Source: Methanomassiliicoccales archaeon PtaU1.Bin124 (lineage in GTDB: Archaea; Thermoplasmatota; Thermoplasmata; Methanomassiliicoccales; UBA472). From it: a stretch of 64,000 nucleotides of DNA. Shown here piece by piece: positions 1 to 64,000 of this stretch. The position numbers and the translations under genes are program-made. Where the stretch lies: positions 1-64,000 of the forward strand of contig MVRC01000011.1 in the NCBI GenBank assembly GCA_002067865.1. Reading direction: 5' to 3'. Under the pieces are notes generated by a model that saw only the letters and a program-made list of their open reading frames with translations, did not search any database and was not told the DNA's origin. How positions within the stretch are numbered: position 1 is the stretch's first letter; each line of letters starts with the position of its first letter.

Positions 1-207
1 GATCGAGCTGGCGGGGCATACCGAGATGCACCTGCCGCAGGCCACGCAACCCCCCACAGGCACGACCTTGCCGTCCTTGAAGTCCAACGCCTGGAACGAG
101 CATTCGTTCACACAGCGCTTGCATACCCTGCAGGTGCCGTAGTTCACGATAGGCATGAACTTCTCCGGTAGCCTGATGTCCATCTTCTTTGTGTTCGGGG
201 CGCTCAA
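1..207 (-). CDS. Glutamate synthase large-domain protein, N-terminal ferredoxin part (partial)
   Basis: Only the N-terminus is in the window; the gene runs off the left edge. The visible residues carry two cysteine clusters, C-x2-C-x2/3-C and then CVACGRC followed by CP, typical of an 8Fe ferredoxin domain. In many archaeal glutamate synthases such a domain precedes the FMN-binding synthase domain. The start is probably TTG at 207, which overlaps the TGA of the upstream amidotransferase gene and follows a GGGGGTGA ribosome site; ATG at 183 is the alternative. The tight coupling to a class II amidotransferase domain protein supports a split, archaeal-type glutamate synthase (ammonia assimilation: glutamine + 2-oxoglutarate to glutamate). 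The catalytic domain itself is not visible, so the assignment rests on the ferredoxin domain and the neighbour. Confidence 0.7.
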   Translation of the reverse strand, partial: MSAPNTKKMDIRLPEKFMPIVNYGTCRVCKRCVNECSFQALDFKDGKVVPVGGCVACGRCISVCPASSI

Positions 208-1442
208 ATCTTCACCCCCTTGAACGGATGCTCTGTACCATTGCGCAGAATGCCTCTACCGGCCACTGCGACCATCGGGCTCCCGGCGTTCGTGACCCAT
301 GTTTCCGCGTCAGGGTCGACTATACGTATAGCACACTCTTCGCTGGCGCAATAGGCAACGCCGCCATCCTTCGACCTGCCCATGATCATAGGCCTCAGTT
401 TTTTGCGGTCCGCCAGGGCGATCAGGGTGATCTCAGGCTGGGACCTTCCCACGAGTATGCTGAACGGGCCGTTCAGGAAAGCCTCCCGGTAAGCAAAGCG
501 CAACCAGGTGGCCAGTTTCTTGCTCTCCGGGTCCATGCGGCCTATTTCCTCATATGTCCTCGGGGCCATGGCGAAAGCGGCCGCCGGGATGGGAAGCCCA
601 TGCTTTCTGACCAGCAAGTCCCACATGTATGCCACCACTTCCGTGTCGGTCAGCACGGTGCATTTGTAGCCTGACATCTCCACCAGCTTCTTGTTGACAC
701 CATATGAGGTGATCTCACCGTTATGGCAGACGCCCCAGTCCAGGATGGACAACGGGTGAGCCCCGGCCCACCAGGCCGGCGAATTGGTGGGGAAACGCGA
801 ATGCGAGATCCACATGGCCCCCTTATACCTGGATAGGTCATAGAAGTCGGCCATCTCGTATGAGAAGCCATTTCCTTTGAAGACGGCCATGTCCTTGCCG
901 CTGGAGATGCACATGGCGCCATCGATCTCCGCATTGATGTGCATGGCCAGATTGATGATGAGGTCCTCCTCCCCCAGGTCCATCCTGCCATTCCAACCCT
1001 TGTCTGTCCTGGGCTGAAGGAAGTATCTCCAGATGATCGGGTATGGGGGTCTGAGCGATTTCACTGGCTGGGTGAAGACCTTCTCATCCCTGCTGATGTT
1101 CGTATGCTCGTTCAGGACATCTTCGACCCTTTCCTTGGCGACCTCGTCGTCAAAGAAGAACTGCAAACAGTAATCATCCTTGTTCCGAGGGAATAGGCCG
1201 TAGCAAGCATAGCCAGAACCGAGACCGTTCTCTCTTTCCTCCATGATCGTCAGCATAGACTTGATCTTGTCCCCGGCGATCAGTCTCCCATCCAGGGAGA
1301 TCAATCCTGCGATGCCGCATCCACCCATCTGGTATTTCAGCTCGGGTGGCCTGGTCGCTAGGTAACTGCGGTCTGAATATGGTAGGTCCCTGAACCCCGT
1401 CCGTCCGGGCGCGCTCCCGCCATTCTCGGTCATATTCCTCAC
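204..1442 (-). CDS. Class II glutamine amidotransferase domain of archaeal glutamate synthase
   Basis: This 412-residue protein is a stand-alone glutaminase domain of the Ntn-hydrolase type. The motif CGIAGLISLDG begins at residue 42, so Cys42 is the expected nucleophile. The preceding residues would be a propeptide removed during maturation, or translation starts later than drawn (Met39 lies just before it). Other family signatures are SHSRFPTN, with the arginine that binds glutamine, and HNGEIT. The domain releases ammonia from glutamine and channels it to the FMN synthase domain encoded just downstream. The two reading frames overlap by a few bases, indicating translational coupling. Archaea commonly encode glutamate synthase as separate domain proteins, which fits. 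An AT-rich region of about 300 bp lies upstream and holds its promoter. Confidence 0.8.
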   Translation of the reverse strand: MRNMTENGGSAPGRTGFRDLPYSDRSYLATRPPELKYQMGGCGIAGLISLDGRLIAGDKIKSMLTIMEERENGLGSGYACYGLFPRNKDDYCLQFFFDDEVAKERVEDVLNEHTNISRDEKVFTQPVKSLRPPYPIIWRYFLQPRTDKGWNGRMDLGEEDLIINLAMHINAEIDGAMCISSGKDMAVFKGNGFSYEMADFYDLSRYKGAMWISHSRFPTNSPAWWAGAHPLSILDWGVCHNGEITSYGVNKKLVEMSGYKCTVLTDTEVVAYMWDLLVRKHGLPIPAAAFAMAPRTYEEIGRMDPESKKLATWLRFAYREAFLNGPFSILVGRSQPEITLIALADRKKLRPMIMGRSKDGGVAYCASEECAIRIVDPDAETWVTNAGSPMVAVAGRGILRNGTEHPFKGVKI

Positions 1443-1746
1443 TTTAGCAGGTTTTGCTCACATTTCTTTTGATATAAATCAGTTATTGAAAAACACACCA
1501 ATCCATACACCAATAATTGTTAGGAATTATTGATAAAATATTGAACAAATGACTAATAATAAATCAGTTAAATCATCTATATATCTAGGATTATTCCATA
1601 ATAACATACATGCATCTAGCAAATTACAAGTGATTCCTCAAAATAATCATTCTTCGATAATCGCACATGCAAGCTCGTCATTCGTCGAGGAATAGGATTA
1701 AACATCATCCCGACTATCCTAGTACACTTTTCACCGAGGAAGTTCT
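1443..1746. promoter_or_regulatory. AT-rich divergent intergenic region with inverted and direct repeats
   Basis: This 304-bp gap separates the divergent amidotransferase gene and the HTH-CBS regulator and contains no credible ORF. It has an 8-bp perfect inverted repeat, CAATAATT (1511-1518) and AATTATTG (1525-1532), with a 6-nt spacer. It also has two direct copies of ACACCAAT at 1495-1502 and 1507-1514, 12 bp apart. These are reasonable operator candidates for control of the nitrogen-assimilation genes, possibly by the adjacent regulator, but no known consensus is matched. A GAGGAA ribosome site lies just before the ATG at 1747. Confidence 0.45.
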
Positions 1747-2382
1747 ATGTCATCGGCACGCATGGCCCTGGTTCCGCAGTTACCCGACCTGGACAAGATC
1801 AGACAGATGAGGAAGCGTCTGAACCTGTCCCAACGAGAGCTTGCTGGCCTTGCTGGTGTCTCACAATCGCTCATCGCCAAGATCGAGCGCGGCAGCATCG
1901 ATCCATCCTACAGCAATGTGCGGAAGATACTGATGGCCTTCGAGGACGTGCTCCGCCGCCGCAAGGTGGAGGGCATGAAGAGCGGGGCGCAGCTGACCGT
2001 TGGAGACCTGGCCACGAAGGGAGTGATCTCCGTCACACCCGATCAGACGCTGGGTGAGGCGACAGACCGAATGATGAAGGGAAGGTTCACGCAATTGCCA
2101 GTTACTGTTGGAGAGAAGGTGGTCGGCGCATTGACCGATGACAGGATCCGTGATTACACCATCGAGGCCACCAAGAACAGGACCAAGACATATGATGAGG
2201 TCATGCGAACGAAGGTCGAGGAGGTCATGTCCGAGCCCTTCCCGATCCTCAGCGAGGACACGCCCATCGATGTGGCGTCGTTGCATCTTCAGAGGGAGGA
2301 GGCCATCCTCATCTCCCGCAAGGGCGCTCTGGTCGGCATCCTCACCAGTGCTGACTTTTTGAACCTCGGATTGAACCAGTGA
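1747..2382 (+). CDS. HTH (XRE-type) transcriptional regulator with CBS domain pair
   Basis: The 211-residue protein has an N-terminal helix-turn-helix of the Cro/XRE type (about residues 14-70; RKRLNLSQRELAGLAGVSQS is the recognition region). Two CBS motifs follow (about 82-145 and 150-210; e.g. VISVTPDQTLGEATDRMM). CBS pairs bind adenine nucleotides, so this is probably an energy- or nucleotide-sensing DNA-binding protein. The same domain order is common in euryarchaea. The ATG at 1747 is preceded by GAGGAA. It is divergently placed from the glutamate synthase genes, so those are possible targets, but nothing in the sequence proves this. The gene lies a few bases before the Dabb protein and may share its transcript. 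Confidence 0.88.
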   Translation: MSSARMALVPQLPDLDKIRQMRKRLNLSQRELAGLAGVSQSLIAKIERGSIDPSYSNVRKILMAFEDVLRRRKVEGMKSGAQLTVGDLATKGVISVTPDQTLGEATDRMMKGRFTQLPVTVGEKVVGALTDDRIRDYTIEATKNRTKTYDEVMRTKVEEVMSEPFPILSEDTPIDVASLHLQREEAILISRKGALVGILTSADFLNLGLNQ

Positions 2383-2391
2383 GGTCATGAC

Positions 2392-2694
2392 ATGATCCGG
2401 CACGTGGTCATGTGGAGGCTGAAGAACCATGCAGAGGGCCACAGCCGGGCCGAGAACGCCGCCCTCATGAACGATATGTTGCTCGCCCTGTCATCCAAGG
2501 TCCCGGAGATCCGGAACCTCCAGGTCGGTTTCGATGTGCTGCGCGGCGAAGGTAGTTATGATCTGGTATTGATGGTCGACCTGGACGACCTGAAGGCATT
2601 GGAGCGGTACCAAAGGCACCCCGATCATGTGAAGGTGGCCGAGTTCGTCTCCAAGGTCCGGGAGTCCAGGGCAGTGGTCGATTTCGCACTCTGA
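2392..2694 (+). CDS. Dabb-family (stress-responsive A/B barrel) protein
   Basis: A 100-residue protein starting MIRHVVMWRLKNHAEG, the characteristic start of the dimeric alpha/beta barrel (Dabb) family, with the later GSYDLVLMVDLDDLKALERYQRHPDH stretch conserved in that family. Members are small ferredoxin-like-fold proteins of mostly unknown biochemical role. It begins nine bases after the regulator's stop and ends eight bases before the methyltransferase start, so it sits inside a compact plus-strand run. No specific substrate can be inferred. Confidence 0.85.
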   Translation: MIRHVVMWRLKNHAEGHSRAENAALMNDMLLALSSKVPEIRNLQVGFDVLRGEGSYDLVLMVDLDDLKALERYQRHPDHVKVAEFVSKVRESRAVVDFAL

Positions 2695-2701
2695 GGATGA
2701 G

Positions 2702-3304
2702 ATGAAACGCAAGGACCTGGAGATGATACTGCAGAGACTGGAGGTGTTCCAGAGCCCGAGGGCCGACCTGGAGCAGTACCCCACGCCTGCCACGATCGCC
2801 GCGGAGATGCTCTTCGATGCCTATGCCAACGGGGACGTGGCAGGCAAGACGGTCCTTGACCTGGGCTGCGGAACAGGCGTCCTGGCGATCGGGGCGAAGC
2901 TGCTCGGCGCCGAACATGTGATAGGGGTCGAGGTGGACGAGAAGGCTCTGGTCCAGGCGGAGAGGAACGTCGCCCTGGCCGAGGTCGAGGTCGAGTTCCA
3001 GCACATGGACATCTCTACCTTCCAGGGAAAGGCGGACACGGTCGTCATGAACCCGCCCTTCGGATCGCAGAAGAAGCATGCGGACCGCCCGTTCCTTGAG
3101 AGGGCGACGGAATGCGCGGACTGCATCTACACCTTGCACATGACGGAGACCCTGGACTTCCTGGCCAGGCTCGTTTCCTCCCGAGGTTTTGCGATAGAGA
3201 ACCAGAAAAGGTTTAAATTCGACATCCCTCATACATTCGCGTTCCACAGGAAATCGAGAAAGAGCTTCGATGTGTCGTTGCTTTGTCTCCGCAAGATGCG
3301 GTGA
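2702..3304 (+). CDS. METTL5-like class I SAM methyltransferase (probable small-subunit rRNA m6A)
   Basis: A 200-residue class I SAM-dependent methyltransferase. Motif I is DLGCGTGVLAIGA (about residues 49-61), the acidic end of strand 2 follows (GVEVDEKAL), and the catalytic motif IV is NPPFGSQKKHADRPFL, the NPPF form used by N6-adenine methyltransferases. Length and motifs match the archaeal/eukaryotic METTL5 family, which methylates an adenosine in the small-subunit rRNA. The neighbour is the exosome protein Csl4, and this pairing with RNA-processing genes supports an RNA target. The upstream sequence ends ...GAGGATGAG before ATG 2702. An AT-rich run near the 3' end is within the coding region. 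Confidence 0.87.
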   Translation: MKRKDLEMILQRLEVFQSPRADLEQYPTPATIAAEMLFDAYANGDVAGKTVLDLGCGTGVLAIGAKLLGAEHVIGVEVDEKALVQAERNVALAEVEVEFQHMDISTFQGKADTVVMNPPFGSQKKHADRPFLERATECADCIYTLHMTETLDFLARLVSSRGFAIENQKRFKFDIPHTFAFHRKSRKSFDVSLLCLRKMR

Positions 3305-3310
3305 AATGTT

Positions 3311-3871
3311 ATGAAGGAAAAAAGAAACGTTGTTCCAGGTGATGAGGTGGCCGAGGTCGAGGAGTTCATTCCCGGCGAGGGCACCTATGAAGAAGAGGGC
3401 AAAGTGTTTTCCTCCTATTATGGTGAGCTAGAGCTGGACCATGAGGAGAAGGTGGCCAAGGTCGTGGCCAAGCACCAGATGACCACGCTGAACCTCGGCG
3501 ATTTCGTCTTCTGCACGGTATCGGACGCCAGGGCGTCGATGGCGATATGCGAGGTCGTGGCGGTCGAAGGCAAGAAGAGGGAGATCGCGGGCGACACCAA
3601 TGGCACGATCCACGTCTCCAAGATCTCCAACGATTACGTGCAGGACGCCGGCAGGGAGCTTCGCCCCAGCGACATCATCAGGGCGAAGGTCATCCAGGTC
3701 AAGCCGAGCATCCAGCTAAGCACCGTCGGACCTCACCTCGGCGTCGTCAAGGCGTTGTGCCGCAAGTGCCGCAAGCCGCTGGTGAAGGCTGAGAAGGACC
3801 TCTATTGCCCCTCCTGCGAAAGGCACGATCACCGCAAGATCGCCGATGACTATGCGGACGTCGATTACTGA
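3311..3871 (+). CDS. csl4: Exosome RNA-binding subunit Csl4
   Basis: The 186-residue product has the three parts expected of archaeal Csl4. An N-terminal beta domain contains VVPGDEVAEVEEFIPGEGTYEEEG; a central S1 RNA-binding domain spans about residues 60-140; a C-terminal zinc ribbon has CRKCRKPL and CPSC. Csl4 forms part of the cap of the archaeal RNA exosome, which degrades and tails RNA 3' to 5'. The gene follows the METTL5-like gene by six bases. No other exosome subunit is in the window. Confidence 0.93.
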   Translation: MKEKRNVVPGDEVAEVEEFIPGEGTYEEEGKVFSSYYGELELDHEEKVAKVVAKHQMTTLNLGDFVFCTVSDARASMAICEVVAVEGKKREIAGDTNGTIHVSKISNDYVQDAGRELRPSDIIRAKVIQVKPSIQLSTVGPHLGVVKALCRKCRKPLVKAEKDLYCPSCERHDHRKIADDYADVDY

Positions 3872-3922
3872 CGCGCAAGTCAGAAATAGCGATGTCCGGG
3901 ATATTTTCCAGGGGTGCGTCAC

Positions 3923-4096
3923 ATGAGCAAGAGCAATGAGGAACTTTCCCGGGAGATCGTAGCGCTGCGCGAGGAGGTCAGGCAGATGAAGGAGATCGTG
4001 GCCGCCTTGTTCAGCATGATGGTCGAGTCCGAAGAGGATGAGGAGGACGTTCCCTTCTTCTCTGCCGGTGCGGACGTGCCACGCATGAACAATTGA
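3923..4096 (+). CDS. Small acidic coiled-coil protein, unknown function
   Basis: A 57-residue protein if translation starts at ATG 3923, which has a GGGGTG ribosome site six bases upstream; the GTG at 3914 overlaps that site and is less likely. The first half is a heptad-rich helix (EELSREIVALREEVRQMKEIV) that could form a coiled coil. The second half is very acidic (ESEEDEEDE). I do not recognise a family. Its stop codon lies just before the ThiI-like start, so the two genes are probably cotranscribed. Confidence 0.6.
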   Translation: MSKSNEELSREIVALREEVRQMKEIVAALFSMMVESEEDEEDVPFFSAGADVPRMNN

Positions 4097-4110
4097 ACTT
4101 CCGAGGGCTC

Positions 4111-4764
4111 ATGAAGGTCGTCTCTTTGATATCGGGCGGGATCGATTCCCCGGTCGCCGCCTATGTAATGGCGGCGCAAGGCTGCGACGTCATCGCCCTC
4201 CACATGGACAACCGGCCCTACTCCGCCACGGGGAGCGTGAAGAAGGCGGCAAGGCTGGCCGATATCGTCTCCACCCGTTCCGGCCGCAGCATCGATTTCC
4301 GTTTCGCGCCGCACGGAAGGAACCAGGAGATCAATGCGCGCTCCTGCAACACCGCCTACCAATGCGTCCTGTGCAAGAGGCTCATGTTGAAGGTGGCGAA
4401 GGCGGTGGCGCTCAAAGAGGGTGCGGAGGCCATCGTGACCGGCGAGTCGCTAGGCCAGGTAGCCTCCCAGACACTGCAGAACCTGAGGGCAGAACAGTCA
4501 GGCCTGGAGTTTCCCGTGATCCGCCCATTGATCGGGCTGGACAAACTGGAGATCGAGGCCATCGCCAAGAAGATCGGAACATATGAGGTCTCCATCTCTG
4601 GCCTTGAGGGGCCGGCATGCACCATACTGCCGCCCCGAGTGGTGACGATGGCCCTCCCCGAGGAAATTCACGAGGAGGAAGCGAAGGTCGACATCGAGGA
4701 GATGGTCGCCTTCGCGGTATCCAATCTTCACACGATCAAAGATCTGGATACATCGAGCAGCTGA
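4111..4764 (+). CDS. ThiI-like PP-loop sulfurtransferase without THUMP domain
   Basis: This 217-residue protein has the PP-loop ATP pyrophosphatase motif SLISGGIDSPVAAYVM at its N-terminus and closely resembles the adenylation domain of ThiI (tRNA 4-thiouridine synthetase). A CVLCKR pair and the TGESLGQVASQT motif are typical of ThiI. The THUMP and N-terminal ferredoxin-like domains and the rhodanese tail are absent, so it is a shortened form found in several archaea; it may act in tRNA thiolation or another sulfur-transfer step. The start is ATG 4111, preceded by GAGGG; an in-frame TTG at 4093 overlaps the previous gene. Its 3' end overlaps the convergent hypothetical gene by about 29 bases. 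Confidence 0.82.
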   Translation: MKVVSLISGGIDSPVAAYVMAAQGCDVIALHMDNRPYSATGSVKKAARLADIVSTRSGRSIDFRFAPHGRNQEINARSCNTAYQCVLCKRLMLKVAKAVALKEGAEAIVTGESLGQVASQTLQNLRAEQSGLEFPVIRPLIGLDKLEIEAIAKKIGTYEVSISGLEGPACTILPPRVVTMALPEEIHEEEAKVDIEEMVAFAVSNLHTIKDLDTSSS

Positions 4765-5005
4765 GACCCCTCTCTGGGTCGTAGACCATGTCCATGGTGA
4801 CGCGGCTGATGTACCTGGCCTGGACCCGGGATATGAAAAGCGTGTGGTCCCCGCACTTCACGCGCAGGTCGTTGTCCTTCGGGGGCTTCACCGACGTAGG
4901 AATGATAATCGGCCCAGAACAAGAGGTCGAAACGCGATAATCCTCACCTGAGCTCTTGACGAACTCGATAACCTTAGGGTCAACCATGATCTCCATGGAG
5001 CTCAT
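4736..5005 (-). CDS. Hypothetical protein, 89 residues
   Basis: I do not recognise a family. The protein is soluble and mixed alpha/beta, with three cysteines and a GPIIIPTSVKPPKDNDL stretch that looks conserved rather than random. It is convergent with the ThiI-like gene and overlaps its 3' end, and divergent from nob1. The start could be Met1 (5005), Met4 or Met7. A TATA-like TTTAAATTAAATA at 5030-5043 on this strand is at the right distance for a nearly leaderless message from 5005, which supports the gene being real. Confidence 0.6.
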   Translation of the reverse strand: MSSMEIMVDPKVIEFVKSSGEDYRVSTSCSGPIIIPTSVKPPKDNDLRVKCGDHTLFISRVQARYISRVTMDMVYDPERGLSCSMYPDL

Positions 5006-5029
5006 CTTGAGGCCCGATGGGGAAAAGAT

Positions 5030-5043
5030 GTATTTAATTTAAA
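5030..5043. promoter_or_regulatory. Bidirectional TATA-like element between hypothetical gene and nob1
   Basis: The AT-rich sequence GTATTTAATTTAAAC reads as a TATA box on both strands. It lies about 30 bp before each divergent start (5005 minus, 5071 plus), consistent with the archaeal spacing of about 26 bp from TATA to transcription start. Confidence 0.5.
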
Positions 5044-5070
5044 CGTACTTTGGAACGCACGGTCTGACCG

Positions 5071-5541
5071 ATGAAAAAGGTAGTACTGGACACATCAGTT
5101 CTCTTCTCGATGGAGGATATACCCCCAGGCATCGAGGCGTTCACTACGCCAGGGGTAATCGAGGAGCTGCGCAAGTACAACGACAACCGTTCCGAGTACC
5201 TGCAGCACAAGGTCTCCATCATGGAACCGGACCCTGAGGCGCTGAAGCGACTGGATGGTCTATCTGTTGAAACGGGGGACGTTTCCAGGCTGTCACCAAC
5301 GGACAAGGGGCTGTTGGCCCTTTCGATCCAGTTAGGGGCAGAGCTGTGGACCGACGACTATTCCATGCAGAACATGGCCAAGCACCTGCACCTGCCCTAC
5401 CGGGCGCTAGGCACGAAGGGCATCACCCGAGTGATAAAATGGAAGTACCGCTGCATCGGCTGCGGCAAGACGTTCGATGAGGAGGTGCCAGACTGCCCCA
5501 TCTGCGGCAGTGAGGTGCGCACCTCCCGGAAAAAGAGGTAG
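5071..5541 (+). CDS. nob1: Nob1 ribosome-maturation endonuclease (PIN + zinc ribbon)
   Basis: A 156-residue protein. The N-terminal PIN domain starts VVLDTSVLFS (catalytic Asp in LDTS) and includes the acidic patch LWTDDYSMQNMA. A C-terminal zinc ribbon has CIGCGKTF and CPICGSEV. This is the archaeal Nob1 arrangement; the enzyme cleaves the 3' end of pre-16S rRNA during small-subunit maturation. A TATA-like element about 30 bp upstream implies a short or absent leader. The stop lies just before the convergent proC gene. Confidence 0.92.
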   Translation: MKKVVLDTSVLFSMEDIPPGIEAFTTPGVIEELRKYNDNRSEYLQHKVSIMEPDPEALKRLDGLSVETGDVSRLSPTDKGLLALSIQLGAELWTDDYSMQNMAKHLHLPYRALGTKGITRVIKWKYRCIGCGKTFDEEVPDCPICGSEVRTSRKKR

Positions 5542-5545
5542 GGTT

Positions 5546-6352
5546 TCAGTCCTTTCCGCCCAGCTCGGCGGAGCGCTTTGCCCCGGCCTCGATGGCCCTG
5601 ATGACCGCTCCCCGGAAGCCCGCGTCCTCCAACGCCTTGATCCCCATGATGGTCGTGCCGTTCGGCGAGGCCACCATATCTTTCAACTCACCGGGGTGGC
5701 GCCTCGTCTCCAGCACCGTCTTGGCGGAGCCGAGGACCGTCTGGGCGGCCAATGCGACCGCCACATCGCGGGGCAGACCCACGAGGACGCCCCCGTCGGC
5801 CATGGCCTCGATCATCATGTAGATGTATGCAGGTCCGGAACCGCTCAATCCCGTGACCGCGTCCAGCAACTTCTCGTCCAGGCAGAAGGCCACGCCCACC
5901 GATTCGAATATCTTCTGCACGGTGTCCTTGTCCTCCTTGCGGGCGGACTTGCCCATTGCGAAGGCGGAAGCGGAAGCGCCCACCAGGCACGGCTGGTTCG
6001 GCATGACCCTGACCACGCGCACGCCCCAGTTGAGGTGCTGCTCCATGAACGAGATCTTGACGCCTGCGGCGATGGAAATGAGCAGATGGTCGCTAGTGAG
6101 GTACGGCTTAAGCTCGTCCAGCACCGGTCCGACATGGTGCGGCTTGACCGCAAGGATGACGACGTCCGAGGAGCGCACGACCTCGATGTTGTCTCCGGTG
6201 ACCTGGACATTGATCGTCTTGGCGATGAAGTCCCTGCGCTCAGGCTGCATATCGCTGGCGATGACATCCTCCGACCTTGCCATTCCAGAGGAGATAATCC
6301 CCTTCATCATGGCCTCGGCCATATTGCCTGCACCTACGAATCCGATCTTCAT
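5546..6352 (-). CDS. proC: Pyrroline-5-carboxylate reductase
   Basis: The 268-residue product begins [19 protein letters not shown], the Rossmann NAD(P)H motif of ProC. It carries the family signature near the C-terminal half ([22 protein letters not shown] and the conserved [10 protein letters not shown]). It reduces 1-pyrroline-5-carboxylate to proline in the cytosol. Length is normal for the family. The gene is monocistronic on the minus strand, with a TTAAATA element about 58 bp upstream and a small hairpin (6385-6399) in the leader. Confidence 0.95.
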
Positions 6353-6384
6353 TTAGCATCACGCTGCCTGACTTCTGAGTCGGT

Positions 6385-6399
6385 TGCGGTATCTCCGCA
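6385..6399 (-). promoter_or_regulatory. Short inverted repeat in the proC leader
   Basis: TGCGG and CCGCA flank a 5-nt spacer, between a TATA-like TTAAATA and the proC start. It could be a small operator or leader hairpin; the stem is only 5 bp. Confidence 0.3.
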
Positions 6400-6430
6400 G
6401 TGCTATTTAATCACATGGCAATTGAGGCCA

Positions 6431-6955
6431 TCAGTCCAGACAGGTCAGCACGGCCCTCATGAAAGCGGGCAGGTCCGCAGGCATTCTGGAGGTGACGAGG
6501 TTGTCATCGATCACGACCTCCTCGTCGATGTACCGGGCCCCGGCGTTCATGACATCATCCTTGATGGCTGGGAAGCAGGTGCATTTCTTTCCCTTGAGGA
6601 CGTTCGCGGAAATGAGCACCGAAGGGCCGTGACAGATGGCCGCGATCAACTTCCCCTCTTCGAACATCTTTCTCACGAACTCGTTGATCGCCGTGGACCT
6701 CCTCAGCCTGTCAGGGGCGAAGCCACCGGGAACGATCACTCCGAGATAGCTCTTGGTCGACGCCCTCTCCGCCTTAACGTCCGATTGGGCGGGGTAACCG
6801 TGCTTGCTGCGATACTCCTCTTTCCTTCCCGGTGAGACGAACTCCGGGGCGAAGCCCGCCTCGATCAATCGATAGTAAGGGTACCATAGTTCATGGTCTT
6901 CGTAATCGTCCTCGATGAGGATCGCCAATTTTCCGCCCTTGCGCTCTGCCTTCAT
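6431..6955 (-). CDS. DJ-1/PfpI family protein
   Basis: A 174-residue protein of the class I glutamine-amidotransferase-like superfamily. The nucleophile elbow is AAICHGPSVL (the Cys), preceded by VIVPGGFAPDRLR and with an acidic residue near the N-terminus (EDDYEDHE). This pattern is that of PfpI/DJ-1 proteins, variously described as peptidases, deglycases or chaperones. Length is standard. The precise activity cannot be told from the sequence. It is a single gene with a divergent promoter region shared with the Fpo-like operon. Confidence 0.88.
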   Translation of the reverse strand: MKAERKGGKLAILIEDDYEDHELWYPYYRLIEAGFAPEFVSPGRKEEYRSKHGYPAQSDVKAERASTKSYLGVIVPGGFAPDRLRRSTAINEFVRKMFEEGKLIAAICHGPSVLISANVLKGKKCTCFPAIKDDVMNAGARYIDEEVVIDDNLVTSRMPADLPAFMRAVLTCLD

Positions 6956-7147
6956 GACAATCGGTTATCAACTCGAGCGCTCAGCTAATAAACCTATTTC
7001 AGCGATAAGTATAAATCAGGGTTGGTTCAGACCCAATTTTTTCAATATATATACCATGGCTTGATAATTCTATATTTGATATTTATGAACGCGATGCCAG
7101 CATTAACAATCTCATATCCAAAACACCCTATCCTTTTCAAGGTTCAG

Positions 7148-7156
7148 TTTATATAA
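7148..7156 (+). promoter_or_regulatory. TATA box of the fpo/nuo-like operon
   Basis: TTTATATAA lies about 26-30 bp before the ATG at 7178, which predicts a leaderless or nearly leaderless transcript for the first gene. The 222-bp region upstream is AT-rich and otherwise without recognisable genes. Confidence 0.65.
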
Positions 7157-7177
7157 GGGCAGGTAATTCACCTTGCA

Positions 7178-7561
7178 ATGCTCGTAGACGACTATTATCC
7201 GGTAGCAATCTTCGCCCTTGTTGCGGTGTTGATCCCAGTCGTTGCGTTCCTAGCCAACAGGTTTTTCCGGCCTACGGTACACTCAACGCTGCGCGACACC
7301 ACATATGAGTGCGGTGAAGAGCCAATCGGACAAGCGCAGATCCAATTCCATGTTCAATTCTATATCTACGCCATCATCTTCGTGGTGTTTGATATAATGA
7401 CCGTCTTTTTGATGATCTGGGCTTTGGCCTTTGACTCGTTTGCCTTCGACTCGACCAACCTTCTGAACAACATGCCTCTCATCATCGCCACCGTCTTCAC
7501 GGCCATCATGCTGATCGGCGTGTACTATGCGATCAAAAAGGAGAAGATATTATGGATCTGA
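7178..7561 (+). CDS. nuoA: Complex I-like subunit A (NuoA/FpoA)
   Basis: A 127-residue membrane protein with three hydrophobic segments (about 7-29, 63-85, 98-120). It carries the subunit A signature TTYECGEEPIGQAQIQFHVQFY between helices 1 and 2. It is part of the membrane arm at the junction with the peripheral arm. It is the first gene of a twelve-gene operon and overlaps the start of subunit B by ten bases. The gene order A-B-C-D-H-I-J-J-K-L-M-N matches archaeal Fpo complexes. Confidence 0.95.
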   Translation: MLVDDYYPVAIFALVAVLIPVVAFLANRFFRPTVHSTLRDTTYECGEEPIGQAQIQFHVQFYIYAIIFVVFDIMTVFLMIWALAFDSFAFDSTNLLNNMPLIIATVFTAIMLIGVYYAIKKEKILWI

Positions 7562-8112
7562 GTCTCGCACCGCATGCAGTCGCGATGAGCGCCAAGGAGT
7601 TCCAGATATGGTCGAAGAACTTCATCTACGAGACCATGAAGGGCACTGGCGTCAAGAAAATGGTCGATGACATCACCGCCCCGATGTGGGCATGGGGCCA
7701 GAGGAACGCCATATATCCGCTGCACTTCGGTGTGGCATGCTGCGCGCTGGAGATGGCCGCCGCATCGGCCAGCAGGTACGACTGCGAGAGGCTGGGAATG
7801 GTCTACAGGTCCTCCCCCAGGCAGTCTGATGTTTTGCTGATCAACGGATGGATATCCCAAAAGCTGCGTATCTCTTTGAGAAGGCTCTACGAGCAAATGC
7901 CTGAACCAAAGTGGGTAGTGGCAATGGGCGAGTGCGCTGTGTCCGGCGGTCCGTGGTATGACGGCTACAACGTCATCCAGGGCCTTGATACGTTCATCCC
8001 AGTCGACATCTACATCCCGGGCTGCCCGCCGCACCCCGAGGCGATGATAGACGGCTTCATGCGGTTGAACAGGAAGATTACTGCCGATCAAAAGGGAACA
8101 TTCCTGGACTGA
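7552..8112 (+). CDS. nuoB: Complex I-like subunit B (NuoB/FpoB)
   Basis: A 186-residue peripheral-arm subunit holding the N2-type [4Fe-4S] cluster. The ligand motifs are GVACCALEM (tandem Cys), GECAVSGGPW and PGCPPHPE, all intact. The ATG at 7552 is preceded by GGAG within the end of nuoA. It passes electrons to the quinone or phenazine site formed with subunit D. The N-terminal 25 residues are slightly longer than in some homologues. Confidence 0.95.
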   Translation: MDLSLAPHAVAMSAKEFQIWSKNFIYETMKGTGVKKMVDDITAPMWAWGQRNAIYPLHFGVACCALEMAAASASRYDCERLGMVYRSSPRQSDVLLINGWISQKLRISLRRLYEQMPEPKWVVAMGECAVSGGPWYDGYNVIQGLDTFIPVDIYIPGCPPHPEAMIDGFMRLNRKITADQKGTFLD

Positions 8113-8121
8113 GGTGAAAAA

Positions 8122-8592
8122 ATGACAGAGAACACCAGGATGAACGAGGAGCAGATGGCGGAGAAGATAAACGCGGCCTTCCCGGAAGGCATCACGAGCA
8201 TCGCTATATCCCCCCGCCGCATCTTCATGACGATCAACAAGGACATTCTCCTGAAGCTTTGCAACGCCCTGAAGGACGAGTTCGGCTTCGAGCATGTCAG
8301 CTGCGTCTGCGGAGTGGACATGAAGACCCACTTCCAGACCGTGTACCATATTTCTTCTTACTCGAACAAGGTCGTGGCAGAGATCGTGGTCGACAACATC
8401 CCCCGGGACAAGCCCGAGGTGGATTCCATCGCGCCGCTGTGGGGCGGGGCGAACTGGCATGAGCGCGAGACCTACGACATGTACGGTATCATCTTCAAGG
8501 GCCACCCGAAGATGGAGAGGATCCTACTTCAGGACGACTTCGGATTCTTCCCTCTCAGGAAGGACTACGACGTGGGGAGGAGAGTAGCATGA
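8122..8592 (+). CDS. nuoC: Complex I-like subunit C (NuoC/FpoC, 30 kDa)
   Basis: This 156-residue subunit contains the 30-kDa family core (WGGANWHERETYDMYGIIFKGHP followed by LLQDDFGFFPLRKDY). It is a short, single-domain form, not the NuoCD fusion. It is a structural subunit of the peripheral arm contacting subunits B and D. A GAGGTGA ribosome site precedes ATG 8122, and the stop overlaps the nuoD start (ATGA). Confidence 0.94.
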   Translation: MTENTRMNEEQMAEKINAAFPEGITSIAISPRRIFMTINKDILLKLCNALKDEFGFEHVSCVCGVDMKTHFQTVYHISSYSNKVVAEIVVDNIPRDKPEVDSIAPLWGGANWHERETYDMYGIIFKGHPKMERILLQDDFGFFPLRKDYDVGRRVA

Positions 8593-9674
8593 CCGAGATG
8601 TGGGTAAACATGGGTCCCCAGCACCCGTTCAACCATGGGCTGTGGAACCTGAGGGTAAAGCTAGACGGTGAGAAGGTCATCGACGCCGAGCCGGTGGTCG
8701 GTTACCTGCACCGCGGCTGGGAAAAGATGGTGGAGTCCAGGGATTACCAGCAGATCATCCCCATGTCCGACCGTCTGTGCTACTGTTCCGCTTTGACGTG
8801 GAGCCATGTCTATGTCGGCGCAGTCGAGAAGCTGATGGAGGTCGAGGTACCAGAAAGGGCCCAGTGGATCCGTGTCATCACCATCGAGATCCAGCGCCTA
8901 GCCTCCCACCTGATGTGGCTGGCCGCGGTCGGTACCGACCTCGGTTCCTACACCATATTCCTTTACGCCATGAGGGAGAGGGAGCTGTTCCTCGACCTCC
9001 TGACCAACCTGACCGGCGCCAGGATGACGTACAACTATATGCGCATCGGCGGCGTCAGGAACGACTTCCCCGAGAACTTCGAGCGCGACACCCTGAGGGC
9101 GTGCGACCTGCTCGAGAAGAGGATCAAGGGAGAGTACTACCAGCTGATGGACATGAACTCCGCCTTCCGCCTGAGGACCGAGAACAACGGCTACCTCTCC
9201 AAGGAGGATGCCATGAACCTCGGTGTGACCGGTCCGAACATGCGCGGGTCCAATGTCGACTTTGACCTGAGGAGGGACGACCCCTATGAGAAGTACGACG
9301 AGGTCGACTTCGAGGTCTGCGTCGAAGAGGCCGGAGATTCCTTCGCCCGATACCGGGTCAGGATGAGGGAGATGCTCGTCAGCATCGATATCATCCGCCA
9401 GGGATTCCAGAAGATCAGGGCAGGGCCTGTCCGCGTCAAGGCGCCCAGGACCGCTCCGGTCGGAACGGCCTTCTACCATGTGGAGGACCCCCGCGGCGAG
9501 AGCCTCATGTACGTGATCGGGGACGGGACCAACCAGCCCTATAGGCTGAAGGTCCGCAGCCCCATCTTCGTGACCGTTTCGGCGGCCCCCAAGATGTGCA
9601 TAGGCTATAAGATGGCCGACATACCCGCCATCATGGGTACTGTCGACATGTGCGTTGGTGAGACGGACCGGTGA
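8589..9674 (+). CDS. nuoD: Complex I-like subunit D (NuoD/FpoD, 49 kDa)
   Basis: A 361-residue 49-kDa-type subunit, related to the large subunit of [NiFe] hydrogenases. The start MGPQHPFNHGLWNLRV and the conserved GYLHRGWEKMVESRDY are characteristic; the HP and H residues line the quinone pocket. The hydrogenase-type CxxC nickel ligands are absent, as expected for a complex I subunit. It is translationally coupled to nuoC. Confidence 0.95.
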   Translation: MTEMWVNMGPQHPFNHGLWNLRVKLDGEKVIDAEPVVGYLHRGWEKMVESRDYQQIIPMSDRLCYCSALTWSHVYVGAVEKLMEVEVPERAQWIRVITIEIQRLASHLMWLAAVGTDLGSYTIFLYAMRERELFLDLLTNLTGARMTYNYMRIGGVRNDFPENFERDTLRACDLLEKRIKGEYYQLMDMNSAFRLRTENNGYLSKEDAMNLGVTGPNMRGSNVDFDLRRDDPYEKYDEVDFEVCVEEAGDSFARYRVRMREMLVSIDIIRQGFQKIRAGPVRVKAPRTAPVGTAFYHVEDPRGESLMYVIGDGTNQPYRLKVRSPIFVTVSAAPKMCIGYKMADIPAIMGTVDMCVGETDR

Positions 9675-9678
9675 TACC

Positions 9679-10791
9679 ATGATGTTCGATTACTCCGGTC
9701 TCTATCAGTTCCTGTATTCCGTCTCCTCCTGGCTTCTCTGGGAGGTAGGCCGGATATTGGGATTCATCGGAATCGACTCTGGAAACATCCTTTACCCGAT
9801 AAGGCAGTTCCTGGTCGATCCCCAGTTCGTCTACTTCGTGGCGTTGCTGCTCACCGCATTGATTTATCTGGTCGCAGCATTGCTTTTCGGCATCCAGTTC
9901 ATCTGGATGGAAAGGAAGTTCCTCGGACGCTTCATGGACAGGCGTGGTACCTCGGTCGGTTTCCTCGGCTTCTTCCAGAACTTCGCGGACGCCTTCAAGG
10001 TCCTGCTCAAGGCGGTCATCACGCCCAAGGACGCTGACAAGAGGGTCTACCAGTTCGCCATCTTCGCGATCCTGGCGGTCTCCTTCATGCTCCTCGGCCT
10101 GGTGCCTTGGGACATCAACTGGTATGCGGTCAACGTCCCTCTCGCCCTGCTATTGGGGCTGGCGGTCTTCTCGCTGGCTCCGTTCGCGCTGATCTTGGCG
10201 GGATGGTCTTCGAACAACAAGTACACCCTCATCGGTGGTATCCGTGGCGCTGCCCAATTGATCGCCTACGAGGTGCCGCTGCTGCTGGTCGTCGTATCGG
10301 TCATCGTCATGACCGGTACCTTGAACTTCAACGAGATGGTGGCTTGGCAACAGGGCAACATCATATTGTTCATCCCGCTATTCATCGGTGCGCTCACGTT
10401 CTTCATCGCCGGTGTGGCCGAGAGCGAGAGGGTCCCGTTCGACCTTCCCGAGGCCGAGGCCGAGCTGGTCGAAGGGTGGCAGACCGAATACGGTTCCCTA
10501 GGATGGGGCCTGGTCATGTGCGCTGACTACCTGCGCGCGTTCATCATCTGTGCTCTGTTCTCCATACTGTTCCTGGGCGGTTGGACCGGTCCGACGTTCC
10601 TGCCCGGCTCCGTGTGGATGCTGGCCAAGGCTGCGCTCGTGTTCTTCTTCATGATCTGGGTCAGGGCGGCGATGGTCCGCATCAGGACCGACCAGCTGCT
10701 CAAGTTCTGCTGGAACCGCCTGCTCCCCTTGGCAGTGATCAACCTGGCCGTGGCCGTGCTGATCAAGATCTATGCGGTCGGAGGTTGGTAA
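9679..10791 (+). CDS. nuoH: Complex I-like subunit H (NuoH/FpoH)
   Basis: A 370-residue multi-spanning membrane protein (about eight or nine helices) with the subunit H signatures WMERKFLGRFMDRRGT and the loop AESERVPFDLPEAEAELVEGWQTEY, which forms part of the quinone-binding tunnel and the proton route. The start is taken as ATG 9679, after the nuoD stop; ATG 9682 is adjacent and equally possible. It links the electron-transfer arm to the membrane arm. Confidence 0.94.
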   Translation: MMFDYSGLYQFLYSVSSWLLWEVGRILGFIGIDSGNILYPIRQFLVDPQFVYFVALLLTALIYLVAALLFGIQFIWMERKFLGRFMDRRGTSVGFLGFFQNFADAFKVLLKAVITPKDADKRVYQFAIFAILAVSFMLLGLVPWDINWYAVNVPLALLLGLAVFSLAPFALILAGWSSNNKYTLIGGIRGAAQLIAYEVPLLLVVVSVIVMTGTLNFNEMVAWQQGNIILFIPLFIGALTFFIAGVAESERVPFDLPEAEAELVEGWQTEYGSLGWGLVMCADYLRAFIICALFSILFLGGWTGPTFLPGSVWMLAKAALVFFFMIWVRAAMVRIRTDQLLKFCWNRLLPLAVINLAVAVLIKIYAVGGW

Positions 10792-10792
10792 T

Positions 10793-11554
10793 ATGGCTGA
10801 GGATGCGAAGAACAAATCCACCTATCAGAGCCGGAGCGAACTCAAGCCCCGCGCCTGGATCGCAGATGGGCTGAGGGTCACGTTCAAGACGCTGGTCAGA
10901 ACGACGGTCCACCGCCCCAACACCATTCAATATCCGTTCGAGAAGCTCGTGAAGCCCGACTGCTACCGCGGTCGCCCAGGCATCGTCCTGGAGAAGTGCA
11001 TCGCCTGCTCCAAGTGCGTCCGCATCTGCCCGAACAGGTGCATCGAGATGGTACCCATCGAGAGCGCCACCCTGGGCAAGGTAAAGCGCCCCCAGGTGAA
11101 CGTGGCCAGATGCATGATGTGCGGTTATTGCGCCGAGGTCTGCCCGACCAACGCCATGATAGTCACGCCCGAGTTCGAGCTGGCCGCCTATTCCCGCTCC
11201 GAGCTGATGTTCGACCCGTTCAAGCTGCAGTTCGAGTCCAAGCCTGGCTACGAGGTCTGCTCGCCCATGATCCTGCCGTCCGAGATCAAGGCCGGCAAGA
11301 CCGAGATGCATAACAAGGGCGACATGGCCATCAAGGACACGGTGGCCTTGGATGCAAAGAAATGCATAAGCTGCTCCCGCTGTGAGAAGACCTGCCCCGT
11401 CGGCGCGGTCAAGATGACCGAGACGGGCGAGATCAACCCGAAGACCAACAAGCCGATCAAGAAGCCGGCCTTCGACAACGAGAAGTGCGTCTCCTGCGAG
11501 CAGTGCGTCGACGTCTGTCCTAAGAGCTGCCTATCTATGAAGGAGGCGATGTAA
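10793..11554 (+). CDS. nuoI: Complex I-like subunit I with four [4Fe-4S] motifs (NuoI/FpoI)
   Basis: The 253-residue protein starts at ATG 10793. It contains the usual two ferredoxin motifs (Cys 69/72/75/79 and 107/110/113/117). It also has a C-terminal extension with two further motifs (Cys 191/194/197/201 and 232/235/238/242). Typical NuoI/FpoI proteins carry only the first pair. The extra domain could be the electron entry point, taking electrons from reduced ferredoxin, in a complex whose operon lacks NuoE/F/G and FpoF. That role is inferred; the cysteine spacing is directly seen. Confidence 0.93.
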   Translation: MAEDAKNKSTYQSRSELKPRAWIADGLRVTFKTLVRTTVHRPNTIQYPFEKLVKPDCYRGRPGIVLEKCIACSKCVRICPNRCIEMVPIESATLGKVKRPQVNVARCMMCGYCAEVCPTNAMIVTPEFELAAYSRSELMFDPFKLQFESKPGYEVCSPMILPSEIKAGKTEMHNKGDMAIKDTVALDAKKCISCSRCEKTCPVGAVKMTETGEINPKTNKPIKKPAFDNEKCVSCEQCVDVCPKSCLSMKEAM

Positions 11555-11555
11555 T

Positions 11556-11828
11556 ATGGCATTTGACCTTGCACCGTATTTGTTCATGACATTCGCAGGT
11601 TTGACCATCGCCGCGGCGATCTCCATCCTGCTGACCAAGGAGATCGTCAGGAGCGCTTTGTTCCTGGCATTCACCTTCTTCGGGGTCGCGATCGTCTATA
11701 TGTTCCTGAACGCCGAGTTCCTGAGCCTGATCCAGATCCTGGTGTATGTCGGGGCCATCAACGTGCTGATCCTCTTCGGAGTGATGCTCACTAAGAGGAA
11801 GCTGATGGGGGGTGGGCCCTGTGAGTGA
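11556..11828 (+). CDS. Complex I-like subunit J, N-terminal half (FpoJ1)
   Basis: A 90-residue membrane protein corresponding to the first three helices of NuoJ, with the conserved AIVYMFLNAEFLSLIQILVYVGAINVLILFGVML region that holds the pi-bulge helix of subunit J. NuoJ is encoded as two proteins in several archaea, including methanogens, and the second half follows immediately. It begins one base after the nuoI stop codon and its end overlaps the next start. Confidence 0.92.
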   Translation: MAFDLAPYLFMTFAGLTIAAAISILLTKEIVRSALFLAFTFFGVAIVYMFLNAEFLSLIQILVYVGAINVLILFGVMLTKRKLMGGGPCE

Positions 11829-12090
11829 CCGGATAACCTTCGGTCCCAGGGGCGTCCTGGCCGCCAAGCTAGTGGTGGTCGGCGCCATGCTGGTCGTCAT
11901 GCTCTACGCCGTCTATCAGTGGATGGGTGGGATCGGCACCACCGGAATGTACGAGATCCTTTCCGATGCCACCAAGCAGATCGGAAACCTGCTCTTCGAT
12001 CAATGGGGGGCCGCGGTCCTGGTGATGGGCCTGGTCCTTTTCGTCGCCATGCTGGGCGGCGTGTTCATCTCACAGGAGGAGGATGAGTAA
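11821..12090 (+). CDS. Complex I-like subunit J, C-terminal half (FpoJ2)
   Basis: An 89-residue protein with two hydrophobic segments and an acidic C-terminus (SQEEDE) corresponding to the last two helices of NuoJ. GTG 11821 is chosen because the GGGGGGTGGG ribosome site ends about six bases before it; a GTG at 11812 would lie inside that site. Its 5' end overlaps the stop of the first half and its stop overlaps the nuoK start. Confidence 0.88.
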   Translation: MSDRITFGPRGVLAAKLVVVGAMLVVMLYAVYQWMGGIGTTGMYEILSDATKQIGNLLFDQWGAAVLVMGLVLFVAMLGGVFISQEEDE

Positions 12091-12404
12091 TGGACGCCAC
12101 GGGAATTCCGCTTAACTGGTTCCTGATACTGTCCGCGTGCCTGTTCGTCATCGGACTGGCGGGCGTGCTGATCAAGAGGAATGCAATCGTTGTTCTGATG
12201 TCCATCGAGCTGATGCTCAACGCCGCCAACATCAACCTGGTGGCCTTCTCGGTGTACAACAACGATCCCACCGGACAGGTCCTTGCCCTGTTCTCCATCG
12301 GTCTGGCCGCGGCGGAGGTCGCCATCGGTCTTGCCATCCTGCTCAACCTCAACAGGTTGCGGGACACGGTCGATCTGAACGACCTAACCATCCTGAGGTG
12401 GTAG
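12090..12404 (+). CDS. nuoK: Complex I-like subunit K (NuoK/FpoK)
   Basis: A 104-residue protein with three helices, containing the MSIELMLNAANINLVAF motif with the membrane-embedded Glu needed for proton transfer, and a second acidic residue in the third helix (AAAEVAIGLAI). This is the MrpC-like subunit of the membrane arm. Length is typical. Confidence 0.95.
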   Translation: MDATGIPLNWFLILSACLFVIGLAGVLIKRNAIVVLMSIELMLNAANINLVAFSVYNNDPTGQVLALFSIGLAAAEVAIGLAILLNLNRLRDTVDLNDLTILRW

Positions 12405-12405
12405 A

Positions 12406-14499
12406 ATGGATTATACTGGTTTGTTCGAACTGGCATGGATCATTCCAATCCTGCCGATCATCTCCTTCCTCATCGTAGGGTTCCTTGGTCAGAAGATCAA
12501 GGGAAGAGGCGGTATCATCGCCGTCGGCCTCGTCGCCGCCGCAATGGTGCTGTCCCTGACCATCGCCTACGCTGCCTTGACGGGCGGTCTGCCTGAACAA
12601 GGCTATTTCGAGCAGAGCTTCAACTGGGTGGTCCTGGGAAGCGACTTCACGATCCAGATGGGTATCTACATCGACGCGGTCACCGCGCTGATGCTGATCG
12701 TCGTCTCGTTCGTCGCTACCCTGGTCGTCATCTACTCGCTCGGTTACATGCATGACGAGGGGGACCGCAGGCGCCGCTACTTCACCGAGATATCGCTGTT
12801 CGTCGGTGTCATGCTGGGCCTGGTCCTGGCCAACAACTTCCTGGAGCTGTTCATCTTCTGGGAGCTTGTCGGTCTGTGCTCCTATCTGCTCATCGGGTTC
12901 TGGTTCGAGAAGCCCTCCGCGGCCTCCGCCGCCAAGAAGGCGTTCCTCGTCACCAGGGTCGGCGATGTGATGTTCCTCATCGGCCTGGTCATCATCTTCA
13001 ACCTGTTCCACAGCACGAGCTACTCCACCATCTTCAGCCCAGAAGAGATCGCTGGCGTCGACCAGACCTGGCTGATGTGGGGCGTATTCTTCATGTTCGG
13101 CGGCGCGATCGGTAAGAGCGCGCAGTTCCCGTTGCATGACTGGTTGCCAGATGCGATGGAAGGCCCGACCACCGTCTCCGCTTTGATCCATGCCGCGACC
13201 ATGGTCAAGGCAGGTGTGTACCTGGTGGCCAGGATGTTCCCGCTGCTGGTGCATGCAGAGAACGTGATGCTGTTGATCGCCGTCATTGGCGGTGTCACCG
13301 CCTTCATGGCGGCCACCATGGCCCTGAACTCGCCTAACATCAAACGCGTCCTGGCCTACTCCACCATCTCCCAGCTGGGATACATGTTCCTGGCGCTGGG
13401 CGCGGGCGGCTACATGTTCGCCCTCGGTCTGGAGGAAGGCAACGAGGAACTGATGGTGGCGGGCAGCCTGGGTTTCGCTGCGGGCATGTTCCATCTGATG
13501 AACCATGCGTTCTTCAAGGCCCTGCTCTTCCTTTCCGCCGGTTCCGTCATCCATTATGTGCATACCGAAGAGATGGCGAAGATGGGCGGCCTGAGGAAGC
13601 ACATGAAGGTGACCTCCCTGGTCATGCTCATCGGTTCCCTGTCGATCGCAGGCATAGTCCCGCTGAGCGGCTTCTGGAGCAAGGACCTCATACTGGAGAC
13701 CGTCTGGGAGGGAAGGTTGGATTCGATCATCTTCCTTGGCCTGTACGTACTGGCCGTCCTGACCGCCTTCATGACCGCGTTCTACATGTTCAGGATGTGG
13801 TTCCTCACCTTCGCTGGTGAGGAGGGCGAGGCGACCAAGCACGCCGCGGCCCATCATGACGAGCACCACGTGGACTCGCACGGTTCCGACGAGCACGACC
13901 ACAAGGAGTCCCACGGACACCATGAGGCGCCCTGGGTCATGCTTGCCCCATTGATCGTACTGGCGATCCTGGCCATCGGCTCCGGGTTCGCTCTGTTCAT
14001 CGGGAGCGGGTTCACATCCGTCATCTACTTTGAGATCCCCTACACGCATGATGCGGGATACTGGCTGGAGAAGTTCTTCTGGGGCGAGTCATCGTTCCTG
14101 ACCTACATTTCCCTGGCAGCCGCCGTGCTGGGCATCGCGCTGGCCTACTTCACCTTCTACAAGAAGAGGGTGGATGCGCCGGCCATCGCTAGCAAGCCGG
14201 CGGTCAAGCCGCTGTACAACATGCTGCTGAAGCGCTACGGCTTCACCAAGGGATACGATTACGTCGGCGAGAAGATCGTCTATGGCTTCTCGCTCGCACT
14301 GGACTGGTTCGACCGCAAGATCATTGACGGCCTCGTCAATGGCTTCTCCAAGCTCATCCAGAGGAGTGGCGCCGGACTGCGCAGGGCGCAGACCGGTTTC
14401 GTGCAGACCTACGCGGGAGTGGTGGCCGGCGGCGCTGTCGCCATGATGCTGCTGCTGTTCTTCCTGCTGAAGCTGCTCGGGATAGAGGTCCATCCGTGA
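12406..14499 (+). CDS. nuoL: Complex I-like antiporter subunit L (NuoL/FpoL)
   Basis: A 697-residue antiporter-like subunit with about 15-16 helices, the distal proton (or sodium) pump. It has the conserved helix-5 Glu (ELVGLCSYLLIGFW), the helix-7 Lys region (KSAQFPLHDWLPDAMEGPTTVSALIHAATMV), and a long C-terminal amphipathic helix region. A very histidine-rich cytosolic stretch lies at about residues 478-512 (HH, HHVDSH, HDHKESHGHH), which is unusual for NuoL and might bind a metal. It directly precedes nuoM. Confidence 0.95.
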   Translation: MDYTGLFELAWIIPILPIISFLIVGFLGQKIKGRGGIIAVGLVAAAMVLSLTIAYAALTGGLPEQGYFEQSFNWVVLGSDFTIQMGIYIDAVTALMLIVVSFVATLVVIYSLGYMHDEGDRRRRYFTEISLFVGVMLGLVLANNFLELFIFWELVGLCSYLLIGFWFEKPSAASAAKKAFLVTRVGDVMFLIGLVIIFNLFHSTSYSTIFSPEEIAGVDQTWLMWGVFFMFGGAIGKSAQFPLHDWLPDAMEGPTTVSALIHAATMVKAGVYLVARMFPLLVHAENVMLLIAVIGGVTAFMAATMALNSPNIKRVLAYSTISQLGYMFLALGAGGYMFALGLEEGNEELMVAGSLGFAAGMFHLMNHAFFKALLFLSAGSVIHYVHTEEMAKMGGLRKHMKVTSLVMLIGSLSIAGIVPLSGFWSKDLILETVWEGRLDSIIFLGLYVLAVLTAFMTAFYMFRMWFLTFAGEEGEATKHAAAHHDEHHVDSHGSDEHDHKESHGHHEAPWVMLAPLIVLAILAIGSGFALFIGSGFTSVIYFEIPYTHDAGYWLEKFFWGESSFLTYISLAAAVLGIALAYFTFYKKRVDAPAIASKPAVKPLYNMLLKRYGFTKGYDYVGEKIVYGFSLALDWFDRKIIDGLVNGFSKLIQRSGAGLRRAQTGFVQTYAGVVAGGAVAMMLLLFFLLKLLGIEVHP

Positions 14500-14509
14500 G
14501 GTGATGATG

Positions 14510-16054
14510 ATGTTCGAAAACATACCAATACTGACCATACTGTTGATCCTGCCCCTGCTGGGCGGCATCATCGCCTTCTTCATGGGCGAACGGGCGAAGC
14601 TGGCCAAGATGTTCGCCTTGGCCGTCTCGGCCGTGACGCTGATCATCGCCACTGTCCTCATGTTCGACTTCTTCGGACTGGGTTCGGGCCTGTTCGGCAA
14701 CTACCAGTACGTGGAGGACTACACCTGGGTCTCGCAGCTGGGCATCAGTTACATCCTGGGCGTCGATGGCATATCGATGCCGATGGTCTGGCTTACGGCC
14801 CTGATGAGCCTGGTGGCCATCCTGTTCTCCTGGGACATCACCAACCGCACCAGCCAGTACATGGGCCTAATGCTCATTCTGGAGGCGGGCGTCCTGGGCG
14901 TGTTCATGTTCCTGGACTACTTCCTGTTCTACGTGTTCTGGGAGGTCGTCCTGATCCCCATGTACTTCCTCATAGCGATATGGGGAGGCCCCAGGCGGGA
15001 CTACGCGTCCATCAAGTTCTTCATCTTCACCCACGTGGCCTCGCTGGTCATGCTGCTGGGCATATTCGCGCTGTACTTCCAGGCCGCTGGGGCCTTGGGC
15101 CACAGCACCTTCGACATGCGCGAGATCGCGTCTGTCGCGGGCGGGTTCGATATAGCGTTCCAGACCATAGTGTTCGGTGCCCTGCTCTTCGGTTTCATCA
15201 CCAAGATGCCGATGGTGCCGCTGCATACCTGGCTGCCTGATGCGCATGTCGAGGCCCCGACCGCAGGATCGGTCCTGCTGGCCGCCCTGCTGCTGAAGAT
15301 GGGTTCCTATGGTATCATCCGCATCGCCATGCCCACCCTGCCGGGCGCCTGGGACATCAACGCCGGCGCCTACGTGGTGGCGGAGTTCCCCGGTCTGACC
15401 TGGATGCAGGTCATCATGCTCACCCTGGGCATAGTGTCCATGCTCTATGGCGCAGTGATGTGCCTGGCGCAGAAGGACATCAAGAAGATGGTCGCCTATT
15501 CGTCCATCAGCCACATGGGAGGGGTGATGCTGGCGTTCGCCACCTTCACCCAGATCGGCCTGGCGGCGGGCGTGTTCATGATGTTCGCCCACGGGCTGAT
15601 CACCGGTGTCCTCTTCATGATGTGCGGCGTGCTGCAGCACAAGACCGGCACCCGCATGATCCCGCGCCTTGGCGGCCTGGCCGCCAAGATGCCGAAGGCG
15701 GCCACCGTGATGATGATCGGCTTCATGGCCTCCCTGGGCCTTCCTGGCCTGGTGGGATTCGTGGCCGAGCTGGGCATATTCACGTCCACCTTCGTGGCCT
15801 TCAACTGGCTGCTGCTCCTGCCCATCATGTCGGTGGCGCTCACCGCCGCCTACTACATATGGGCCATGCAGCGCGTACTGTTCGGGCCCTTGACCAAGGA
15901 CATCGACCTGGAGCACCTGCACGACCTCAGCTGGTATGAGGCCGCGCCGCTGTACATCCTGGTGGCGTTCATCGTCGGCTTCGGGCTGTTCCCCTCGCTG
16001 ATCATGGACTACATCACCCCGGCTGTGCTCAAGGTCCTGATGGGAGGTTTCTGA
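14510..16054 (+). CDS. nuoM: Complex I-like antiporter subunit M (NuoM/FpoM)
   Basis: A 514-residue antiporter-like membrane subunit with about 14 helices. It has the conserved Glu (FYVFWEVVLIPMYFLIAIWGG) and Lys-bearing helix (GFITKMPMVPLHTWLPDAHVEAPTAGSVLLAALLLKMG). Four possible start codons (GTG, ATG, ATG, ATG) follow the nuoL stop; ATG 14510 is preferred because it is six bases after GAGGTG. It translocates ions as part of the membrane arm. Confidence 0.95.
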   Translation: MFENIPILTILLILPLLGGIIAFFMGERAKLAKMFALAVSAVTLIIATVLMFDFFGLGSGLFGNYQYVEDYTWVSQLGISYILGVDGISMPMVWLTALMSLVAILFSWDITNRTSQYMGLMLILEAGVLGVFMFLDYFLFYVFWEVVLIPMYFLIAIWGGPRRDYASIKFFIFTHVASLVMLLGIFALYFQAAGALGHSTFDMREIASVAGGFDIAFQTIVFGALLFGFITKMPMVPLHTWLPDAHVEAPTAGSVLLAALLLKMGSYGIIRIAMPTLPGAWDINAGAYVVAEFPGLTWMQVIMLTLGIVSMLYGAVMCLAQKDIKKMVAYSSISHMGGVMLAFATFTQIGLAAGVFMMFAHGLITGVLFMMCGVLQHKTGTRMIPRLGGLAAKMPKAATVMMIGFMASLGLPGLVGFVAELGIFTSTFVAFNWLLLLPIMSVALTAAYYIWAMQRVLFGPLTKDIDLEHLHDLSWYEAAPLYILVAFIVGFGLFPSLIMDYITPAVLKVLMGGF

Positions 16055-16055
16055 G

Positions 16056-17519
16056 ATGGTCGAATTCACTGCAATAGTCCCGGAGATAATCCTGGTGCTC
16101 TTCGCCATGGCCCTGCCCGCGCTGGGCTATGCGACAAAGAACTCCAAGATACTGGCAGGCTTCGGCCTGGCCGGTGTCGTCCTTTCGGCCGTCTTCACGT
16201 TCATGATGGCCAACGACCTGTCGGTCGCGTACGAGTTCGGTAATGGCCTGATCAGGGTGGACCAGTTCGCCATCCTGTTCATGTTCATCTTCCTGGCAGT
16301 GGCCGGATACGTCATACTGGCGTCCGCTGTCTACGTCAAGGACGACAAGCACCAGCCCGAGTTCTTCTCGCTGATCATGCTCGCCACCGTCGGTATGATG
16401 ATCGTGGCCAGCTCCACCGACCTGTTCGCCTTGTTCCTCGGCATCGAGCTGACGAGCCTGGCGTCGTATGTGCTGGTGGGCTTCAGGAAGAAGGACGTAA
16501 AGGGGGCCGAGGCGGCCACCAAGTACTTCATCATAGGCGGTCTCAGCAGCGGCTTCTCCCTGTTCGGCATCTCGCTCGTATACGGCATCACGCACACCAC
16601 CAGCTTCGCCGGCATCAACACCTACCTTTCCTGGTCGGTGCCGCTGGCCAACCCTGAGCTGCTCTGGCTCGCGATGATCATGGTCGTAGTCGGATTCGGC
16701 TTCAAGATCTCCATGGTGCCCTTCCATATGTGGGCCCCGGATGTGTACGAAGGCGCGCCGACCACCATCACCGCCATGCTTGCGGCCGGTTCGAAGAAGA
16801 TGGGCTTCGTCGCCATGTTCAAGTTCTTCCTGATAGGCCTCATCGCCATCAAGGCGGACTGGCAGCTGCTCGTAGGCATCATGGCCATCGTGACCATGAC
16901 CTGGGGCAACATCGTGGCCATACAGCAGACCAACATCAAGCGCATGCTGGCCTACTCCAGCATCGCCCAGGCAGGCTACATCCTGATGGCCATCCCGGTG
17001 GCCACCGAGTATGCCCTGGCCGGCGGTCTGTTCCAGATCCTGACCCACGCCTTCATGAAGGGCGGTGCGTTCCTGATCGTGGCCACCCTGGCCACCGTCG
17101 CCATCGGCGAGACCATCAAGGACTACAAGGGTCTGGCCAAGCGCAGCCCGTTCATGGCCTTCGCCATGATGATCTTCCTGCTGTCCCTGGCGGGCATACC
17201 GCCCCTGGCAGGGTTCTGGTCCAAGTTCGTGCTGTTCTCCGCCCCGATCGACGCCGCGGCCACCGCAGGCGCGGAGTGGATGACATGGCTGGCCTTGGCC
17301 GCGATCATCAACAGCGCCATCTCCCTGTTCTATTACGTCCGCGTCATCAAGTACATGTACGTGGACGAGGGAGAGTGCAAGGACAAGCTGAAGCTGCCCT
17401 GGAGCATGGTGGCCGCAGTGGCCATCTGTCTGGTCGCCGTGATCGGGATCGGCCTCTGGCCCGACCCGTTCATCGAGTACCTGAAGCAGGCCGCGCACAG
17501 CTTCTTCGTGCTGTACTGA
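16056..17519 (+). CDS. nuoN: Complex I-like antiporter subunit N (NuoN/FpoN)
   Basis: A 487-residue antiporter-like membrane subunit with about 14 helices, the third ion-pump module. Signatures are LFLGIELTSLASYVLVGF with the key Glu, and GFGFKISMVPFHMWAPDVYEGAPTTITAMLA. A GGAGGT site ends 8 bases before ATG 16056. It is the last gene of the operon and is followed by T-rich terminator sequence. No input module (NuoEFG or FpoF) follows. Confidence 0.95.
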   Translation: MVEFTAIVPEIILVLFAMALPALGYATKNSKILAGFGLAGVVLSAVFTFMMANDLSVAYEFGNGLIRVDQFAILFMFIFLAVAGYVILASAVYVKDDKHQPEFFSLIMLATVGMMIVASSTDLFALFLGIELTSLASYVLVGFRKKDVKGAEAATKYFIIGGLSSGFSLFGISLVYGITHTTSFAGINTYLSWSVPLANPELLWLAMIMVVVGFGFKISMVPFHMWAPDVYEGAPTTITAMLAAGSKKMGFVAMFKFFLIGLIAIKADWQLLVGIMAIVTMTWGNIVAIQQTNIKRMLAYSSIAQAGYILMAIPVATEYALAGGLFQILTHAFMKGGAFLIVATLATVAIGETIKDYKGLAKRSPFMAFAMMIFLLSLAGIPPLAGFWSKFVLFSAPIDAAATAGAEWMTWLALAAIINSAISLFYYVRVIKYMYVDEGECKDKLKLPWSMVAAVAICLVAVIGIGLWPDPFIEYLKQAAHSFFVLY

Positions 17520-17546
17520 GCTAGCGAAACCCCTTCTCAATTTTCA

Positions 17547-17564
17547 TTTTTTTAATGATTTTTT
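17547..17564 (+). terminator. T-rich terminator after the fpo/nuo-like operon
   Basis: Two T runs (17547-17553 and 17559-17564) about 30 bp after the nuoN stop, without a strong stem. Archaeal RNA polymerase terminates at such T tracts. Confidence 0.55.
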
Positions 17565-17596
17565 CTCCTTATTCCAGATCGATCCCTGCATGCCGG

Positions 17597-17606
17597 ATTA
17601 TTTAAG
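17597..17606 (+). promoter_or_regulatory. TATA-like element before the prenyltransferase gene
   Basis: ATTATTTAAG lies about 60 bp before ATG 17665, giving a leader of about 35 nt if used. A weaker AT-rich site (TTAAGTAGATATT) lies nearer the start. Confidence 0.4.
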
Positions 17607-17664
17607 CACAGGGGATGCTGGATATCAATAAGCGTTAAGTAGATATTCACCATATCGAGCGCCG

Positions 17665-18636
17665 ATGGTTCTGAGCTGGGACTCGCCTATCCGGCATGAG
17701 CTGGAGATGGTCGAGGCAGAGATGCAAAGGGGCGTATTCTCGGAACAGGCGATCCTCACCGAGATATCACTTTATGTCATCGGCTCCGGCGGAAAGCGCA
17801 TCAGGCCAGCAGTCACACTTCTATCGTTCCGCGCCAACGGCGGGGATGACAGCGAGATCTCGCGCATCATCAAGGTCGCCTCGGCCTTCGAGATGATCCA
17901 TGCGGCCACTCTCATCCATGACGACATCAACGACGCAGGGGAGTTGAGGCGGGGCAGGGAGGCCGCCTACAAGCGCTATGGGGTGCAGAAGGCGCTCATC
18001 GCAGGGGACTTCCTGTTCGTGCGCTCTTTCAGCCTGGGCGGGGCGTTCGACGAGAGGATCATCCAGATCGTCGCCGAGGCCATGACCGCCATCGCCGAGA
18101 GCGAGATCCTCCAGGCCATCCACGAGCTCGACCCCGACACCCGTCTGAAGGAATACATCAAGATCGTCATCGGCAAGACGGCCAAGCCGATCGAGGCCGG
18201 CGCAAGGGTCGGTGCATACCTGGCCAAGGCCCCGCTGCAGGCCATAGAGGACATGGGCGCCTACGGCCTCAACCTGGGCATCGCATTCCAGATAATCGAC
18301 GACATATTGGACGTCACCGGCAATGCCAGCACCCTGGGAAAACCGAGGGGTGTGGACTTCATGGACGGCAAGCCCAATCTGGTGCTGCTCGAGGCCATGG
18401 CGGACCCGACCATCGGTCCGGAGGTCAGGAGGCTATTCCTGAAGAAGGAGAAGACCCGGGCGGACCTGGATGCGGCATTGTCCTTCATAGCCACGTCGGA
18501 TGCCGTGGCCAAGGCGAAGGACATCGCCAAGGAGTACACCGCCAAGGCGGAACTGGCGCTGGCGAACCTGCCCGAATCGGACCACAAGCGTTCCATGAAG
18601 CAGCTGGCCGAGTCCCTCGTGGAGCGCAACACCTGA
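17665..18636 (+). CDS. Trans-polyprenyl diphosphate synthase (GGPP/FPP synthase family)
   Basis: A 323-residue E-prenyltransferase. It has the GSGGKRIRP substrate-binding region, a first aspartate motif LIHDDINDAGELRRGR (DDxxD) and a second, FQIIDDILDVTG. It condenses isopentenyl diphosphate with allylic diphosphates for membrane lipids or a quinone side chain. The residues before the first aspartate motif (EMIHAATL) have no bulky aromatics, compatible with a medium or long product; chain length cannot be fixed by eye. The geranylgeranyl reductase follows, favouring a role in archaeal lipid synthesis, though the preceding respiratory operon makes a quinone tail possible. Confidence 0.92.
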   Translation: MVLSWDSPIRHELEMVEAEMQRGVFSEQAILTEISLYVIGSGGKRIRPAVTLLSFRANGGDDSEISRIIKVASAFEMIHAATLIHDDINDAGELRRGREAAYKRYGVQKALIAGDFLFVRSFSLGGAFDERIIQIVAEAMTAIAESEILQAIHELDPDTRLKEYIKIVIGKTAKPIEAGARVGAYLAKAPLQAIEDMGAYGLNLGIAFQIIDDILDVTGNASTLGKPRGVDFMDGKPNLVLLEAMADPTIGPEVRRLFLKKEKTRADLDAALSFIATSDAVAKAKDIAKEYTAKAELALANLPESDHKRSMKQLAESLVERNT

Positions 18637-18670
18637 ACGAATTCATTTCATTCAAATCGGGGCGAGAGCA

Positions 18671-19762
18671 ATGGTAGAGCACATCAAGACCGATGTGGTC
18701 ATAATCGGTGCCGGGCCGGCCGGAAGCAGCACTGCAGAACACGCTGCACTGAACGGGGCCAATGTGGTAGTTTTGGAACGCCGCCCTGTCATCGGCGAGC
18801 CGGTGCGATGCGGCGAGTTCATGCCCAGCCTGGCCGAGATCAGGGCGATCTTCCCGAAGGCCCTGGACATCGACCCCGTGTTCGACATGCCGCAGGACCT
18901 GCACAGCCTGGAGACCACCCACATCCGCATCTACTCACCATCATTGCGCACCTGGGACGTGCCCTTCTCCGGTTACACGACCGACCGGAACCGTTTCGAC
19001 CAGCATCTGGCGAAGAAGGCGGAGAGGGCCGGGGCGAGTATCATCACCGGCGTACAGGCGAAGAGGGTCAGGGAAGGTCTGGTCATTGCCGATGGCCTCG
19101 AGGTCGAGGCCAAGGTCGTGGTCGGCGCCGATGGGCCGTTATCCTTGGTCGGCAAATCGCTCGGCTATGAACGCTCATCCGACCTCTGTCCGGCGGTGAC
19201 CGTACAGGTGAAGGGGGATTTCGAGCCGGTATCGGAGATGTACTTCGGTTCCGTAGCCCCAGGCGGCTATGCCTGGATCATCCCCAAGAAGGGCGGCGCC
19301 AACATCGGTCTGGGCGTGGCGAACCGCTTCGCCCGCATGACCGTGAACGAATATTTCCGCAAGTTCCTCGAGTTCAAGGGCATCAAGCCCGAAATGGACA
19401 TCTCCGGGAAGTTCGTCCCGATGTCCGGTCCCATCCATCACGCCACCAAGGAGCATTCGCTGCTCGTGGGCGACGCCGCCGGTCAGGTCATGGCCGTCAA
19501 TGGCGGCGGCATACCGATCTCGATGATGACCGGGCGGTTGGCCGGAAGGGCGGTCGCCATGCACGTCAAGAACGGTGCTCCGCTGAGCGATTACGAGGTC
19601 ATGTGCCGCCAGCAGATCTACAAACCCCTCTACACCGCCGTGCACACGAAATGGCTGGCCAACACCTGCTTCGGCAGCAAATGGCGCCTCGAGCAGGCCA
19701 TGCGGTTCCTGGGGCAGCGGCGCATCAACAAGCTGATCCGGTGCAAGCCGGTCCTGCCGTGA
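18671..19762 (+). CDS. Geranylgeranyl reductase family flavoprotein (archaeal lipid saturation)
   Basis: A 363-residue FAD enzyme starting with the dinucleotide motif DVVIIGAGPAGSSTAEHAA. It has the family's RCGEFMP region, a VVGADGPLS loop and GDAAGQVMAVNGGGI for FAD ribose binding. The family reduces the double bonds of geranylgeranyl chains in digeranylgeranylglycerophospholipids. It lies 34 bases after the prenyl synthase gene on the same strand. The C-terminal LIRCKPVLP lacks a membrane anchor. Specific substrate is inferred from the family. Confidence 0.88.
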   Translation: MVEHIKTDVVIIGAGPAGSSTAEHAALNGANVVVLERRPVIGEPVRCGEFMPSLAEIRAIFPKALDIDPVFDMPQDLHSLETTHIRIYSPSLRTWDVPFSGYTTDRNRFDQHLAKKAERAGASIITGVQAKRVREGLVIADGLEVEAKVVVGADGPLSLVGKSLGYERSSDLCPAVTVQVKGDFEPVSEMYFGSVAPGGYAWIIPKKGGANIGLGVANRFARMTVNEYFRKFLEFKGIKPEMDISGKFVPMSGPIHHATKEHSLLVGDAAGQVMAVNGGGIPISMMTGRLAGRAVAMHVKNGAPLSDYEVMCRQQIYKPLYTAVHTKWLANTCFGSKWRLEQAMRFLGQRRINKLIRCKPVLP

Positions 19763-21445
19763 TCATTTCCTGCGGCCGTTCCTGATCAGTCCCAGCAGCG
19801 CCCTCGGCGCGCTCTTGATCATGCTGCCGCCGGACCACTCCAGCTCTCCCTTCTGGCAGATGGTGGAGTCCATCAGTTCCTCTGAGCGGCGTTTCAACTG
19901 GGCGAACGCCTCGGTCTTGGCGCTCAGGTCGGTAATCTTCACGACCTCATCGATCTGGTGCATCATCTGCCTGGCCTGGTCCGTCCTTCCGAGGCGGTCC
20001 TTGAGCTCGTCCTCATTGATCTGGCCGCACTCGAACCTGACGCGGTTGAGGACGTCGGCGGCATCGTACGAGACGCTGGCGATGTCATCCCTGGTCATCC
20101 ATTTGGTCTCGTAGGAAAGGACGTACTTCCAGCTGGGGCTCAGAAGCCTGGCCCGATGCTCCTCCAGCGTCCTGGCCAGCGAGATATATCCCAGCTTGTC
20201 CGGTTCCTCGAAGGCCATGCTGCCCGGGTCCAGGAACGGGGCCAGGGGCGAGGTGAAGACGAACAGCCTCTTGTCGTTCCCGACCACCTCGTACAGGCGC
20301 TTGGCATATGCGGCGCTGTCCAGCGCGGACTGCTTCGTCTGCTGCGGCAGGCCGATCATGAAGAAGAGGTCGAACCGCTCCGAGCCGTGGTCGAGGGCGT
20401 GCCTGACCGATCGTTCCATGGAGGCGGTATCGAAGTTGCGGCCCAGCGCCCTGCGCACGACCTCGTCGTGAGAGTCAGGGGAGAACTCGATGGCGTAGGA
20501 ATCGAGGTTCTTCTGCGCGTCCCTGAAGAAATCCTCTGGGGCCGGCGTGAACAGCTCGAGGATGATCTTGTTCTTGACGCCCAGCTCGTTGATGCGCTTG
20601 TAGAACCTTTCCGCGTACTGCTTCCCGCCCTGCCTCAGGTCCCCGACCAGGAAGACCGGGGCCTTCAGGAACGATTCCACGTTGCTGATGTCCTCGGCCA
20701 CCTTCTCCGGGGAACGGAACGCCGGTCTGGAGCGCCCCAGGAAGTTCTTCATGGCGGCGCATGAGCCTCCGCATACGGCGCAGCGCACGGAACAGCCTCG
20801 TACGGTGAAAGCCACCGTCAACGGGTAACGGTCCCAGTCCTTGAACGGCTTGAACCCCTCCAGGTCGCGATGCCTTATGACCGACCTCACGATCCACCCA
20901 TAATCGATGTCCAGGTAGTCCAGGTCCTCAGGGACGAAGGTGAGCGGATTGACATGCACCCCGTCCTCATCCTTCCAGGTGAGGTTCTGCACGTGGCCCA
21001 GATCGCCCTTTCCCTCCAGGGCGTTGAAGAGCTCGACGATGGGCACCTCGGTGGAATCGCCGCGCAGCACCAGGTCGACCTGATCGTACTGCATGAGCTC
21101 CTGATGATAGTAAGATGAGCTGAACCCCCCGAACAGCACCTTGCTCTCTGGATGAAGCCGCTTGATGATCTTGGCGACCTCCAGCGAGCCTTGGGCGTGG
21201 GGCAGCCAGTGCAGGTCGATGCCGAAAACGTCGGCCTTCAGCCGGGAGAGGAGCTTATCCACGTCCAGCCTGGGGTCGTTCAGCATCATGCTGGCCAGGT
21301 TGATGATCCTGACCTTGTACCCCTGCTGGTGGAGCGCATTGGCCATGGTGGTGAAGCCGAAGGGATACATCTCGAAGACAGGAGTGGACGGCACCAGGTC
21401 GCTGACCGGCCCGTAGAAGAGGAACTCTTTTCTAAAATCGTACAC
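19763..21445 (-). CDS. B12-binding/radical SAM protein of the Ta0216 type
   Basis: The 560-residue product has an N-terminal cobalamin-binding-like domain (about 1-150) and a central radical SAM domain. The cluster motif TVRGCSVRCAVCGGSC has Cys-x3-Cys-x2-Cys. Overall it matches the archaeal family typified by Thermoplasma Ta0216, whose reaction is not known. The GTG at 21445 is the first standard start after a stop codon, but the frame continues upstream with ILIHAPS, the expected first beta strand. A CTG at 21469 may be the true start, or the start may be affected by a sequence error. A C-terminal helix-rich region follows. It is convergent with the reductase gene. Confidence 0.8.
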   Translation of the reverse strand: MYDFRKEFLFYGPVSDLVPSTPVFEMYPFGFTTMANALHQQGYKVRIINLASMMLNDPRLDVDKLLSRLKADVFGIDLHWLPHAQGSLEVAKIIKRLHPESKVLFGGFSSSYYHQELMQYDQVDLVLRGDSTEVPIVELFNALEGKGDLGHVQNLTWKDEDGVHVNPLTFVPEDLDYLDIDYGWIVRSVIRHRDLEGFKPFKDWDRYPLTVAFTVRGCSVRCAVCGGSCAAMKNFLGRSRPAFRSPEKVAEDISNVESFLKAPVFLVGDLRQGGKQYAERFYKRINELGVKNKIILELFTPAPEDFFRDAQKNLDSYAIEFSPDSHDEVVRRALGRNFDTASMERSVRHALDHGSERFDLFFMIGLPQQTKQSALDSAAYAKRLYEVVGNDKRLFVFTSPLAPFLDPGSMAFEEPDKLGYISLARTLEEHRARLLSPSWKYVLSYETKWMTRDDIASVSYDAADVLNRVRFECGQINEDELKDRLGRTDQARQMMHQIDEVVKITDLSAKTEAFAQLKRRSEELMDSTICQKGELEWSGGSMIKSAPRALLGLIRNGRRK

Positions 21446-21551
21446 GCTGGGCGCGTGGATAAGGATCAGGTCCTGCCTCGCCGTGTTATCACACCATCCG
21501 GATATGCGGAAAAAGACCTAGCCATATTTGAATGATGTCGCTTGCGGCCGC

Positions 21552-22334
21552 CTACTTGCCGAACCTGCGCTGCCGCTGCTGGAAGGAACGGATGGCGCGG
21601 AGGAAGTCTACCTTCCTGAATCCGGGCCAGTAGACATCGGTGAAGTACAATTCGGAATATGCCAGCTGCCAGAGCAGGAAGTTCGAGACCCTTTCCTCCC
21701 CGGACGTCCTCAGAATTAGGTCTGGGTCCGGAAAATCGGCCGTGTAGAGGTACTTGGAGAAATATTCCTCGTCGATCTGGTCCACCTGGATGGTGCCATC
21801 CTTCACTTCCTGGGCGATAACCTTGATGGCCTGGAGTATCTCCTGGCGGCTGCCATAGGCGATGGCGATGTTGTAGTAATAATCGCTATAATTCTCCGTG
21901 GCCTTCTGCGCCACCTGGATGGCATCCTGCACCCTCTGCGGCAGAAGCTCTGTCTGCCCTATGACGGTGAGCTTGATGTGGTACTTGTGAATGCGCTCGT
22001 CCTCGGCCAGGCGGAGGAAGTTGTGCTCGAAGAGGTCCATGAGGAAGTCGACCTCGTCCTTGTCCCTTTCCAGGTTCTCGGTGCTGAAGGCATAGACCGT
22101 CAGGACCTTGATGCCCAGTTCTAGGCACCACTCCATTAGCTCTTCCAGCTTCTCCTTGCCCTTCTCATGGCCCTCGGAGGCCTCCAGGCCGAACTCCCGG
22201 GCGAAGCGGCGGTTCCCGTCCATGATGATCGCCACATGATGCGGGATCTGGCCCTCCAGCACCTCCTTGTTGAGCTTCTTCTCATAGGTGTGGTAAGCCG
22301 TGTTCGCGATGACCTTGGAGATATCGTTCTTCAT
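21552..22334 (-). CDS. uppS: Cis-prenyltransferase (UppS-type polyprenyl diphosphate synthase)
   Basis: A 260-residue Z-prenyltransferase with the phosphate-binding motif HVAIIMDGNRRFAREFG (catalytic Asp in MDGNRR), YAFSTENLERDKDEVDFLM, and the C-terminal LILRTSGEERVSNFLLWQLAYSELYF. It makes the long-chain lipid carrier for glycan transfer. ATG 22334 is chosen because GGAGAG lies six bases upstream; an in-frame start at 22352 lies beyond that site. The sequence has about 30 residues before the catalytic domain, common in archaeal enzymes. The next gene on this strand is 47 bases upstream. Confidence 0.94.
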   Translation of the reverse strand: MKNDISKVIANTAYHTYEKKLNKEVLEGQIPHHVAIIMDGNRRFAREFGLEASEGHEKGKEKLEELMEWCLELGIKVLTVYAFSTENLERDKDEVDFLMDLFEHNFLRLAEDERIHKYHIKLTVIGQTELLPQRVQDAIQVAQKATENYSDYYYNIAIAYGSRQEILQAIKVIAQEVKDGTIQVDQIDEEYFSKYLYTADFPDPDLILRTSGEERVSNFLLWQLAYSELYFTDVYWPGFRKVDFLRAIRSFQQRQRRFGK

Positions 22335-22380
22335 GAAAGGCTCTCCAGACAAGTACGCCGTACGGGCTAAATGCTTTTCC

Positions 22381-23328
22381 TCAGAAGTCTTCGGGCAGAC
22401 CGGCCGCCTTCAGGCCCATGTCGAAGCATCCTATTCCTGCCACAGCGCCGATGGTTCCGCGGGAGCCAGTCACTTCTATCAGCCGGACGCCGTTGCGATC
22501 GGCCACCTCCTTCGCCTGCTCCTTCTTGAATATGACCGACTTGGCCTGCAGTCCGTACTCGGCCACCTCCTTCGGGACCTTCAGGCCGATGAAGACGGCC
22601 AACGTGGTCTGCTGCGAGAAGGTCTCCTTGCGCAGCCTTTCCACGAAGAAATCGATCAATCTCTGCACGTCCTTCTCCGCCACCGCGAACGAGACGCCGA
22701 CCGAAACGCAGTTGGTGGTCTTCTCAGGCACGTTCGGGTTCAATTGGACGATCTTATGCTCCAGCATGTGGCCGATGTCGCAGGCCCTGGCGATGCGCAG
22801 CATGAGGGCCCAGGACGCGCCCTTTTCCTTGGTGTCCGTGTCATCGACCGCCAGTATGACCCTGACCAGCTTCGGGGTGACGATGGTCACTTCGATGCGG
22901 TGGGCGCCTCCCACCTTGGCATCATCTGGATAGATCGCCTCGATGGTCCCCGGTCCCTGCGGCAGACAGGCCCCGATGCCCACGCTGGCCCCGGCCAATC
23001 CCACCCAGGTGGTCCTGACCGTGTCGCCGTCGACCCTCAGCGCCTTCAAACCCTGGCCGCCCAGGTCCTTGGACGCCGGGCCGAAGCGGACCTCCTCCTC
23101 TCCGATCCTGGCGTTCATGATGAGCGTCGTGCCCTCGACCTTGATGTCCTGAAGGACCCCCTTGGCACGGGTGCGGTTGACCGCGTCCCATTCCACCGGC
23201 CCCTTCGCAGAACATTCCTCGATGATCTGGGCCACGCCGTTCTTCTCATCGACCATGGTGTAGACGCCGCGGCAGAATAGCTTGCCATACTTCTGTTGGA
23301 CGTCATCGGGTTTTAGGATTGTCGCCAT
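22381..23328 (-). CDS. Probable methanogenesis marker protein 11 homologue (TiaS-like domain)
   Basis: A 315-residue soluble protein. The central motif ILAVDDTDTKEKGASWALM is the phosphate-binding-like DDTD motif shared with the tRNA-Ile2 agmatinylcytidine synthetase family, and the following HKIVQLNPNVPEKTTNCVSVGV stretch is as I recall it from methanogenesis marker 11. The C-terminus is rich in glycines (TGSRGTIGAVAGIGCFDMG). Marker proteins are almost always in methanogens, and their functions are not known. Nothing else specific to methanogenesis is visible here. It could instead be a distant TiaS relative; a profile search would decide. Confidence 0.7.
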   Translation of the reverse strand: MATILKPDDVQQKYGKLFCRGVYTMVDEKNGVAQIIEECSAKGPVEWDAVNRTRAKGVLQDIKVEGTTLIMNARIGEEEVRFGPASKDLGGQGLKALRVDGDTVRTTWVGLAGASVGIGACLPQGPGTIEAIYPDDAKVGGAHRIEVTIVTPKLVRVILAVDDTDTKEKGASWALMLRIARACDIGHMLEHKIVQLNPNVPEKTTNCVSVGVSFAVAEKDVQRLIDFFVERLRKETFSQQTTLAVFIGLKVPKEVAEYGLQAKSVIFKKEQAKEVADRNGVRLIEVTGSRGTIGAVAGIGCFDMGLKAAGLPEDF

Positions 23329-23373
23329 CCGGTTACCATCCAGTTGAATGAGCGATGATTACATACGCTTTCA

Positions 23374-24222
23374 TTATCTTTTTGCCGAAACGAACCGGCC
23401 TGGGAGATCGGAAGCGTCCATCGCCTTCAGCGTCTCTCCTCCATCATCATAGACCAGGAACTTGCCCTTGAGTCCTAGTATCTTTCCCTTATGCTTCCCA
23501 GGCGCGTCGATCAGCTTGTACTCCCTGCCTTCCGGCGCATGGAGCGGATACCCATCGAGCATGAGCAGCGGTTCATTCAAAAGTTCCATCCGGTGCTCCA
23601 ATGTTTCCTGGAACGCACGATACAACTGCTCCAGCCTATCCGCGCGGGGGTGGGACGTCAGCAGTCTGACCGCCTTGTACTTCCTCACATACTGGGTCAG
23701 CCTCAGCCTTTCAGACGTGTCCTGTTCCGCCCTTCTCGCCAGCAGTCTGTTCGGAAAGCGGGCCAGCGGCACGATCGCGTCCGCCCCCTGCTCGATGCCT
23801 CTCTCCTTCAGCCGGCGGGAGGTCGTCATGCCGATCTTCCCCGTCTCGCCAAAGAATGCCAGGTAGACGGTGTGCTCCCTGCTGCAGATGGGCGAATCGC
23901 ACCGCCCGCCCTCGCATTGGGGCTCGAAGACGCAGTCCTGCCTTCCGATCCAGGTGGACGAGCATCGGGAGCATTGATCGAAACGGCGCACGGGCATGGC
24001 CTCGGGGCAGCGGTGGTAGCCGTCCTCGCCGAAGGAGCCGACGCACCGTTTGTTCTCCGAGACGGTCCAATCGATCTCACCGCCCAGGTCCATGTTCGCC
24101 ACCTCCCCCTTGTGATCGCAGAGCATGACCATGGGCTGGAAGTCCTCCCACCCGAAGTGGATAACGTGCTTCCCTCCGCCTTGTTCTCCAGAGCGGAGCA
24201 GGGTATCGGCCCGGACGAACAT
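23374..24222 (-). CDS. DUF2797 family protein (GIY-YIG-like)
   Basis: A 282-residue protein with a cysteine-rich centre (RCVGS, CSRCSSTWIGRQDCVFEPQCEGGRC). This is followed by a GIY-YIG-like stretch, HTVYLAFFGETGKIGMTTSRRLKERGIEQGAD. The combination is typical of DUF2797, a family found in archaea and actinobacteria with no defined function; a nuclease-like fold with a zinc site has been suggested by resemblance only. It is a single minus-strand gene divergent from a small membrane protein. Confidence 0.78.
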   Translation of the reverse strand: MFVRADTLLRSGEQGGGKHVIHFGWEDFQPMVMLCDHKGEVANMDLGGEIDWTVSENKRCVGSFGEDGYHRCPEAMPVRRFDQCSRCSSTWIGRQDCVFEPQCEGGRCDSPICSREHTVYLAFFGETGKIGMTTSRRLKERGIEQGADAIVPLARFPNRLLARRAEQDTSERLRLTQYVRKYKAVRLLTSHPRADRLEQLYRAFQETLEHRMELLNEPLLMLDGYPLHAPEGREYKLIDAPGKHKGKILGLKGKFLVYDDGGETLKAMDASDLPGRFVSAKR

Positions 24223-24332
24223 CAGAGGTCGGTTAGCGCTCTGCCTTATTCATCCTTTGCTCGGGCGGAACGAAACTGCCGGGATATCTGGATGGTCCGA
24301 TCGAGAATGATTATCAATATAGGTCCGCTTCG

Positions 24333-24347
24333 ATTAAAATTTAAATA
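24333..24347 (+). promoter_or_regulatory. TATA element before the small membrane protein gene
   Basis: ATTAAAATTTAAATA overlaps the first possible ATG (24347). With about 26 bp to transcription start, the message would begin near 24368, so the ATG at 24380 is the better start. Confidence 0.5.
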
Positions 24348-24379
24348 TGAATAATCTCTTGTTGGAATCGTCGATAGCA

Positions 24380-24634
24380 ATGAGCATAGCGATAGTTACC
24401 ACCACATCGTCCACCGCGGTCAGCCTGACCACGGCCATCGGTATCGGCGTAGGTGGAGCGCTCATCGCCATCCTTCTCGTGATGTTGCTGTCATCCCGCG
24501 AGCTCATCACCGCCTCCTCAAAGCGTTCCAGGAGCATCATGGCCATGCTGGACGCGGTCATCATCCCGCTTCTAGTGGTCTTCGCCCTGACCATCGTCTT
24601 CCAGGTGATGGAGATCGTAGCACCGATAGCATGA
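24380..24634 (+). CDS. Small two-helix membrane protein, unknown function
   Basis: An 84-residue hydrophobic protein with two likely transmembrane helices (about 14-37 and 60-80) joined by a short loop containing a basic stretch (SSKRSRS). I do not recognise a family. The start at 24380 is chosen from the TATA position; an in-frame ATG at 24347 lies within that element. Confidence 0.6.
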   Translation: MSIAIVTTTSSTAVSLTTAIGIGVGGALIAILLVMLLSSRELITASSKRSRSIMAMLDAVIIPLLVVFALTIVFQVMEIVAPIA

Positions 24635-24690
24635 CGATTCTCATGAAACAAGGACCGTAGCGCGAGCTATGTCCATCCGGAGTGGGGTCT

Positions 24691-25116
24691 ATGGAAGTTC
24701 CAGATTGGATCGAGGATGAGGGGATCAGGAGGAAGCTGAACGGCATCTTCCACGCGCCGTTCGCTGAGCTGCTGGGCATGGAGACGGTCAGCATGACCCC
24801 CGACGGCGAGGCCAGGGTCCGCATGGACATCAAGGGCATGGAGAACGCCATCGGCAACGCCCACGGCGGGGCGGTTTTCGCATTGGCCGATCAGGCGCTG
24901 GCCATCTCGGCCAACATGGGCGATAGCAGCCAGGTCGCCATGACCTGCAGCATCTCTTATATCAGGCCGGTCCGAGGGGTCGTCGAGGCGGTCGCAAAAA
25001 AGGTCGCAGAGACCAACAGCACCGCCGTCTACGACGTCAAGGTCGTGCAGGGAGAAGAGGTCCTGGCCAGCTTCCAGGCCACCACTTACAAGATAAAGAA
25101 GAAGATCGATTGGTGA
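24691..25116 (+). CDS. PaaI-type hotdog thioesterase
   Basis: A 141-residue hotdog-fold protein. The signature is NAHGGAVFALADQALAISANM, where the HGG loop and the acidic residue form the active site of PaaI/4HBT thioesterases. It hydrolyses an acyl-CoA of unknown identity. ATG 24691 follows a GGAG site by eight bases; an in-frame GTG nine bases upstream overlaps that site. It is convergent with kptA. Confidence 0.88.
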   Translation: MEVPDWIEDEGIRRKLNGIFHAPFAELLGMETVSMTPDGEARVRMDIKGMENAIGNAHGGAVFALADQALAISANMGDSSQVAMTCSISYIRPVRGVVEAVAKKVAETNSTAVYDVKVVQGEEVLASFQATTYKIKKKIDW

Positions 25117-25123
25117 GGAACGT

Positions 25124-25789
25124 TCATCCTTCCTGGATGAACTCCTCTTCGCAGGGCTCCTCGGCGCGCGACAGGTACTCTGCCGGCATCTCCGGGGCGA
25201 GGAAGACGGTCCTTCCTGCCTGCTGGATGACGATACCGCTCTCGATGGCGGCCGCGGCGTCGATCTCCAGGATGATCGGCTGCTCCGTGCGCACCTTGCC
25301 GGCGTTCACGGCGTCCTGATATGTCTTGGAGAGGTGCACCATCTTCCTGTCCGAGGGCTTGAGGCCGGTCTCGAGGACGATGTCAGCCTCCTCTTGGGTG
25401 GTCGGATAGTAAAGCCTGTCCGGGATGTTCTCGGTGGGCAGCCTGAGGTTCAGCTCGATGGAATGGCCGTATGTGGCCCTGATCAGGTTGTTGCTGACCT
25501 GGTACCTGCCCTTCGGGTCCGTCTCGATGATGGCGATGATGTGGTGCGGGCGGATCCAATGGTTGCGCCTGCTCTGGCTCTTCAACGCGGCCACGAACGC
25601 GCGGATGTCGACGAATCCCTGGTCGTCCATCTCCAGGCCGAACTTCTCAGGGAAGTGGCGCAGGACACCGGCCATGGTGCGGCCTATCTGCTCCAGTTCC
25701 TGGTCGTTCATGAGGAACTTGCCCTCCTCCCCGCATACCGGGCACTGGTCGCCACGGTAATAGCCATGTTCACTGCATTCGCGCAACAT
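25124..25789 (-). CDS. kptA: RNA 2'-phosphotransferase Tpt1/KptA with N-terminal zinc motif
   Basis: A 221-residue protein. The first 30 residues hold a zinc motif, CSEHGYYRGDQCPVC, seen in archaeal KptA. The catalytic domain has FVDIRAFVAAL, ATYGHSIELN (the RxxHG-like region for NAD binding) and LYYPTTQEEADIVLETGLKP. The family removes 2'-phosphates from RNA using NAD+, or ADP-ribosylates phosphorylated ends. A TATA-like CTTAAAGTATGG lies about 30 bp upstream of 25789. Confidence 0.9.
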   Translation of the reverse strand: MLRECSEHGYYRGDQCPVCGEEGKFLMNDQELEQIGRTMAGVLRHFPEKFGLEMDDQGFVDIRAFVAALKSQSRRNHWIRPHHIIAIIETDPKGRYQVSNNLIRATYGHSIELNLRLPTENIPDRLYYPTTQEEADIVLETGLKPSDRKMVHLSKTYQDAVNAGKVRTEQPIILEIDAAAAIESGIVIQQAGRTVFLAPEMPAEYLSRAEEPCEEEFIQEG

Positions 25790-25869
25790 TTACGTCGAGC
25801 GGAACAGCGTGACCATACTTTAAGACTTCGCAGAACGGCGTTACCTCATGGAAAACCAATGGTCCGGGC

Positions 25870-26778
25870 TCATTTTGCGATGGAACGCTCTGCGGCCAGG
25901 ACGGTGTTGCTCATCAGGATGACCCTTGTCATCGGCCCGACCCCGCCTGGGTTCGGCGTTATGGCGCTGGCCTTCTCCTTGACCTTATCAAAATCGACGT
26001 CCCCGACCAGCCTGTAGCCCCTCGGCGCCGTCGCATCATCGATCCGGCTGACCCCGACGTCCACGACCACCGCGCCCTCTTTCACCATGTCCGGCTTGAT
26101 GAAGTGCGCCACGCCCATGGCCGCGATGAGAATGTCCGCCTGCCTGGTGTACGAGGCCAGGTCCTTCGTGGCGGAATGACAGACCGTCACCGTGGCATTG
26201 GCGTCCTTCTGCTTCTGCATCATCAGGGCGGCCATCGGCTTGCCCACGATGTTGCTGCGGCCGCATATGACGACATGCTTTCCCTCGGTCTGGATACCGT
26301 TTCTGGCCAGCAGCACCTGCACCCCATGGGGCGTGCAGGGCAGGAAGCCTCCGGCCTCGCCGCTCAGCATCCGCCCTACGTTCATGGGATGAAGCCCGTC
26401 CACGTCCTTCTTCGGGTCTATCTTGGAGATGACCGTCTGGGGGTCGATGTGCTTTGGCAAAGGCATCTGCACCAGGATGCCGTGGATCCGAGGGTCGGCG
26501 TTCAGCTCAGCGATCAGTTCGATCAGCTCTGCTTGTGAGAACGATTCGGGCATCATCAGGGTCCTGGCGACCATGCCCAGGTCCTGTGAGTTCTTGCCCT
26601 TCATCTTGACATACTGCATGGAGGCCGGGTCCTCGCCCACGAGCACGACCGCCAATCCGGGAACGATGCCTTGGCCGCGCAGCTTCGCGATCCTTTCCCT
26701 GAGCTCTTGGCTGATGGTGCTGGCCATGAGATTTCCATCGAGGATTCTAGCGGTCATGATTGTTCCCGTGGAGTCCAT
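25870..26778 (-). CDS. folD: Methylene-THF dehydrogenase/methenyl-THF cyclohydrolase FolD
   Basis: A 302-residue bifunctional folate enzyme. The active-site Tyr/Lys are in MQYVKMKGKNSQDLGM, and PKKDVDGLHPMNVG, the NADP-binding GRSNIVGKPMA and PNPGGVGPMT motifs are all intact. It interconverts 10-formyl-, 5,10-methenyl- and 5,10-methylene-tetrahydrofolate, the middle of the folate methyl branch. ATG 26778 follows GGGAGGT by three bases; ATG 26757, seven codons later, matches many family members and is the alternative. It is divergent from fhs across about 100 bp, so the two enzymes of consecutive steps share a control region. Confidence 0.94.
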   Translation of the reverse strand: MDSTGTIMTARILDGNLMASTISQELRERIAKLRGQGIVPGLAVVLVGEDPASMQYVKMKGKNSQDLGMVARTLMMPESFSQAELIELIAELNADPRIHGILVQMPLPKHIDPQTVISKIDPKKDVDGLHPMNVGRMLSGEAGGFLPCTPHGVQVLLARNGIQTEGKHVVICGRSNIVGKPMAALMMQKQKDANATVTVCHSATKDLASYTRQADILIAAMGVAHFIKPDMVKEGAVVVDVGVSRIDDATAPRGYRLVGDVDFDKVKEKASAITPNPGGVGPMTRVILMSNTVLAAERSIAK

Positions 26779-26832
26779 CGTACCTCCCATATGTGAAGGT
26801 TGCCTTGCAGGTGTGCCAGAGGGAGCAGGAGT

Positions 26833-26841
26833 CTTTAATAA
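26833..26841 (+). promoter_or_regulatory. TATA-like element of fhs
   Basis: CTTTAATAA sits about 40 bp before ATG 26879, predicting a leader of about 15 nt that includes the GGAG ribosome site (26867-26870). It lies within the intergenic region shared with folD. Confidence 0.5.
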
Positions 26842-26878
26842 GCGAACTTTCATCATAGCGCCGAACGGAGTGCTAGGT

Positions 26879-28552
26879 ATGAGGTCGAACATCGACATCG
26901 CCCAGGACGCGAAGGCCAAACCGATAGAGGAGATCGCCGAGGTCATTGGCATCGAGAAGGACGAGCTGATCCCCTATGGCCGGTACATGGCGAAGGTGCC
27001 CCTCTCCGTTCTGAAGAGGTATGATGCCCGGCAGAACGGCAAGCTGGTCCTGACCACGGCCATCACCCCGACGCCGGCAGGCGAGGGCAAGACCGTCACC
27101 ACCATCGGACTGGTCCAGGCGCTGGGCAGGCTGGACAAGAAGGTCATGGGGGCGCTAAGGGAGCCATCGCTCGGCCCCACGTTCGGTATCAAGGGCGGTG
27201 CGACCGGGGGCGGATTCTCCCAGGTCTATCCCATGTGGGACATCGACCTCCACTTCACCGGCGACATTCATGCCGTGGCCGCGGCGCACAATCTTCTATC
27301 GGCCATACTGGAGAACCACATCTCCAGGGAGAATTCACTTCATATCGATCCGACCAGGATCATGCTCCGCAAGGCCATGGACATGAGCTGCAGGGAGCTG
27401 AGGAACATGGTCGTTGGGCTGGGCGGCAGGTCCGAGGGCGGAACGCCCCACGAGTCCGGATTCATCATCACCGCCGCATCCGAGATCAGCGCAGTGCTGG
27501 CATTGGCCACGTCCATGCCCGACCTTAAGAAGAGGCTGGGGAGGATCATCGTCGCCTACACCTACGACGGAAAGCCCGTCACGGCCGAGCAGCTGAACTG
27601 CGTCGGTGCGATGGCGCTCCTGCTGAAGGATGCGCTGAGCCCCAACCTGGTGCAGACGCTTGAAGGGGACCCGATGTTCATCCACGGCTTCCCGTTCGCC
27701 AACATCGCCCACGGCAACAATTCCATCCTGGCCACGAAGTACGCCCTCAAGCTGGCCGACATCGTGGTGACGGAGGCGGGGTTCGCCGCCGACCTGGGCG
27801 CGGAGAAGTTCTTCGACATCGTGTGCCGCGCCAACGGCCTCAGGCCCGACTGCGCGGTCATCGTATGCTCCATCCGTGCTCTGAAGATGCATGGCGGGGC
27901 CGCGTTGGACGCGGTTTGTCATGCCGATTGTCTGGCCCTCAGGAAGGGCTTTGACAACCTCGACAAGCACATCCAGAACATCCATAAGTTCGGCGTGCCG
28001 GTCGTGGTCGCGATCAACTTCTTCGACACCGATACCAGCGAGGAGATCGAGATGGTGCGCAACCATTGCGCCCAGAAGAACGTCCGCTGTGCCGTCTCCC
28101 GCGTGTTCTCCGAAGGGGGCAAGGGCGGCAAGGAGCTGGCCGAGGCGGTCCTGGACGTTCTGGAGAAGGAGAAGGCCGACTTCCGCTTCCTGTACGAGGT
28201 GGACAGGCCGCTGAAGGAGAAGATCAAGACCATCGCCACCGAGATCTACGGGGCGGCGGAGGTCATCTACGAGGGTGAGGCCGAGCGGAACATCAAGCTG
28301 ATCGAACAGTCCGGTTTCGGCGATCTGCCGATCTGCATGGCCAAGACCCAGCTCTCCATCACCGACAATCCCAAGCTCAAGGGCGCACCGCACGGATGGA
28401 CATTGAAGGTGCGTGAGGTCTTGGTCTCCGCGGGGGCCGGATTCGTGGTGCCGGTATGCGGACAGATGATGCTGATCCCCGGGCTGCCCTCTGAACCGGC
28501 GGCCGTCAAGATGGACATCGATGATAACGGCCGGATCATTGGACTGAACTGA
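26879..28552 (+). CDS. fhs: Formate-tetrahydrofolate ligase
   Basis: The 557-residue length is standard for the enzyme. The ATP-binding loop is TPTPAGEGKTVTTIGL, followed by REPSLGPTFGIKGGATGGG (substrate-binding), GDIHAVAAAHNLL, and TEAGFAADLGAEKFFDI. It makes 10-formyl-THF from formate, ATP and THF, the entry of the methyl branch of the bacterial Wood-Ljungdahl pathway. ATG 26879 has GGAG eight bases upstream. Fhs is rare in archaea, which usually use formylmethanofuran and tetrahydromethanopterin instead. Its last 17 bases overlap a convergent DUF3786 gene. Confidence 0.95.
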   Translation: MRSNIDIAQDAKAKPIEEIAEVIGIEKDELIPYGRYMAKVPLSVLKRYDARQNGKLVLTTAITPTPAGEGKTVTTIGLVQALGRLDKKVMGALREPSLGPTFGIKGGATGGGFSQVYPMWDIDLHFTGDIHAVAAAHNLLSAILENHISRENSLHIDPTRIMLRKAMDMSCRELRNMVVGLGGRSEGGTPHESGFIITAASEISAVLALATSMPDLKKRLGRIIVAYTYDGKPVTAEQLNCVGAMALLLKDALSPNLVQTLEGDPMFIHGFPFANIAHGNNSILATKYALKLADIVVTEAGFAADLGAEKFFDIVCRANGLRPDCAVIVCSIRALKMHGGAALDAVCHADCLALRKGFDNLDKHIQNIHKFGVPVVVAINFFDTDTSEEIEMVRNHCAQKNVRCAVSRVFSEGGKGGKELAEAVLDVLEKEKADFRFLYEVDRPLKEKIKTIATEIYGAAEVIYEGEAERNIKLIEQSGFGDLPICMAKTQLSITDNPKLKGAPHGWTLKVREVLVSAGAGFVVPVCGQMMLIPGLPSEPAAVKMDIDDNGRIIGLN

Positions 28553-29141
28553 CCCGCTTCAGCGCAGCCAGAACGACCTCTCCGACGACCGCATAGTCCT
28601 CGGTAGGAAGCATCGGCGGAAGGGTCTTCGGGAAGAGCATCGTGGCATTGCCAGGCACTTCCTCGTCCCCCTGCCACACGGTCACCCTGACGGGCAGCAA
28701 GGGGAGGAACGGAACATCGACCGTGGCCGAACCGAACGCCTCGCTCCTGCCGCCCAGTTGTTCGGCGGCATGGACGAGCGTTCGAGGAGCGGAAGAGAAA
28801 GCATCGGCCAAGGGGGCGATCACCCGCTGCTGGAACGCCGCCTGATATGCCTCGCCCCCCGGCATCTGGCGGAACAATGCCCAATCCCATCTGGGGAGGC
28901 GGGATTCATGTACGACGGCCCATGCTAGATAGTGCAGGACCACGATCTCCATGAAGCGGCCCTTCTCAGTGAGATCGAACTCGATCTCCCTGCTTCCCAG
29001 ATCGAGCGAGGCGGTGCCGTCCAGTATCGCCACTTTGAACGACCTTTCCTTGGACACCGCCTCCAGGTCGTCCCAGGCCTGGCGCAGCGCCACACTGTAC
29101 CCTTCCTGCCTTACCTGATCGTACAGATGTCCCATCAGCAA
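28536..29141 (-). CDS. DUF3786 family protein
   Basis: A 201-residue protein ending with the arrangement I associate with DUF3786: LPLLPVRVTVWQGDEEVPGNATMLFPKTLPPMLPTEDYAVVGEVV. The family is common in anaerobes with corrinoid-dependent or Wood-Ljungdahl metabolism; its function is not defined. The 3' end overlaps fhs, and the 5' end overlaps the deacetylase gene's stop by a few bases. It is the last gene of a three-gene minus-strand group (MFS transporter, deacetylase, DUF3786). Confidence 0.78.
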   Translation of the reverse strand: MLMGHLYDQVRQEGYSVALRQAWDDLEAVSKERSFKVAILDGTASLDLGSREIEFDLTEKGRFMEIVVLHYLAWAVVHESRLPRWDWALFRQMPGGEAYQAAFQQRVIAPLADAFSSAPRTLVHAAEQLGGRSEAFGSATVDVPFLPLLPVRVTVWQGDEEVPGNATMLFPKTLPPMLPTEDYAVVGEVVLAALKRVSSVQ

Positions 29142-30019
29142 CTCCCACCATGGTGCTCTTCCAGATAGTCATCGATGCGGATGAACTCGATGCCCTCGTC
29201 CATCGCCCGCTCGATGATCTCCCTGACGCCGTCCGATTGCCTGAGGCGCTCCTCTTCGGCCATCATCCCTTCGCAGAAGTTCTCCACCATGTGCCAGGTG
29301 TGTGTGGCCATGACGAACAGGCCATCCTCGAACTGGGACAATAGGTCCAGGTAATCCTGCGGCACCCTCTTGCCCTCGTGCATGGGCCAGAGATATGCGA
29401 CGATCTTCCTCCCCTTCCTGTCCGTTCCGGACGCGATGGGCACCTGGACCAGACCGTTGGAATGCATGAACGGCCTGACCTTCCCATCCAGCAGCGGTTC
29501 GGTCATGGACGACTCGTAACGGAAGTCCTTGGCCAGGAGCGCGTCCTGGAGACGTTGATCGGTCGCTTGGTACGGCGCCCTGAAGCCAGGCCTGTCGATG
29601 CCAAAGAGTTCGCGAACGGTCGAACCGGAACGGGCCAGGATATCATCGAGGTCCTCGTCCTTGGGCCTGACCCCGGTCTTTTCCCCGGTCATGTCCTCAT
29701 GGTCGAATCCATGGCAGGCGACCTCGTGGCCGCGCATCAAGGAAGGAAGGTCAACGCGCTTCGAGATCTCCAGGGCGGTCCGGCCTTCGAAGAAGAACGT
29801 CGCCCTCACATCCAGATCGTTCAGCACGTCCACTATCTCCTTCAGCCCTTCGGCGGAAGAGGTGAAGCGGGGCGCCCCCTGCCCCTCTCCCTCCTTCGAC
29901 ATCGCGCAGGCCTTGCCTGCACAGGGCTGGTTGACGTCCCGATCGACGTCCACGGTGAACGCGGCGAAGCGCATGGACCAGCTATGCGAGAGGGTCTTAG
30001 ATAACATTTCTCTGCTCAT
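29135..30019 (-). CDS. Polysaccharide deacetylase (NodB domain) family protein
   Basis: A 294-residue protein with NodB homology motifs: an acidic TVDVDRD near residue 22 (metal-binding Asp), ATFFFEG, the HEVACHGFDHE metal-binding histidine motif, and FRAPYQAT. Such enzymes remove acetyl or related groups from sugars. No signal peptide is evident, so it may act in the cytoplasm. ATG 30019 overlaps the stop of the MFS gene (ATGA); an internal ATG at 29974 lies just before the catalytic domain. Substrate not known. Confidence 0.82.
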   Translation of the reverse strand: MSREMLSKTLSHSWSMRFAAFTVDVDRDVNQPCAGKACAMSKEGEGQGAPRFTSSAEGLKEIVDVLNDLDVRATFFFEGRTALEISKRVDLPSLMRGHEVACHGFDHEDMTGEKTGVRPKDEDLDDILARSGSTVRELFGIDRPGFRAPYQATDQRLQDALLAKDFRYESSMTEPLLDGKVRPFMHSNGLVQVPIASGTDRKGRKIVAYLWPMHEGKRVPQDYLDLLSQFEDGLFVMATHTWHMVENFCEGMMAEEERLRQSDGVREIIERAMDEGIEFIRIDDYLEEHHGGSC

Positions 30020-31248
30020 TTCACGCCAGATTCGAGCGGCCTCACTGCCTTGAAGTTGTAATAGACCAGGAGGTCGTAGACGATCTTGATCGAGCCGGCG
30101 ATGATGAACGCCCAGGATAGGTCCGAGGCCGAGCCCAATAGGAATCCCGTGAGCATGAGGGCGACCGACTGCCCCATCGTCCTGGCCACCCCGGTTATTC
30201 CGGACGCGGCCGAACGCTCGTCCGGGTGCACCACTGAAACGACATAGGCCTGCCTGGTCGGCACGTCCATCTGGGAGATGCTGAAGCGAAGCAAAAGCAC
30301 GGCCAGGGCCAGCTCGAAGCTGGGCATCAGCGGCACCATGATCAACAGAATGTTCGAAGGCAGGTGCGTATAGACCATCGTGGGGATGAGGCCGATTCTC
30401 TTGGCCAGCGGCGCTGCCACCAAAGCGGAGAAGCCCGATAGCAGGTTGGCCGCAAAGAATATCGTGCCCAGCATGCCCGGGTCTGTGCCGAACCTCAGGA
30501 AGAACCAGTAGGCCATCACGCTCTGTACGATCAGGCCTCCGCCGAACGCGTCCATGGAGAAGAGGGCGGACAGCTTGGCCACGGTCCTTTTGGAATGATG
30601 AAGGCCGAACCTGCCCTTCCTTTCCCGAACGGCCGTCTCGATCCTGCCGGTCAACATGATGAAGACCAGACCCAGAACGATCCCCAATGCCGCATAGGCA
30701 ACGATGACCCATTGATAGCTGGCCGTGGCCGTCATCCCGACGTTCAGCATCGCCTGCACCGCCCATCCGCCCACCAGCGCGCCGGACGCCGTGCTGAACG
30801 ACCCTAACAGGTTGTACCAAGCGAACAACCTGGTCCTCTCCTGTCCAGGGACGAGCTGGGCCAAAGCCGATTGTTCGACCGAGAGGAAGGGCCCGACCTC
30901 ATTGCCGCTGGGCGAGATGACCCCAATGATGGCGGCGATCAGGAGGAGAAGGAAATTATTGGTCAGGACGAACATCACGCCGGCCAGCAGCATCAGTGCT
31001 GCACCGATGATGAGCGTCCTTCTCCTCCCGAACGAATCCGCATGCGTCGTCAGGTAGAGCGAGACCGCCGTATCTCCCAGGAGGGTAAGGGCCAGAAGGG
31101 CCCCGATCTCCAGGTCGTTCATCCCGATCGATACGAGGTAAAGTACCAGGACGATCGAGAGGAATCCATAGGCGAACATGCGTATGGCCTTGGAGATGAA
31201 CAAGAGGCGCATGTCATGGTTTTCAGCCGAGGCATTGATCCCTATCAT
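30016..31248 (-). CDS. MFS transporter
   Basis: A 410-residue protein with about 12 transmembrane helices. The loop after helix 2 carries ADSFGRRRTLIIGA, the major-facilitator motif A. In the second half QAYVVSVVHPDERSAASGITGVART is typical of the sub-family near multidrug or sugar exporters. Substrate cannot be assigned. It starts at ATG 31248 after a GTGAGAG site and is first in a probable operon with the deacetylase. Confidence 0.85.
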   Translation of the reverse strand: MIGINASAENHDMRLLFISKAIRMFAYGFLSIVLVLYLVSIGMNDLEIGALLALTLLGDTAVSLYLTTHADSFGRRRTLIIGAALMLLAGVMFVLTNNFLLLLIAAIIGVISPSGNEVGPFLSVEQSALAQLVPGQERTRLFAWYNLLGSFSTASGALVGGWAVQAMLNVGMTATASYQWVIVAYAALGIVLGLVFIMLTGRIETAVRERKGRFGLHHSKRTVAKLSALFSMDAFGGGLIVQSVMAYWFFLRFGTDPGMLGTIFFAANLLSGFSALVAAPLAKRIGLIPTMVYTHLPSNILLIMVPLMPSFELALAVLLLRFSISQMDVPTRQAYVVSVVHPDERSAASGITGVARTMGQSVALMLTGFLLGSASDLSWAFIIAGSIKIVYDLLVYYNFKAVRPLESGVK

Positions 31249-31448
31249 TCTCTCACTGCTCGATGATCGCTGGAAGTCCTCATTGAAATCAGCAGAGGAG
31301 ATAAATCGTTGTTGCGCAAGGTGTCACCCGGTCGGTTCAGACAAGGCCACATGGACAAAATATGCTTAAATTCATAATCATATATGAACAAAATTGCTAA
31401 TAATATTCCAATATGAATTTCATCATGGAAGACCTTGGCCACGTCCGC

Positions 31449-31492
31449 AAATATTTAATAGCCGGCTCCTGGTCAAATCGTCCAGGTCAAAT
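31449..31492 (+). promoter_or_regulatory. Promoter of the hdrA-mvhD-metVF operon with overlapping repeats
   Basis: A TATA box AAATATTTAATA (31449-31460) predicts transcription start near 31481. Exactly there is an inverted repeat, CCTGG (31468-31472) and CCAGG (31482-31486), and two direct copies of GGTCAAAT (31471-31478 and 31485-31492). The position over the start site would suit a repressor. The rest of the 256-bp gap contains no gene. Confidence 0.5.
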
Positions 31493-31504
31493 GACGTTAA
31501 ATGA

Positions 31505-32755
31505 ATGCTGGGAGGTGCCGCTCTGAAGGGCGTGCTGATCATCGGAGGGGGCACCGCCGGCATATCCGCAGCGCGCACCTTATCGCGCTTTGGTATTCAA
31601 TCCACCATCGTTGAAAAGGCTCCATGCGTGGGAGGGCAGGCCAACGAGCTGGCATGCAAGGGCGTCCGCGAATGCGTCAAATGCGACGTGTGCCTGGCCG
31701 TGGATGACGTCACCTATGCCTTGCAGGACGAGAACATCCATTTCGTGACCGGGGCCAAGGTCGAACTGCTGGAAAGGGACCTGGGGCGTTACCGGGTGAC
31801 CCTTGAATCGTATCCGGGCATCATCGACAGGTCCAAGTGCATGGCCTGCGCCAGGTGCCTGGATGCATGTTCCTCGAACGCGATCGGTCGTTATATGTCC
31901 CGTGAAGGGCCTTTGTTGCAGATCGACATCGATGCCTGCAAGCATGACACGGAAGGCTGCCATGAATGCCAGGATGCGTGCGAGCGGGAAGCGATCGACC
32001 TGGACCAGGAGGCGGAGGGGCAGCAGGTCGAGGCGGACGCAGTGATCGTTGCCACGGGATCTACGCCGTTCGACCCGAAGCTCGATCCGAGACTGGGCTA
32101 CGGGACCGTTCCAGGCGTCATCACGTCGCTGGAGGCCGAGAGGTTCATCAACCTGATGGGAACCCTTCCCGATCCCCTGGGCAAGGGGGTGGCCAAGGTC
32201 GCCTTCGTGCAATGTGTAGGTTCCCGCGATCCTAGGCTGCAGGCCCATCTTTGTTCCAAGGTCTGCTGCAAGTACGCCATGAAACTGGCGAGGCAGGCGG
32301 CGACGGCCAACAAGGCGCTGAACATATCCTTCTTCTTCATGGACTGGCGGCCGACGGACCGTCAGGACGATCTTCTGGCCTGGGCTCGAACCAACGATAA
32401 GGTGGAGGCCATCAGATCAAGGCCGGCCGAGATCGTGCTCGGCGAGGATGGGCGTCCGACCGTCCGCTACGCCATTCCCGACGATGCAGGCATAGCTGAA
32501 TCGGGGTTCGACCTGGTGGTCCTATCGATCGGCCTCAGACCCAACTCAGACAATAAGACGCTGGCGGATATGCTCGGTGCCAGGCTGGGACCTCACGGGT
32601 TCTTCTTCGGGGAAGGCAAGATGGTGAGCGCCCTGGAGTCGAAGGGGATATTCTTCACCGGGGCATGCACGGGGCCGAAGGACATCGAGGAGAGCGCCAT
32701 GGATGGGGCCGCGGCGGCATCGAAGGCCGCCCGCTATCTGGAGGCTGAGAGATGA
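31505..32755 (+). CDS. HdrA-like FAD/iron-sulfur protein (first of a split pair)
   Basis: A 416-residue protein corresponding to the central part of HdrA. It has the FAD motif VLIIGGGTAGISAARTLSRFG (residues 10-30), then a Cys cluster C51-x5-C-x2-C-x2-C. Two ferredoxin-like motifs follow (Cys 112/115/118/122 and 145/152/155/159), and the HdrA-type CSKVCCKYAMKLA. The N-terminal HdrA domain and C-terminal ferredoxin are absent but occur in the next protein. ATG 31505 is the first start, but a strong GGAGGTG at 31511-31517 lies inside the frame and points to a start near CTG 31523 or GTG 31532. It probably moves electrons to MetVF. Confidence 0.88.
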   Translation: MLGGAALKGVLIIGGGTAGISAARTLSRFGIQSTIVEKAPCVGGQANELACKGVRECVKCDVCLAVDDVTYALQDENIHFVTGAKVELLERDLGRYRVTLESYPGIIDRSKCMACARCLDACSSNAIGRYMSREGPLLQIDIDACKHDTEGCHECQDACEREAIDLDQEAEGQQVEADAVIVATGSTPFDPKLDPRLGYGTVPGVITSLEAERFINLMGTLPDPLGKGVAKVAFVQCVGSRDPRLQAHLCSKVCCKYAMKLARQAATANKALNISFFFMDWRPTDRQDDLLAWARTNDKVEAIRSRPAEIVLGEDGRPTVRYAIPDDAGIAESGFDLVVLSIGLRPNSDNKTLADMLGARLGPHGFFFGEGKMVSALESKGIFFTGACTGPKDIEESAMDGAAAASKAARYLEAER

Positions 32756-34401
32756 CGGTTCTCACACCTCCTACTCACAGCAGCATCGAAGCGCCGAAGG
32801 GCGTTGCCGTCTTCATTTGCGGCTGCCGCGGTAAGGTGAGCTCGAAGATCAGGCTCGAGACGCTGCTGGAGGAGGCGCTGAAGCATCCCTCGGTCGGCTC
32901 CGTCGAGATCATGGAGGAGTGCTGCTGCCCAGAGGACATGGACAGGATGCGCCTATCGCTCAGCACCGATGAGGTCGACCGGTTCCTCGTGGCCGGTTGC
33001 TCATGGCATTCATGCAGAACGAAGTTCGAGAAACTGGCCGAGAGCTCAGGTCTGGACAGCTCGCTCGTAGAGGTATGCAACATCAAGGAGCATTGCGCCC
33101 TGGTGCATGAACCGAAACAAGCGGAGGAGAAGGCCATGCGATTGCTGAAGGTCTCACTGGCCAGATGCGACTCTCTCCAGCCTACCCCCAGACTCCGTCC
33201 CAGAACGGTGAACAGGACCATTCTCATCATCGGCAACGGCAGCACCGCGCTGACCGCGGCCAGGGAGGCGTTCGCTCTAGGTCACGAAACAATGATCGTA
33301 TGTCCGGGGGACGAGCTCTTCCGCACGGGGGAGGAAGGGGCGATCGGACTTGATGACGCCAATGTCAACAAGTTCCTGAAGGACGCCGAGGGCAAGGTGA
33401 CCCTGTCCACATCCAGTGTTCTCCGCTCCCTGGAAGGGGCGCCCGGCGAGTTCCGGGCTGTCATCGACACCCCATTGGGAGACACTGAGATCAACGCCGG
33501 GGCCGTCATACTGGCCATGGACGAGGAGCCGGCAGAGAATCCGCTGGCCTCGATCTTTGGCGACAAGGCCATGACCCAGGAGGAGCTGGAGCGGAGATTG
33601 AACTCCAATTCTAAGATGCCGGGGGACGTGGTCATGTTGGCCATGGACATGAAGGGCGAGAGCGCCTTCGATCCCATGTCCACCCACGAGGCGGTGCATA
33701 ATGCCCTGTTCCTACGCACCCTGAACCCCAGAACACGATCGACGATCATCACCAGGGAGGTATTTGCCCTGGGGCAGTGCGAGGCTGGCTACCGCAAGTC
33801 CATGGAGGCGGGGACCAGGATCGTACGCTCGGATGGATTCCCGGAGGTGCTGGAGGACAGGCTGGTAGTGAAGGACCCCGTCCTGGGCGAGGACGTGGCC
33901 ATCCCCTATGACCTTGTCGTTCTCGACAATGTCAGAACGCTGCCCGATCTGGAGGAGCTGGCCCGGGCGGTCAAGGTCCCCCTCACGGCAGAAGGAAGAT
34001 TGAAGCGGCCCAATGCGAAGCTGAAGCCCTCGGAGTCCATACGTCCAGGTGTATTCCTCTGCGGCACCGCCGGAGAGAGGGGCCTGGGCATCGGACCGAC
34101 ATTGGAGGCGAGGTCCGCGGCGGCGTTGGCGAGCGGCATGCTCAGATCGGACCTGACATCAGGCGGAGAGGTGGCCGAGGTGTGGCAGGACCTGTGCTCA
34201 GCCTGTCTGACCTGTGTGCGCACATGTCCCTATGGCGCGCCATCCATCGGCGTGGAGGGCAAGGCGGAGATAAAGATGGACCTGTGCCAGGGCTGCGGGG
34301 TGTGCGTCGGTATATGCCCCAGCAAGGCCATCCAGATGTACTCGTTCCGTGACGACCAGATAACCATTCAACTTTCACAGGCGCTAGGGGGGCGGAGATG
34401 A
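32752..34401 (+). CDS. HdrA-like protein with N-terminal HdrA domain and C-terminal ferredoxin (second of a split pair)
   Basis: A 549-residue protein. Residues 17-120 match the HdrA N-terminal domain (VAVFICGCRG, ECCCPEDMDRMR, VAGCSWHSCRTKF, VCNIKEHCALVHE). A Rossmann-like domain with a degenerate dinucleotide motif follows (TILIIGNGSTALTAAREA). The C-terminus is an 8Fe ferredoxin (CSACLTCVRTCP, CQGCGVCVGICP). Together with the preceding gene it supplies the parts of a full-length HdrA, though with a duplicated FAD domain. The genes overlap by four bases (ATGA). Neither HdrB nor HdrC is present nearby. Confidence 0.85.
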   Translation: MTVLTPPTHSSIEAPKGVAVFICGCRGKVSSKIRLETLLEEALKHPSVGSVEIMEECCCPEDMDRMRLSLSTDEVDRFLVAGCSWHSCRTKFEKLAESSGLDSSLVEVCNIKEHCALVHEPKQAEEKAMRLLKVSLARCDSLQPTPRLRPRTVNRTILIIGNGSTALTAAREAFALGHETMIVCPGDELFRTGEEGAIGLDDANVNKFLKDAEGKVTLSTSSVLRSLEGAPGEFRAVIDTPLGDTEINAGAVILAMDEEPAENPLASIFGDKAMTQEELERRLNSNSKMPGDVVMLAMDMKGESAFDPMSTHEAVHNALFLRTLNPRTRSTIITREVFALGQCEAGYRKSMEAGTRIVRSDGFPEVLEDRLVVKDPVLGEDVAIPYDLVVLDNVRTLPDLEELARAVKVPLTAEGRLKRPNAKLKPSESIRPGVFLCGTAGERGLGIGPTLEARSAAALASGMLRSDLTSGGEVAEVWQDLCSACLTCVRTCPYGAPSIGVEGKAEIKMDLCQGCGVCVGICPSKAIQMYSFRDDQITIQLSQALGGRR

Positions 34402-34802
34402 AGCTAGTGGCCCTCACCTGCTCCTTCTGCGGCTATGCCGCGACAGACCTGGCCGGTCTGCAGGGGATGAAATATTCTTCCGATGTCACGATCATCCGCC
34501 TGCCATGCACCGGCAGGCTGGACGTGAAGCACGTGCTGCAGGCGGTGCGCATGGGGGCCGACGGCGTCCTGGTGGTCGGCTGCCTGGAAGGCAACTGCAA
34601 CTATCAATATGGCAACCTGGAGGCCCGCAAGAGGGTCGAACAGGCGAAGGGCATCATGAAGGAGATCGGCCTCGAGCCGGAGCGAGTGGAGATGGTCAAT
34701 CTGGCCTCCAACCAGCCGTGGCGTTTCGTCCAGGCCGTCGAGGACATGTACGTCAAGGTCGAAAGGATGGGCCCGAGCCCGCTGAACAAGGTGAGAAGAT
34801 GA
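34398..34802 (+). CDS. mvhD: MvhD/FlpD-like [2Fe-2S] protein
   Basis: A 134-residue protein starting MKLVALTCSFCGYAATDLAG with a CxxC pair, then RLPCTGRLD and GCLEGNCNYQYGN. These are the conserved cysteines of the methyl-viologen-reducing hydrogenase delta subunit, which links an electron donor to HdrA. It overlaps the preceding hdrA-like gene by four bases and metV by ATGA. No hydrogenase subunits are adjacent, so the donor is unknown. Confidence 0.92.
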   Translation: MKLVALTCSFCGYAATDLAGLQGMKYSSDVTIIRLPCTGRLDVKHVLQAVRMGADGVLVVGCLEGNCNYQYGNLEARKRVEQAKGIMKEIGLEPERVEMVNLASNQPWRFVQAVEDMYVKVERMGPSPLNKVRR

Positions 34803-35500
34803 TCATTGCTGAACAGAAGCCGATACCGAGGATCGTCGAGATGCTGGAAGGCCACAAGAGCATGCTCGTGGTCGGTTGCCGCTCCTGCGTGGCGATATGC
34901 CTGGCCGGAGGAGAGAAGGAGGTCAGCATACTGTCCGAGGCCCTGCGCATCGAATCGGACCTGAAGGGCAATGGATGGCAGGTGGACGAGGTCACCCTGG
35001 AACGGGCCTGTGAGAAGGAATGGGTGGGCGAGATGAGGGAGAAGGTCTCCGGCCATGATGCCATCATCTCTCTGGCATGCGGGGTGGGGGCGCAGGTCAT
35101 GCAGGAGCTCTATCCCGACGTCCGGGTCCTGCCTGGACTGGACACTTCGAACATGGGCGCGCCGGAGGAGCAGGGCATCTATCTCGAGAAGTGCGGGGGA
35201 TGCGGCGATTGCGTCCTGCATCTGACCGGTGGCATCTGTCCCATTGCCAGATGCTCGAAGTCCTTGCTGAACGGCCCCTGCGGCGGGTCGCAGAACGGCA
35301 AGTGCGAGATCGACCCGGACGTGCCATGCGGATGGGACCAGATCTATCATAGCCTGGAGAGGATAGGCCGCCTCGACCTGATGGAGGTGCCCATCCCGCC
35401 CAAGGATTGGCGCAGATCCCGCAGCGGTGGACCTAGGAAGATCGTGAGGAAGGAAGCGGTCCTCACGCCTGAAGAGAAGTCGGCCAGGGGGGCTAGATGA
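34799..35500 (+). CDS. metV: MetV, zinc/iron-sulfur partner of methylene-THF reductase
   Basis: A 233-residue protein of the MetV family. It has VVGCRSCVAICLAGG and a cysteine-rich C-terminal half (KCGGCGDCVLHLTGGICP, CSKSLLNGPCGGSQNGKCE, DVPCGW). In acetogenic bacteria MetV forms a complex with MetF and conveys electrons to it, in some species together with HdrABC and MvhD. ATG 34799 overlaps the mvhD stop (ATGA), and its own stop overlaps the start of metF. Confidence 0.92.
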   Translation: MIIAEQKPIPRIVEMLEGHKSMLVVGCRSCVAICLAGGEKEVSILSEALRIESDLKGNGWQVDEVTLERACEKEWVGEMREKVSGHDAIISLACGVGAQVMQELYPDVRVLPGLDTSNMGAPEEQGIYLEKCGGCGDCVLHLTGGICPIARCSKSLLNGPCGGSQNGKCEIDPDVPCGWDQIYHSLERIGRLDLMEVPIPPKDWRRSRSGGPRKIVRKEAVLTPEEKSARGAR

Positions 35501-36408
35501 TGAGCAATCTCCAATCGGTGCTCAGCTCTGGTCGAATGGCCGTGACGGCGGAGATAGGTCCGCCGAAGTCTGCCGATGCAGAGACAGTGCGCAAACTGGC
35601 GCGCCACTTGAAGGGCAGCGCCGATGCGTTCAACCTCACGGACAACCAGACCGCCATGGTCCGGCTTTCCAGCATCGCCTCCGGGGTCGTCTGTTTACAG
35701 GAAGGGGTCGAACCGATCGTCCAGATGACCTGCAGGGACCGGAACCGCATAGCCATGCAATCCGACGCCCTCGGAGCCAGCGCGCTGGGCATACGGAACA
35801 TCCTGTGCCTCAGCGGCGATCATCAGTGCTTCGGCAACCAGAAGGAGGCGAAGAACGTCTATGATGTCGACTCGATCGGTCAGCTGATGCTTCTGAGGAA
35901 GATGAGGGATGAAGGCCAGGTCTGGGGCGGGGACAAGCTGGAGAAGGCGCCGGAACTGTTCCTCGGAGCCGCGGCCAATCCCTTCGCCGACCCGTTCGAG
36001 CACAGGGTGGTTCGCTTGGCCAAGAAGCTGGCCGCAGGGGCGGATTTCATCCAGACCCAATCCATATACGATGTCGATAGGTTCGAACGCTGGATGTCCC
36101 AGGTGCGGGCCAGAGGATTGCACGAGAAGGTCCACATCATCGCCGGCGTCATGCCGTTGAAGTCCCACAAGGTGGCCCTTTACATGAAGAACAAGGTGTC
36201 CGGAATGATCGTCCCGGACCACATCATCGACCGCATGAAGAACGCCGCCGACCCTAAGGAGGAAGGCATCAGGATGTGCGTAGAGCAGATCAAGCACCTG
36301 CAGAGCATCGAAGGCGTCCATGGGATCCATGTGATGGCGGTGGCTTGGGAGGAGAAGGTACCCGTGATCGTAAAAGAGGCCGGATTGTTGCCTCGTCCGG
36401 TCGTATGA
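35497..36408 (+). CDS. metF: 5,10-methylene-tetrahydrofolate reductase MetF
   Basis: A 303-residue TIM-barrel flavoprotein. The N-terminal MAVTAEIGPPKSADAE holds the catalytic Glu, and NILCLSGDHQC, GAAANPFADP, GADFIQTQSIYDVDRFERWM and IIAGVMPLKSH are all family motifs. It reduces methylene-THF to methyl-THF. No NADH-binding extension is seen; with MetV next door, electrons probably come through the Hdr/MvhD-like partners. It is the last gene of the operon beginning at 31505. Confidence 0.94.
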   Translation: MMSNLQSVLSSGRMAVTAEIGPPKSADAETVRKLARHLKGSADAFNLTDNQTAMVRLSSIASGVVCLQEGVEPIVQMTCRDRNRIAMQSDALGASALGIRNILCLSGDHQCFGNQKEAKNVYDVDSIGQLMLLRKMRDEGQVWGGDKLEKAPELFLGAAANPFADPFEHRVVRLAKKLAAGADFIQTQSIYDVDRFERWMSQVRARGLHEKVHIIAGVMPLKSHKVALYMKNKVSGMIVPDHIIDRMKNAADPKEEGIRMCVEQIKHLQSIEGVHGIHVMAVAWEEKVPVIVKEAGLLPRPVV

Positions 36409-36589
36409 TGCCTCATTGTGTCAAATGTCAAGAGTGTCTGGGTGGTATCTGAATAAGCAGATATTCCAAGGGAAATCATTTCCACCTATGATGACTCTAT
36501 CGTATCCCATTAAATACTAGTGACTTCATAGCAAACATTATCCCGCGGCTGCAAGGACGTGGGAAATAACCAACGTAGGTAGTTTAGTA
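36409..36589. promoter_or_regulatory. Intergenic region with TATA box for the small zinc protein
   Basis: The 181-bp gap has no gene. ATTAAATACT at 36509-36518 is a plausible TATA box, giving a leader of about 50 nt before ATG 36590. A weak GTAGGT ribosome site lies in the last 15 bases. Confidence 0.4.
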
Positions 36590-36769
36590 ATGTACGGAAA
36601 CAGAGGTAAGGGCGGATTCCGCCCCAGGAACGATGGGCCACGCGAAATGCACGATGTTACTTGCTCGGACTGCGGTCAGCAGACCCAGGTCCCTTTCAAG
36701 CCGACTGAGGGCAGGCCTGTCTATTGCAGGGACTGCTACCAGAAGCACAAGCCGAAGGACAGGTACTGA
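36590..36769 (+). CDS. Small CxxC-x17-CxxC zinc-binding protein
   Basis: A 59-residue basic protein, starting MYGNRGKGGFRPRND and containing CSDCGQQTQVPF...VYCRDC, with exactly 17 residues between the two CxxC pairs. This spacing defines a widespread small zinc-domain family in archaea and bacteria, of unknown role but often Arg/Gly-rich, suggesting nucleic-acid binding. It is followed by a clear terminator. Confidence 0.82.
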   Translation: MYGNRGKGGFRPRNDGPREMHDVTCSDCGQQTQVPFKPTEGRPVYCRDCYQKHKPKDRY

Positions 36770-36790
36770 TAACGTCAGTCTCTAATAACT

Positions 36791-36847
36791 TGGGGCGCAA
36801 GCCCCATGAAATCCCTTTTACGATTTAACCCATCGTTCGTTTTTTTT
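36791..36847 (+). terminator. Hairpin and T tract after the small zinc protein
   Basis: TGGGGC and GCCCCA (36791-36796 and 36801-36806) enclose a GCAA tetraloop, and a run of eight T's lies at 36840-36847. The T run is 33 bp beyond the hairpin, so the two may act separately; the region separates two convergent genes. Confidence 0.55.
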
Positions 36848-36895
36848 GTTTCCTTTGAAAACAGCGTGAGCCCTGGATAAAAATGAGAAAATGGT

Positions 36896-37672
36896 TTATG
36901 CGCGCAGATAGTCGTCGCAGTAGAGCTTCTCGTTGCGCAATACCTGGCCGGTCTTGACGGTCTCCATCAGCGAAGCGTCCTCCGGATCCAGTATGGCGGC
37001 GCTCAGTCCCGCCCCCATAAGCATCGCGAGGTAGGTGCGGTTCACCAGCGGCCGGTCCTTCGCCCCGTTCGAGACGTTGCTCAAACCCACGACGGTACGG
37101 ATGGGCGGGTCGTTCAGCGATTGGAACATCTGGATGGCCTTGATGACCTTCATCCCCTGGTCCTGGGCGGCCCTGGTCGGCAGCACCAGCGGGTCGAGCA
37201 GCAGGCGGTCGGGCATGATCTCATGCTCCATGGCGGTGGTGATCATGATCATGGCCAGCTCGGCCCTCTTCTCGGAATCGTTGGGTATGCCCTTCTCGTC
37301 CATGGTGAGGCAGATGATGTCAGCGCCGAACTCGCGGCACAACGGCAGGAACGCATCCAGGCGCTTCTTCTCTGCGGTGGTGGAGTTCATGATGACCTTG
37401 TTCCTGGCGGCCTTGAGGCCAGCGGTCATGGTCTTGGCGCCGGGCGTGTCGAGGCATAATGTGGCGTCGGTCACGTCCTGTACGGTCCGCACCAGCCAGT
37501 CCATCGCCGCCGGACCGTCCTCGCGTCCCGGGCCAACATTGACGTCCAGCGCCTGGGCGCCGCATTCCAGCTGCCTGATGGCATGGTCCTGGATCCACTT
37601 GGCGTCCCGCTTGTCGATCGCCTTGCCGACAGAGGTGAACAGACCGTTGATGCGCTCACTGATGACGTACAT
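36896..37672 (-). CDS. acsE: Methyl-THF:corrinoid iron-sulfur protein methyltransferase AcsE
   Basis: A 258-residue TIM-barrel pterin-binding protein. CGAQALDVNVGPGREDGPAAMDWLV is the pterin-binding signature with the key Asp and Asn, and VIMNSTTAEKKR, CLTMDEKGIPND and LSNVSNGAKDR follow the family. It moves the methyl group of methyl-THF to the cobalt of AcsCD, the joining step of the two branches. It lies alone, away from acsC/D. A TATA-like CTTTTTATCC lies about 35 bp upstream and GAGG precedes the ATG by six bases. Confidence 0.93.
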   Translation of the reverse strand: MYVISERINGLFTSVGKAIDKRDAKWIQDHAIRQLECGAQALDVNVGPGREDGPAAMDWLVRTVQDVTDATLCLDTPGAKTMTAGLKAARNKVIMNSTTAEKKRLDAFLPLCREFGADIICLTMDEKGIPNDSEKRAELAMIMITTAMEHEIMPDRLLLDPLVLPTRAAQDQGMKVIKAIQMFQSLNDPPIRTVVGLSNVSNGAKDRPLVNRTYLAMLMGAGLSAAILDPEDASLMETVKTGQVLRNEKLYCDDYLRA

Positions 37673-37742
37673 GATTGCCTCAATGGTGCAAGCGGCTGGG
37701 GGATAAAAAGGGTTCTTATGGGGAAGAACATATTGTCAGTGC

Positions 37743-38423
37743 ATGGAGGACGGGGGAGAAGGGAAGCGGGAGGGGCTAGAGGAGGCCATCGGGTATCACT
37801 TCCGCAATCCTTACCTTCTCGATCTGGCACTCATCCATCGTTCCAATGGCCGGCCTAACAATGAACGGTTGGAGTTCCTCGGGGACGCGGTCCTTTCCTT
37901 CGTCGTCTCGGAATTTCTGTTCGCCGATGAGGATGACGATGAAGAGGCGCTGACCAAGAAGAGAAGCCGTCTGACCGACAGGGTGGCGTTGGAGCTGGTG
38001 GCAGAGCGGATCAACCTGTCAAAATACCTGGTGTCGGGAAAATCCCTCCGGGGGAAGATCTCCGGCAAGATGCTCTCCGATGGCGTGGAGGCGTTGATCG
38101 GGGCGGTGTTCCAGGACGGCGAGGACGGCATAGCGGAGGCATCGGCGGTGGTGCATCACCTGCTCCTCAACAACGATGTCATGGAGGCGGTCCTTGGCAG
38201 GGTCGACTGGATCACCCGCCTGAAGGAATGGTGCGACAAGGAGAAGGTCGTCCAGCCCAGATACTACGTGCTGGAGGAGAGGGTCGAGGGGGAGAAGTCG
38301 CTCTTCCAGGTATGGCTGACGGTCAGGAACGCCTCTGGCAGCGGTTCCGGTGAGACGAAGAAGGAGGCGATGATGATGGCCTCCGAGAAGGTGATGAGGC
38401 AGCTAGAGGCCGAAGCATCATGA
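37743..38423 (+). CDS. rnc: Ribonuclease III
   Basis: A 226-residue protein with the RNase III signature NERLEFLGDAVLSFVVSEFLF (catalytic E44 and D48), the second catalytic site LSDGVEALIGAVFQDG (D113, E116), and a C-terminal double-stranded RNA-binding domain (about 157-226). It cleaves double-stranded RNA. The bacterial form is uncommon in archaea, so transfer from bacteria is likely. It shares an AT-rich region (37701-37710) with divergent acsE. Confidence 0.93.
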   Translation: MEDGGEGKREGLEEAIGYHFRNPYLLDLALIHRSNGRPNNERLEFLGDAVLSFVVSEFLFADEDDDEEALTKKRSRLTDRVALELVAERINLSKYLVSGKSLRGKISGKMLSDGVEALIGAVFQDGEDGIAEASAVVHHLLLNNDVMEAVLGRVDWITRLKEWCDKEKVVQPRYYVLEERVEGEKSLFQVWLTVRNASGSGSGETKKEAMMMASEKVMRQLEAEAS

Positions 38424-38513
38424 TTTTCTCTCAATGCCAGTTCATCCATGGCTCGAATATCATAGATCATTGGGCAAATCAGTAGGTTTATGTGCTCCTC
38501 CCCCATTTAACCG

Positions 38514-38554
38514 TGGCATACCCCAATGGAAAGTATGCCATACCGATTTGGGGG
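38514..38554 (+). promoter_or_regulatory. Two competing base-pairing possibilities in the purH leader
   Basis: TGGCATAC (38514-38521) and GTATGCCA (38533-38540) form an 8-bp perfect inverted repeat. Alternatively CCCCAA (38521-38526) can pair with TTGGGG (38548-38553), which covers the GGGGG ribosome site before TTG 38562. A GTTTATGTG element at 38486-38494 would start transcription at the first repeat. A DNA operator would fit the same symmetry. Confidence 0.4.
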
Positions 38555-38561
38555 TCAATAA

Positions 38562-40115
38562 TTGTCTAGAGTGCAGCGTGCTGTCATCAGCGTTTCGAAC
38601 AAAGATGGCATTGTTGATTTTGCCCGTGGCCTGAACGGCATGGGCGTGGAGATCATATCGACCGGAGGCACGGCCTCCTTACTGAAGAAGAGCGGCATCG
38701 AGACCACCGGCATTTCTGAAGTGACCGGGTTCCCGGAGATGCTGGATGGAAGGGTCAAGACCCTGCACCCGCTGATCTTCGCTGGCCTATTGGCCCGCAG
38801 GGATTCGGCGGAGCACATGTCCCAGCTCAAGTCAATGAAGATCAAGCCGATCGACATGGTCGTCGTCAACCTCTACCCGTTCAAGCAGACGGTGCTGAAT
38901 AACCCCGAGGACATGGACGAGATCATCGAGAACATCGATATCGGCGGGCCTTCGATGATCCGTGCCGCGGCCAAGAACTACGAGAGCGTTGCTGTGGTCA
39001 CGGACCCCTGCTCATACCAGGGGGTACTGGATGAGCTGAAGGTGAACGAAGGGACCCTCTCCCTGCATACAAGGAAGAGGTTGATGGTAGAGGCGTACCG
39101 CACAACCGCCAACTATGACTGCATGATATCCAACTTCCTTGGTAAGAAGATGACCGATGACATCTTCCCGTCCACGCTCAACATCGGCATGGAGAAGGCG
39201 TTCGACCTGAGGTACGGGGAGAACCCGGAGCAGACCGCGGCCTTCTACACCGACCCGTTCAGCGAAGGGGCGTCCGTCACCAATGCGGAGAAGCTGCACG
39301 GCAAGGAGCTGTCGTACAACAACATCCTTGACCTGGAATCGGCCATGGACCTGGCCCGGGAGTTCTCCCGGCCGACCGCCGTGGTGATCAAGCACACCAA
39401 CCCGTGCGGCATCGCCTCCGCCGACAGTCTGGCCGATGCGTTCGTGACCGCGTACAACGTCGATTCATTGGCAGCGTATGGCTGCGTCATCGGCCTGAAC
39501 CGGAACGTGGACATGGCCACGGCCGAGCAGATCGGCTCCCATTTCGTCGACTGCGTCATCGCCCCGGATTACGACCTGGACGCGCTGGAGCACCTGAGGA
39601 AAAAGAAGAACATCAGGCTGCTGCGGACCAACGTGCCCATCACCATCGATGCCAACCCCGAGGTCAAGATGAAGAAGGTCAAGGGCGGCATATTGGTCCA
39701 GACGAACAAGTACATCGATGTGAACGCCAGCATGCTGAAGTGCGTCACCAAGAGGCAGCCAACCCAGGAAGAGGTCGACGCGATGCTCTTCGCCTGGAAG
39801 GTATGCAAGCACGTCTGGTCCAACGCGATCATCCTGGCCAAGGGAGAGAGGGTCGTCGGGATCGGGGCCGGGCAGATGTCCCGGGTCGATTCGTCCATGA
39901 TCGCCGCGCACAAGGCCAAGGAGAACGCCAAGGGCGCGGTCATGGCGTCGGATGCCTTCTTCCCCTTCCGCGATGGAGTGGACGAGGCGGCCAGGGCTGG
40001 GGTCACGGCGATCATCCAGCCGGGCGGTTCGGTCCGTGACGCCGAGGTCATCCAGGCGGCGGACGAGCACGGCATGGCCATGGTCTTCACCGGCGTCAGA
40101 GTGTTCCGGCACTGA
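38562..40115 (+). CDS. purH: Bifunctional AICAR transformylase/IMP cyclohydrolase PurH
   Basis: A 517-residue protein with an N-terminal IMP cyclohydrolase domain (SVSNKDGIVDFA, STGGTASLLKK, DGRVKTLHPLIFAGLLARRD). The C-terminal AICAR transformylase has RYGENPEQTAAFY, VIKHTNPCGIA with catalytic Lys-His, and QPGGSVRD. It uses 10-formyl-THF to complete purine synthesis. Many archaea instead use PurP and PurO, so the bacterial form fits a folate-using organism with Fhs. The TTG start at 38562 is supported by GGGGG seven bases upstream; GTG 38571 is the alternative. Confidence 0.95.
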   Translation: MSRVQRAVISVSNKDGIVDFARGLNGMGVEIISTGGTASLLKKSGIETTGISEVTGFPEMLDGRVKTLHPLIFAGLLARRDSAEHMSQLKSMKIKPIDMVVVNLYPFKQTVLNNPEDMDEIIENIDIGGPSMIRAAAKNYESVAVVTDPCSYQGVLDELKVNEGTLSLHTRKRLMVEAYRTTANYDCMISNFLGKKMTDDIFPSTLNIGMEKAFDLRYGENPEQTAAFYTDPFSEGASVTNAEKLHGKELSYNNILDLESAMDLAREFSRPTAVVIKHTNPCGIASADSLADAFVTAYNVDSLAAYGCVIGLNRNVDMATAEQIGSHFVDCVIAPDYDLDALEHLRKKKNIRLLRTNVPITIDANPEVKMKKVKGGILVQTNKYIDVNASMLKCVTKRQPTQEEVDAMLFAWKVCKHVWSNAIILAKGERVVGIGAGQMSRVDSSMIAAHKAKENAKGAVMASDAFFPFRDGVDEAARAGVTAIIQPGGSVRDAEVIQAADEHGMAMVFTGVRVFRH

Positions 40116-40244
40116 AACTCCTTACTCTATTTTCTCTATTTTCTAGAAATATCTCAACTGTCCAGTAGGTTCGGTCTCGATTTTCAATGCATCAGACATT
40201 TCTACCCCCGCGTATGTCTTCAACTCGTGAAAGAAGGCGACAAA

Positions 40245-41705
40245 ATGATCCGGCTTCTCTTTGTGGACGACGATGCAGGTATGATCGAGATCGTCAGGTT
40301 CTTCCTCGAAGCGGACGGCAAGTACGAGATGGACGCCGTCACCAGCGCCAAGGAAGGAATGGAAAAGCTGAACGGCAAGGAGTACGACGCTGTCATATCC
40401 GATTACCAGATGCCGCAGTGCAATGGTATCGAATTCCTGCTCGAGGTCAGGAAGAGCCATCCGAAGCTGCCCTTCGTCTTCTTCACCTGTGCCAATGACC
40501 CGGAGATGATCAGGGTCGCGTTGAACCACGGGGCCGATCTGATAGTGGACAAGTCCGGCAACATCATCACCAGGTTGGAGATGATGATGGACAAGGTGGA
40601 CGCCCTGGTGGACGAGGGGCGTCGCGCCAATGAGTCGCCCAGCACTGGAACGGACCGGCAGCTGCTCATGGACAGCATATCTGACATGATGCTGGTTACA
40701 AGCAGGACCTTCAAGGTCAGACTGGCGAACAGGGCGGCGATGAAGGCCATCGGCATGTGCGAGGAGCGGGAATGGTATCTCACCGATGTGATCCACCAAG
40801 ATGATGCGGAGTGCGCTGAATCGGACCTGCTCAGGTCCCTCGAGGAAAGGAAGAACGCTCCGGTGGAGTTCCGCATGCGGAGCATCAATGGGTACCTCTG
40901 GGTAGAGGCGGTACCGAGCTACTGCGTCGAGAACGGGGTAGTAACAGGCATTGTACTGGTGATGCGCGATATCGACGGAAGGCGCGAGACGATGATGGAG
41001 CTGATCGAGCAGAACAAGAAGCTCGATCTGATATTAGGGCTGACCAGGCACGACCTGCTCAACAATGTATCTTCAGCAGAGACATATCTGCAGACTCTGA
41101 GTGAGTCGCTAGGGGAGAAGCATAAGAAACGTTACGTGGAGAAGGCGCTGGACAACCTTGAATCGATGCGCTCACAACTTCAGCTTATCAAGCAGTATCA
41201 GGACCTGGGTATGTTCGAGCGGCAATGGATCGACGTTGGGGAGGCGATCGACCTTGCCGCTTCCCAGGTCGACCTCGGTACGGTCCTATTCGAGCACGAC
41301 CTGAACGGTATGAAGATCAAGGTCGACCCGATGCTGGACAAGGTGTTCTACAACATTCTTTCGAACTCAGTTAAGCACGGGGACCACGTCACGCATATCT
41401 CCGCATTATATCAGACCGGAAGGAACGGCATCACCATCGTGATCGAGGATGATGGGGTGGGTATACCTTCGCGGGACAAGCGCAGCATCTTCGAGTATGG
41501 TTATAAGGAGAGGCGGGGTCACGGTCTGCACTTTGTGAACGAACTGCTGGCCAGGTCTGGAATGAGCATCAGGGAGGTCGGGACCCCGGGGCTGGGAAGC
41601 AAGTTCGAGATCTTCGTGCCCGAGGGCCTCTACCGCCACGACGACGATATCGCCGAAACAATGGGCCTCAACCTTTCTTCCAGGCAAAGGTCTGCTAGCC
41701 TCTGA
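40245..41705 (+). CDS. Receiver-PAS-histidine kinase hybrid
   Basis: A 486-residue cytosolic signalling protein. The N-terminal response-regulator receiver (1-120) has the acidic pocket LLFVDDD and the phosphoacceptor Asp in VISDYQMP (about 53). A PAS domain follows (about 140-255, ending VVTGIVLVMRDIDGR). The kinase part has a HisKA-like region with RHDLLNNV (phospho-His) and an ATPase domain with ILSNSVKHG, EDDGVGIP and RRGHGLHFVNELL. No transmembrane segment is seen. ATG 40245 has GAAGGCGA upstream; GTG 40227 is an alternative. The signal and partner are unknown. Confidence 0.87.
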   Translation: MIRLLFVDDDAGMIEIVRFFLEADGKYEMDAVTSAKEGMEKLNGKEYDAVISDYQMPQCNGIEFLLEVRKSHPKLPFVFFTCANDPEMIRVALNHGADLIVDKSGNIITRLEMMMDKVDALVDEGRRANESPSTGTDRQLLMDSISDMMLVTSRTFKVRLANRAAMKAIGMCEEREWYLTDVIHQDDAECAESDLLRSLEERKNAPVEFRMRSINGYLWVEAVPSYCVENGVVTGIVLVMRDIDGRRETMMELIEQNKKLDLILGLTRHDLLNNVSSAETYLQTLSESLGEKHKKRYVEKALDNLESMRSQLQLIKQYQDLGMFERQWIDVGEAIDLAASQVDLGTVLFEHDLNGMKIKVDPMLDKVFYNILSNSVKHGDHVTHISALYQTGRNGITIVIEDDGVGIPSRDKRSIFEYGYKERRGHGLHFVNELLARSGMSIREVGTPGLGSKFEIFVPEGLYRHDDDIAETMGLNLSSRQRSASL

Positions 41706-41721
41706 TCAGTGACGATGAATT

Positions 41722-41754
41722 TGGGGCCACCCCAATGGCCCCAGCCCCTTTTTT
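41722..41754 (+). terminator. Intrinsic-type terminator after the hybrid kinase gene
   Basis: TGGGGCCA (41722-41729) and TGGCCCCA (41736-41743) form an 8-bp perfect stem with a 6-nt loop, followed after GCCCC by six T's (41749-41754). The T run extends into the last codon region of the convergent CDF gene. Confidence 0.7.
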
Positions 41755-42715
41755 ATTTCGGTGTCTCGTCATCCTTCCGGGTGCGGAAATAGCAGGCGTT
41801 CACATCGCAGACGTTCGATTCCAGCTGGAGGGTCGTGTGCGAGAACTTGAACCTGTGCCGGAGCAGCTCCTCGCACTCCTGGACGATACAACTGCAGGCC
41901 GAGACCGGCTGGTCCTTGACTACGATGTGCCCGCTCATGGCATGTATGCCGGATGCCAGGGTCCACATGTGGATGTCATGCACCTCGACCACGCCGTCGA
42001 CCTTCATCAGCTCGTCCCTGATCTCGTCCGCCTGCACATGAGATGGGGCGAACTCCAATAGGACGATCAATGCCTGCCTGACCACCCCTAGGGCACTATA
42101 CATGATGACCACGCCGATGACGGCGGAAATGATGGGGTCGGCCTCTCGGAAATTGAAGAGGAAGATGAGAATGGCGGCGACTATGACTCCTACCGATGAG
42201 AGCAGGTCGCCCAGCACATGGAGGAACGCACCCTTCACGTTCAGGTTATCGTGGGAATGGCCGTGCAGCACGAACGCCCCGATGACGTTGGCCCCCAGTC
42301 CGATCACCGCCACGCCCAGCATCAATGCTCCGTCGATCGGGTGCGGCTCCAGGTACCTCTGGTAGGCCCCGTAGAGGATGAAGGCGGACACGATGATCAG
42401 CACGATTCCGTTCGCCAGCGCCGCGACGATCTCTACCCGCAAATAGCCAAACGTCTGCTTGTCGGTCGATTCCCTAGTGGATATGATCGCCGCCCCCAGG
42501 CTCAGCGCCAGTGCCAACGCGTCGGTGAACATGTGGCCCGAATCGGACACGAGGCCGAGAGAGCCGGAGAACAAACCTCCGAAAAGCTCGAACACCGCGA
42601 AGCAGATGGTGATGGTGAAGGCGAATATCAGCGGGCGCGTGACCTTCCGCTCGGATGGCAGGTGCTCGTGGACATGCTCTTCATGCTCCTCATGTCCATC
42701 ATGTTCGGCGCACAT
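41753..42715 (-). CDS. Cation diffusion facilitator (CDF) family metal transporter
   Basis: A 320-residue protein with a histidine-rich N-terminus (CAEHDGHEEHEEHVHEH), six transmembrane helices, and the family's first metal-site motif SGSLGLVSDSGHMFTDALAL with the HxxxD pair. A second site on helix 5 is HVLGDLLSSVGV, and a C-terminal cytosolic metal-binding domain follows (MKVDGVVEVHDIHMWTL). It exports Zn2+ or related divalent cations in exchange for protons. Which metal is not decided. Confidence 0.92.
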   Translation of the reverse strand: MCAEHDGHEEHEEHVHEHLPSERKVTRPLIFAFTITICFAVFELFGGLFSGSLGLVSDSGHMFTDALALALSLGAAIISTRESTDKQTFGYLRVEIVAALANGIVLIIVSAFILYGAYQRYLEPHPIDGALMLGVAVIGLGANVIGAFVLHGHSHDNLNVKGAFLHVLGDLLSSVGVIVAAILIFLFNFREADPIISAVIGVVIMYSALGVVRQALIVLLEFAPSHVQADEIRDELMKVDGVVEVHDIHMWTLASGIHAMSGHIVVKDQPVSACSCIVQECEELLRHRFKFSHTTLQLESNVCDVNACYFRTRKDDETPK

Positions 42716-42831
42716 CGACCTGATAACGATGCAAATGGGAGATATAGTTTTGCCCGACGAATCATCATTTTCCCAAACCGATGCAAATTCGCAAAGCTAA
42801 TGTGCTCGAAGTGAGAGTTTTATCCGATATC

Positions 42832-43404
42832 ATGAAAAGATCGCTAGGTGCCAAGACCCTCCTGTTCCCGACACCTGTCATGGTGGTGGGAACTTTCGAT
42901 ATGGACGGAAAGCCGAACGTCATGACCGCAGCATGGGGAGGGATATGTTGTTCCGATCCGCCCAGTTTGGCTGTGTCCATTCGTCGCTCCCGGCTAACCT
43001 ATCAGAACCTGGTCGCGAAGGGAGACTTCACCGTATCCATCCCTTCCGAGAGATATGTGGCCGAAGTGGACTATTTTGGAATTGCCGGTGGAAGGAACGA
43101 GGACAAGTTCCATGGCAGTGGCCTGACCGCCGCCAAGGCCGAGCATGTCGATGCCCCGTTCGTCAAAGAGTTCCCCATGCACTTGGAGTGCCGGGTGAGG
43201 CATATGCTGGACCTGGGGCAGCACACTCAGTTCATTGGAGAGATCATGGACGTCAAGGTCGACTCCGACCTGGTGGACGATGGAATCATCGATGTGGCCC
43301 GTCTTCAACCGTTCTGGTACGCTCCGGGGACCTCGGAATATTTCGGAACTGGTGAGAACCTAGGCAGGGGTTTTACCATCGGTAAAAAGCTCTCAAAGAA
43401 GTGA
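42832..43404 (+). CDS. Flavoredoxin / flavin reductase-like FMN-binding protein
   Basis: A 190-residue FMN-binding split-barrel protein. The start KRSLGAKTLLFPTPVMVVGTFDMDGKPNVMTAAWGGICC and the later VSIPSERYVAEVDYFGIAGG are typical of flavoredoxins. These carry electrons in anaerobes. ATG 42832 matches the usual N-terminus; an in-frame ATG 51 bases upstream would add 17 unusual residues. The toroid protein begins four bases after its stop. Confidence 0.88.
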   Translation: MKRSLGAKTLLFPTPVMVVGTFDMDGKPNVMTAAWGGICCSDPPSLAVSIRRSRLTYQNLVAKGDFTVSIPSERYVAEVDYFGIAGGRNEDKFHGSGLTAAKAEHVDAPFVKEFPMHLECRVRHMLDLGQHTQFIGEIMDVKVDSDLVDDGIIDVARLQPFWYAPGTSEYFGTGENLGRGFTIGKKLSKK

Positions 43405-43408
43405 TCGC

Positions 43409-44389
43409 ATGGACTGGCGCTCCCACCTTCAGGTAGACCCCCTCCCATATCTCCTTATCACGGATGACGAGGCACTGGCATTTCGAGTGAGAAGAGATCT
43501 GCTGGGGGAGAGCGAGCTGAGGCGGGAGGGTTCCTGGCTCATGCCTGAGGTCGGCAGATTGATGAAAAGACAGAGGGAGGATGGTAGCTGGAGATATCCC
43601 GGAGGGCGGAGCGGGGAGGCGCTGGGCGAGGATTACGACTTCCTCCAGACCTATAAGATCATGGCGTTGCTGGTGGAATGCTACGATATGGACAGGACGC
43701 ATCCGATGGTGGCCAGGGCGGCCGAGGCATTGTTATCCCGCCAGACGGAGGAGGGTGATCTCCGGGGCATCTATGGCAACCAGTATTCACCGAACTACAC
43801 CGCCGGTGCGTCCGAACTGATGATCAAGGCGGGTTATGCCAAGGACCCCCGGATAAAGAAGGTCTTCGAATGGCTGCTGAGGATCCGCCAGAACGATGGA
43901 GGTTGGGCGTTGCCTCTGCGCACCAGGGGAAATGTGACCTTTCGCGAGGCCATGGTCTCTGACCCGATTCCTCCCGATACCAGGAAACCGTCCTCGTACC
44001 TGATGACCGGAGTGGTGCTGCGCGCCTTCGCCGCGGACAAGAAGAGGGCCAGGACCAGGGAGGCCAGGGAAGCGGGCGAGCTGCTGAAGCGGGGATTCTT
44101 CAAGGCAGAGCCGTACGATGACAGGAAGGCCCCATCCTACTGGACCCAGTTCACCTTCCCCTTCTTCTTCAACGACCTCAACGCCTCCTTGGACGTGCTG
44201 TCGAAGCTGGGATTCCCAGGGGACGATCCAGATATCATGAGGGCGGTCGACTATTTCCGTTCCAGGCAGAGGCCGAACGGCTCGTTCGATCTGAAATTGA
44301 ACCTGGCTCGGGGCAAGGACGTGAGCCGTTGGGGGACCTACGCACTTTGTCGCTCCCTGTGTAGATTCTACGGCGCCTGCAAGGCCTGA
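43409..44389 (+). CDS. Alpha/alpha-toroid (terpene cyclase/prenyltransferase-like fold) protein
   Basis: A 326-residue soluble protein built from repeats. QW-like motifs recur: KRQREDGSWRYPGG, SRQTEEGDLRGIYG, RIRQNDGGWALPL, RSRQRPNGSFDLKL. These mark the superfamily of squalene cyclases and protein prenyltransferase beta subunits, but a catalytic DxDD or zinc site is not obvious, so it may only share the fold. It lies four bases after the flavoredoxin stop and just before the RACo gene. No function is assigned. Confidence 0.65.
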   Translation: MDWRSHLQVDPLPYLLITDDEALAFRVRRDLLGESELRREGSWLMPEVGRLMKRQREDGSWRYPGGRSGEALGEDYDFLQTYKIMALLVECYDMDRTHPMVARAAEALLSRQTEEGDLRGIYGNQYSPNYTAGASELMIKAGYAKDPRIKKVFEWLLRIRQNDGGWALPLRTRGNVTFREAMVSDPIPPDTRKPSSYLMTGVVLRAFAADKKRARTREAREAGELLKRGFFKAEPYDDRKAPSYWTQFTFPFFFNDLNASLDVLSKLGFPGDDPDIMRAVDYFRSRQRPNGSFDLKLNLARGKDVSRWGTYALCRSLCRFYGACKA

Positions 44390-44400
44390 TAATTAAATAT
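44390..44400 (+). promoter_or_regulatory. TATA box of the RACo gene
   Basis: TAATTAAATAT directly follows the stop of the toroid gene and lies about 27 bp before ATG 44422, predicting a leaderless transcript. Confidence 0.6.
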
Positions 44401-44421
44401 GCGACGCTGGCATTCCACTTC

Positions 44422-46368
44422 ATGAGCTTCACGGTCAAGTTCTTCCCCAAGAACGTGGACATCACCCTGGAAGATAACGTCACCGTACTGGAAGCTGCAT
44501 TCCGGGCCGGGGTGGAGATAAACAGCGCGTGCGGGGGGAAGGGCACCTGCGGCCGCTGCCGCGTCCTGGTCGAGGGCAAGGTGGAATCGGCCCCGTCCAA
44601 GCAGATCTCACAGGAGGAGTGGGATAGGGGTTGGCGGCTGGCCTGCATGACCACCATCTTTGGCGACGCGGCCGTCTTCGTTCCCGAGGAGTCCCGCGTC
44701 GAGGACCTCCAGATCTACGAAAGCTTCACCACCGGCGATGTCGAGGAGCTTTCGCCCATCTCCACCGCCACCTATCTGGAGATTCCCGTGCCGAACCTGG
44801 AGAACAATCTCGGCGACAAGGAACGCCTGGAGGCATGCCTGCGTCTTTCCGAGGGCTCCCTGGACATCCCGATCGAGATGCTCAGGGACCTGCCCAAGGT
44901 GGTGCGGGACAGCGGATGGCGTGTCACATCGGTCCTGGACCGCTCGGGAGATCGGCCCCAGCTCATCGATGTGAACAACTGGGACACCTCCGGCCGCAAC
45001 TTCGGCATAGCGCTGGACATCGGGACCACCACCGTCGTGCTGGCATTGGTAGACCTGCAGACGGGCAAGACCATCGCCCAGGCATCGGACTACAACAAGC
45101 AGATCATGTGCGGCGAGGACGTGCTGGCCAGGATCGCATTCGCCGAGGATGGGGGTCTGGAGAGGCTCCGCCAGCTGATCCTGGAGAGCATCGATTACCT
45201 CATCTCCCAGGTCGTCGTCCTATCGGACGTATGCAGGCCCACCGTGAAGAAGGTGTGCAGGGAGGAGGTCACGGCCATGTCCATCGCCGGCAACACCACG
45301 ATGATCCATCTGCTGCTCGGCCTCCATCCCAAACAGATCAGGTACGAGCCATATGTCTCAGTGGCCAATCTGCCTCCGGTCTATCGGGCCAAGGACCTGG
45401 ACATCAAGATCCATCCTCAGGCGCCCATCTACATCGTCCCGGGAAGGGCCAGCTATGTGGGCGGGGACATCGTGGCGGACGTTCTGGCGAGCGGCCTGCA
45501 CAAGAGGGACGAAACGGCCTTGCTGATCGATGTGGGCACCAACGGAGAGGTGGTGCTGGGCAATAAGGACTGGACCGTATCCTGTTCCTGCTCGGCCGGG
45601 CCGGCCTTCGAAGGAGGAGAGGTCGCTTCTGGTATGAGGGCCATGACCGGGGCCATCGAGAAGGTCACCATCGACGCTAAGTTCGAACCTAGCTACCAGA
45701 CGATCAGGAACGACAAGCCGCGCGGGCTGTGCGGTTCCGGTCTGATCGATCTGGTCTCGGAGATGTTCCGGGTGGGCCTGGTAGACAAGAAGGGCCATAT
45801 CCAGGACGTGGGCAGCCAAAGGGTCCGCTGGAACGGGGACTCCCGCGAGTACGTGGTCGTCTGGGCCAAGGACACCAAGGAGACGGCCGTCTCCCTGGCC
45901 ATGAAGGCTAAGAGCGGGGTCTGGGGGGCCAAGACCGTGCAGGGCAACGACATCGTCATCACCGACGGGGACATCGCCAACATCATCCGCACCAAGGCCG
46001 CCATGTTCGCTGCGGCAGAGGTCCTGCTGGACAGCGTCAAGGTAAACTTCAATGACCTGGACCGGGTTTACATCGCCGGCGGCTTCGGCAACTACATCGA
46101 TGTGGAGAAGGCGATCAACATCGGGCTGCTGCCTGACATCCCCCGTGATAGGTTCGTGTTCCTGGGAAATGCGGCGCTGGGCGGAGCATGGTCCGCATTG
46201 CTTTCAAGGGAGAGGCGGGAGGAAGCGAAGAGGGTCTACCGTTCCATGACATATCTGGAGCTGACGACCAACCAGGGGTTCTTCGACCACTTCACATCGG
46301 CGCTCTTCCTGCCCCACACGGAGATCGAGAAGTTCCCCAGCGTCATGGGAAGACGAAAAAATGGCTGA
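44422..46368 (+). CDS. acsV: Reductive activator of corrinoid protein (RACo, AcsV-like)
   Basis: A 648-residue protein. The N-terminal [2Fe-2S] ferredoxin has Cys 37, 43, 46 and 75 (ACGGKGTCGRCRV). A linker region follows, then an ASKHA-type ATPase domain (FGIALDIGTTTVVLALVDL, MSIAGNTTMIHLLLG, LLIDVGTNGEVVLG, CGSGLIDLVSEM, YIAGGFGNYIDVEKAI). This matches the acetogen protein that reduces inactive Co(II) corrinoid of AcsCD to Co(I) using ATP. It has its own promoter. It is the only corrinoid activator visible in the window. Confidence 0.92.
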   Translation: MSFTVKFFPKNVDITLEDNVTVLEAAFRAGVEINSACGGKGTCGRCRVLVEGKVESAPSKQISQEEWDRGWRLACMTTIFGDAAVFVPEESRVEDLQIYESFTTGDVEELSPISTATYLEIPVPNLENNLGDKERLEACLRLSEGSLDIPIEMLRDLPKVVRDSGWRVTSVLDRSGDRPQLIDVNNWDTSGRNFGIALDIGTTTVVLALVDLQTGKTIAQASDYNKQIMCGEDVLARIAFAEDGGLERLRQLILESIDYLISQVVVLSDVCRPTVKKVCREEVTAMSIAGNTTMIHLLLGLHPKQIRYEPYVSVANLPPVYRAKDLDIKIHPQAPIYIVPGRASYVGGDIVADVLASGLHKRDETALLIDVGTNGEVVLGNKDWTVSCSCSAGPAFEGGEVASGMRAMTGAIEKVTIDAKFEPSYQTIRNDKPRGLCGSGLIDLVSEMFRVGLVDKKGHIQDVGSQRVRWNGDSREYVVVWAKDTKETAVSLAMKAKSGVWGAKTVQGNDIVITDGDIANIIRTKAAMFAAAEVLLDSVKVNFNDLDRVYIAGGFGNYIDVEKAINIGLLPDIPRDRFVFLGNAALGGAWSALLSRERREEAKRVYRSMTYLELTTNQGFFDHFTSALFLPHTEIEKFPSVMGRRKNG

Positions 46369-46371
46369 GGT

Positions 46372-47265
46372 TCAGGCCGTCCTCGCCAGGCAGGAAATGA
46401 CGGTCGTGTCCATGCCACTGCCCTTCAACTTCACCCTCTCCAGTGCCACGACCTTGAATCCGCTGTTTGCCAGCAGGTTCTGCAATGATCGCTCGTCAAA
46501 ATAGTTGATGTGCTCGTGCATCCGGAATTTGTCGCCGGTCATTCTGCGATATGCGTTATAGAGGAACGGTGAGCTGATGACCAGTTGTTCCATCTTCCCC
46601 TTCATTCCCGCCGCGGGGGTCCTAAGGGGGAACTCCCAGGGGACCTCGAAATAGAACATGGTCCCCTCATTGCCGATGCGCTTGATCTTAGCCAGCATTT
46701 CCTTGGGGTAGGATATGTGCTCCAGCACCTGGACGCACATCATCAGGTCATAGTCGGTCCTGGCCCCTTCGACGAACCTGTTGACGCCAGCTATAGGCTC
46801 CACGCCGGAAATGTCGTACACATATCTCTCGGCGCCGCCCAGCTCATCACAGATGAACTGACCCCTGTCCCCGCCATAGTCCAGCACCGATCTGACCTTG
46901 TCCAAGGCCATGTGCTTTTTCAGGAATGAGGCCATTGTCGTCTTGCGGATATTCAGGGCTTCCTCGGACCCCTGCAGGCTGGCATTGCATTCGGGCGTGT
47001 AACCCGGTTCCGCCGTCTGCCTGGCCCTCTGGTATTCCTCGCCCCTGTAGTCATGGTAAAGAAGCCCCACCTCTTCGTCGGTCAGACGGGGCACGAAGAA
47101 CGTCATTCCGCAGTCCTTGCAGGAAAGGAGATGCGCCTCCTTCTGCGGGACGTTCCAGATCCTCTGAGCCAGGAACGGGGCCACCATCGCGTCGTACGTT
47201 CTCAGACGTTGGGAATCACAGGAGATGCATCTCTGCTTCATGACCTCTGGACGAATGACTTGCAT
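46372..47265 (-). CDS. Class I SAM methyltransferase with N-terminal zinc ribbon
   Basis: A 297-residue protein. The N-terminus has two CxxC pairs (CISCDSQRL and CKDCGMTFF) forming a zinc ribbon. A methyltransferase-like domain follows (SVLDYGGDRGQFICDELGG as motif I; LMMCVQVLEHISYP as motif IV). Motif I has GGDRG in place of the usual GxGxG, and the arrangement is typical of methyltransferases of the sugar or natural-product type. The target is unknown. It is convergent with the RACo gene, with three bases between stop codons. Confidence 0.75.
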   Translation of the reverse strand: MQVIRPEVMKQRCISCDSQRLRTYDAMVAPFLAQRIWNVPQKEAHLLSCKDCGMTFFVPRLTDEEVGLLYHDYRGEEYQRARQTAEPGYTPECNASLQGSEEALNIRKTTMASFLKKHMALDKVRSVLDYGGDRGQFICDELGGAERYVYDISGVEPIAGVNRFVEGARTDYDLMMCVQVLEHISYPKEMLAKIKRIGNEGTMFYFEVPWEFPLRTPAAGMKGKMEQLVISSPFLYNAYRRMTGDKFRMHEHINYFDERSLQNLLANSGFKVVALERVKLKGSGMDTTVISCLARTA

Positions 47266-47319
47266 CGAATATTAAATGGTGGGATTCGTTCTAGCAACAT
47301 ATTGGATGAGGCGGGGAAA

Positions 47320-48081
47320 ATGGCAGATGAACGGGCGAAGCCGCAGGACGTGTTCTCCAAACGTTCCAAGTTCTACGTGACCAGCGCACTCCACACCGAC
47401 CCAGAGGTGCTGGCCAACGTGGTCCGACTGTCCTCTCCGTCGAAGGGCATGGTGGCCCTCGATGTGGGCACGGGCACCGGGCACACCGCGATGGCGCTTG
47501 CCCCCTTCCTGGAAAAGGTGATCGGACTGGACATCACCGAGGAGATGCTGCAGGAGGGCAGGAAGGTGAGCAAGGAGAAGGGGCTGCTCAATGTCGAATT
47601 CCGGATCGGCGATGCGATGGAGCTACCGTTTCCAGACGGTTCCTTCGACATCGTCACCTGCAGGCGGGCGGCGCATCATTTCACCGACATAGGAAAGGCG
47701 ATCAGGGAGATGGCCAGGGTGCTCAGGACCGGCGGCCGGTTGGTCATTGACGACCGCAGCGTTCCAGATGACGACGAGGCAGATGTGATGATGAACCGGC
47801 TGGACATCCTCCATGACCCATCGCATGTGCGCGAATACAGGGCCGGAGAATGGCAGAAGATGCTCGCCGAGGCAGATATGGATGTCGTAGAGGTGCAGAG
47901 ATACACCCGCCATCTTCCCATGTCGAAGTTCACCGCCGGACTGGATGGAGCGGTGGCAGAACGGATGAACGACCTATCGGCCTCCGCCAGCCCAGCCTGC
48001 AAGAGGAAGTTGAACTACGAGATGAAGGAAGAACCTTACATCGACCACTTCTTCGTCATGCTCCTTGCGACCAAGAAGTGA
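47320..48081 (+). CDS. UbiE/MenG-like class I SAM methyltransferase
   Basis: A 253-residue methyltransferase with motif I VALDVGTGTGHTAMALAPF, motif II KVIGLDITEEMLQEG, and FPDGSFDIVTCRRAAHHFTDIGKAIREMARVLRTGGRLVIDD. It resembles quinone-biosynthesis methyltransferases but also many small-molecule ones, so the substrate is undecided. ATG 47320 follows a purine-rich GAGGCGGGGAAA; longer in-frame extensions overlap a divergent gene and are unlikely. Confidence 0.8.
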   Translation: MADERAKPQDVFSKRSKFYVTSALHTDPEVLANVVRLSSPSKGMVALDVGTGTGHTAMALAPFLEKVIGLDITEEMLQEGRKVSKEKGLLNVEFRIGDAMELPFPDGSFDIVTCRRAAHHFTDIGKAIREMARVLRTGGRLVIDDRSVPDDDEADVMMNRLDILHDPSHVREYRAGEWQKMLAEADMDVVEVQRYTRHLPMSKFTAGLDGAVAERMNDLSASASPACKRKLNYEMKEEPYIDHFFVMLLATKK

Positions 48082-48129
48082 GCTGAACCTGCGAAATCGT
48101 TAAATCGGCTCATCGTTTGTTGAGAACTT

Positions 48130-49152
48130 ATGGATTGGAACTGCGCCCCCACCTGCATCGGCTCCCTGCCACACACCGACCCAGCAAAAGCGGTCGATCT
48201 GGCGCTGGAGCAACTGAGGGAGATCCCATACTGGCCTCAGATGCCGGCCTTGGGCTTCGGGGAGAACATGTATGCGCAGTTTTCCACCAGTCTTCCGGGC
48301 GTCCGCATCGACTCAGAACAGAAGAAGGTCACGGTCGATCTGAACGACTACGACCCGGAGGAGTTCTACACTGCGGTGGTGGAGGATGACATCGACCACT
48401 TTACCTATCCTAAGGAGAACTTCCGCGGCTTCTATGAACTGATGGGAAGACAGCTAGGTCCAGGTGTGAAGGCCGTGAAAGGTCAGGTGACAGGCCCCAT
48501 CAGCACTGGATTGCAGGTCATAGACCAGAACGGCAAGTCCGCACTGTACGATGACGCCTACGGGGAGATCATCCGCAAGAACCTCAACCTCTGCGCCAGA
48601 TGGCAGGAGAAGAAGCTGAAGGAGAAGCATGACAAGGTCATCCTCTTCCTGGACGAACCGTCGCTATCCCTCGTCGGCACTCCGTTCGCGCCCATCTCCC
48701 AGACGAACGTCGTGATGTGGATCGACGAGGTGCTGGAGAACATCCATTGCATCAAGGGGCTGCACTGCTGCGGCAATACAGACTGGCCCATGGTCCTCTC
48801 CACCAACATCGACCTGCTCTCGTTCGATGCGTACGGCTATGCCTTCTCCATCTCATTGTTCCCAAAGGAGGTCCAGGCGTTCCTAGAGAAAGGGGGCACG
48901 CTGGCCTGGGGCATGGTCCCGAACATGGACAGCCGATTGGAGAAGGAAAGCTCGTTCTCATTGCTAGCGCTGCTGGAGAAGGGGATCTCGGACCTGGTGG
49001 CGAAGGGCGTGGACAAGGAAAGGCTGCTGCACCAGTCGATCATCACCCCCCAGTGCGGCCTGGGCGGACTGGACGAAGGGCAGGCCTTGAACGTCTTCCA
49101 GCTCCTGAACCAGCTCACCGTCCGCTTCCGCCGGGCGCACTCGCTGGAGTGA
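48130..49152 (+). CDS. Folate-independent (core) methionine synthase-like protein
   Basis: A 340-residue protein resembling the C-terminal catalytic barrel of cobalamin-independent methionine synthase, without its folate-binding N-terminal half. Zinc-ligand candidates are H212 and C214 (GLHCCGNTDWP) and C309 (TPQCGLGG); the usual Glu ligand seems replaced by D233 (FDAYGY). The N-terminal GSLPHTDPAKAVDLAL and GQVTGPIST motifs are typical of the family. Core enzymes of the MesB or MesC type are proposed to take methyl groups from the corrinoid iron-sulfur protein. Its stop overlaps the CooC-like start, linking it to the CODH/ACS genes. A TTAAAT element 30 bp upstream predicts a leaderless message. 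Confidence 0.78.
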   Translation: MDWNCAPTCIGSLPHTDPAKAVDLALEQLREIPYWPQMPALGFGENMYAQFSTSLPGVRIDSEQKKVTVDLNDYDPEEFYTAVVEDDIDHFTYPKENFRGFYELMGRQLGPGVKAVKGQVTGPISTGLQVIDQNGKSALYDDAYGEIIRKNLNLCARWQEKKLKEKHDKVILFLDEPSLSLVGTPFAPISQTNVVMWIDEVLENIHCIKGLHCCGNTDWPMVLSTNIDLLSFDAYGYAFSISLFPKEVQAFLEKGGTLAWGMVPNMDSRLEKESSFSLLALLEKGISDLVAKGVDKERLLHQSIITPQCGLGGLDEGQALNVFQLLNQLTVRFRRAHSLE

Positions 49153-49907
49153 TGCCGTTGGCGTACATCGTGGCCGTGGCGGGGAAGGGCGGGGTGGGAA
49201 AGAGCACCATCTCCGCTCTGCTGGTCCGGGCGCTGGCAGAAAGGGCCAAGGCGGTCGTGCTGGCCATCGATGCCGATCCGAACATCAATCTGGGGGAGAA
49301 GCTCGGCGCCCCTGCTGGCAAGACCATCGGCGAGCTGCGGGAGGACCTGCTGCGCCACGCGGACTCCCTGCAGGCCGGTGCCAGCAAGCATGAGACGGTG
49401 AGGTATCAGATGGCATTGGCCAAGGTGGAAGGTCAGGGATTCGACCTGCTCACCATGGGCCGGCCGGAAGGGCCTGGGTGCTACTGCTACATCAACAACA
49501 TTTTGCGCACGTTCATCGACGAGGCGGTGGACCATTACCCATATGTCATCATCGACAACGAGGCGGGCATGGAGCACCTGTCCCGCCGCACCACCAAGCG
49601 CATGGACACGCTGCTGCTCGTCTCCGACCCGACCTCCTTGGGCGTAAGGACCGCCATCCGCATCCTTGCCTTGGCGGACGAGATGGAGATCAAGGTAGGG
49701 CGGAAGGTGCTGGTGATGAATCGGGCGGAGAGACTTCCGGAAGGGGTGATGGAGATGGTGGGCACGGCCGGTTTCGACGATGTCGTCCTTTTGCCGTACG
49801 ATGATGAGGTGGACGATCTCATCTCGAAGGGCAGGCCCCTCACGGAGCTCACCAACGACGACCCGCTGTTCCGAAAGGTGATGGGACTGGCATACTCCCT
49901 TCGCTGA
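49152..49907 (+). CDS. cooC: CooC/AcsF-type nickel-insertion ATPase
   Basis: A 251-residue MinD-type ATPase. The deviant Walker A is AGKGGVGKSTISALLV, the switch region IDADPNINLGEKLG, and GPGCYCYINNI contains the CxC motif (CYC) through which CooC dimers bind nickel; VIIDNEAGMEHLSRRTT is the Walker B/family signature. It inserts nickel into CO dehydrogenase or acetyl-CoA synthase. The start ATG shares one base with the previous stop codon. Whether it serves the CODH or ACS part is not decided by sequence. Confidence 0.92.
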   Translation: MPLAYIVAVAGKGGVGKSTISALLVRALAERAKAVVLAIDADPNINLGEKLGAPAGKTIGELREDLLRHADSLQAGASKHETVRYQMALAKVEGQGFDLLTMGRPEGPGCYCYINNILRTFIDEAVDHYPYVIIDNEAGMEHLSRRTTKRMDTLLLVSDPTSLGVRTAIRILALADEMEIKVGRKVLVMNRAERLPEGVMEMVGTAGFDDVVLLPYDDEVDDLISKGRPLTELTNDDPLFRKVMGLAYSLR

Positions 49908-49936
49908 GCTACAGCACGAAGCACGATCGAATGCGG

Positions 49937-49943
49937 TTTTATA
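49937..49943 (+). promoter_or_regulatory. TATA box before the 140-residue membrane protein
   Basis: TTTTATA is 28 bp from its centre to ATG 49968, fitting a leaderless transcript. Confidence 0.5.
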
Positions 49944-49967
49944 GGCCTGAGCGGATTCCCCGCCGGG

Positions 49968-50390
49968 ATGCACATCGACCTTAAGGGACTGCTTGTCCCT
50001 ACCAAGGACTCACGCCACGGCAGCTGGCTTGCCGCCATCATCGCCATCATTGCGACGCGCAGCGTGATCATGGCCTGGGTGGGCGGGCCAAGCAACGAGA
50101 CGCTGGCGCTGACGGTCGTCACCGCCGTTCTCACCGCCACTTATGCTCTCTTCCGCATCATCGAGCTCTTCAATTCCCCCGGGTTCAGGGTGCGATATCT
50201 GGTCCGTTCCGTGAACGTTGTCTTCATGACTCTCATCCTGCTCGGCCAGTTCGTGCTGAACGACTTTTTGGGAAGGACATTGCTCCTCATCGCCCTGGTG
50301 GCCATCGAGTTCAACCTGGTCTCCATGTACCTTGAATACACTGGCAAGGGACGCAGGGCTGCCGCTCGCATCTGGACAAAGAAAAAATGA
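49968..50390 (+). CDS. Four-helix integral membrane protein, unknown function
   Basis: A 140-residue protein with four predicted transmembrane helices (about 18-37, 45-63, 76-96, 100-118) and a basic C-terminus (GKGRRAAARIWTKKK). I do not recognise a family. It appears to have its own promoter and is convergent with the large surface-protein gene. Confidence 0.65.
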   Translation: MHIDLKGLLVPTKDSRHGSWLAAIIAIIATRSVIMAWVGGPSNETLALTVVTAVLTATYALFRIIELFNSPGFRVRYLVRSVNVVFMTLILLGQFVLNDFLGRTLLLIALVAIEFNLVSMYLEYTGKGRRAAARIWTKKK

Positions 50391-50402
50391 AGGGAAGGGG
50401 TT

Positions 50403-52667
50403 TCACCAGGCGAACGTGTTCTGCGGCGGGTTCGGCACCCCGAAGTTGCTCGGAACCGGCTCCAGATACTGGAACGAGTAGGTGCCGGACCAGGAGGCGT
50501 CTCCCGAGTGGAAGTTGCTGGCGGAATAGGGGTTCTCGCTGGACAGATACCCATCATAGTACACATCGCCCCAATACTCCGTCCCGGTCTGTTCGTCCAT
50601 GAACATCAGGTAATGGATGTGCAGATGGAACGTGATCGGCTGGATGTTCTCCGAGTCAGAGTCCTTGTCCCGATAGTAATGCGCCCTGATCTCGTACTTG
50701 CCATACAGCGATGTGTATGTGCCAGGGTTGCTCGGGTCGGGCAGCCCCATTGACTCGGTGGCATAGTAGTGCTCCGGGCCATAGCCGTACGTGTTATCGA
50801 AGTCCAGGTACGGGGCGTTCGAATCCGAACCCTTGTTGCTGTAGTAGATGTGCCTGCCTTCAGTGCCGTTCGCCCCCGGCTCCAGCACATGCAGGTCCAC
50901 ATCACTGCTGCCCTGGTCCCAGCTCATAGTTATGGTCATTGAGGCCGGAGAGGCGGTGCTCTTCACGGTAGTGCGCAGGTACCCGGCCCAATTGGTGAAG
51001 GTATTGGAATCGGTCGCGAGGATGACCACATCATTGTCGCCAGCGTACAATGGCACCTCCTGCGAGAACACCCCGTTGGCATCGATGGTGGTCTCGAACT
51101 TCTGCCCGCTGACGAAGATCAATGTCTTCGTGACAGGGTTCTGACCCCCGGTGATGGTGCCGGAGATGGTCATCTTGTTATCGCTCGTATCCCTGAGACC
51201 GTCGCTGTTGGAATCGATCGGCGTCGTGCCATAGGTGTCCGATTCCGAATCGGTCAGCTCTACCTTGGGGAAGATCGAGTTTCCCTGGAAGCCGTTCTCG
51301 GCCATGTCGTAGATGCCCTTGAACGCATTGTTCGGGCTGAAGACCTTGGCGCTGGCATGGTAGAACACGTTGAACAGCAGCGGGTTGGCGGCGTTCAGAC
51401 CGGACTTGAACACCCGGCTGAACCCGCCCGAGAACGTGTAGGGGATCTGCTGCTGGTCCGTTCCGGCCGACGTGCCTGGGTTGTTCGGGTCGTACGTATC
51501 GAAGCGGCCGTTGGCGTAGCGGTAGACCAGGATAGCATGGCCTCCCGGCCCCCATGTCCCGTTGTTGTACTTGGTCTTGAGGCCAAGCAGCTGCGGCTCT
51601 CCGCTGACCAGCAGCCCATGGATGATGCTCAGGCCGGTGGCCTTGGAGCTGTAGTTCTCCTTCTCCTCCTCGGTGAGCGATGCCCAGATGCCCTGCAGGC
51701 CCACCTGGGAGCGGGTCGCCAGCTGGATCGCCACCTCGTCGTCGCGCCACTCGCTGGCACTGCCCTGCCTGTACTTGGAATAGAGGCCAGTGCCGGAGGA
51801 TGACTTTTCGAAGGTGTAGTACCACTTGGCGAAGGAGGTCATGCCCAGGCAGTTGCCGCCGGACGCCAGGTAGCTGCCGTAGTTGGGGATGAACCAGCCG
51901 TCGTTGGCAGGCCTGAATCCGGTGTCCACCGCAAAGCTGGAGTTGAGGCCCTCGAAGAATGACATGGCCATCTCGATCGCCACGAACTTGGAGAACGTGG
52001 ACACATGGAACGTCAGGGTGTTCGCGTTCACATCCTGGCCGGCATAACCGGTCGGCTCCAGGGTATGGACGGCCTCATCATACTGGTAGAAGCGGATGGC
52101 CCTCTCCTCGTTCTGGACCATCGATTGCTCGTAGGGCAGGGTGACGGTGAGGACGTTGTCGAACATCTTGAACGAGTTCCATTCCGTCGTGCCAATGGTG
52201 TCGATCTTGATCATCTTGCTGGCAATGCTGGCCCCGGTCGGCAGGCCTTCCACTTGCGATTCCGTCACGGTGGCCGTGGATACCTGGAACTGCACGGTGT
52301 CGCTCACCGAGCCGGTCGGCACCTCGATCTTGAGGCCGCTCAATGAGCCAGTTATCTGCCCGCCGTTGGATGACACCGAGCCGGTCGAAACGGTAGTGAA
52401 CGATCCGGTCGGAATTGTCTTCGGCACAGTGGTATGCGGAGGATTGTCCGCGCTCCCCTTCGGAGGAGCCGAGAAGACGACCAGCACGGCAGCGAGGACC
52501 ACAATGGCCACCACCGCCACGGCAGCGATCATGAGGATCTTCTTCTTTGGTCTTCTTTTGTTCACCGGCAGATAATATGGGGTCGGCTGTCCCGCTGGGG
52601 GTTGCCCCTGGCCTGACGAATCGTTAGGTTCCACTCTCTCATCTCTCCCAAAAATCCGCTGGTTCAC
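50403..52667 (-). CDS. Large membrane-anchored surface protein with papain-like and DUF2135-like domains
   Basis: A 754-residue protein. A short cytosolic Pro/Arg-rich start precedes one transmembrane anchor (about 43-68, ILMIAAVAVVAIVVLAAVLVV), then a Thr/Ser-rich stretch and a ZU5-like beta domain. A region from about 245 to 430 has a possible Cys-His-Asp/Asn site (GGNCLGMTSFAKWYY, GGHAILVYRY, YDPNNPG), as in papain-like proteins. The C-terminus (about 590-740) resembles DUF2135 (MSWDQGSSDVDLHVLEPGANG). The start is a GTG with GGCAGG upstream. Function unknown; probably exposed on the cell surface. Confidence 0.7.
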   Translation of the reverse strand: MNQRIFGRDERVEPNDSSGQGQPPAGQPTPYYLPVNKRRPKKKILMIAAVAVVAIVVLAAVLVVFSAPPKGSADNPPHTTVPKTIPTGSFTTVSTGSVSSNGGQITGSLSGLKIEVPTGSVSDTVQFQVSTATVTESQVEGLPTGASIASKMIKIDTIGTTEWNSFKMFDNVLTVTLPYEQSMVQNEERAIRFYQYDEAVHTLEPTGYAGQDVNANTLTFHVSTFSKFVAIEMAMSFFEGLNSSFAVDTGFRPANDGWFIPNYGSYLASGGNCLGMTSFAKWYYTFEKSSSGTGLYSKYRQGSASEWRDDEVAIQLATRSQVGLQGIWASLTEEEKENYSSKATGLSIIHGLLVSGEPQLLGLKTKYNNGTWGPGGHAILVYRYANGRFDTYDPNNPGTSAGTDQQQIPYTFSGGFSRVFKSGLNAANPLLFNVFYHASAKVFSPNNAFKGIYDMAENGFQGNSIFPKVELTDSESDTYGTTPIDSNSDGLRDTSDNKMTISGTITGGQNPVTKTLIFVSGQKFETTIDANGVFSQEVPLYAGDNDVVILATDSNTFTNWAGYLRTTVKSTASPASMTITMSWDQGSSDVDLHVLEPGANGTEGRHIYYSNKGSDSNAPYLDFDNTYGYGPEHYYATESMGLPDPSNPGTYTSLYGKYEIRAHYYRDKDSDSENIQPITFHLHIHYLMFMDEQTGTEYWGDVYYDGYLSSENPYSASNFHSGDASWSGTYSFQYLEPVPSNFGVPNPPQNTFAW

Positions 52668-52724
52668 CTGCCAGCGGCGTGAAAGATATCCACGGGAGAG
52701 GTTAAAATAAATGTGGTCTGGTTA

Positions 52725-54047
52725 TCACAGACCCTTAAGGAACTTCGGCAAACCGGATGATTCTTTGGGACCGACGATGGCCTTCAGCCCGGTCGTTTCC
52801 TGGAGCTTGGCGGCCATGCGGGCCACCATGCCGGGCACGATGATCGTTCCGGTCTTGCTCTTCGTCTTCGCACCAGACTTCTCCAGCGCCTTGTTGACAC
52901 CATCGGCGGTCAGCTTCCCGGCGGCATATGCGGTCAGCACCGACAGGCCTTCCGTGTCGACCACCTGCAGCCAGACCGGGATCTTGCTCTTCTCGGCATC
53001 GGCCAGCACAGTGAAGTAGGTCAGCGAGAAATTGGTGGTGAACATGATCGGCGCCTTCTCGTCCGGGTTGTTGACTGGATATAGGTCTGGTTTGACCTGG
53101 ATCGGCACCTGCGGGTCGGTGAATATGTTCTGCCTCAGGACGAACAGGGGCAGGGCATGCTCAGGCTTCAGTTTGTCGAACGAGACGATGCTGCCGTACT
53201 TCATGGTGGCGATGAGGCCGTATTGCAGGGCATCGTCGCCCTGTGCCTGGACCAGGATGGGATAGCCGAGCCCGCGGAACGTTCGCTTCACGCTCAGTCG
53301 GCGCACCAGGGTCGATCTCTCCAGCAGGTCCTTGAGGTTGGCGGGGTCGAAGTCCAGTACGATGTCCTCCACGCCGGAGGCCTTCACCTTGGCGACCAGG
53401 TCGGCCAGTTCGTTCAATCCCTTGTCCTCGTAGACGACCAATGGAAGGGCCAGTTCCTTGGCGACGGCCGACATCTCGGCGAAATTATTGGAATCTGCCC
53501 CGTGGACGAGAGGGCGTCTGGCCGCGATTGGCTTCACCGCATCTTTCATGGCCGCAGGGTCGTGGCAGAACACGAGCAAGGGCATCTCGGTGGATCCCGA
53601 GGCGACCGATACGGCCTTGGCGAAACGGGCCGGGTCGTTGCTGACGTACCTCACACCGATCATATCCAACGACATGATCTGGCCGACCCTCTCGAACTTC
53701 ATCTTGTTGTAGGAGATGATGGTCGATTCGATGTCGGCATCGGACATGGAGTCGTCCACTTCCACACAATACCTGGTGGGGTGGAAGAATTTCTTCTCGT
53801 GCCGGTACAGCTCGGTCTCGTCGCCGACCTCAAAGGCGCGGGAGTTGGAGCCGATCTTCACCAGACGGATCGGAGGGGCCGATGACGCGGACAATGCCGC
53901 CTTACCGGCATCCGAAACGTACGGGCAGTCCTCCAGCTTGGCCTTGTTGTTGGCCAGCTGCATGGCGAACGCCAGGCAGGTAGGGTTCTTGCACTCTCCG
54001 CAGTTCTTCTTCGGTAGGTGCTTGAAAATCTCGATGGCGGTCGGCAT
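52725..54047 (-). CDS. acsC: Corrinoid iron-sulfur protein large subunit AcsC (CdhE)
   Basis: A 440-residue protein with an N-terminal [4Fe-4S] motif, Cys 16, 19, 24 and 41 (KKNCGECKNPTCLAFAM), a central TIM-barrel and a C-terminal cobalamin-binding domain (TGTIIVPGMVARMAAKLQETTG). It holds the methyl-carrying corrinoid and its reductive cluster. ATG 54047 has a strong GGAGGT seven bases upstream. It follows acsD with one base between stop and start, and ends the acsAB-acsD-acsC operon. Confidence 0.94.
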   Translation of the reverse strand: MPTAIEIFKHLPKKNCGECKNPTCLAFAMQLANNKAKLEDCPYVSDAGKAALSASSAPPIRLVKIGSNSRAFEVGDETELYRHEKKFFHPTRYCVEVDDSMSDADIESTIISYNKMKFERVGQIMSLDMIGVRYVSNDPARFAKAVSVASGSTEMPLLVFCHDPAAMKDAVKPIAARRPLVHGADSNNFAEMSAVAKELALPLVVYEDKGLNELADLVAKVKASGVEDIVLDFDPANLKDLLERSTLVRRLSVKRTFRGLGYPILVQAQGDDALQYGLIATMKYGSIVSFDKLKPEHALPLFVLRQNIFTDPQVPIQVKPDLYPVNNPDEKAPIMFTTNFSLTYFTVLADAEKSKIPVWLQVVDTEGLSVLTAYAAGKLTADGVNKALEKSGAKTKSKTGTIIVPGMVARMAAKLQETTGLKAIVGPKESSGLPKFLKGL

Positions 54048-54048
54048 C

Positions 54049-55005
54049 TCACGCACCTCCCCTGAGGCCCTCGATGGCCCTCTTCGCCTCAGCTGCGGCG
54101 CCAGGGTGGCGCATGATAAGGATGTCCGCTCCGGACAATATGGCGGCCAGGGCGGTGGTGGCCTCCCACCACTTCCCCCTCTCGTTCCTGTCGCCCCAAT
54201 CGGCCACATCGTCGGTCGCCTCGCGGCACTTCCAGGCGCCGGTGCAGTCGCACAGCATGGGCAGCTGCAGCATGCCATCGCCGGCCAATGCGGCCAGGCG
54301 GATCCGTTCATTCACCGAATAGGAATATTCCAGTCCCATGCCCAGCGGGGCCATCAGCGGGTCCATGACGATGCTCTCCTTCCTCACGCCGAAGTCGGTG
54401 AGGAGGATCGTGATCTGCTTCGCCAGGTTGATGTCGAGGTTGGAGAACGCCACGATGGCATGGTTGTTGGCCATGCCGGCCGCGGCGATGGACTTGTAAA
54501 CGCCTTCCTCCGCCTGGCCGAGCAGCAGGCGTTCCTTGGGGGCGGCATTGCTGACGGCCTCCATGGTCTTGGCGTCCTTCTCCTCCTGGCCGCAGCCGTA
54601 GACGATGATCGGCACGCTGACGGCCTTCAGGACCTTCAGAACAGTAAGTGCGGCATCCTGCGGGCTGACGTTGCTCTCCTCTGGATTGGTCGATGCCAGA
54701 CGCAGGCAGATGAGGTCGGCCTTGAAATTCTCCACCCAGACCTTGGCCCACTCCGCCACGTCGCTGGTCGCTTCGCCAAAGAGCGCCCTGACCTGCTCAG
54801 GGACCTCCCCCGGCATGTCCGTGACCTCTCCGGCGATCCTGACCCGGTTGGGCGCCAGGCCTTCATAGCCGAGGAACGGCATGGCGTTCTCCCCGCCCAC
54901 CGTCACGATGGCAGAGCGCGTTCCGCCGGTGGAGGGTTCAGCGCCCAGATTGACAGCGTTCACCTTGCCAGACCATTTGTCCTTTGGTAGGGGGACCTCG
55001 ACCAT
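54049..55005 (-). CDS. acsD: Corrinoid iron-sulfur protein small subunit AcsD (CdhD)
   Basis: A 318-residue TIM-barrel protein. Signatures are GGTRSAIVTVGGENAMPFLGYEG, VENFKADLICLRLASTNPEE, CGQEEKDAKTMEAV and MDPLMAPLGMGLEYSYSVNERIRLAAL. It forms a heterodimer with AcsC and interacts with AcsE during methyl transfer. It lies between acsAB and acsC, 22 bases after acsAB. Length is close to bacterial AcsD; archaeal CdhD proteins are longer. Confidence 0.94.
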   Translation of the reverse strand: MVEVPLPKDKWSGKVNAVNLGAEPSTGGTRSAIVTVGGENAMPFLGYEGLAPNRVRIAGEVTDMPGEVPEQVRALFGEATSDVAEWAKVWVENFKADLICLRLASTNPEESNVSPQDAALTVLKVLKAVSVPIIVYGCGQEEKDAKTMEAVSNAAPKERLLLGQAEEGVYKSIAAAGMANNHAIVAFSNLDINLAKQITILLTDFGVRKESIVMDPLMAPLGMGLEYSYSVNERIRLAALAGDGMLQLPMLCDCTGAWKCREATDDVADWGDRNERGKWWEATTALAAILSGADILIMRHPGAAAEAKRAIEGLRGGA

Positions 55006-55027
55006 GCCAACACCTTTTCGAATATGA

Positions 55028-58000
55028 TCATGAGAGCAGCGGGGCCATGCGCATGGCGGGATGGTCCACCTGGGCCATCCATTCCATCAGGCCCTGCGCG
55101 TCGGTCGTGATGGTCTCGTCGGCTATCTTGTCGACGAAGCCCTGTTCGCCCAGCTCCTCGGCGCGGCGGTTCAGTTCGTCCCGCAGCGCTTCCTTGAGGT
55201 CCTTGGGCATCCAGACGATGCGCAGGAATCCGCCGTCCGCTGAGATGAATTTCCTACTAGTTAGATACTTCCTACCCACACCGATGAAGCCTGGCGTCTG
55301 CTTGCCGCCACCGATGTTGCCAGCTAGGGTGGAGAACTTCATGCCGATGGGCGTCATGCCGCCGAACTCGCGGTTCACCACGATCACGCCCTGCATGTCC
55401 GCCGTCATGGCCACGATGCATTCGAAGCAGCCGCAGGACGTCATCGGATCATCCATCATGGTGTAAGCGTTGAAGCGTTCGATCTTGCCCCGGGTCAGCT
55501 CGCGGATGGCGTTGTTGACGCCTTCCCACTGTCCCTTGGCCTCATCGATCACCGCCCCCTTCTGGATGGGCTGGTTCGGGCCGGACGGGACGATCTCCTT
55601 GCCGGTCTTGGCATCGAGCCAGTTGATGGCACCGCACAATCCCAGGCGCTCAGGCGTAACGATGCATACATGGTCCGGTGCGAACGACTGGCACATGAGG
55701 CAGGAATAGAAAGTGTCGACCGCCTCATCGGTCAGATTGGCCATGCGTGCGTCGCGCTTTGCGTACGATTCCATGGCCCCTGGCAGATGCCGCTTGACCT
55801 CCGCCCCGTCGGTGACTATGGTCACCTGGACGCGGGAGACGATGTTGCCGAACTCCTCCTTGATCTTGCCGATGAGTATGTCTCCCAGGTGCTTCAGCTT
55901 GAAACCGGATTTAACGGCGTTCTTGCTGATGCGCACCCAGATGATGTTGCGCTGGCCGGTATGCCACACGCCCTCAGCGAAATTGAGGAACAGATGGATG
56001 CGGCGCTCGAGGACTGATTCAAAGTCCTCCTGCATCTTCTTGCCGTAGACATCCACCAGTATGGCCAGTGGAGTGGTCCATCCTTCCTGCATCTCGTCGA
56101 TGTCCTTGCCGATGACGGTGATGCGGCCGTCCTCCACCTCGTTCTCGTTGCGGAGACGAAGCAGTTCGAATGCCATTGTCTTCGCCGCGCCACCCGCTTC
56201 CAGATACGTCTCTGGCTTGCGGATGGTCTCCCCCTCGAATGCCGGACCGAATGCTACCGGCAGGTCGATGGTGGCGCCGCTGACCTTGATCTCCCTCGCT
56301 TCCAGCGCGGTCTGGAACATCTTGCCCATGTCCAGCTGCGAGATGAACTTGTCCGGGATGCCCTCGGCATCGATGTCGGCGATGATCGGTGAGCCGTTCA
56401 GCATGACCGCCATCTCCGCCCCTGCTTTAATGGCGTCCATCGGCCCGAAGTGCAGCACGAAGACCTTGGGGCGCTTGGCCATGTAACCGGCCAGTCTTTC
56501 CCGGTCCCCCCTCTGCACGCCGCCGAAGCTCAATGCCGCCCTGATGGCAAAGTTCAGGCCGTGGATGACCTGGGTGAACTCTCCGACAGGGTAGAGCATA
56601 AGGTCCAGGCCCATCTGGATGCCGCTGTCCTTCAGCTGCTTGATCGTATCGAACGAGGCGATGATCAGCATGCCCTTGCTCTGGCATTCCCTGACGATCT
56701 TCACCAGCTTGGCCGGGTCCGACGCGGTGCCGACCAGCACTGCAGCGCCAGGTATCGTATCATCGACGAAGGCCAGTCCCAGCTGGCGCAACACACGGTC
56801 GGGTATGAAGCCGCAGTAATCCGTGCCTTCGTACGGCTTGGCGCCGTCCAGGTACTTCAGGGCCTCGATGATCTCGGCGGCCACCATGACCGCCTCCCCT
56901 GCGGCGAGGGCGTTCTCGTACGTCCTCTCCTCCCGTATGCGGCCCCGGACCCTGCCCAGCACCGCAGGCAGGTCGCCCAGGTCGTGCACCTCGGCGCCAT
57001 CCCAGGCATAGATGGAAGGCAGTTCGTACGCGGTCTCGGGATACTCGATCTTCTGCTGGTATCCGTACTTCTCGATCGCCACCGAAAGGATCTGGTCCGC
57101 GAAACCGGTGGCGATGAGGCCTCCCTCGATGGCCATGCGATAGAGCTGTTCCTGGGTCAGTTTCTGGTCGCTCGTTTCGACCTGGTAAGAATTGGACCAG
57201 CCCAGCTTCCAGCGCCGCCGTTCGATCTCATTCAGCAGCTTGGCCGCCGCCTTCTCCGGGTCCGATTCGAAGATGAAATGACCGCCGAACACGTCCTGGG
57301 CGGAGCGTTCCAGCACTTCCGTGACCAGCGTGGAGCCGTAGATGTAGTTGATGGTGCCGACGTGAACTGGCAGTCCCAGCGCCACGCACCACGTGCCGAT
57401 GGAGACGGCCTTCTCATGGTTCGCTTCCGGTGCGGACGCGGCGAACGGAATGCCGCTGATGTCCGTGCCCAGCCTCTTGGCCAATTCAGTGGCGAGGTTG
57501 GCGGCGCGGCTGTTATCCACGCAAGAGCCCATGTGCCATATCGGGGGCAGCGCTACCGCATTGGCCTCTCCCAGCTCCTTCAGGAACGAACGCAGGCCCG
57601 GTCCGGCCAGCTCGACGGCCGATGGCGCCAGCATGCCCTGCTTGGCGAACGCTCCGGCGGAACAGCCGGTGGTGAGGATGAGTATGTCCTTGGCCAGCAG
57701 TGCCTTGGCGATCATGATGTGGTTGATGTCGTGAACGGCCCGCTGATTGTTGCACCCTGCCATGAGCGCTATGCCCTTGATCTGGCCGGACGACAGCGCC
57801 TTGACGATGAACTGCAACGGGTCGACCGGCGACAGCTTGGCGCACAGGTCCTTGATCTGTTCCAGGCTGAATCCCGCCACGACGTCGTACTTGACGTCGG
57901 GCACCTTCACCTTGGCCTTCTCCCTCTTCTTGTAGGCGTTGATTGCCAGGCGGATGATGGCCTTGGCGGACTCCTCGGCCTCCTCCTCTCTGAACTGCAC

Positions 58001-59101
58001 GTGCGTATCGTAGGGCAGGCGGACATTGGTCATGGTGGTGACCATCTCGGTGTGCATGCAGGAGCATAGCTCGGAGAGAGAGGGCATGATGCACTGGTAA
58101 TCGGCCACGATCAGATCGACCGCTCCGGTCGCCAGCGCCAGTTCCTGGGCGGCGAAGTTGGATGCCAGGGCGACGCCCTTGCGCATCAGCGTCTCGTTGC
58201 CGGTGCAGCAGATGCCCACGATGTTGATACCGGACGCTCCGACCTCCCTGGCCTCGTCCTCCAGGCTTCTGGCCACATCGACGATGATGTCGCTCAGGAC
58301 CGGGTTATGGCCGTGGATGGCGATGTTCACCGCATCTGGTTTGATCGCCCCCAGGTTGGCGTAGGTGTGGACCAGCCGGGGCGTGCCGAACAGCACGTCG
58401 GAAAGGTCGGTGGAGATCTGCATGCCGTCGTAATCGGCCAGGGCGCAGCTGATGCCCCCGAAGAGGAGCGGCAGCGGGTCTGCATCGCAACCCAGGGAGG
58501 TGCGGTGCATGACATCGGATATCGACTTCTCGATCGATTCCGGCACCAGGCCGAGCGCTTTGAACAGCGCCAGGCGGGCCGGTGTGATGGTGGACGAGAG
58601 GAAGCTCGGCCCGACCTTGTCATGGCGGGAGTAATCCTCGTAAACATAGTTCAGAAGGGTCCGGGCCATATCGTCCTTGGAACGGCCTTCGGTCTGCTCG
58701 CCCAGGCGCTGCAGGACGGCACGCAGCTTGAGCTCGTCCTTGACGCGGTAGCTGGACGATTTTCCGTCAAGCGCCTTCTGGACCGTGTCGGCGATGTGCC
58801 TGCCGTGACCGGAGTGGGCCGCGGCGCCGCCGGCGATATGGCGGATGAGGTTGCGGGCGACGATGGTGTAGTCCCTGGCCCCGCATATTCCCTTGTCCGG
58901 CTTTCCGCCGTATGGATTGATGCGGCACGGACCCTGCAGACAGTTGTTGCAGCAGATGCCCAGCTCTCCATATCCGCACTGCGGCTGCATCTGCTCGAAG
59001 CGGTCCCAGGCGGTCTCCATGTTCGTCAGCACGGCTATATCCATGCAGCTCTGTGCCCCTGGGTCGCAGGTGCGTTCCGGACTGCTCTTCTCTTCGGACA
59101 T
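55028..59101 (-). CDS. acsAB: Fused CO dehydrogenase/acetyl-CoA synthase (AcsA-AcsB in one protein)
   Basis: A 1357-residue continuous reading frame. Residues 1-635 are a full CooS/AcsA-type CO dehydrogenase. The B/D-cluster cysteines are C42, C50, C51, C54, C59 and C73; the C-cluster ligands are H263, C298 or C299, C337, C450, C480 and C527. From about residue 640 to the end it is a full bacterial-type AcsB including the N-terminal domain absent from archaeal CdhC. A-cluster cysteines are C1134, C1137, C1146, C1156, C1223 and C1225, with the same spacing as in the Moorella enzyme. The two halves join at about 630-650 without a linker. It would reduce CO2 to CO and form acetyl-CoA in one chain. 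The fusion is the odd point; in known acetogens these are separate subunits. Confidence 0.95.
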   Translation of the reverse strand: MSEEKSSPERTCDPGAQSCMDIAVLTNMETAWDRFEQMQPQCGYGELGICCNNCLQGPCRINPYGGKPDKGICGARDYTIVARNLIRHIAGGAAAHSGHGRHIADTVQKALDGKSSSYRVKDELKLRAVLQRLGEQTEGRSKDDMARTLLNYVYEDYSRHDKVGPSFLSSTITPARLALFKALGLVPESIEKSISDVMHRTSLGCDADPLPLLFGGISCALADYDGMQISTDLSDVLFGTPRLVHTYANLGAIKPDAVNIAIHGHNPVLSDIIVDVARSLEDEAREVGASGINIVGICCTGNETLMRKGVALASNFAAQELALATGAVDLIVADYQCIMPSLSELCSCMHTEMVTTMTNVRLPYDTHVQFREEEAEESAKAIIRLAINAYKKREKAKVKVPDVKYDVVAGFSLEQIKDLCAKLSPVDPLQFIVKALSSGQIKGIALMAGCNNQRAVHDINHIMIAKALLAKDILILTTGCSAGAFAKQGMLAPSAVELAGPGLRSFLKELGEANAVALPPIWHMGSCVDNSRAANLATELAKRLGTDISGIPFAASAPEANHEKAVSIGTWCVALGLPVHVGTINYIYGSTLVTEVLERSAQDVFGGHFIFESDPEKAAAKLLNEIERRRWKLGWSNSYQVETSDQKLTQEQLYRMAIEGGLIATGFADQILSVAIEKYGYQQKIEYPETAYELPSIYAWDGAEVHDLGDLPAVLGRVRGRIREERTYENALAAGEAVMVAAEIIEALKYLDGAKPYEGTDYCGFIPDRVLRQLGLAFVDDTIPGAAVLVGTASDPAKLVKIVRECQSKGMLIIASFDTIKQLKDSGIQMGLDLMLYPVGEFTQVIHGLNFAIRAALSFGGVQRGDRERLAGYMAKRPKVFVLHFGPMDAIKAGAEMAVMLNGSPIIADIDAEGIPDKFISQLDMGKMFQTALEAREIKVSGATIDLPVAFGPAFEGETIRKPETYLEAGGAAKTMAFELLRLRNENEVEDGRITVIGKDIDEMQEGWTTPLAILVDVYGKKMQEDFESVLERRIHLFLNFAEGVWHTGQRNIIWVRISKNAVKSGFKLKHLGDILIGKIKEEFGNIVSRVQVTIVTDGAEVKRHLPGAMESYAKRDARMANLTDEAVDTFYSCLMCQSFAPDHVCIVTPERLGLCGAINWLDAKTGKEIVPSGPNQPIQKGAVIDEAKGQWEGVNNAIRELTRGKIERFNAYTMMDDPMTSCGCFECIVAMTADMQGVIVVNREFGGMTPIGMKFSTLAGNIGGGKQTPGFIGVGRKYLTSRKFISADGGFLRIVWMPKDLKEALRDELNRRAEELGEQGFVDKIADETITTDAQGLMEWMAQVDHPAMRMAPLLS

Positions 59102-59124
59102 GGTACGCTCAGGCCTCTTTCTTT

Positions 59125-59187
59125 GCGGAAGGAGGTGTGCATAGGAGACCCATGACCCCTAGATATGCCTTACCCCGCCTCCTTCGC
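59125..59187 (-). promoter_or_regulatory. Leader of acsAB with long complementary arms
   Basis: On the coding (minus) strand the predicted leader begins near 59191 and contains GCGAAGGAGG (59187-59178) and, 42 nt later, CCTCCTTCCGC (59135-59125). These can pair over 10 bp with one bulged base. The structure would fill most of a leader of about 90 nt. It is a candidate regulatory leader; no known riboswitch is recognised. Confidence 0.4.
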
Positions 59188-59213
59188 TGCTTATGCTGAA
59201 ACCAGCTGACCGG

Positions 59214-59220
59214 TCATAAA
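59214..59220 (-). promoter_or_regulatory. TATA-like element of acsAB
   Basis: TTTATGA on the minus strand, about 26 bp before a transcription start near 59190. The palindrome at 59221-59247 adjoins it at the position of the BRE. Confidence 0.4.
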
Positions 59221-59247
59221 CCAATCGTGACAAAGGTTGTCAATTGG
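59221..59247. promoter_or_regulatory. Operator-like palindrome between acsAB and the M16 gene
   Basis: CCAAT-CG-TGACA-AAGGT-TGTCA-ATTGG: inner arms TGACA/TGTCA (59228-59232, 59238-59242) and outer arms CCAAT/ATTGG form a near-perfect dyad of 27 bp, with two unmatched bases on one side. It touches the acsAB TATA element and lies 35 bp before that of the peptidase gene, so one regulator could affect both. Confidence 0.5.
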
Positions 59248-59281
59248 CATGCATCTGGCCTGCGATATTTGTTCGGTCAGG

Positions 59282-59289
59282 TTATAATA
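59282..59289 (+). promoter_or_regulatory. TATA box of the M16 peptidase gene
   Basis: TTATAATA is about 28 bp before GTG 59313, which supports a leaderless message and that start. Confidence 0.5.
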
Positions 59290-59312
59290 CGTGTTCGATT
59301 CATTTGGTCAAC

Positions 59313-60590
59313 GTGTACGAGCAGAATTTGACCATCACGTCGACCGGCAAGGGCATTCCCGTCATTGTGGAACAGCTACCCAACTCCCGATCTGTCGCTG
59401 TGGCGGCCTGTGTCGGGGTGGGCTCCCGGCATGAGGACAAGACGAAAAATGGCATCTCACATTTCCTGGAGCACATGCTCTTCCGCGGCACCCACACCCG
59501 TGATTATCGAGAGGTGAACGAGACCATCGAGGATGCCGGTGGGTACCTGAACGCCTTCACCATGCACGAGCTGACTGCATTTTATTCGCTCACCATGGAC
59601 GAGACCATAGATACAGGCCTCATATTGCTGGCGGACATATTCAAGAACCCCAAGATGGCCGAGGAGCACGTGTCCCTGGAGAAGGGCATCATCAAGCAGG
59701 AGCTGAACAGCGTCATCAACGACCCGGACATGTACATCCGTCGATTGCTGATGCAGACCCATTTCGGCGACCACCCACTGGCCCGGGCCATCCTGGGAAG
59801 CAACGAAACGATCGACTCCTTCCAGCGGGATGAGTTGCTGGACTACCACGCAAAACATTACTCCCCTCCCAACATCGTGATCGTTGCCGCGGGCAACATG
59901 GGTGTGGATAAGATCGTTGAATGGGCCTCAGAGAACTTCGACGATCTCCCGTCGAACGGGGGCAAGGTGGACCGCACCCCGCCAAAGCATCGCGCGGTCA
60001 TCGATGTCTATCCGCGGCAAGGGGAGCACACCTATGTCGGGATCGGAGTGCCAGGGGTCGCTGCCGGCGATGACAGGGCGCCGATCTGCGATCTCATGTG
60101 CACGGTGCTGAACGGCGGTTCAAGCTCGCGGTTCAATCATAAGATCAGGGAGGAGCAGGGACTGGTGTACAGCATCACCACCTCCCCTATACCATACCGC
60201 GATTGCGGCACGATCGATACTTTCTTCAGCACGACCAGCGAGCGGGCGGAGAAGGTGCTGCAGATCTATTCCGAGGAGATCAAGCGTTTCAAGAACGAGG
60301 GTCTGAAGCCAGGCGAACTTGATCGGGCCAAGCGCATCATCAAAGGGGCGATACTCCGCACGGTCGGCCAGCCGAGGGAGGATATGCGCTCGTTCCTATT
60401 CTCATACCTGGTGACAGGCAAGGTGCGTAAGGTCGATGAGGTCATAGCCAGATACGAGGCGGTCACGGAAGAGCAGATCGTGGCGTTCGCCCAAGAGCAC
60501 ATGCAGCGCAAGAAGATGTGCGGTGCCGTGCATGCCGCCATGGAGCAGGCGGAGCCGGTAGCAGCTAAGGCAGCTGCGATCGACTTCTAA
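59313..60590 (+). CDS. M16 family zinc metallopeptidase
   Basis: A 425-residue protein with the inverted zinc motif HFLEH (in GISHFLEHMLFRGT) and the downstream Glu ligand region (LEKGIIKQELNSVINDPD), typical of the M16B pitrilysin/processing-peptidase group. The later LNGGSSSRFNHKIREEQGLVYSI is the conserved C-terminal-half motif. It degrades or processes peptides in the cytosol; partner unknown. GTG 59313 is chosen from the TATA position, TTG 59304 is an alternative, and a longer frame upstream crosses the promoter. Confidence 0.9.
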   Translation: MYEQNLTITSTGKGIPVIVEQLPNSRSVAVAACVGVGSRHEDKTKNGISHFLEHMLFRGTHTRDYREVNETIEDAGGYLNAFTMHELTAFYSLTMDETIDTGLILLADIFKNPKMAEEHVSLEKGIIKQELNSVINDPDMYIRRLLMQTHFGDHPLARAILGSNETIDSFQRDELLDYHAKHYSPPNIVIVAAGNMGVDKIVEWASENFDDLPSNGGKVDRTPPKHRAVIDVYPRQGEHTYVGIGVPGVAAGDDRAPICDLMCTVLNGGSSSRFNHKIREEQGLVYSITTSPIPYRDCGTIDTFFSTTSERAEKVLQIYSEEIKRFKNEGLKPGELDRAKRIIKGAILRTVGQPREDMRSFLFSYLVTGKVRKVDEVIARYEAVTEEQIVAFAQEHMQRKKMCGAVHAAMEQAEPVAAKAAAIDF

Positions 60591-60623
60591 ACTCCAGCGA
60601 CCATTTGCTGGAACGAATGAAGA

Positions 60624-61001
60624 TCAAAGCGTGACCGCGATCCCGCACTCGCCCAGCGCAGCCATCGCCTGTCCCAGGTGGATCTCCGGGACAAGGACAT
60701 AATCAGTGTCAAAGGTCGAGAAGGCCATGATGAACACGCCTGCCTGGGCCAGTGGCCTCAGCACCGATTCCAGCACGCCCACGGTCTCGGCAGGGAACGG
60801 TCCATTCAGCATCAGGCAGCGATAGCCCTTGTACGCCCTGCTCCCTGCTGGAATGGACTCTTCCAGGCAGATGATCGACAACTCATCGTCGGTCCAGGTG
60901 ATGCTGAGCAGTCCCTTCTTTGGCAGGTCTGGAACGGAATGGTCCTTTGGCAGACGACAGACGGCGTATAGGCCAGGGATCAACCTCAACGTAAGGCTCA
61001 T
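60624..61001 (-). CDS. ACT-domain protein (CASTOR/ACT_7-like)
   Basis: A 125-residue protein resembling tandem ACT-like domains: LIPGLYAVCRLPKDHSVPDL at the start, then LLSITWTDDELSIICLEESIP and, in the second half, ETVGVLESVLRPLAQAGVFIMAFSTFDTDYVLVPE. Such domains bind amino acids or other small ligands. Its start overlaps the biotin-carrier stop codon (ATGA), so it is the last gene of the carboxylase operon and may sense a product for it. That function is inferred from position. Confidence 0.8.
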   Translation of the reverse strand: MSLTLRLIPGLYAVCRLPKDHSVPDLPKKGLLSITWTDDELSIICLEESIPAGSRAYKGYRCLMLNGPFPAETVGVLESVLRPLAQAGVFIMAFSTFDTDYVLVPEIHLGQAMAALGECGIAVTL

Positions 61002-61504
61002 TCGACCACGATGAGGACCTGGTCGCTCTCCACGGCCTGGCCAGGCTTCACCTTGAGATCCTTCACCTTGCCGGCGACCTCGGACATGATCTCATTCTCC
61101 ATCTTCATGGCCTCGAGGACCGCCACCACCTGGTTCAGCTTCACCTCGTCGCCGACCTTGACCTTGATGCTGATGACCTTGCCGGGCATGGGCGCGATGA
61201 TCGACCCAGCCCCGCCGGCCGCCTTCTTGTGGTCCGTCTCGATCGGGCCGACGTCGATAATCTCCCTGACCTGTTCTACCTTCACCTGCATGGCCCGGTT
61301 CGAGGACTTGACGGTCGCGCCGCTGTCCAGGTCTCCCTCGACCTCGATGGGGAACAGCTCGCCGTTGATGAACAGCTGGTTGTCCTTGAAGATGCATTTG
61401 TAGATCTGGCCGTCGATGGTGACCTTGTACTCGCCGGTCACCTTCTCCACGTTGACCTCGTGGGAGTGACTGTTGCTGAATATCTTTAGCTTCAGACCAA
61501 CCAC
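60998..61504 (-). CDS. Biotin carboxyl carrier protein
   Basis: About 168 residues if it starts at GTG 61504, which overlaps the end of the upstream carboxyltransferase gene. The first 80 residues are a mixed domain; the C-terminal half is a biotinyl domain (IIAPMPGKVISIKVKVGDEV) with the biotin-accepting lysine in VLEAMKMENEI. It carries carboxyl groups between the carboxyltransferase subunits encoded upstream. The exact start is uncertain because no separate ribosome site is obvious. Confidence 0.9.
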   Translation of the reverse strand: MVGLKLKIFSNSHSHEVNVEKVTGEYKVTIDGQIYKCIFKDNQLFINGELFPIEVEGDLDSGATVKSSNRAMQVKVEQVREIIDVGPIETDHKKAAGGAGSIIAPMPGKVISIKVKVGDEVKLNQVVAVLEAMKMENEIMSEVAGKVKDLKVKPGQAVESDQVLIVVE

Positions 61505-62976
61505 CCCCCGTTGCCGACGGACTCGCGACGAGCTGCCGCGGACCACTGGTCCACGTTGCCGCCGGTCTTGACATCGATCTTCCGCTCGGTGGAACGCATG
61601 TACATGGCTGCGACGGCAGCCAGGTCCTTCAGGTTCAATCCCTTCTCGTTCATCTCCCGGTCCTTGAAGAACTCAGGGGCCACCTGGGGGAACAGGGCGT
61701 AAGATAGAACGTCCTCGACGGTCTTGGCCAGAGGCCCTGCCTCCTTGGCCTGTTTGTCGAACTCGGGCTCCAGCAGATCTGCCGGGCGCACCGTGATGGG
61801 GGTCTCGTCCCCGATGATCTTCCTTCTGATATCCGGCGCTATCTCGACCGGCGTCTTGCCGTACAGGCCGCGCACCAGGTTCTTGATCTCGTTGCTGGTG
61901 ACCTTGTACCTCTCACCGTAGATGACGTTCAGCACCGCCTGGTTGCCGACGATCTGCGAGGTTGGCGTTACGAGGGGGATGTGCCCCATGTCCGCCTTCA
62001 CCCGCGGCACCTCCAGGAACACCTCGGACAGCTTGTCCTCCTTCTTCGCCTCGCGCAATTGGTTCTTGAAGTTGGACATCATGCCGCCGGGGATCTGGTA
62101 TATGAGCACGTCCGTGTCGATGGCTATGTGCTCCGACTCGAACGCCGCGTACTTCTTGCGCACGCCTTTAAAGTACTCGGCGATCTCGGCCAGCTTCTTC
62201 AGGTCCAGACCCGTGTCCCATTCCGTGCCGCGCAGCATCGCCACGACCGTCTCGGTGGGCGAATGGGACGTGCCCATGCTGAACGAGGAGATCGCCGTGT
62301 CGACGATCTCTGCGCCGGCCTCGACGGCCTTGAACGTCGCCGGCAGCGCCATGCCAGAGGTGGTGTGCGAGTGGAAGTGCACCGGCAGAGCGGTCTCCTC
62401 CCGCAGCTGTTTGACCAGCTCGTAAGCGTCCATGGGGGAGATCAGCCCGGCCATGTCCTTGATGCAGATCGTGTCCGCTCCCAGCTCCTGCAGCCTGCGG
62501 GCGAACTTGAGGTAATAGGGAATGTCGTGCACAGGGGAGATGGTGTAGGAGATACCCGCCTCCACCACGCCGCCGTTCTTCTTGACAGCGCGCATGGCCG
62601 TCTGCAGGTTGCGCGGGTCGTTCAGCGCATCGAATATGCGGAACACGTCGATGCCGCGCTCGCACGCCTTCTCCACGAACTTCTCCACTATGTCATCGCT
62701 GTAGTGCCTGTAGCCCACGATGTTCTGCCCGCGCAGCAGCATCTGGAAGGGGGTGTTGGGCATCTCCTTCTTCAGCTTGGTGATGCGCTCCCACGGGTCC
62801 TCCTTGAGGAATCTCAGGCAGGTATCGAACGTGGCGCCGCCCCACATCTCCACGGACCAGTAGCCTATCTCGTCCATCAGCGGGGCGATGGGCAGCATGT
62901 CCTCGGTGCGCATCCTGGTGGCGATCAATGACTGATGCCCGTCGCGCAGCACCAGGTCGGTAACTTTCACTTTCAT
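61492..62976 (-). CDS. Pyruvate/oxaloacetate carboxyltransferase subunit (PycB/OadA/5S type)
   Basis: A 494-residue biotin-dependent carboxyltransferase. The barrel starts VTDLVLRDGHQSLIATRMRTEDML (with the metal-binding RDGHQS) and has WGGATFDTCLRFL, KDMAGLISPMDAYELV and HFHSHTTSGMA. The biotin domain is on a separate protein. It could be pyruvate carboxylase subunit B, oxaloacetate decarboxylase alpha, or the 5S subunit of transcarboxylase. It lies between the beta carboxyltransferase and the biotin carrier gene. Confidence 0.9.
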   Translation of the reverse strand: MKVKVTDLVLRDGHQSLIATRMRTEDMLPIAPLMDEIGYWSVEMWGGATFDTCLRFLKEDPWERITKLKKEMPNTPFQMLLRGQNIVGYRHYSDDIVEKFVEKACERGIDVFRIFDALNDPRNLQTAMRAVKKNGGVVEAGISYTISPVHDIPYYLKFARRLQELGADTICIKDMAGLISPMDAYELVKQLREETALPVHFHSHTTSGMALPATFKAVEAGAEIVDTAISSFSMGTSHSPTETVVAMLRGTEWDTGLDLKKLAEIAEYFKGVRKKYAAFESEHIAIDTDVLIYQIPGGMMSNFKNQLREAKKEDKLSEVFLEVPRVKADMGHIPLVTPTSQIVGNQAVLNVIYGERYKVTSNEIKNLVRGLYGKTPVEIAPDIRRKIIGDETPITVRPADLLEPEFDKQAKEAGPLAKTVEDVLSYALFPQVAPEFFKDREMNEKGLNLKDLAAVAAMYMRSTERKIDVKTGGNVDQWSAAARRESVGNGGWLV

Positions 62977-62985
62977 CAGGTCACC

Positions 62986-64000
62986 TCAGAGGGGCATGTT
63001 GCCATGCTTTCTTGCCGGCCTGGCCTCGCGCTTCCTTTCCAGCATGTGGAGGGCTGTGATCAGGCGGGGCCTGGTCTCCTTCGGCTCGATGATGTCGTCG
63101 ATGTAGCCCCTCTCCGCGGCCACGAAGGCGGATGCATAGGCCTTGCGGTACTCGGAGATGAGCTCGTCCCTCTTCACCTGGGGGTCATCGGCCATGATGA
63201 GCTCCTGCTTGTAGACGATGTTGATCGCGCCCTCCGGTCCGACCACGGCGATCTCTGCCGATGGCCAGGCCAGATTGATATCGGTGCGGATGTGCTTGGA
63301 CGCCATGACGCAGTAAGCGCCGCCGATGGCCTTCCTGGTGACCAGCGTGATCTTGGGGCAGGTGGCCTCACAATATGCGTAAAGCAGTTTGGTGCTGTTC
63401 CTGATGAGCCCCTCATACTCCTGCTCCTTGCTGGGCAGGTATCCAGGGACGTCCACCAAGGATATGATCGGGATGTTGAACGCGTCGCAGAAGCGCACGA
63501 AGCGGGCCGCCTTGATAGATGCGTGGTTGTCCAGTGTGCCAGCGAACGCGGACGGGTCGTTGGCCACGATGCCGACGGTGCTGCCGTCCATGCGGGCGAA
63601 GCCGACCGTCATGTTCTTGGCGAAGCTGTCCTGCACTTCGAAGTAATCGCCCGTGTCGACGATCTTCTTGATCACGTCGATCATCTCATAGGGCTTCTGC
63701 GGGTCCTCTGGAATGATCGACTCCAGCGATTCGTCACGCCTCTCCGGGTCGTCCTTGCTCTTCTGCATCGGGCAGGGGTCGAGGTTGTTGGACGGCAAAT
63801 AGGAGAGAAGCTTCTTCGCCCGCTTGATGCAGTCCAGGTCATCCTCGCACACGAAGTGTGCGGTCCCGGAGCGGTGAGCGTGCGTGGTGGCACCGCCCAG
63901 CTCTTCGAAGCTGACGGTCTCGTTCTGCACCGCCTTGATGACGTCCGGCCCGACCATGAACATGTGGGCCTTCTTGTCGACCATGAAGACGAAATCTGCC
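62986..64000 (-). CDS. Acyl-CoA carboxyltransferase beta subunit (PccB/12S/MmdA type), partial
   Basis: The reading frame is open to the right edge, so the N-terminus is missing; 338 residues are visible. Motifs are FVFMVDKKAHMFMVGPDVIK, GGATTHAHRSGTAHFVCEDD, VDVPGYLPSKEQEYEGLIRN and VTRKAIGGAYCVMASKHI (oxyanion glycines), which match propionyl/methylmalonyl-CoA carboxyltransferases. It would transfer a carboxyl group between biotin and propionyl-CoA (or another acyl-CoA). It is upstream of the pyruvate-type carboxyltransferase and biotin carrier, giving a transcarboxylase-like set; a biotin carboxylase gene is not seen in the window. Confidence 0.93.
   Translation of the reverse strand, partial: ADFVFMVDKKAHMFMVGPDVIKAVQNETVSFEELGGATTHAHRSGTAHFVCEDDLDCIKRAKKLLSYLPSNNLDPCPMQKSKDDPERRDESLESIIPEDPQKPYEMIDVIKKIVDTGDYFEVQDSFAKNMTVGFARMDGSTVGIVANDPSAFAGTLDNHASIKAARFVRFCDAFNIPIISLVDVPGYLPSKEQEYEGLIRNSTKLLYAYCEATCPKITLVTRKAIGGAYCVMASKHIRTDINLAWPSAEIAVVGPEGAINIVYKQELIMADDPQVKRDELISEYRKAYASAFVAAERGYIDDIIEPKETRPRLITALHMLERKREARPARKHGNMPL

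Follow-up and report, generated by a model that had tools for sequence, protein, structure and literature searches.

A two-gene HdrA next to mvhD, metV and metF in a Methanomassiliicoccales methanogen: a candidate HdrBC-free methylene-THF reductase module

Introduction

A long-standing question in acetogenesis is whether energy is conserved by methylene-THF reductase and, if so, how. In Sporomusa ovata and Moorella thermoacetica the enzyme is of the Hdr type, encoded as HdrCBA-MvhD-MetVF (PMC9430772). The window analyzed here, a stretch of 64,000 nucleotides from Methanomassiliicoccales archaeon PtaU1.Bin124 (contig MVRC01000011.1), carries a gene cluster with most of these parts, which includes two HdrA-like proteins and encodes neither HdrB nor HdrC.

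Results

The genes hdrA1, hdrA2, mvhD, metV and metF are contiguous at 31505-36408 on the plus strand, with a 4-base overlap at each of the four junctions (Table 1). Proteins were assigned to families with Pfam and NCBIfam profiles: HdrA1 and HdrA2 match the HdrA2-type HdrA model with 257 and 167 bits, respectively, MvhD the FlpD/MvhD family with 142 bits, MetV the MetV C-terminal domain DUF5981 with 122 bits and MetF the MTHFR family with 148.5 bits. As in Hdr-type MTHFR, metV and metF adjoin mvhD and hdrA genes, supporting the tie to the Moorella-type MetVF-Hdr system drawn in the initial annotation. HdrB and HdrC genes are absent from the five-gene cluster. The same gene order, which the initial annotation had proposed to look for elsewhere, is shared by over 20 related genomes and is therefore real and not a product of chance.

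Table 1. Coordinates of genes and protein features in the window
Feature	Position	Strand	Description
hdrA1	31505..32755	+	416 aa HdrA/QmoA-like flavoprotein
CX5CX2CX2C motif of HdrA1	31655..31693	+	residues 51-63, CKGVRECVKCDVC
inserted ferredoxin domain of HdrA1	31823..32008	+	about residues 107-168
HA3 cluster motif of HdrA1	32213..32269	+	C237, C250, C254, C255
hdrA2	32752..34401	+	549 aa HdrA-like protein
C-terminal ferredoxin of HdrA2	34174..34341	+	about residues 475-530, eight cysteines
mvhD	34398..34802	+	134 aa FlpD/MvhD [2Fe-2S] protein
metV	34799..35500	+	233 aa MetV subunit of methylene-THF reductase
metF	35497..36408	+	303 aa methylene-THF reductase
acsE	36896..37672	-	methyl-THF:corrinoid protein methyltransferase, downstream of metF
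fhs ORF	26423..28552	+	formate-THF ligase, real start about 450 bases inside
folD ORF	25870..26952	-	methylene-THF dehydrogenase/cyclohydrolase

Alignment to the solved HdrA showed that HdrA1 covers residues 143-563; it contains the FAD core, the inserted ferredoxin and the HA3 motif, and lacks the N-terminal domain and the C-terminal ferredoxin. In canonical HdrABC, HA3 is the cluster oriented towards HdrC. The FAD core carries E356 and K409, the residues by which a bifurcating flavin in HdrA is recognized in published work (PMC9430772). Where canonical HdrA has CX2C only (Cys194/Cys197), HdrA1 has a CX5CX2CX2C motif, which defines a MetVF-linked subfamily and arose as one change on the tree. 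The inserted ferredoxin retains its full set of eight cysteines, enough for two [4Fe-4S] clusters. Since this domain is the expected ferredoxin outlet, electrons probably have an exit besides methylene-THF, contrary to the initial annotation. The absence of a GltD-like module from both HdrA1 and HdrA2 argues against NADH as the electron donor.

HdrA2 combines an N-terminal HdrA domain, a degenerate FAD domain and a C-terminal two-cluster ferredoxin, so that, as annotated initially, two overlapping genes divide the parts of HdrA between them. The FAD domain of HdrA2 is weakened, having no HA3 motif and a histidine at the K409 position. The fold predicted for HdrA2 matches that of HdrA (best E 3.3e-40, TMq 0.77), and the eight cysteines of the C-terminal ferredoxin are invariant in 13 aligned relatives.

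MvhD keeps its four cysteines in the readable sequences of relatives, and MetV has 13 cysteines that are invariant across 19 aligned homologues. The N-terminal part of MetV is Rossmann-like; fold comparison yielded matches to common arrangements only, including Dph2 at Z 8.4, and none of the matches listed is HdrC-like, which counts neither for nor against such a likeness. The metF product is the sole match to the MTHFR family in the genome.

The host is a methanogen, with mcrA present. Bacterial-type folate Wood-Ljungdahl genes lie near the cluster: acsE, RACo and CODH/ACS genes are close to it, and orthologues of fhs and folD adjoin the operon in relatives. MvhA is encoded twice, both times away from the five genes, and a fused HdrA paralogue (hdrA-mvhDGA) is also present. 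No match to the molybdopterin family, which would suggest a formate dehydrogenase as donor, was found in the genome. HdrB and HdrC had been described as missing. This holds for the operon, both here and in all archaeal relatives examined; it does not hold for the genome, in which our search located three HdrB/HdrC sets, one near 118 kb on C15, one near 25 kb on C2 without an adjacent hdrA, and one near 216 kb on C6 together with an hdrA. Of these, the C15 set is the one expected to work with the hydrogenase-linked HdrA.

The five-gene order without hdrBC is found in four families of the order (f1, f3, f5 and f6), in another order and in another group of the same phylum, and none of the archaeal MetV loci examined that have a CX5CX2CX2C-type HdrA1 includes hdrB or hdrC. 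Several bacterial relatives with this type of HdrA1 (L071, L103, L120, L128 and L133) have HdrC/HdrB in the cluster. Relatives with a single hdrA gene were limited to the paralogue dedicated to Mvh hydrogenase and to L197, from another family of the phylum, where HdrA, MvhD, MetV and MetF form a fused locus.

In each of the 23 members of the order examined, HdrA1 has Cys197, E356 and a complete HA3 motif of four cysteines; 16 of the 23 also have K409. K409 is replaced by arginine in all six f1/g2 genomes examined and by glycine in the f3 genome, so that bifurcation is unlikely to be universal. Two domains have been lost in several lineages: the N-terminal domain of HdrA2 and the inserted ferredoxin of HdrA1, the latter at least once among archaea and once in Desulfobacterota (two changes on the tree). 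The HA3 motif of HdrA1, the C-terminal ferredoxin of HdrA2 and MvhD nevertheless persist. Archaeal forms without the HdrA2 N-terminal domain all lack the inserted ferredoxin too. Joint loss is not a general rule, as two Desulfobacterota loci (L062 and L065) combine an HdrA1 with inserted ferredoxin and an HdrA2 without N-terminal domain. Nor does K409 track the inserted ferredoxin: HdrA1 forms without this domain keep the lysine, and the f1/g2 genomes, which have arginine, keep both domains with one cysteine altered. A reduced version of the module is present in QR_Bin.16, a genome named Methanomassiliicoccus.

Comparison with known systems

The window shares with the Hdr-type MTHFR of S. ovata and Moorella MetV, MetF, MvhD, a two-module HdrA and at least one E/K-type bifurcating flavin, here in HdrA1. 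The S. ovata HdrA consists of a flavin module, an N-terminal-type domain, a second flavin module and a C-terminal ferredoxin, which is the order of hdrA1-hdrA2; the two HdrA units are fused in Sporomusa and encoded by two genes in the window. Unlike the acetogen clusters, the window has no hdrB and hdrC and no GltD/NAD(P)H module such as that of Moorella, and its HdrA1 keeps the inserted ferredoxin. The HdrA of HdrABC-MvhAGD (PDB 5odc) has the same domains and cluster motifs in one protein, forming a homodimer that works with HdrBC in the reduction of CoM-S-S-CoB; in the window these parts are spread over two proteins, neither of which is a canonical one-gene HdrA with all four domains.

The QmoAB proteins also resemble the window pair, in that an HdrA-like core protein is joined by a partner combining HdrA and MvhD-type parts. 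QmoB has a fused MvhD domain whereas MvhD is a separate protein in the window, and the partner is Apr for Qmo and MetVF here. ANME archaea have tandem heterodimeric HdrA pairs, HdrA 5/6 and 12/13 (PMC9012536), in which, as in the window, one protein has the N-terminal domain and no Cys197 and the other Cys197 and no N-terminal domain. Around Cys197 the window HdrA1 has four cysteines and ANME HdrA two, and the window pair is tied to MetVF; no MetF was found in any HdrA cluster of ANME-1, while MetFV-HdrA-MvhD clusters were noted in Ca. Syntrophoarchaeum (PMC9012536). Since these tandem heterodimers are published and the acetogen HdrA comprises two fused units (PMC9012536; PMC9430772), splitting HdrA over two genes is an already known architecture. 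A bifurcating 'Met' set was reported for Methanomassiliicoccus intestinalis in a survey that screened for canonical HdrABC (PMC6085437); it and the window alike combine archaeal MetFV and MvhD in a Methanomassiliicoccales methanogen, and the accessible part of that survey describes neither a two-gene HdrA nor domain losses.

Discussion

We consider it about an even call that the five genes encode a methylene-THF reductase of the Hdr type that works without HdrBC, MetV standing in for HdrC. From the observed gene content and order, the domain and cysteine anatomy and the parts kept in all relatives, we infer one complex with MetV docked at HA3, H2 as donor and the following electron flow. HdrA1 and HdrA2 would pair as an asymmetric heterodimer, the counterpart of the fused Sporomusa HdrA, with the FAD of HdrA1 as its single bifurcation-competent flavin. 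MvhD probably docks to an MvhAG hydrogenase encoded elsewhere, making H2 the likeliest donor, and electrons would pass from MvhD through the C-terminal ferredoxin of HdrA2 to this FAD. Higher-potential electrons would continue through HA3 and MetV to the MetF flavin and methylene-THF; lower-potential electrons would, in the window version, reach soluble ferredoxin by way of the inserted ferredoxin. The drop from H2 to methylene-THF, 41.3 kJ/mol (PMC9430772), covers the cost of reducing ferredoxin at standard H2, which by our arithmetic is about 17 kJ/mol at -500 mV. When H2 is low, bifurcation would not be exergonic.

The recurring hdrBC-free gene order and the retention of the HA3 cysteines although no HdrC is encoded nearby support the HdrBC-free reading. 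Pulldowns with tagged MetV in Sporomusa recovered HdrA and MetF and not HdrB, and MetVF contacts HdrA and MvhD; this contact notwithstanding, MetVF was purified without Hdr proteins, and HdrB contacted MetF too (PMC9430772). HA3 is kept by every HdrA1, as would also be expected if an unlinked HdrBC joined the five proteins in an ordinary six-subunit Moorella/Sporomusa-type complex. The three sets elsewhere in the genome and the HdrC/HdrB genes in related bacterial clusters count for such a complex and against an HdrBC-free one, and in Methanomassiliicoccales hdrBC is normally unlinked from hdrA-mvhDGA (PMC4153887). We nevertheless regard it as unlikely, as no archaeal operon locus includes HdrC/B and the C15 pair is expected to serve the hydrogenase-linked HdrA. 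Co-occurrence does not support the C2 hdrCB as an obligate partner: the f1/g2 genomes, G025 and G026 all bear the operon and have no close C2-type HdrB orthologue, and in some other genomes this HdrB is encoded near a fused double HdrA.

To a similarly low degree we expect that HdrA1 and HdrA2 are a non-bifurcating relay connecting MvhD (hydrogenase) or ferredoxin to MetVF. Losses of the inserted ferredoxin and replacement of K409 in g2 and f3 would fit a relay, as would the reported dependence of Clostridium ljungdahlii MetVF on reduced ferredoxin (PMC8515935), but the window HdrA1 has both bifurcation markers and a complete inserted ferredoxin. Least probable of all is net operation in the oxidative direction, where methyl-THF from methanol or acetate would be oxidized and the electrons, possibly confurcated with ferredoxin, used to make H2 or further reduced carriers that feed methanogenesis. 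In favour of this direction, the host is a methanogen with mcrA, and methyl-THF oxidation was proposed for the Lake Pavin clade by Speth and Orphan (PMC6147122); the nearby acsE, RACo and CODH/ACS genes suit acetyl-CoA synthesis at least as well, and sequence does not reveal which way electrons flow. Because fhs, folD, acsE and CODH/ACS genes neighbour the operon, net reduction for acetyl-CoA synthesis by the HdrBC-free reductase is favoured, the steps being reversible.

Less expected than the split of HdrA are the hdrBC-free gene order reaching beyond the taxonomic order, the CX5CX2CX2C subfamily and the selective domain losses. More speculatively, HdrA proteins of this subfamily, with a self-contained cluster site by the FAD, might hand electrons directly to MetV instead of HdrC/HdrB, so that HdrA would serve a non-disulfide carbon enzyme as a general bifurcating module; here, H2-driven methylene-THF reduction might be coupled to ferredoxin reduction, providing low-potential electrons for CODH/ACS.

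For the question of energy conservation, the module is a simpler natural version with no HdrBC in the operon. Its relatives form a graded series, with the ferredoxin outlet and the N-terminal domain present or lost, and the role of each HdrA branch is therefore testable by comparison; given the reduced version in QR_Bin.16, a cultured relative may exist for such tests. For the Lake Pavin clade, Speth and Orphan had no named enzyme to link methyl-THF electrons to ferredoxin (PMC6147122), and the module is a candidate for this link between folate one-carbon electrons and ferredoxin in these methanogens. Taken together, the conserved arrangement suggests that HdrA can pass electrons directly to carbon metabolism.

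A five-gene operon divides HdrA between two genes

The operon lies in a 2.2 Mb genome of the order Methanomassiliicoccales (99.8% complete) that encodes mcrA, on a contig of 258 kb. Its five genes (31505-36408, + strand) overlap by four bases at all four junctions, and from this layout we take them to be a tightly coupled operon. By matches to Pfam and NCBIfam models, the products are two HdrA-like proteins, MvhD, MetV and MetF. On alignment to a solved HdrA, HdrA1 spans the FAD core, inserted ferredoxin and motif of the HdrC-facing cluster but lacks both ends of the protein, the N-terminal domain and the C-terminal ferredoxin. These two ends are found in HdrA2, together with a weak FAD domain. 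The best matches of the predicted HdrA2 model (mean pLDDT 79) are methanogen HdrA proteins, ahead of all others. The initial annotation had described two overlapping genes sharing out the domains of HdrA; since the alignments and the HdrA2 model agree with this division, as do the gene overlaps and domain assignments, the observation is confirmed. Its interpretation is partly supported.

Tandem HdrA genes of ANME are complementary in the N-terminal domain and Cys197 and were proposed to form heterodimers (Chadwick et al., PMC9012536), and the pair found here shows the same complementarity. The Moorella HdrA consists of two fused HdrAs (Chadwick et al., PMC9012536). In the Sporomusa HdrA, the first flavin module, in which E and K are conserved, precedes an N-terminal-type domain, and a second flavin module and a C-terminal ferredoxin come after these (Kremp et al., PMC9430772); this is the order of hdrA1 and then hdrA2. 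The same genome also encodes a fused HdrA1-HdrA2 of 1013 aa together with mvhD, mvhG and mvhA (locus L055). Because of these tandems and fusions, the two-gene HdrA is a variant of an already known design. A Moorella-like fused HdrA of 1543 aa, followed by MvhD, MetV and MetF, was observed in another family of the phylum, on a contig whose end would truncate any upstream hdrBC (locus L197).

The window also encodes fhs, folD, acsE, a RACo-type activator, corrinoid proteins of the CdhD family and CODH/ACS, which together represent a folate Wood-Ljungdahl pathway of the bacterial type. The genome has no MTHFR besides MetF, and searching it for molybdopterin-family proteins gave no match. The CODH (Prismane) and ACS domains share a single open frame of 1357 aa. 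Deacetylase-like ORFs lie between fhs and hdrA1 in many relatives (e.g. loci L040, L042, L044, L050 and L051), and similar ORFs adjoin folate genes in genomes of family f2 that have no hdrA (L196, L198).

Features of the window and of related loci
Feature	Location	Strand	Remark
DUF3786 protein	window 28536-29141	-	between fhs and hdrA1
NodB-like deacetylase	window 29135-29974	-	between fhs and hdrA1
hdrA1	window 31505-32755	+	
hdrA2	window 32752-34401	+	
mvhD	window 34398-34802	+	
metV	window 34799-35500	+	
metF	window 35497-36408	+	
CODH-ACS	window 55028-59101	-	one-gene fusion
hdrC-hdrB pair	L057 6407-7709		own genome, contig C2, about 25 kb
Hydrogenase-like gene set	L160 5180-9653		own genome, contig C16, about 155-161 kb
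Fused HdrA, MvhD, MetV, MetF	L197 7759-12390		another family of the phylum

HdrB and HdrC are encoded outside the operon

The order hdrA1-hdrA2-mvhD-metV-metF, whose recurrence had been suggested as a check, was found in families f1, f3, f5 and f6 of the order and in one further family of the class to which the order belongs (L194); farther out in the phylum it recurs with some parts reduced (L195). In relatives, fhs and folD usually flank the operon on one side and acsE often on the other. No hdrB or hdrC was found inside any of these clusters. The absence of HdrB and HdrC claimed at first therefore holds for the operon and its archaeal counterparts, but not for the genome, which encodes three HdrB/HdrC sets elsewhere. 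The set on contig C2 has no hdrA beside it, but several genomes with the operon have no close orthologue of this set; in some other families, orthologues of the pair have a fused double HdrA nearby. MetV is mostly absent from f2, where two genomes (L196, L198) have MetVF beside acsE and folate-pathway genes, without hdrA1 and hdrA2. In many Desulfobacterota, a MetVF-linked HdrA1 occurs with a QmoB-like HdrA2-MvhD fusion, with HdrC/HdrB in some and not in others. With moderate confidence we conclude that the operon, which differs from an Hdr-type MTHFR cluster in having no HdrBC, works like such an enzyme.

Conserved and lost parts of HdrA1 and HdrA2

HdrA1 proteins from 23 members of the order all keep the four cysteines of HA3 (the HdrC-facing cluster), Cys197 and E356. 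Position 409, a K in the bifurcation signature, is occupied by K in 16 of them, by R in six and by G in one. The R occurs in 6/6 genomes of genus g2 in f1 (L144-L149) despite an intact inserted ferredoxin. The cysteines of the HdrA2 C-terminal ferredoxin are invariant (13/13 aligned), the domain being retained in further sequences, and MvhD keeps four cysteines in every reliably read sequence (L040 and L047, with out-of-frame or truncated reads, left out). HdrA1 has lost the inserted ferredoxin in f6 and in genera g5-g7 of f1, and HdrA2 has lost its N-terminal domain in f6 and g7. On an HdrA1 tree computed without the inserted-ferredoxin columns, loss of this ferredoxin or its cysteines requires one change in archaea and another in Desulfobacterota. 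Since the archaeal group without it (support 90/81) cuts across f1, a transfer or a second loss may have occurred.

At the site of the ordinary CX2C (Cys194, Cys197), HdrA1 has a CX5CX2CX2C motif, which a tree of 62 HdrA1-type proteins resolves as one change (47 with, 15 without). The motif is present in 42/49 HdrA proteins of MetV-bearing loci and 13/69 elsewhere, several of the 13 on short contigs; these counts are biased because the loci were retrieved with HdrA1 of this type and the genomes are related. The motif is present in the Sporomusa-like fused HdrA at locus L120 and absent from the Moorella-like type (about 1,500 residues). With four cysteines, HdrA1 could bind a [4Fe-4S] cluster by itself, unshared with the partner's N-terminal domain, and such a cluster would explain why this domain is dispensable.

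Proposed electron path

The invariably kept parts would trace one route, from MvhD through the C-terminal ferredoxin of HdrA2 and the FAD of HdrA1 to HA3. HA3 normally passes electrons to HdrC; because the operon has none, MetV, with its 13 invariant cysteines, would be the natural acceptor. In a Sporomusa pulldown, MetV was recovered with HdrA and MetF and not with HdrB (PMC9430772). The presence of MvhD and of two MvhGA sets in the genome suggests H2, via MvhGA, as the donor. Locus L160 carries, in this order, a ferredoxin-MvhD fusion, NfnA- and NfnB-looking ORFs, MvhG and MvhA, and may encode an NADPH-linked hydrogenase.

The inserted ferredoxin kept in the window form would allow bifurcation to ferredoxin. 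With the ferredoxin potential taken as -500 mV, its reduction by H2 costs about 17 kJ/mol at standard H2 by our arithmetic. At published potentials, reduction of methylene-THF by H2 yields about 41 kJ/mol (PMC9430772). For a related clade, Speth and Orphan (PMC6147122) left open which enzyme joins the folate electrons to ferredoxin; the operon is a candidate for this enzyme.

What the first reader, a model, noticed from the sequence alone, without database searches (positions are those of the whole stretch)
55028..59101. CO dehydrogenase and acetyl-CoA synthase fused in one 1357-residue protein
One uninterrupted frame encodes complete CooS/AcsA and complete bacterial-type AcsB. All CODH B/C/D-cluster ligands and all six A-cluster cysteines are present. 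Every A-cluster cysteine is at the Moorella AcsB position plus 628 (506, 509, 518, 528, 595, 597 become 1134, 1137, 1146, 1156, 1223, 1225), so neither half is eroded. In characterised enzymes AcsA and AcsB are separate chains joined by a gas tunnel through the AcsB N-terminal domain. A covalent link, in an archaeal genome, would fix stoichiometry and perhaps the tunnel geometry.
Basis: partly seen in the sequence, partly recalled or inferred. Interest (0 to 1): 0.9.

Follow-up and report, generated by a model that had tools for sequence, protein, structure and literature searches.

The report
One-chain CO dehydrogenase/acetyl-CoA synthase in archaea
In a methane-making archaeon the two enzymes that turn CO2 into acetyl-CoA, separate proteins in every studied organism, are one continuous protein; the same fusion occurs across many related archaea, and in several of them the first half has since decayed or been deleted.

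Summary
The fusion is real. The minus strand 59101..55028 encodes one 1357-residue protein: a complete CooS/AcsA-type CO dehydrogenase (1-634), a linker of about 16 residues, and a complete three-domain bacterial-type AcsB (651-1357). Every B-, C-, D- and A-cluster ligand is present. It is not an assembly accident. At least 23 sampled genomes in eight families of the phylum carry the same single-frame fusion, two of them in single-contig chromosomes, with both halves under purifying selection. It lies in a conserved locus with CoFeSP, CooC and a RACo-type activator, and the window also holds a tetrahydrofolate Wood-Ljungdahl methyl branch. The host carries mcrA and falls in the Methanomassiliicoccales.

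Two things were not foreseen. First, the CODH half has repeatedly been lost within this order: one relative has a full-length fusion with most CODH ligands gone, others keep a ligand-free remnant before an intact AcsB, and some, including a same-genus single-contig genome, keep AcsB alone with no CODH at all. Second, related families have separate, coupled acsA and acsB, so fusion needs little more than loss of a stop codon.

Tunnel geometry and stoichiometry remain inference. I found no report of the fusion in papers searched, but Adam et al. 2018 could not be read.

The parts
55028..59101 (-). Fused AcsA-AcsB (CODH/ACS), 1357 aa, one frame
57200..59101 (-). CODH (CooS/AcsA-type) half, residues 1-634
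   Evidence: Prismane 49-616; TIGR01702 over cut-off; aligns to CODH-II and AcsA structures
58883..58978 (-). D- and B-cluster cysteine region, residues 42-73
   Evidence: motif positions
57152..57199 (-). Junction/linker, about residues 635-650
   Evidence: linker comparison; pLDDT below 50 at 638-645 and 639-645
55031..57151 (-). AcsB half, residues 651-1357, with the N-terminal A1 domain
55634..55702 (-). A-cluster motif C-x2-C-x8-C-x9-C, residues 1134-1156
55427..55435 (-). A-cluster Cys-Gly-Cys, residues 1223-1225
54049..55005 (-). AcsD/CdhD, CoFeSP small subunit
   Evidence: PF03599; NF003376 over cut-off
52725..54050 (-). AcsC/CdhE, CoFeSP large subunit (the open frame runs on to 54311; the true start is probably near 54050)
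   Evidence: PF04060 + PF03599; NF003195 over cut-off
49143..49907 (+). CooC-like P-loop ATPase, probable Ni insertion (start estimated)
   Evidence: CbiA/ParA family; conserved in the locus
48130..49152 (+). Conserved 340-aa protein of unknown family, next to CooC in most Methanomassiliicoccales loci examined
44422..46368 (+). RACo-type corrinoid activator (AcsV-like)
   Evidence: RACo domains; AcsV hit below its cut-off
36896..37672 (-). AcsE, methyl-H4F:CoFeSP methyltransferase
   Evidence: PF00809; best PDB matches are AcsE, 2e7f and 1f6y, E about 1e-72
35497..36408 (+). MetF, methylene-H4F reductase
34505..35500 (+). MetV-like, methylene-H4F reductase C-terminal family
   Evidence: PF12225
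31505..34401 (+). Two HdrA-like proteins upstream of MetV/MetF
26423..28552 (+). Fhs, formate-H4F ligase (open frame; the domain begins about 26879)
25870..26952 (-). FolD, methylene-H4F dehydrogenase/cyclohydrolase
   Evidence: PF00763 + PF02882

Best explanation
A genuine single-chain CODH/ACS. The CODH half dimerises, reduces CO2 to CO at its C-cluster and takes electrons through the B and D clusters. CO passes through a tunnel into the AcsB A1 domain and reaches the A-cluster, where it is joined to a methyl group delivered by CoFeSP from methyl-tetrahydrofolate and released with CoA as acetyl-CoA. The enzyme therefore works like the Moorella/Carboxydothermus A2B2 complex, with the CODH C-terminus continuing through a short flexible linker into the first helix of A1, the domain that already docks on CODH. 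The linker ties together two parts that stay docked through the cycle and leaves the mobile A2/A3 domains free. SHOWN: the continuous frame, all ligands, conserved alcove residues, purifying selection, the gene neighbourhood, and conservation in many genomes. INFERRED: activity, dimerisation, a tunnel within the fused chain, 1:1 stoichiometry, and the direction (acetyl-CoA synthesis).
For: Frame and ligands. At least 23 genomes in eight families have the same architecture in one frame: f1, f3, f5, f8, f20, f37, f56, f61. Two are single-contig chromosomes, CP070748.1 and CP070732.1. dN/dS in intact fusions is about 0.07-0.21 for the CODH half and 0.02-0.16 for ACS. The A-cluster alcove/gate positions G148, V152, F232, R250 and F515 are invariant in all rows (roles from PMC11321310 and PMC12289521). 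The locus carries CoFeSP, CooC and RACo, and the window also holds AcsE, MetF, MetV, Fhs and FolD. PMC11474084 states that the Moorella CODH binds ACS through N- and C-terminal extensions and that only A1 contacts CODH, so the fusion point is sterically plausible. Both halves score higher against Moorella/Carboxydothermus (class 1) than against C. autoethanogenum (class 2): CODH 656/631 vs 495 bits, ACS 810/794 vs 669 bits.
Against: No protein or activity data. AlphaFold2 did not resolve how the halves pack. The window protein lacks about 16 residues of the N-terminal extension of AcsA, which also helps bind ACS in Moorella. The CODH half scores slightly better with monofunctional CODH-II (690 bits) than with AcsA (656). 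The genome also has a separate CooS (39% identical) that could supply CO. Relatives live without the CODH half, so linkage is dispensable.
Confidence: 0.82

Rival explanations
1. The fused enzyme runs mainly in reverse. It splits acetyl-CoA into a methyl group (for methionine and other C1 needs) and CO, which the attached CODH oxidises. In relatives without CODH, AcsB alone does the methyl-supply part, as in Dehalococcoides.
For: At least seven AcsB-bearing relatives at 79-99% completeness encode no CODH: G002, G026, G029, G045, G047, G067, G078. All retain the A-cluster where it was checked. Dehalococcoides AcsB without CODH cleaves acetyl-CoA for methionine methyl groups (PMC7005905).
Against: The window genome keeps a complete H4F methyl branch with Fhs, FolD, MetF and AcsE and an intact CODH under selection, which fits net synthesis at least as well.
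Confidence: 0.35
2. The CODH half is already losing its catalytic role in this genome, with CO made by the stand-alone CooS on contig C6; the fused CODH is becoming a structural cap, as in its relatives.
For: Repeated decay in the order: G008 full length with most ligands lost, G011 K563E, G007 K563R, and about 250-320-residue remnants in genus g2, G024, G054 and G079. A separate CooS is present in G000.
Against: All 14 ligand and catalytic positions are intact in G000, and G000/G005 dN/dS in the CODH half is 0.19, near the 0.16 of ACS.
Confidence: 0.1
3. Assembly or gene-calling artefact: two adjacent genes joined by a sequencing error.
For: Two same-class families have adjacent, separate acsA/acsB, in one of them with a 4-nt ATGA overlap, and in G345 the two genes lie in one frame divided by a single TGA. 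One error could therefore mimic a fusion.
Against: The same fusion occurs in at least 23 genomes at 55-74% identity, in different families and on single-contig chromosomes. Linkers differ between families, and truncated relatives still carry the CODH C-terminus in frame with AcsB.
Confidence: 0.01

Closest known systems
Bacterial CODH/ACS class 1 (Moorella thermoacetica, Carboxydothermus hydrogenoformans AcsA2AcsB2)
   Same: CODH core with B/C/D clusters; three-domain AcsB with A1; six A-cluster cysteines; alcove residues; CoFeSP, CooC and AcsE partners
   Different: AcsA and AcsB are one polypeptide; the N-terminal extension of AcsA is mostly absent; gate residue Met151 is Phe and Trp154 is Asp in the intact fused proteins
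Bacterial CODH/ACS class 2 (Clostridium autoethanogenum)
   Same: Same domains and chemistry
   Different: Lower similarity in both halves; separate chains and a different CODH-ACS interface (PMC11474084)
Archaeal ACDS complex (CdhA/B/C, Methanosarcina)
   Same: Same overall reactions in a methanogen
   Different: Archaeal CdhC lacks A1 and CdhA carries extra E/F clusters and an epsilon subunit; CdhA model score 52.6 bits against a cut-off of 781. PMC11474084 says A1 is missing in all methanogens; this mcrA-bearing genome has it.
CODH-less AcsB of Dehalococcoides
   Same: Parallels the lone-AcsB relatives (G002 and others), not the window protein
   Different: The window protein keeps an intact CODH; the relatives checked keep MetF, which Dehalococcoides lacks

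Membership tests
Bacterial-type (class 1) CODH/ACS | CooS-type CODH with D, B and C cluster ligands | tested here: met
   14 of 14 positions; TIGR01702 over cut-off
Bacterial-type (class 1) CODH/ACS | Three-domain AcsB including A1 | tested here: met
   Aligns end to end with 7zkj_B and 1oao_C; CODH_A_N 671-751
Bacterial-type (class 1) CODH/ACS | Six A-cluster cysteines | tested here: met
Bacterial-type (class 1) CODH/ACS | CODH and ACS are separate chains in an A2B2 complex | tested here: not met
   Single 1357-aa frame
Bacterial-type (class 1) CODH/ACS | N- and C-terminal CODH extensions that bind ACS | tested here: inconclusive
   The C-terminal extension is replaced by the linker; the N-terminus is about 16 residues short of AcsA
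Bacterial-type (class 1) CODH/ACS | Continuous CO tunnel from C- to A-cluster | not testable with these tools
   Alcove residues conserved, but no confident model of the packing
Archaeal ACDS (Cdh-type) | ACS without A1; CdhA with E/F clusters | tested here: not met
   A1 present; cdhA model 52.6 of 781 bits
Monofunctional CooS | CODH not joined to ACS | tested here: not met

The most novel reading that the evidence does not exclude
An ancient single-chain CODH/ACS, formed early in the Thermoplasmatota from translationally coupled acsA-acsB, that has repeatedly turned into CODH-less acetyl-CoA synthases in methanogens. In some lineages the C-terminal part of the CODH survives, stripped of all metal ligands, as a structural cap on the ACS A1 domain, sealing or gating the orphaned CO tunnel.
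Probability: 0.4. Interest if true: 0.85.

Novelty: new variant of a known kind. Interest (0 to 1): 0.7.

Why it matters
CODH/ACS is a key enzyme of the acetyl-CoA pathway and a textbook case of gas channelling between two proteins. A natural covalent fusion gives a one-chain enzyme for testing how far CO channelling depends on assembly, and a ready-made scaffold for CO2-fixation engineering. The homologous series (coupled genes, intact fusion, full-length fusion with dead CODH, fusion with a ligand-free remnant, AcsB alone) lets one ask directly what ACS does once its CO source is gone. It also contradicts the statement that the A1 domain is missing in all methanogens (PMC11474084).

Tried and rejected
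Artefact or frameshift: rejected. A fusion limited to this genome: rejected. Archaeal ACDS membership: rejected. Structure prediction to test tunnel packing: residues 158-1357 (pLDDT 70, pTM 0.45) and 1-957 (pLDDT 70, pTM 0.58) were too weak to use. Gate residue F151 as evidence of CODH-coupled selection: F in 31/31 proteins with intact CODH against 12/26 without, but only 2 independent pairs, so suggestive only. Single fusion versus several: not resolved. In the CODH tree, fused forms lie on both deepest branches and separate forms on one of them; the AcsB tree is affected by long branches among CODH-less forms. Prior reports: ten literature searches found none, and three relevant papers that could be searched in full (Inoue 2019, a 2026 CODH survey, a 2022 Thermoplasmatota genome paper) showed no description of it; Adam et al. 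2018 is not held.
Full report
OBSERVATION. The minus strand of the window, 59101 to 55028, encodes one 1357-residue protein (P0001) from ATG to stop, without internal stops or ambiguous bases. Pfam finds Prismane (49-616), CODH_A_N (671-751), CdhC (947-1102) and ACS_CODH_B_C (1113-1356). In the PDB, residues 6-638 align with CODH/AcsA chains and 651-1356 with AcsB chains over nearly their full lengths. Two different NCBIfam equivalogs each pass their cut-off, and no single family spans both halves. All CODH B/C/D ligands and the two acid-base residues checked (His93, Lys563 in CODH-II numbering) are present.

NOT AN ARTEFACT. Searches of related genomes return the same single open frame of about 1360-1390 aa in the same order (G005, G007, G010, G023, G025, G028; 67-74% identity), in 11 genomes of family f8 and two of f20 in the same class, and in three genomes of other classes of the phylum (G350, G372, G400). 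Named records include the single-contig chromosomes CP070748.1 and CP070732.1. Junction sequences differ in length and letters between families while the flanking helices are conserved. Both halves are under purifying selection in intact fusions: dN/dS about 0.07-0.21 for CODH and 0.02-0.16 for ACS where dS is measurable.

SURROUNDINGS. The locus order is conserved in the order: carboxylase genes / M16 peptidase / (CODH-)ACS-AcsD-AcsC / CooC / unknown 340-aa protein / RACo. The window also holds FolD, Fhs, two HdrA-like proteins, MetV-like, MetF and AcsE, so the tetrahydrofolate methyl branch and the carbonyl branch lie within about 35 kb. The genome has mcrA and no methenyl-H4MPT cyclohydrolase. 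It also has a separate CooS and two hybrid-cluster-protein genes.

EROSION OF THE CODH HALF. Within the same order the locus takes five forms. (a) Intact fusion. (b) Full-length fusion with a dead CODH: G008, 1364 aa, the D- and B-cluster cysteines and several C-cluster ligands gone, all six A-cluster cysteines kept. G011 has Lys563 to Glu and G007 has Lys563 to Arg. (c) Proteins of about 940-1020 aa: genus g2, G024, G054 and G079. Profile comparison ties their N-terminal part to the CODH C-terminal part (g2: probability 96.5%, E 8e-10, CODH 533-642; G024: 94.8%; G054/G079: 80%, CODH 409-500). In genus g2 and G024 the CODH C-terminal helix and linker are still in frame with AcsB. All metal ligands of the CODH are gone. 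(d) AcsB alone at the same locus: same-genus G002, and G004, G006 and family f6. In G002 (one contig, 99% complete) and six other AcsB-bearing genomes (79-99% complete) no CODH of any kind was found, only hybrid-cluster proteins or nothing. (e) No AcsB match. On a tree of five neighbouring proteins G000 (fused) and G002 (AcsB alone) are sisters (97/96), as are G010 (fused) and G006 (AcsB alone) (100/100). Five changes are the minimum; if re-gain is excluded, six losses. Remnant N-terminal parts have dN/dS of 0.18-0.43, relaxed but below 1, so some structural role is likely.

ORIGIN. Families f19 and f23 and G366 have separate, adjacent acsA and acsB. In f19 they overlap by ATGA, and in G345 they lie in one frame with a single TGA between. 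The tail of separate AcsA resembles the first part of the linker in f20 and G400. Loss of one stop is thus a sufficient route. The CODH tree does not decide between one early fusion followed by splits and two or more fusions.

HOW IT MOST LIKELY WORKS. Like the class-1 bacterial complex: CO2 to CO at the C-cluster, CO through a tunnel to A1 and the A-cluster, methyl from CoFeSP, acetyl-CoA out. In Moorella the CODH C-terminal extension binds A1 and only A1 touches CODH (PMC11474084). In C. hydrogenoformans the A1-CODH interface does not change between conformations while A2/A3 move (PMC12289521). A covalent link between the CODH C-terminus and A1 therefore joins two parts that stay together and need not hinder the cycle. 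The alcove residues are conserved; the tunnel plug Met151 is Phe in every protein with intact CODH (31 of 31) and Leu or Ile in 14 of 26 without it, but this is not phylogenetically independent enough to count as proof. Direction (synthesis) is inferred from the complete methyl branch; cleavage of acetyl-CoA for methyl groups, known from Dehalococcoides (PMC7005905), is the main rival and probably applies to the AcsB-only relatives.

NOVELTY. Each half is a member of a known family; the single-chain architecture, its spread in the Thermoplasmatota and the decay series were not found in the papers searched. Adam et al. 2018, the most likely place for an earlier mention, could not be read. I therefore call it a new variant of a known kind.

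Noticed in passing
L032:8967-11153 (G002), also G026, G029, G045, G047, G067, G078: Methanomassiliicoccales genomes with AcsB (CoFeSP beside it where the locus was read) but no CODH anywhere: acetyl-CoA synthase without a CO source, as in Dehalococcoides.
   Followed up: partly
L033:9334-12408, L034:10032-13007, L036:8782-11694, L037:2070-4958, L050:8744-11755: AcsB proteins carrying a ligand-free remnant of the CODH half, still under (relaxed) purifying selection; possible structural relic domain.
   Followed up: partly
window 48130-49152 (+): 340-aa protein next to CooC in most Methanomassiliicoccales ACS loci examined, with no Pfam, NCBIfam or PDB match; holds an HCCGN motif. Candidate corrinoid methyltransferase or ACS accessory factor.
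   Followed up: partly
window 25870-37672: Bacterial-type tetrahydrofolate methyl branch (FolD, Fhs, HdrA-like x2, MetV, MetF, AcsE) in an mcrA-bearing archaeon, close to the CODH/ACS locus.
   Followed up: partly
L091:667-5316 (G345): CODH and AcsB in the same frame separated by one TGA codon; either coupled genes just before fusion, a fresh split, or readthrough.
   Followed up: no
window 50403-52667 (-): 754-aa protein with an N-terminal membrane segment between AcsC and CooC, also at this place in G003 (58% identity); function unknown.
   Followed up: no
G000:C11:76833-78101 and G000:C13:195516-196784: Two hybrid-cluster-protein genes in the host genome, outside the window.
   Followed up: no
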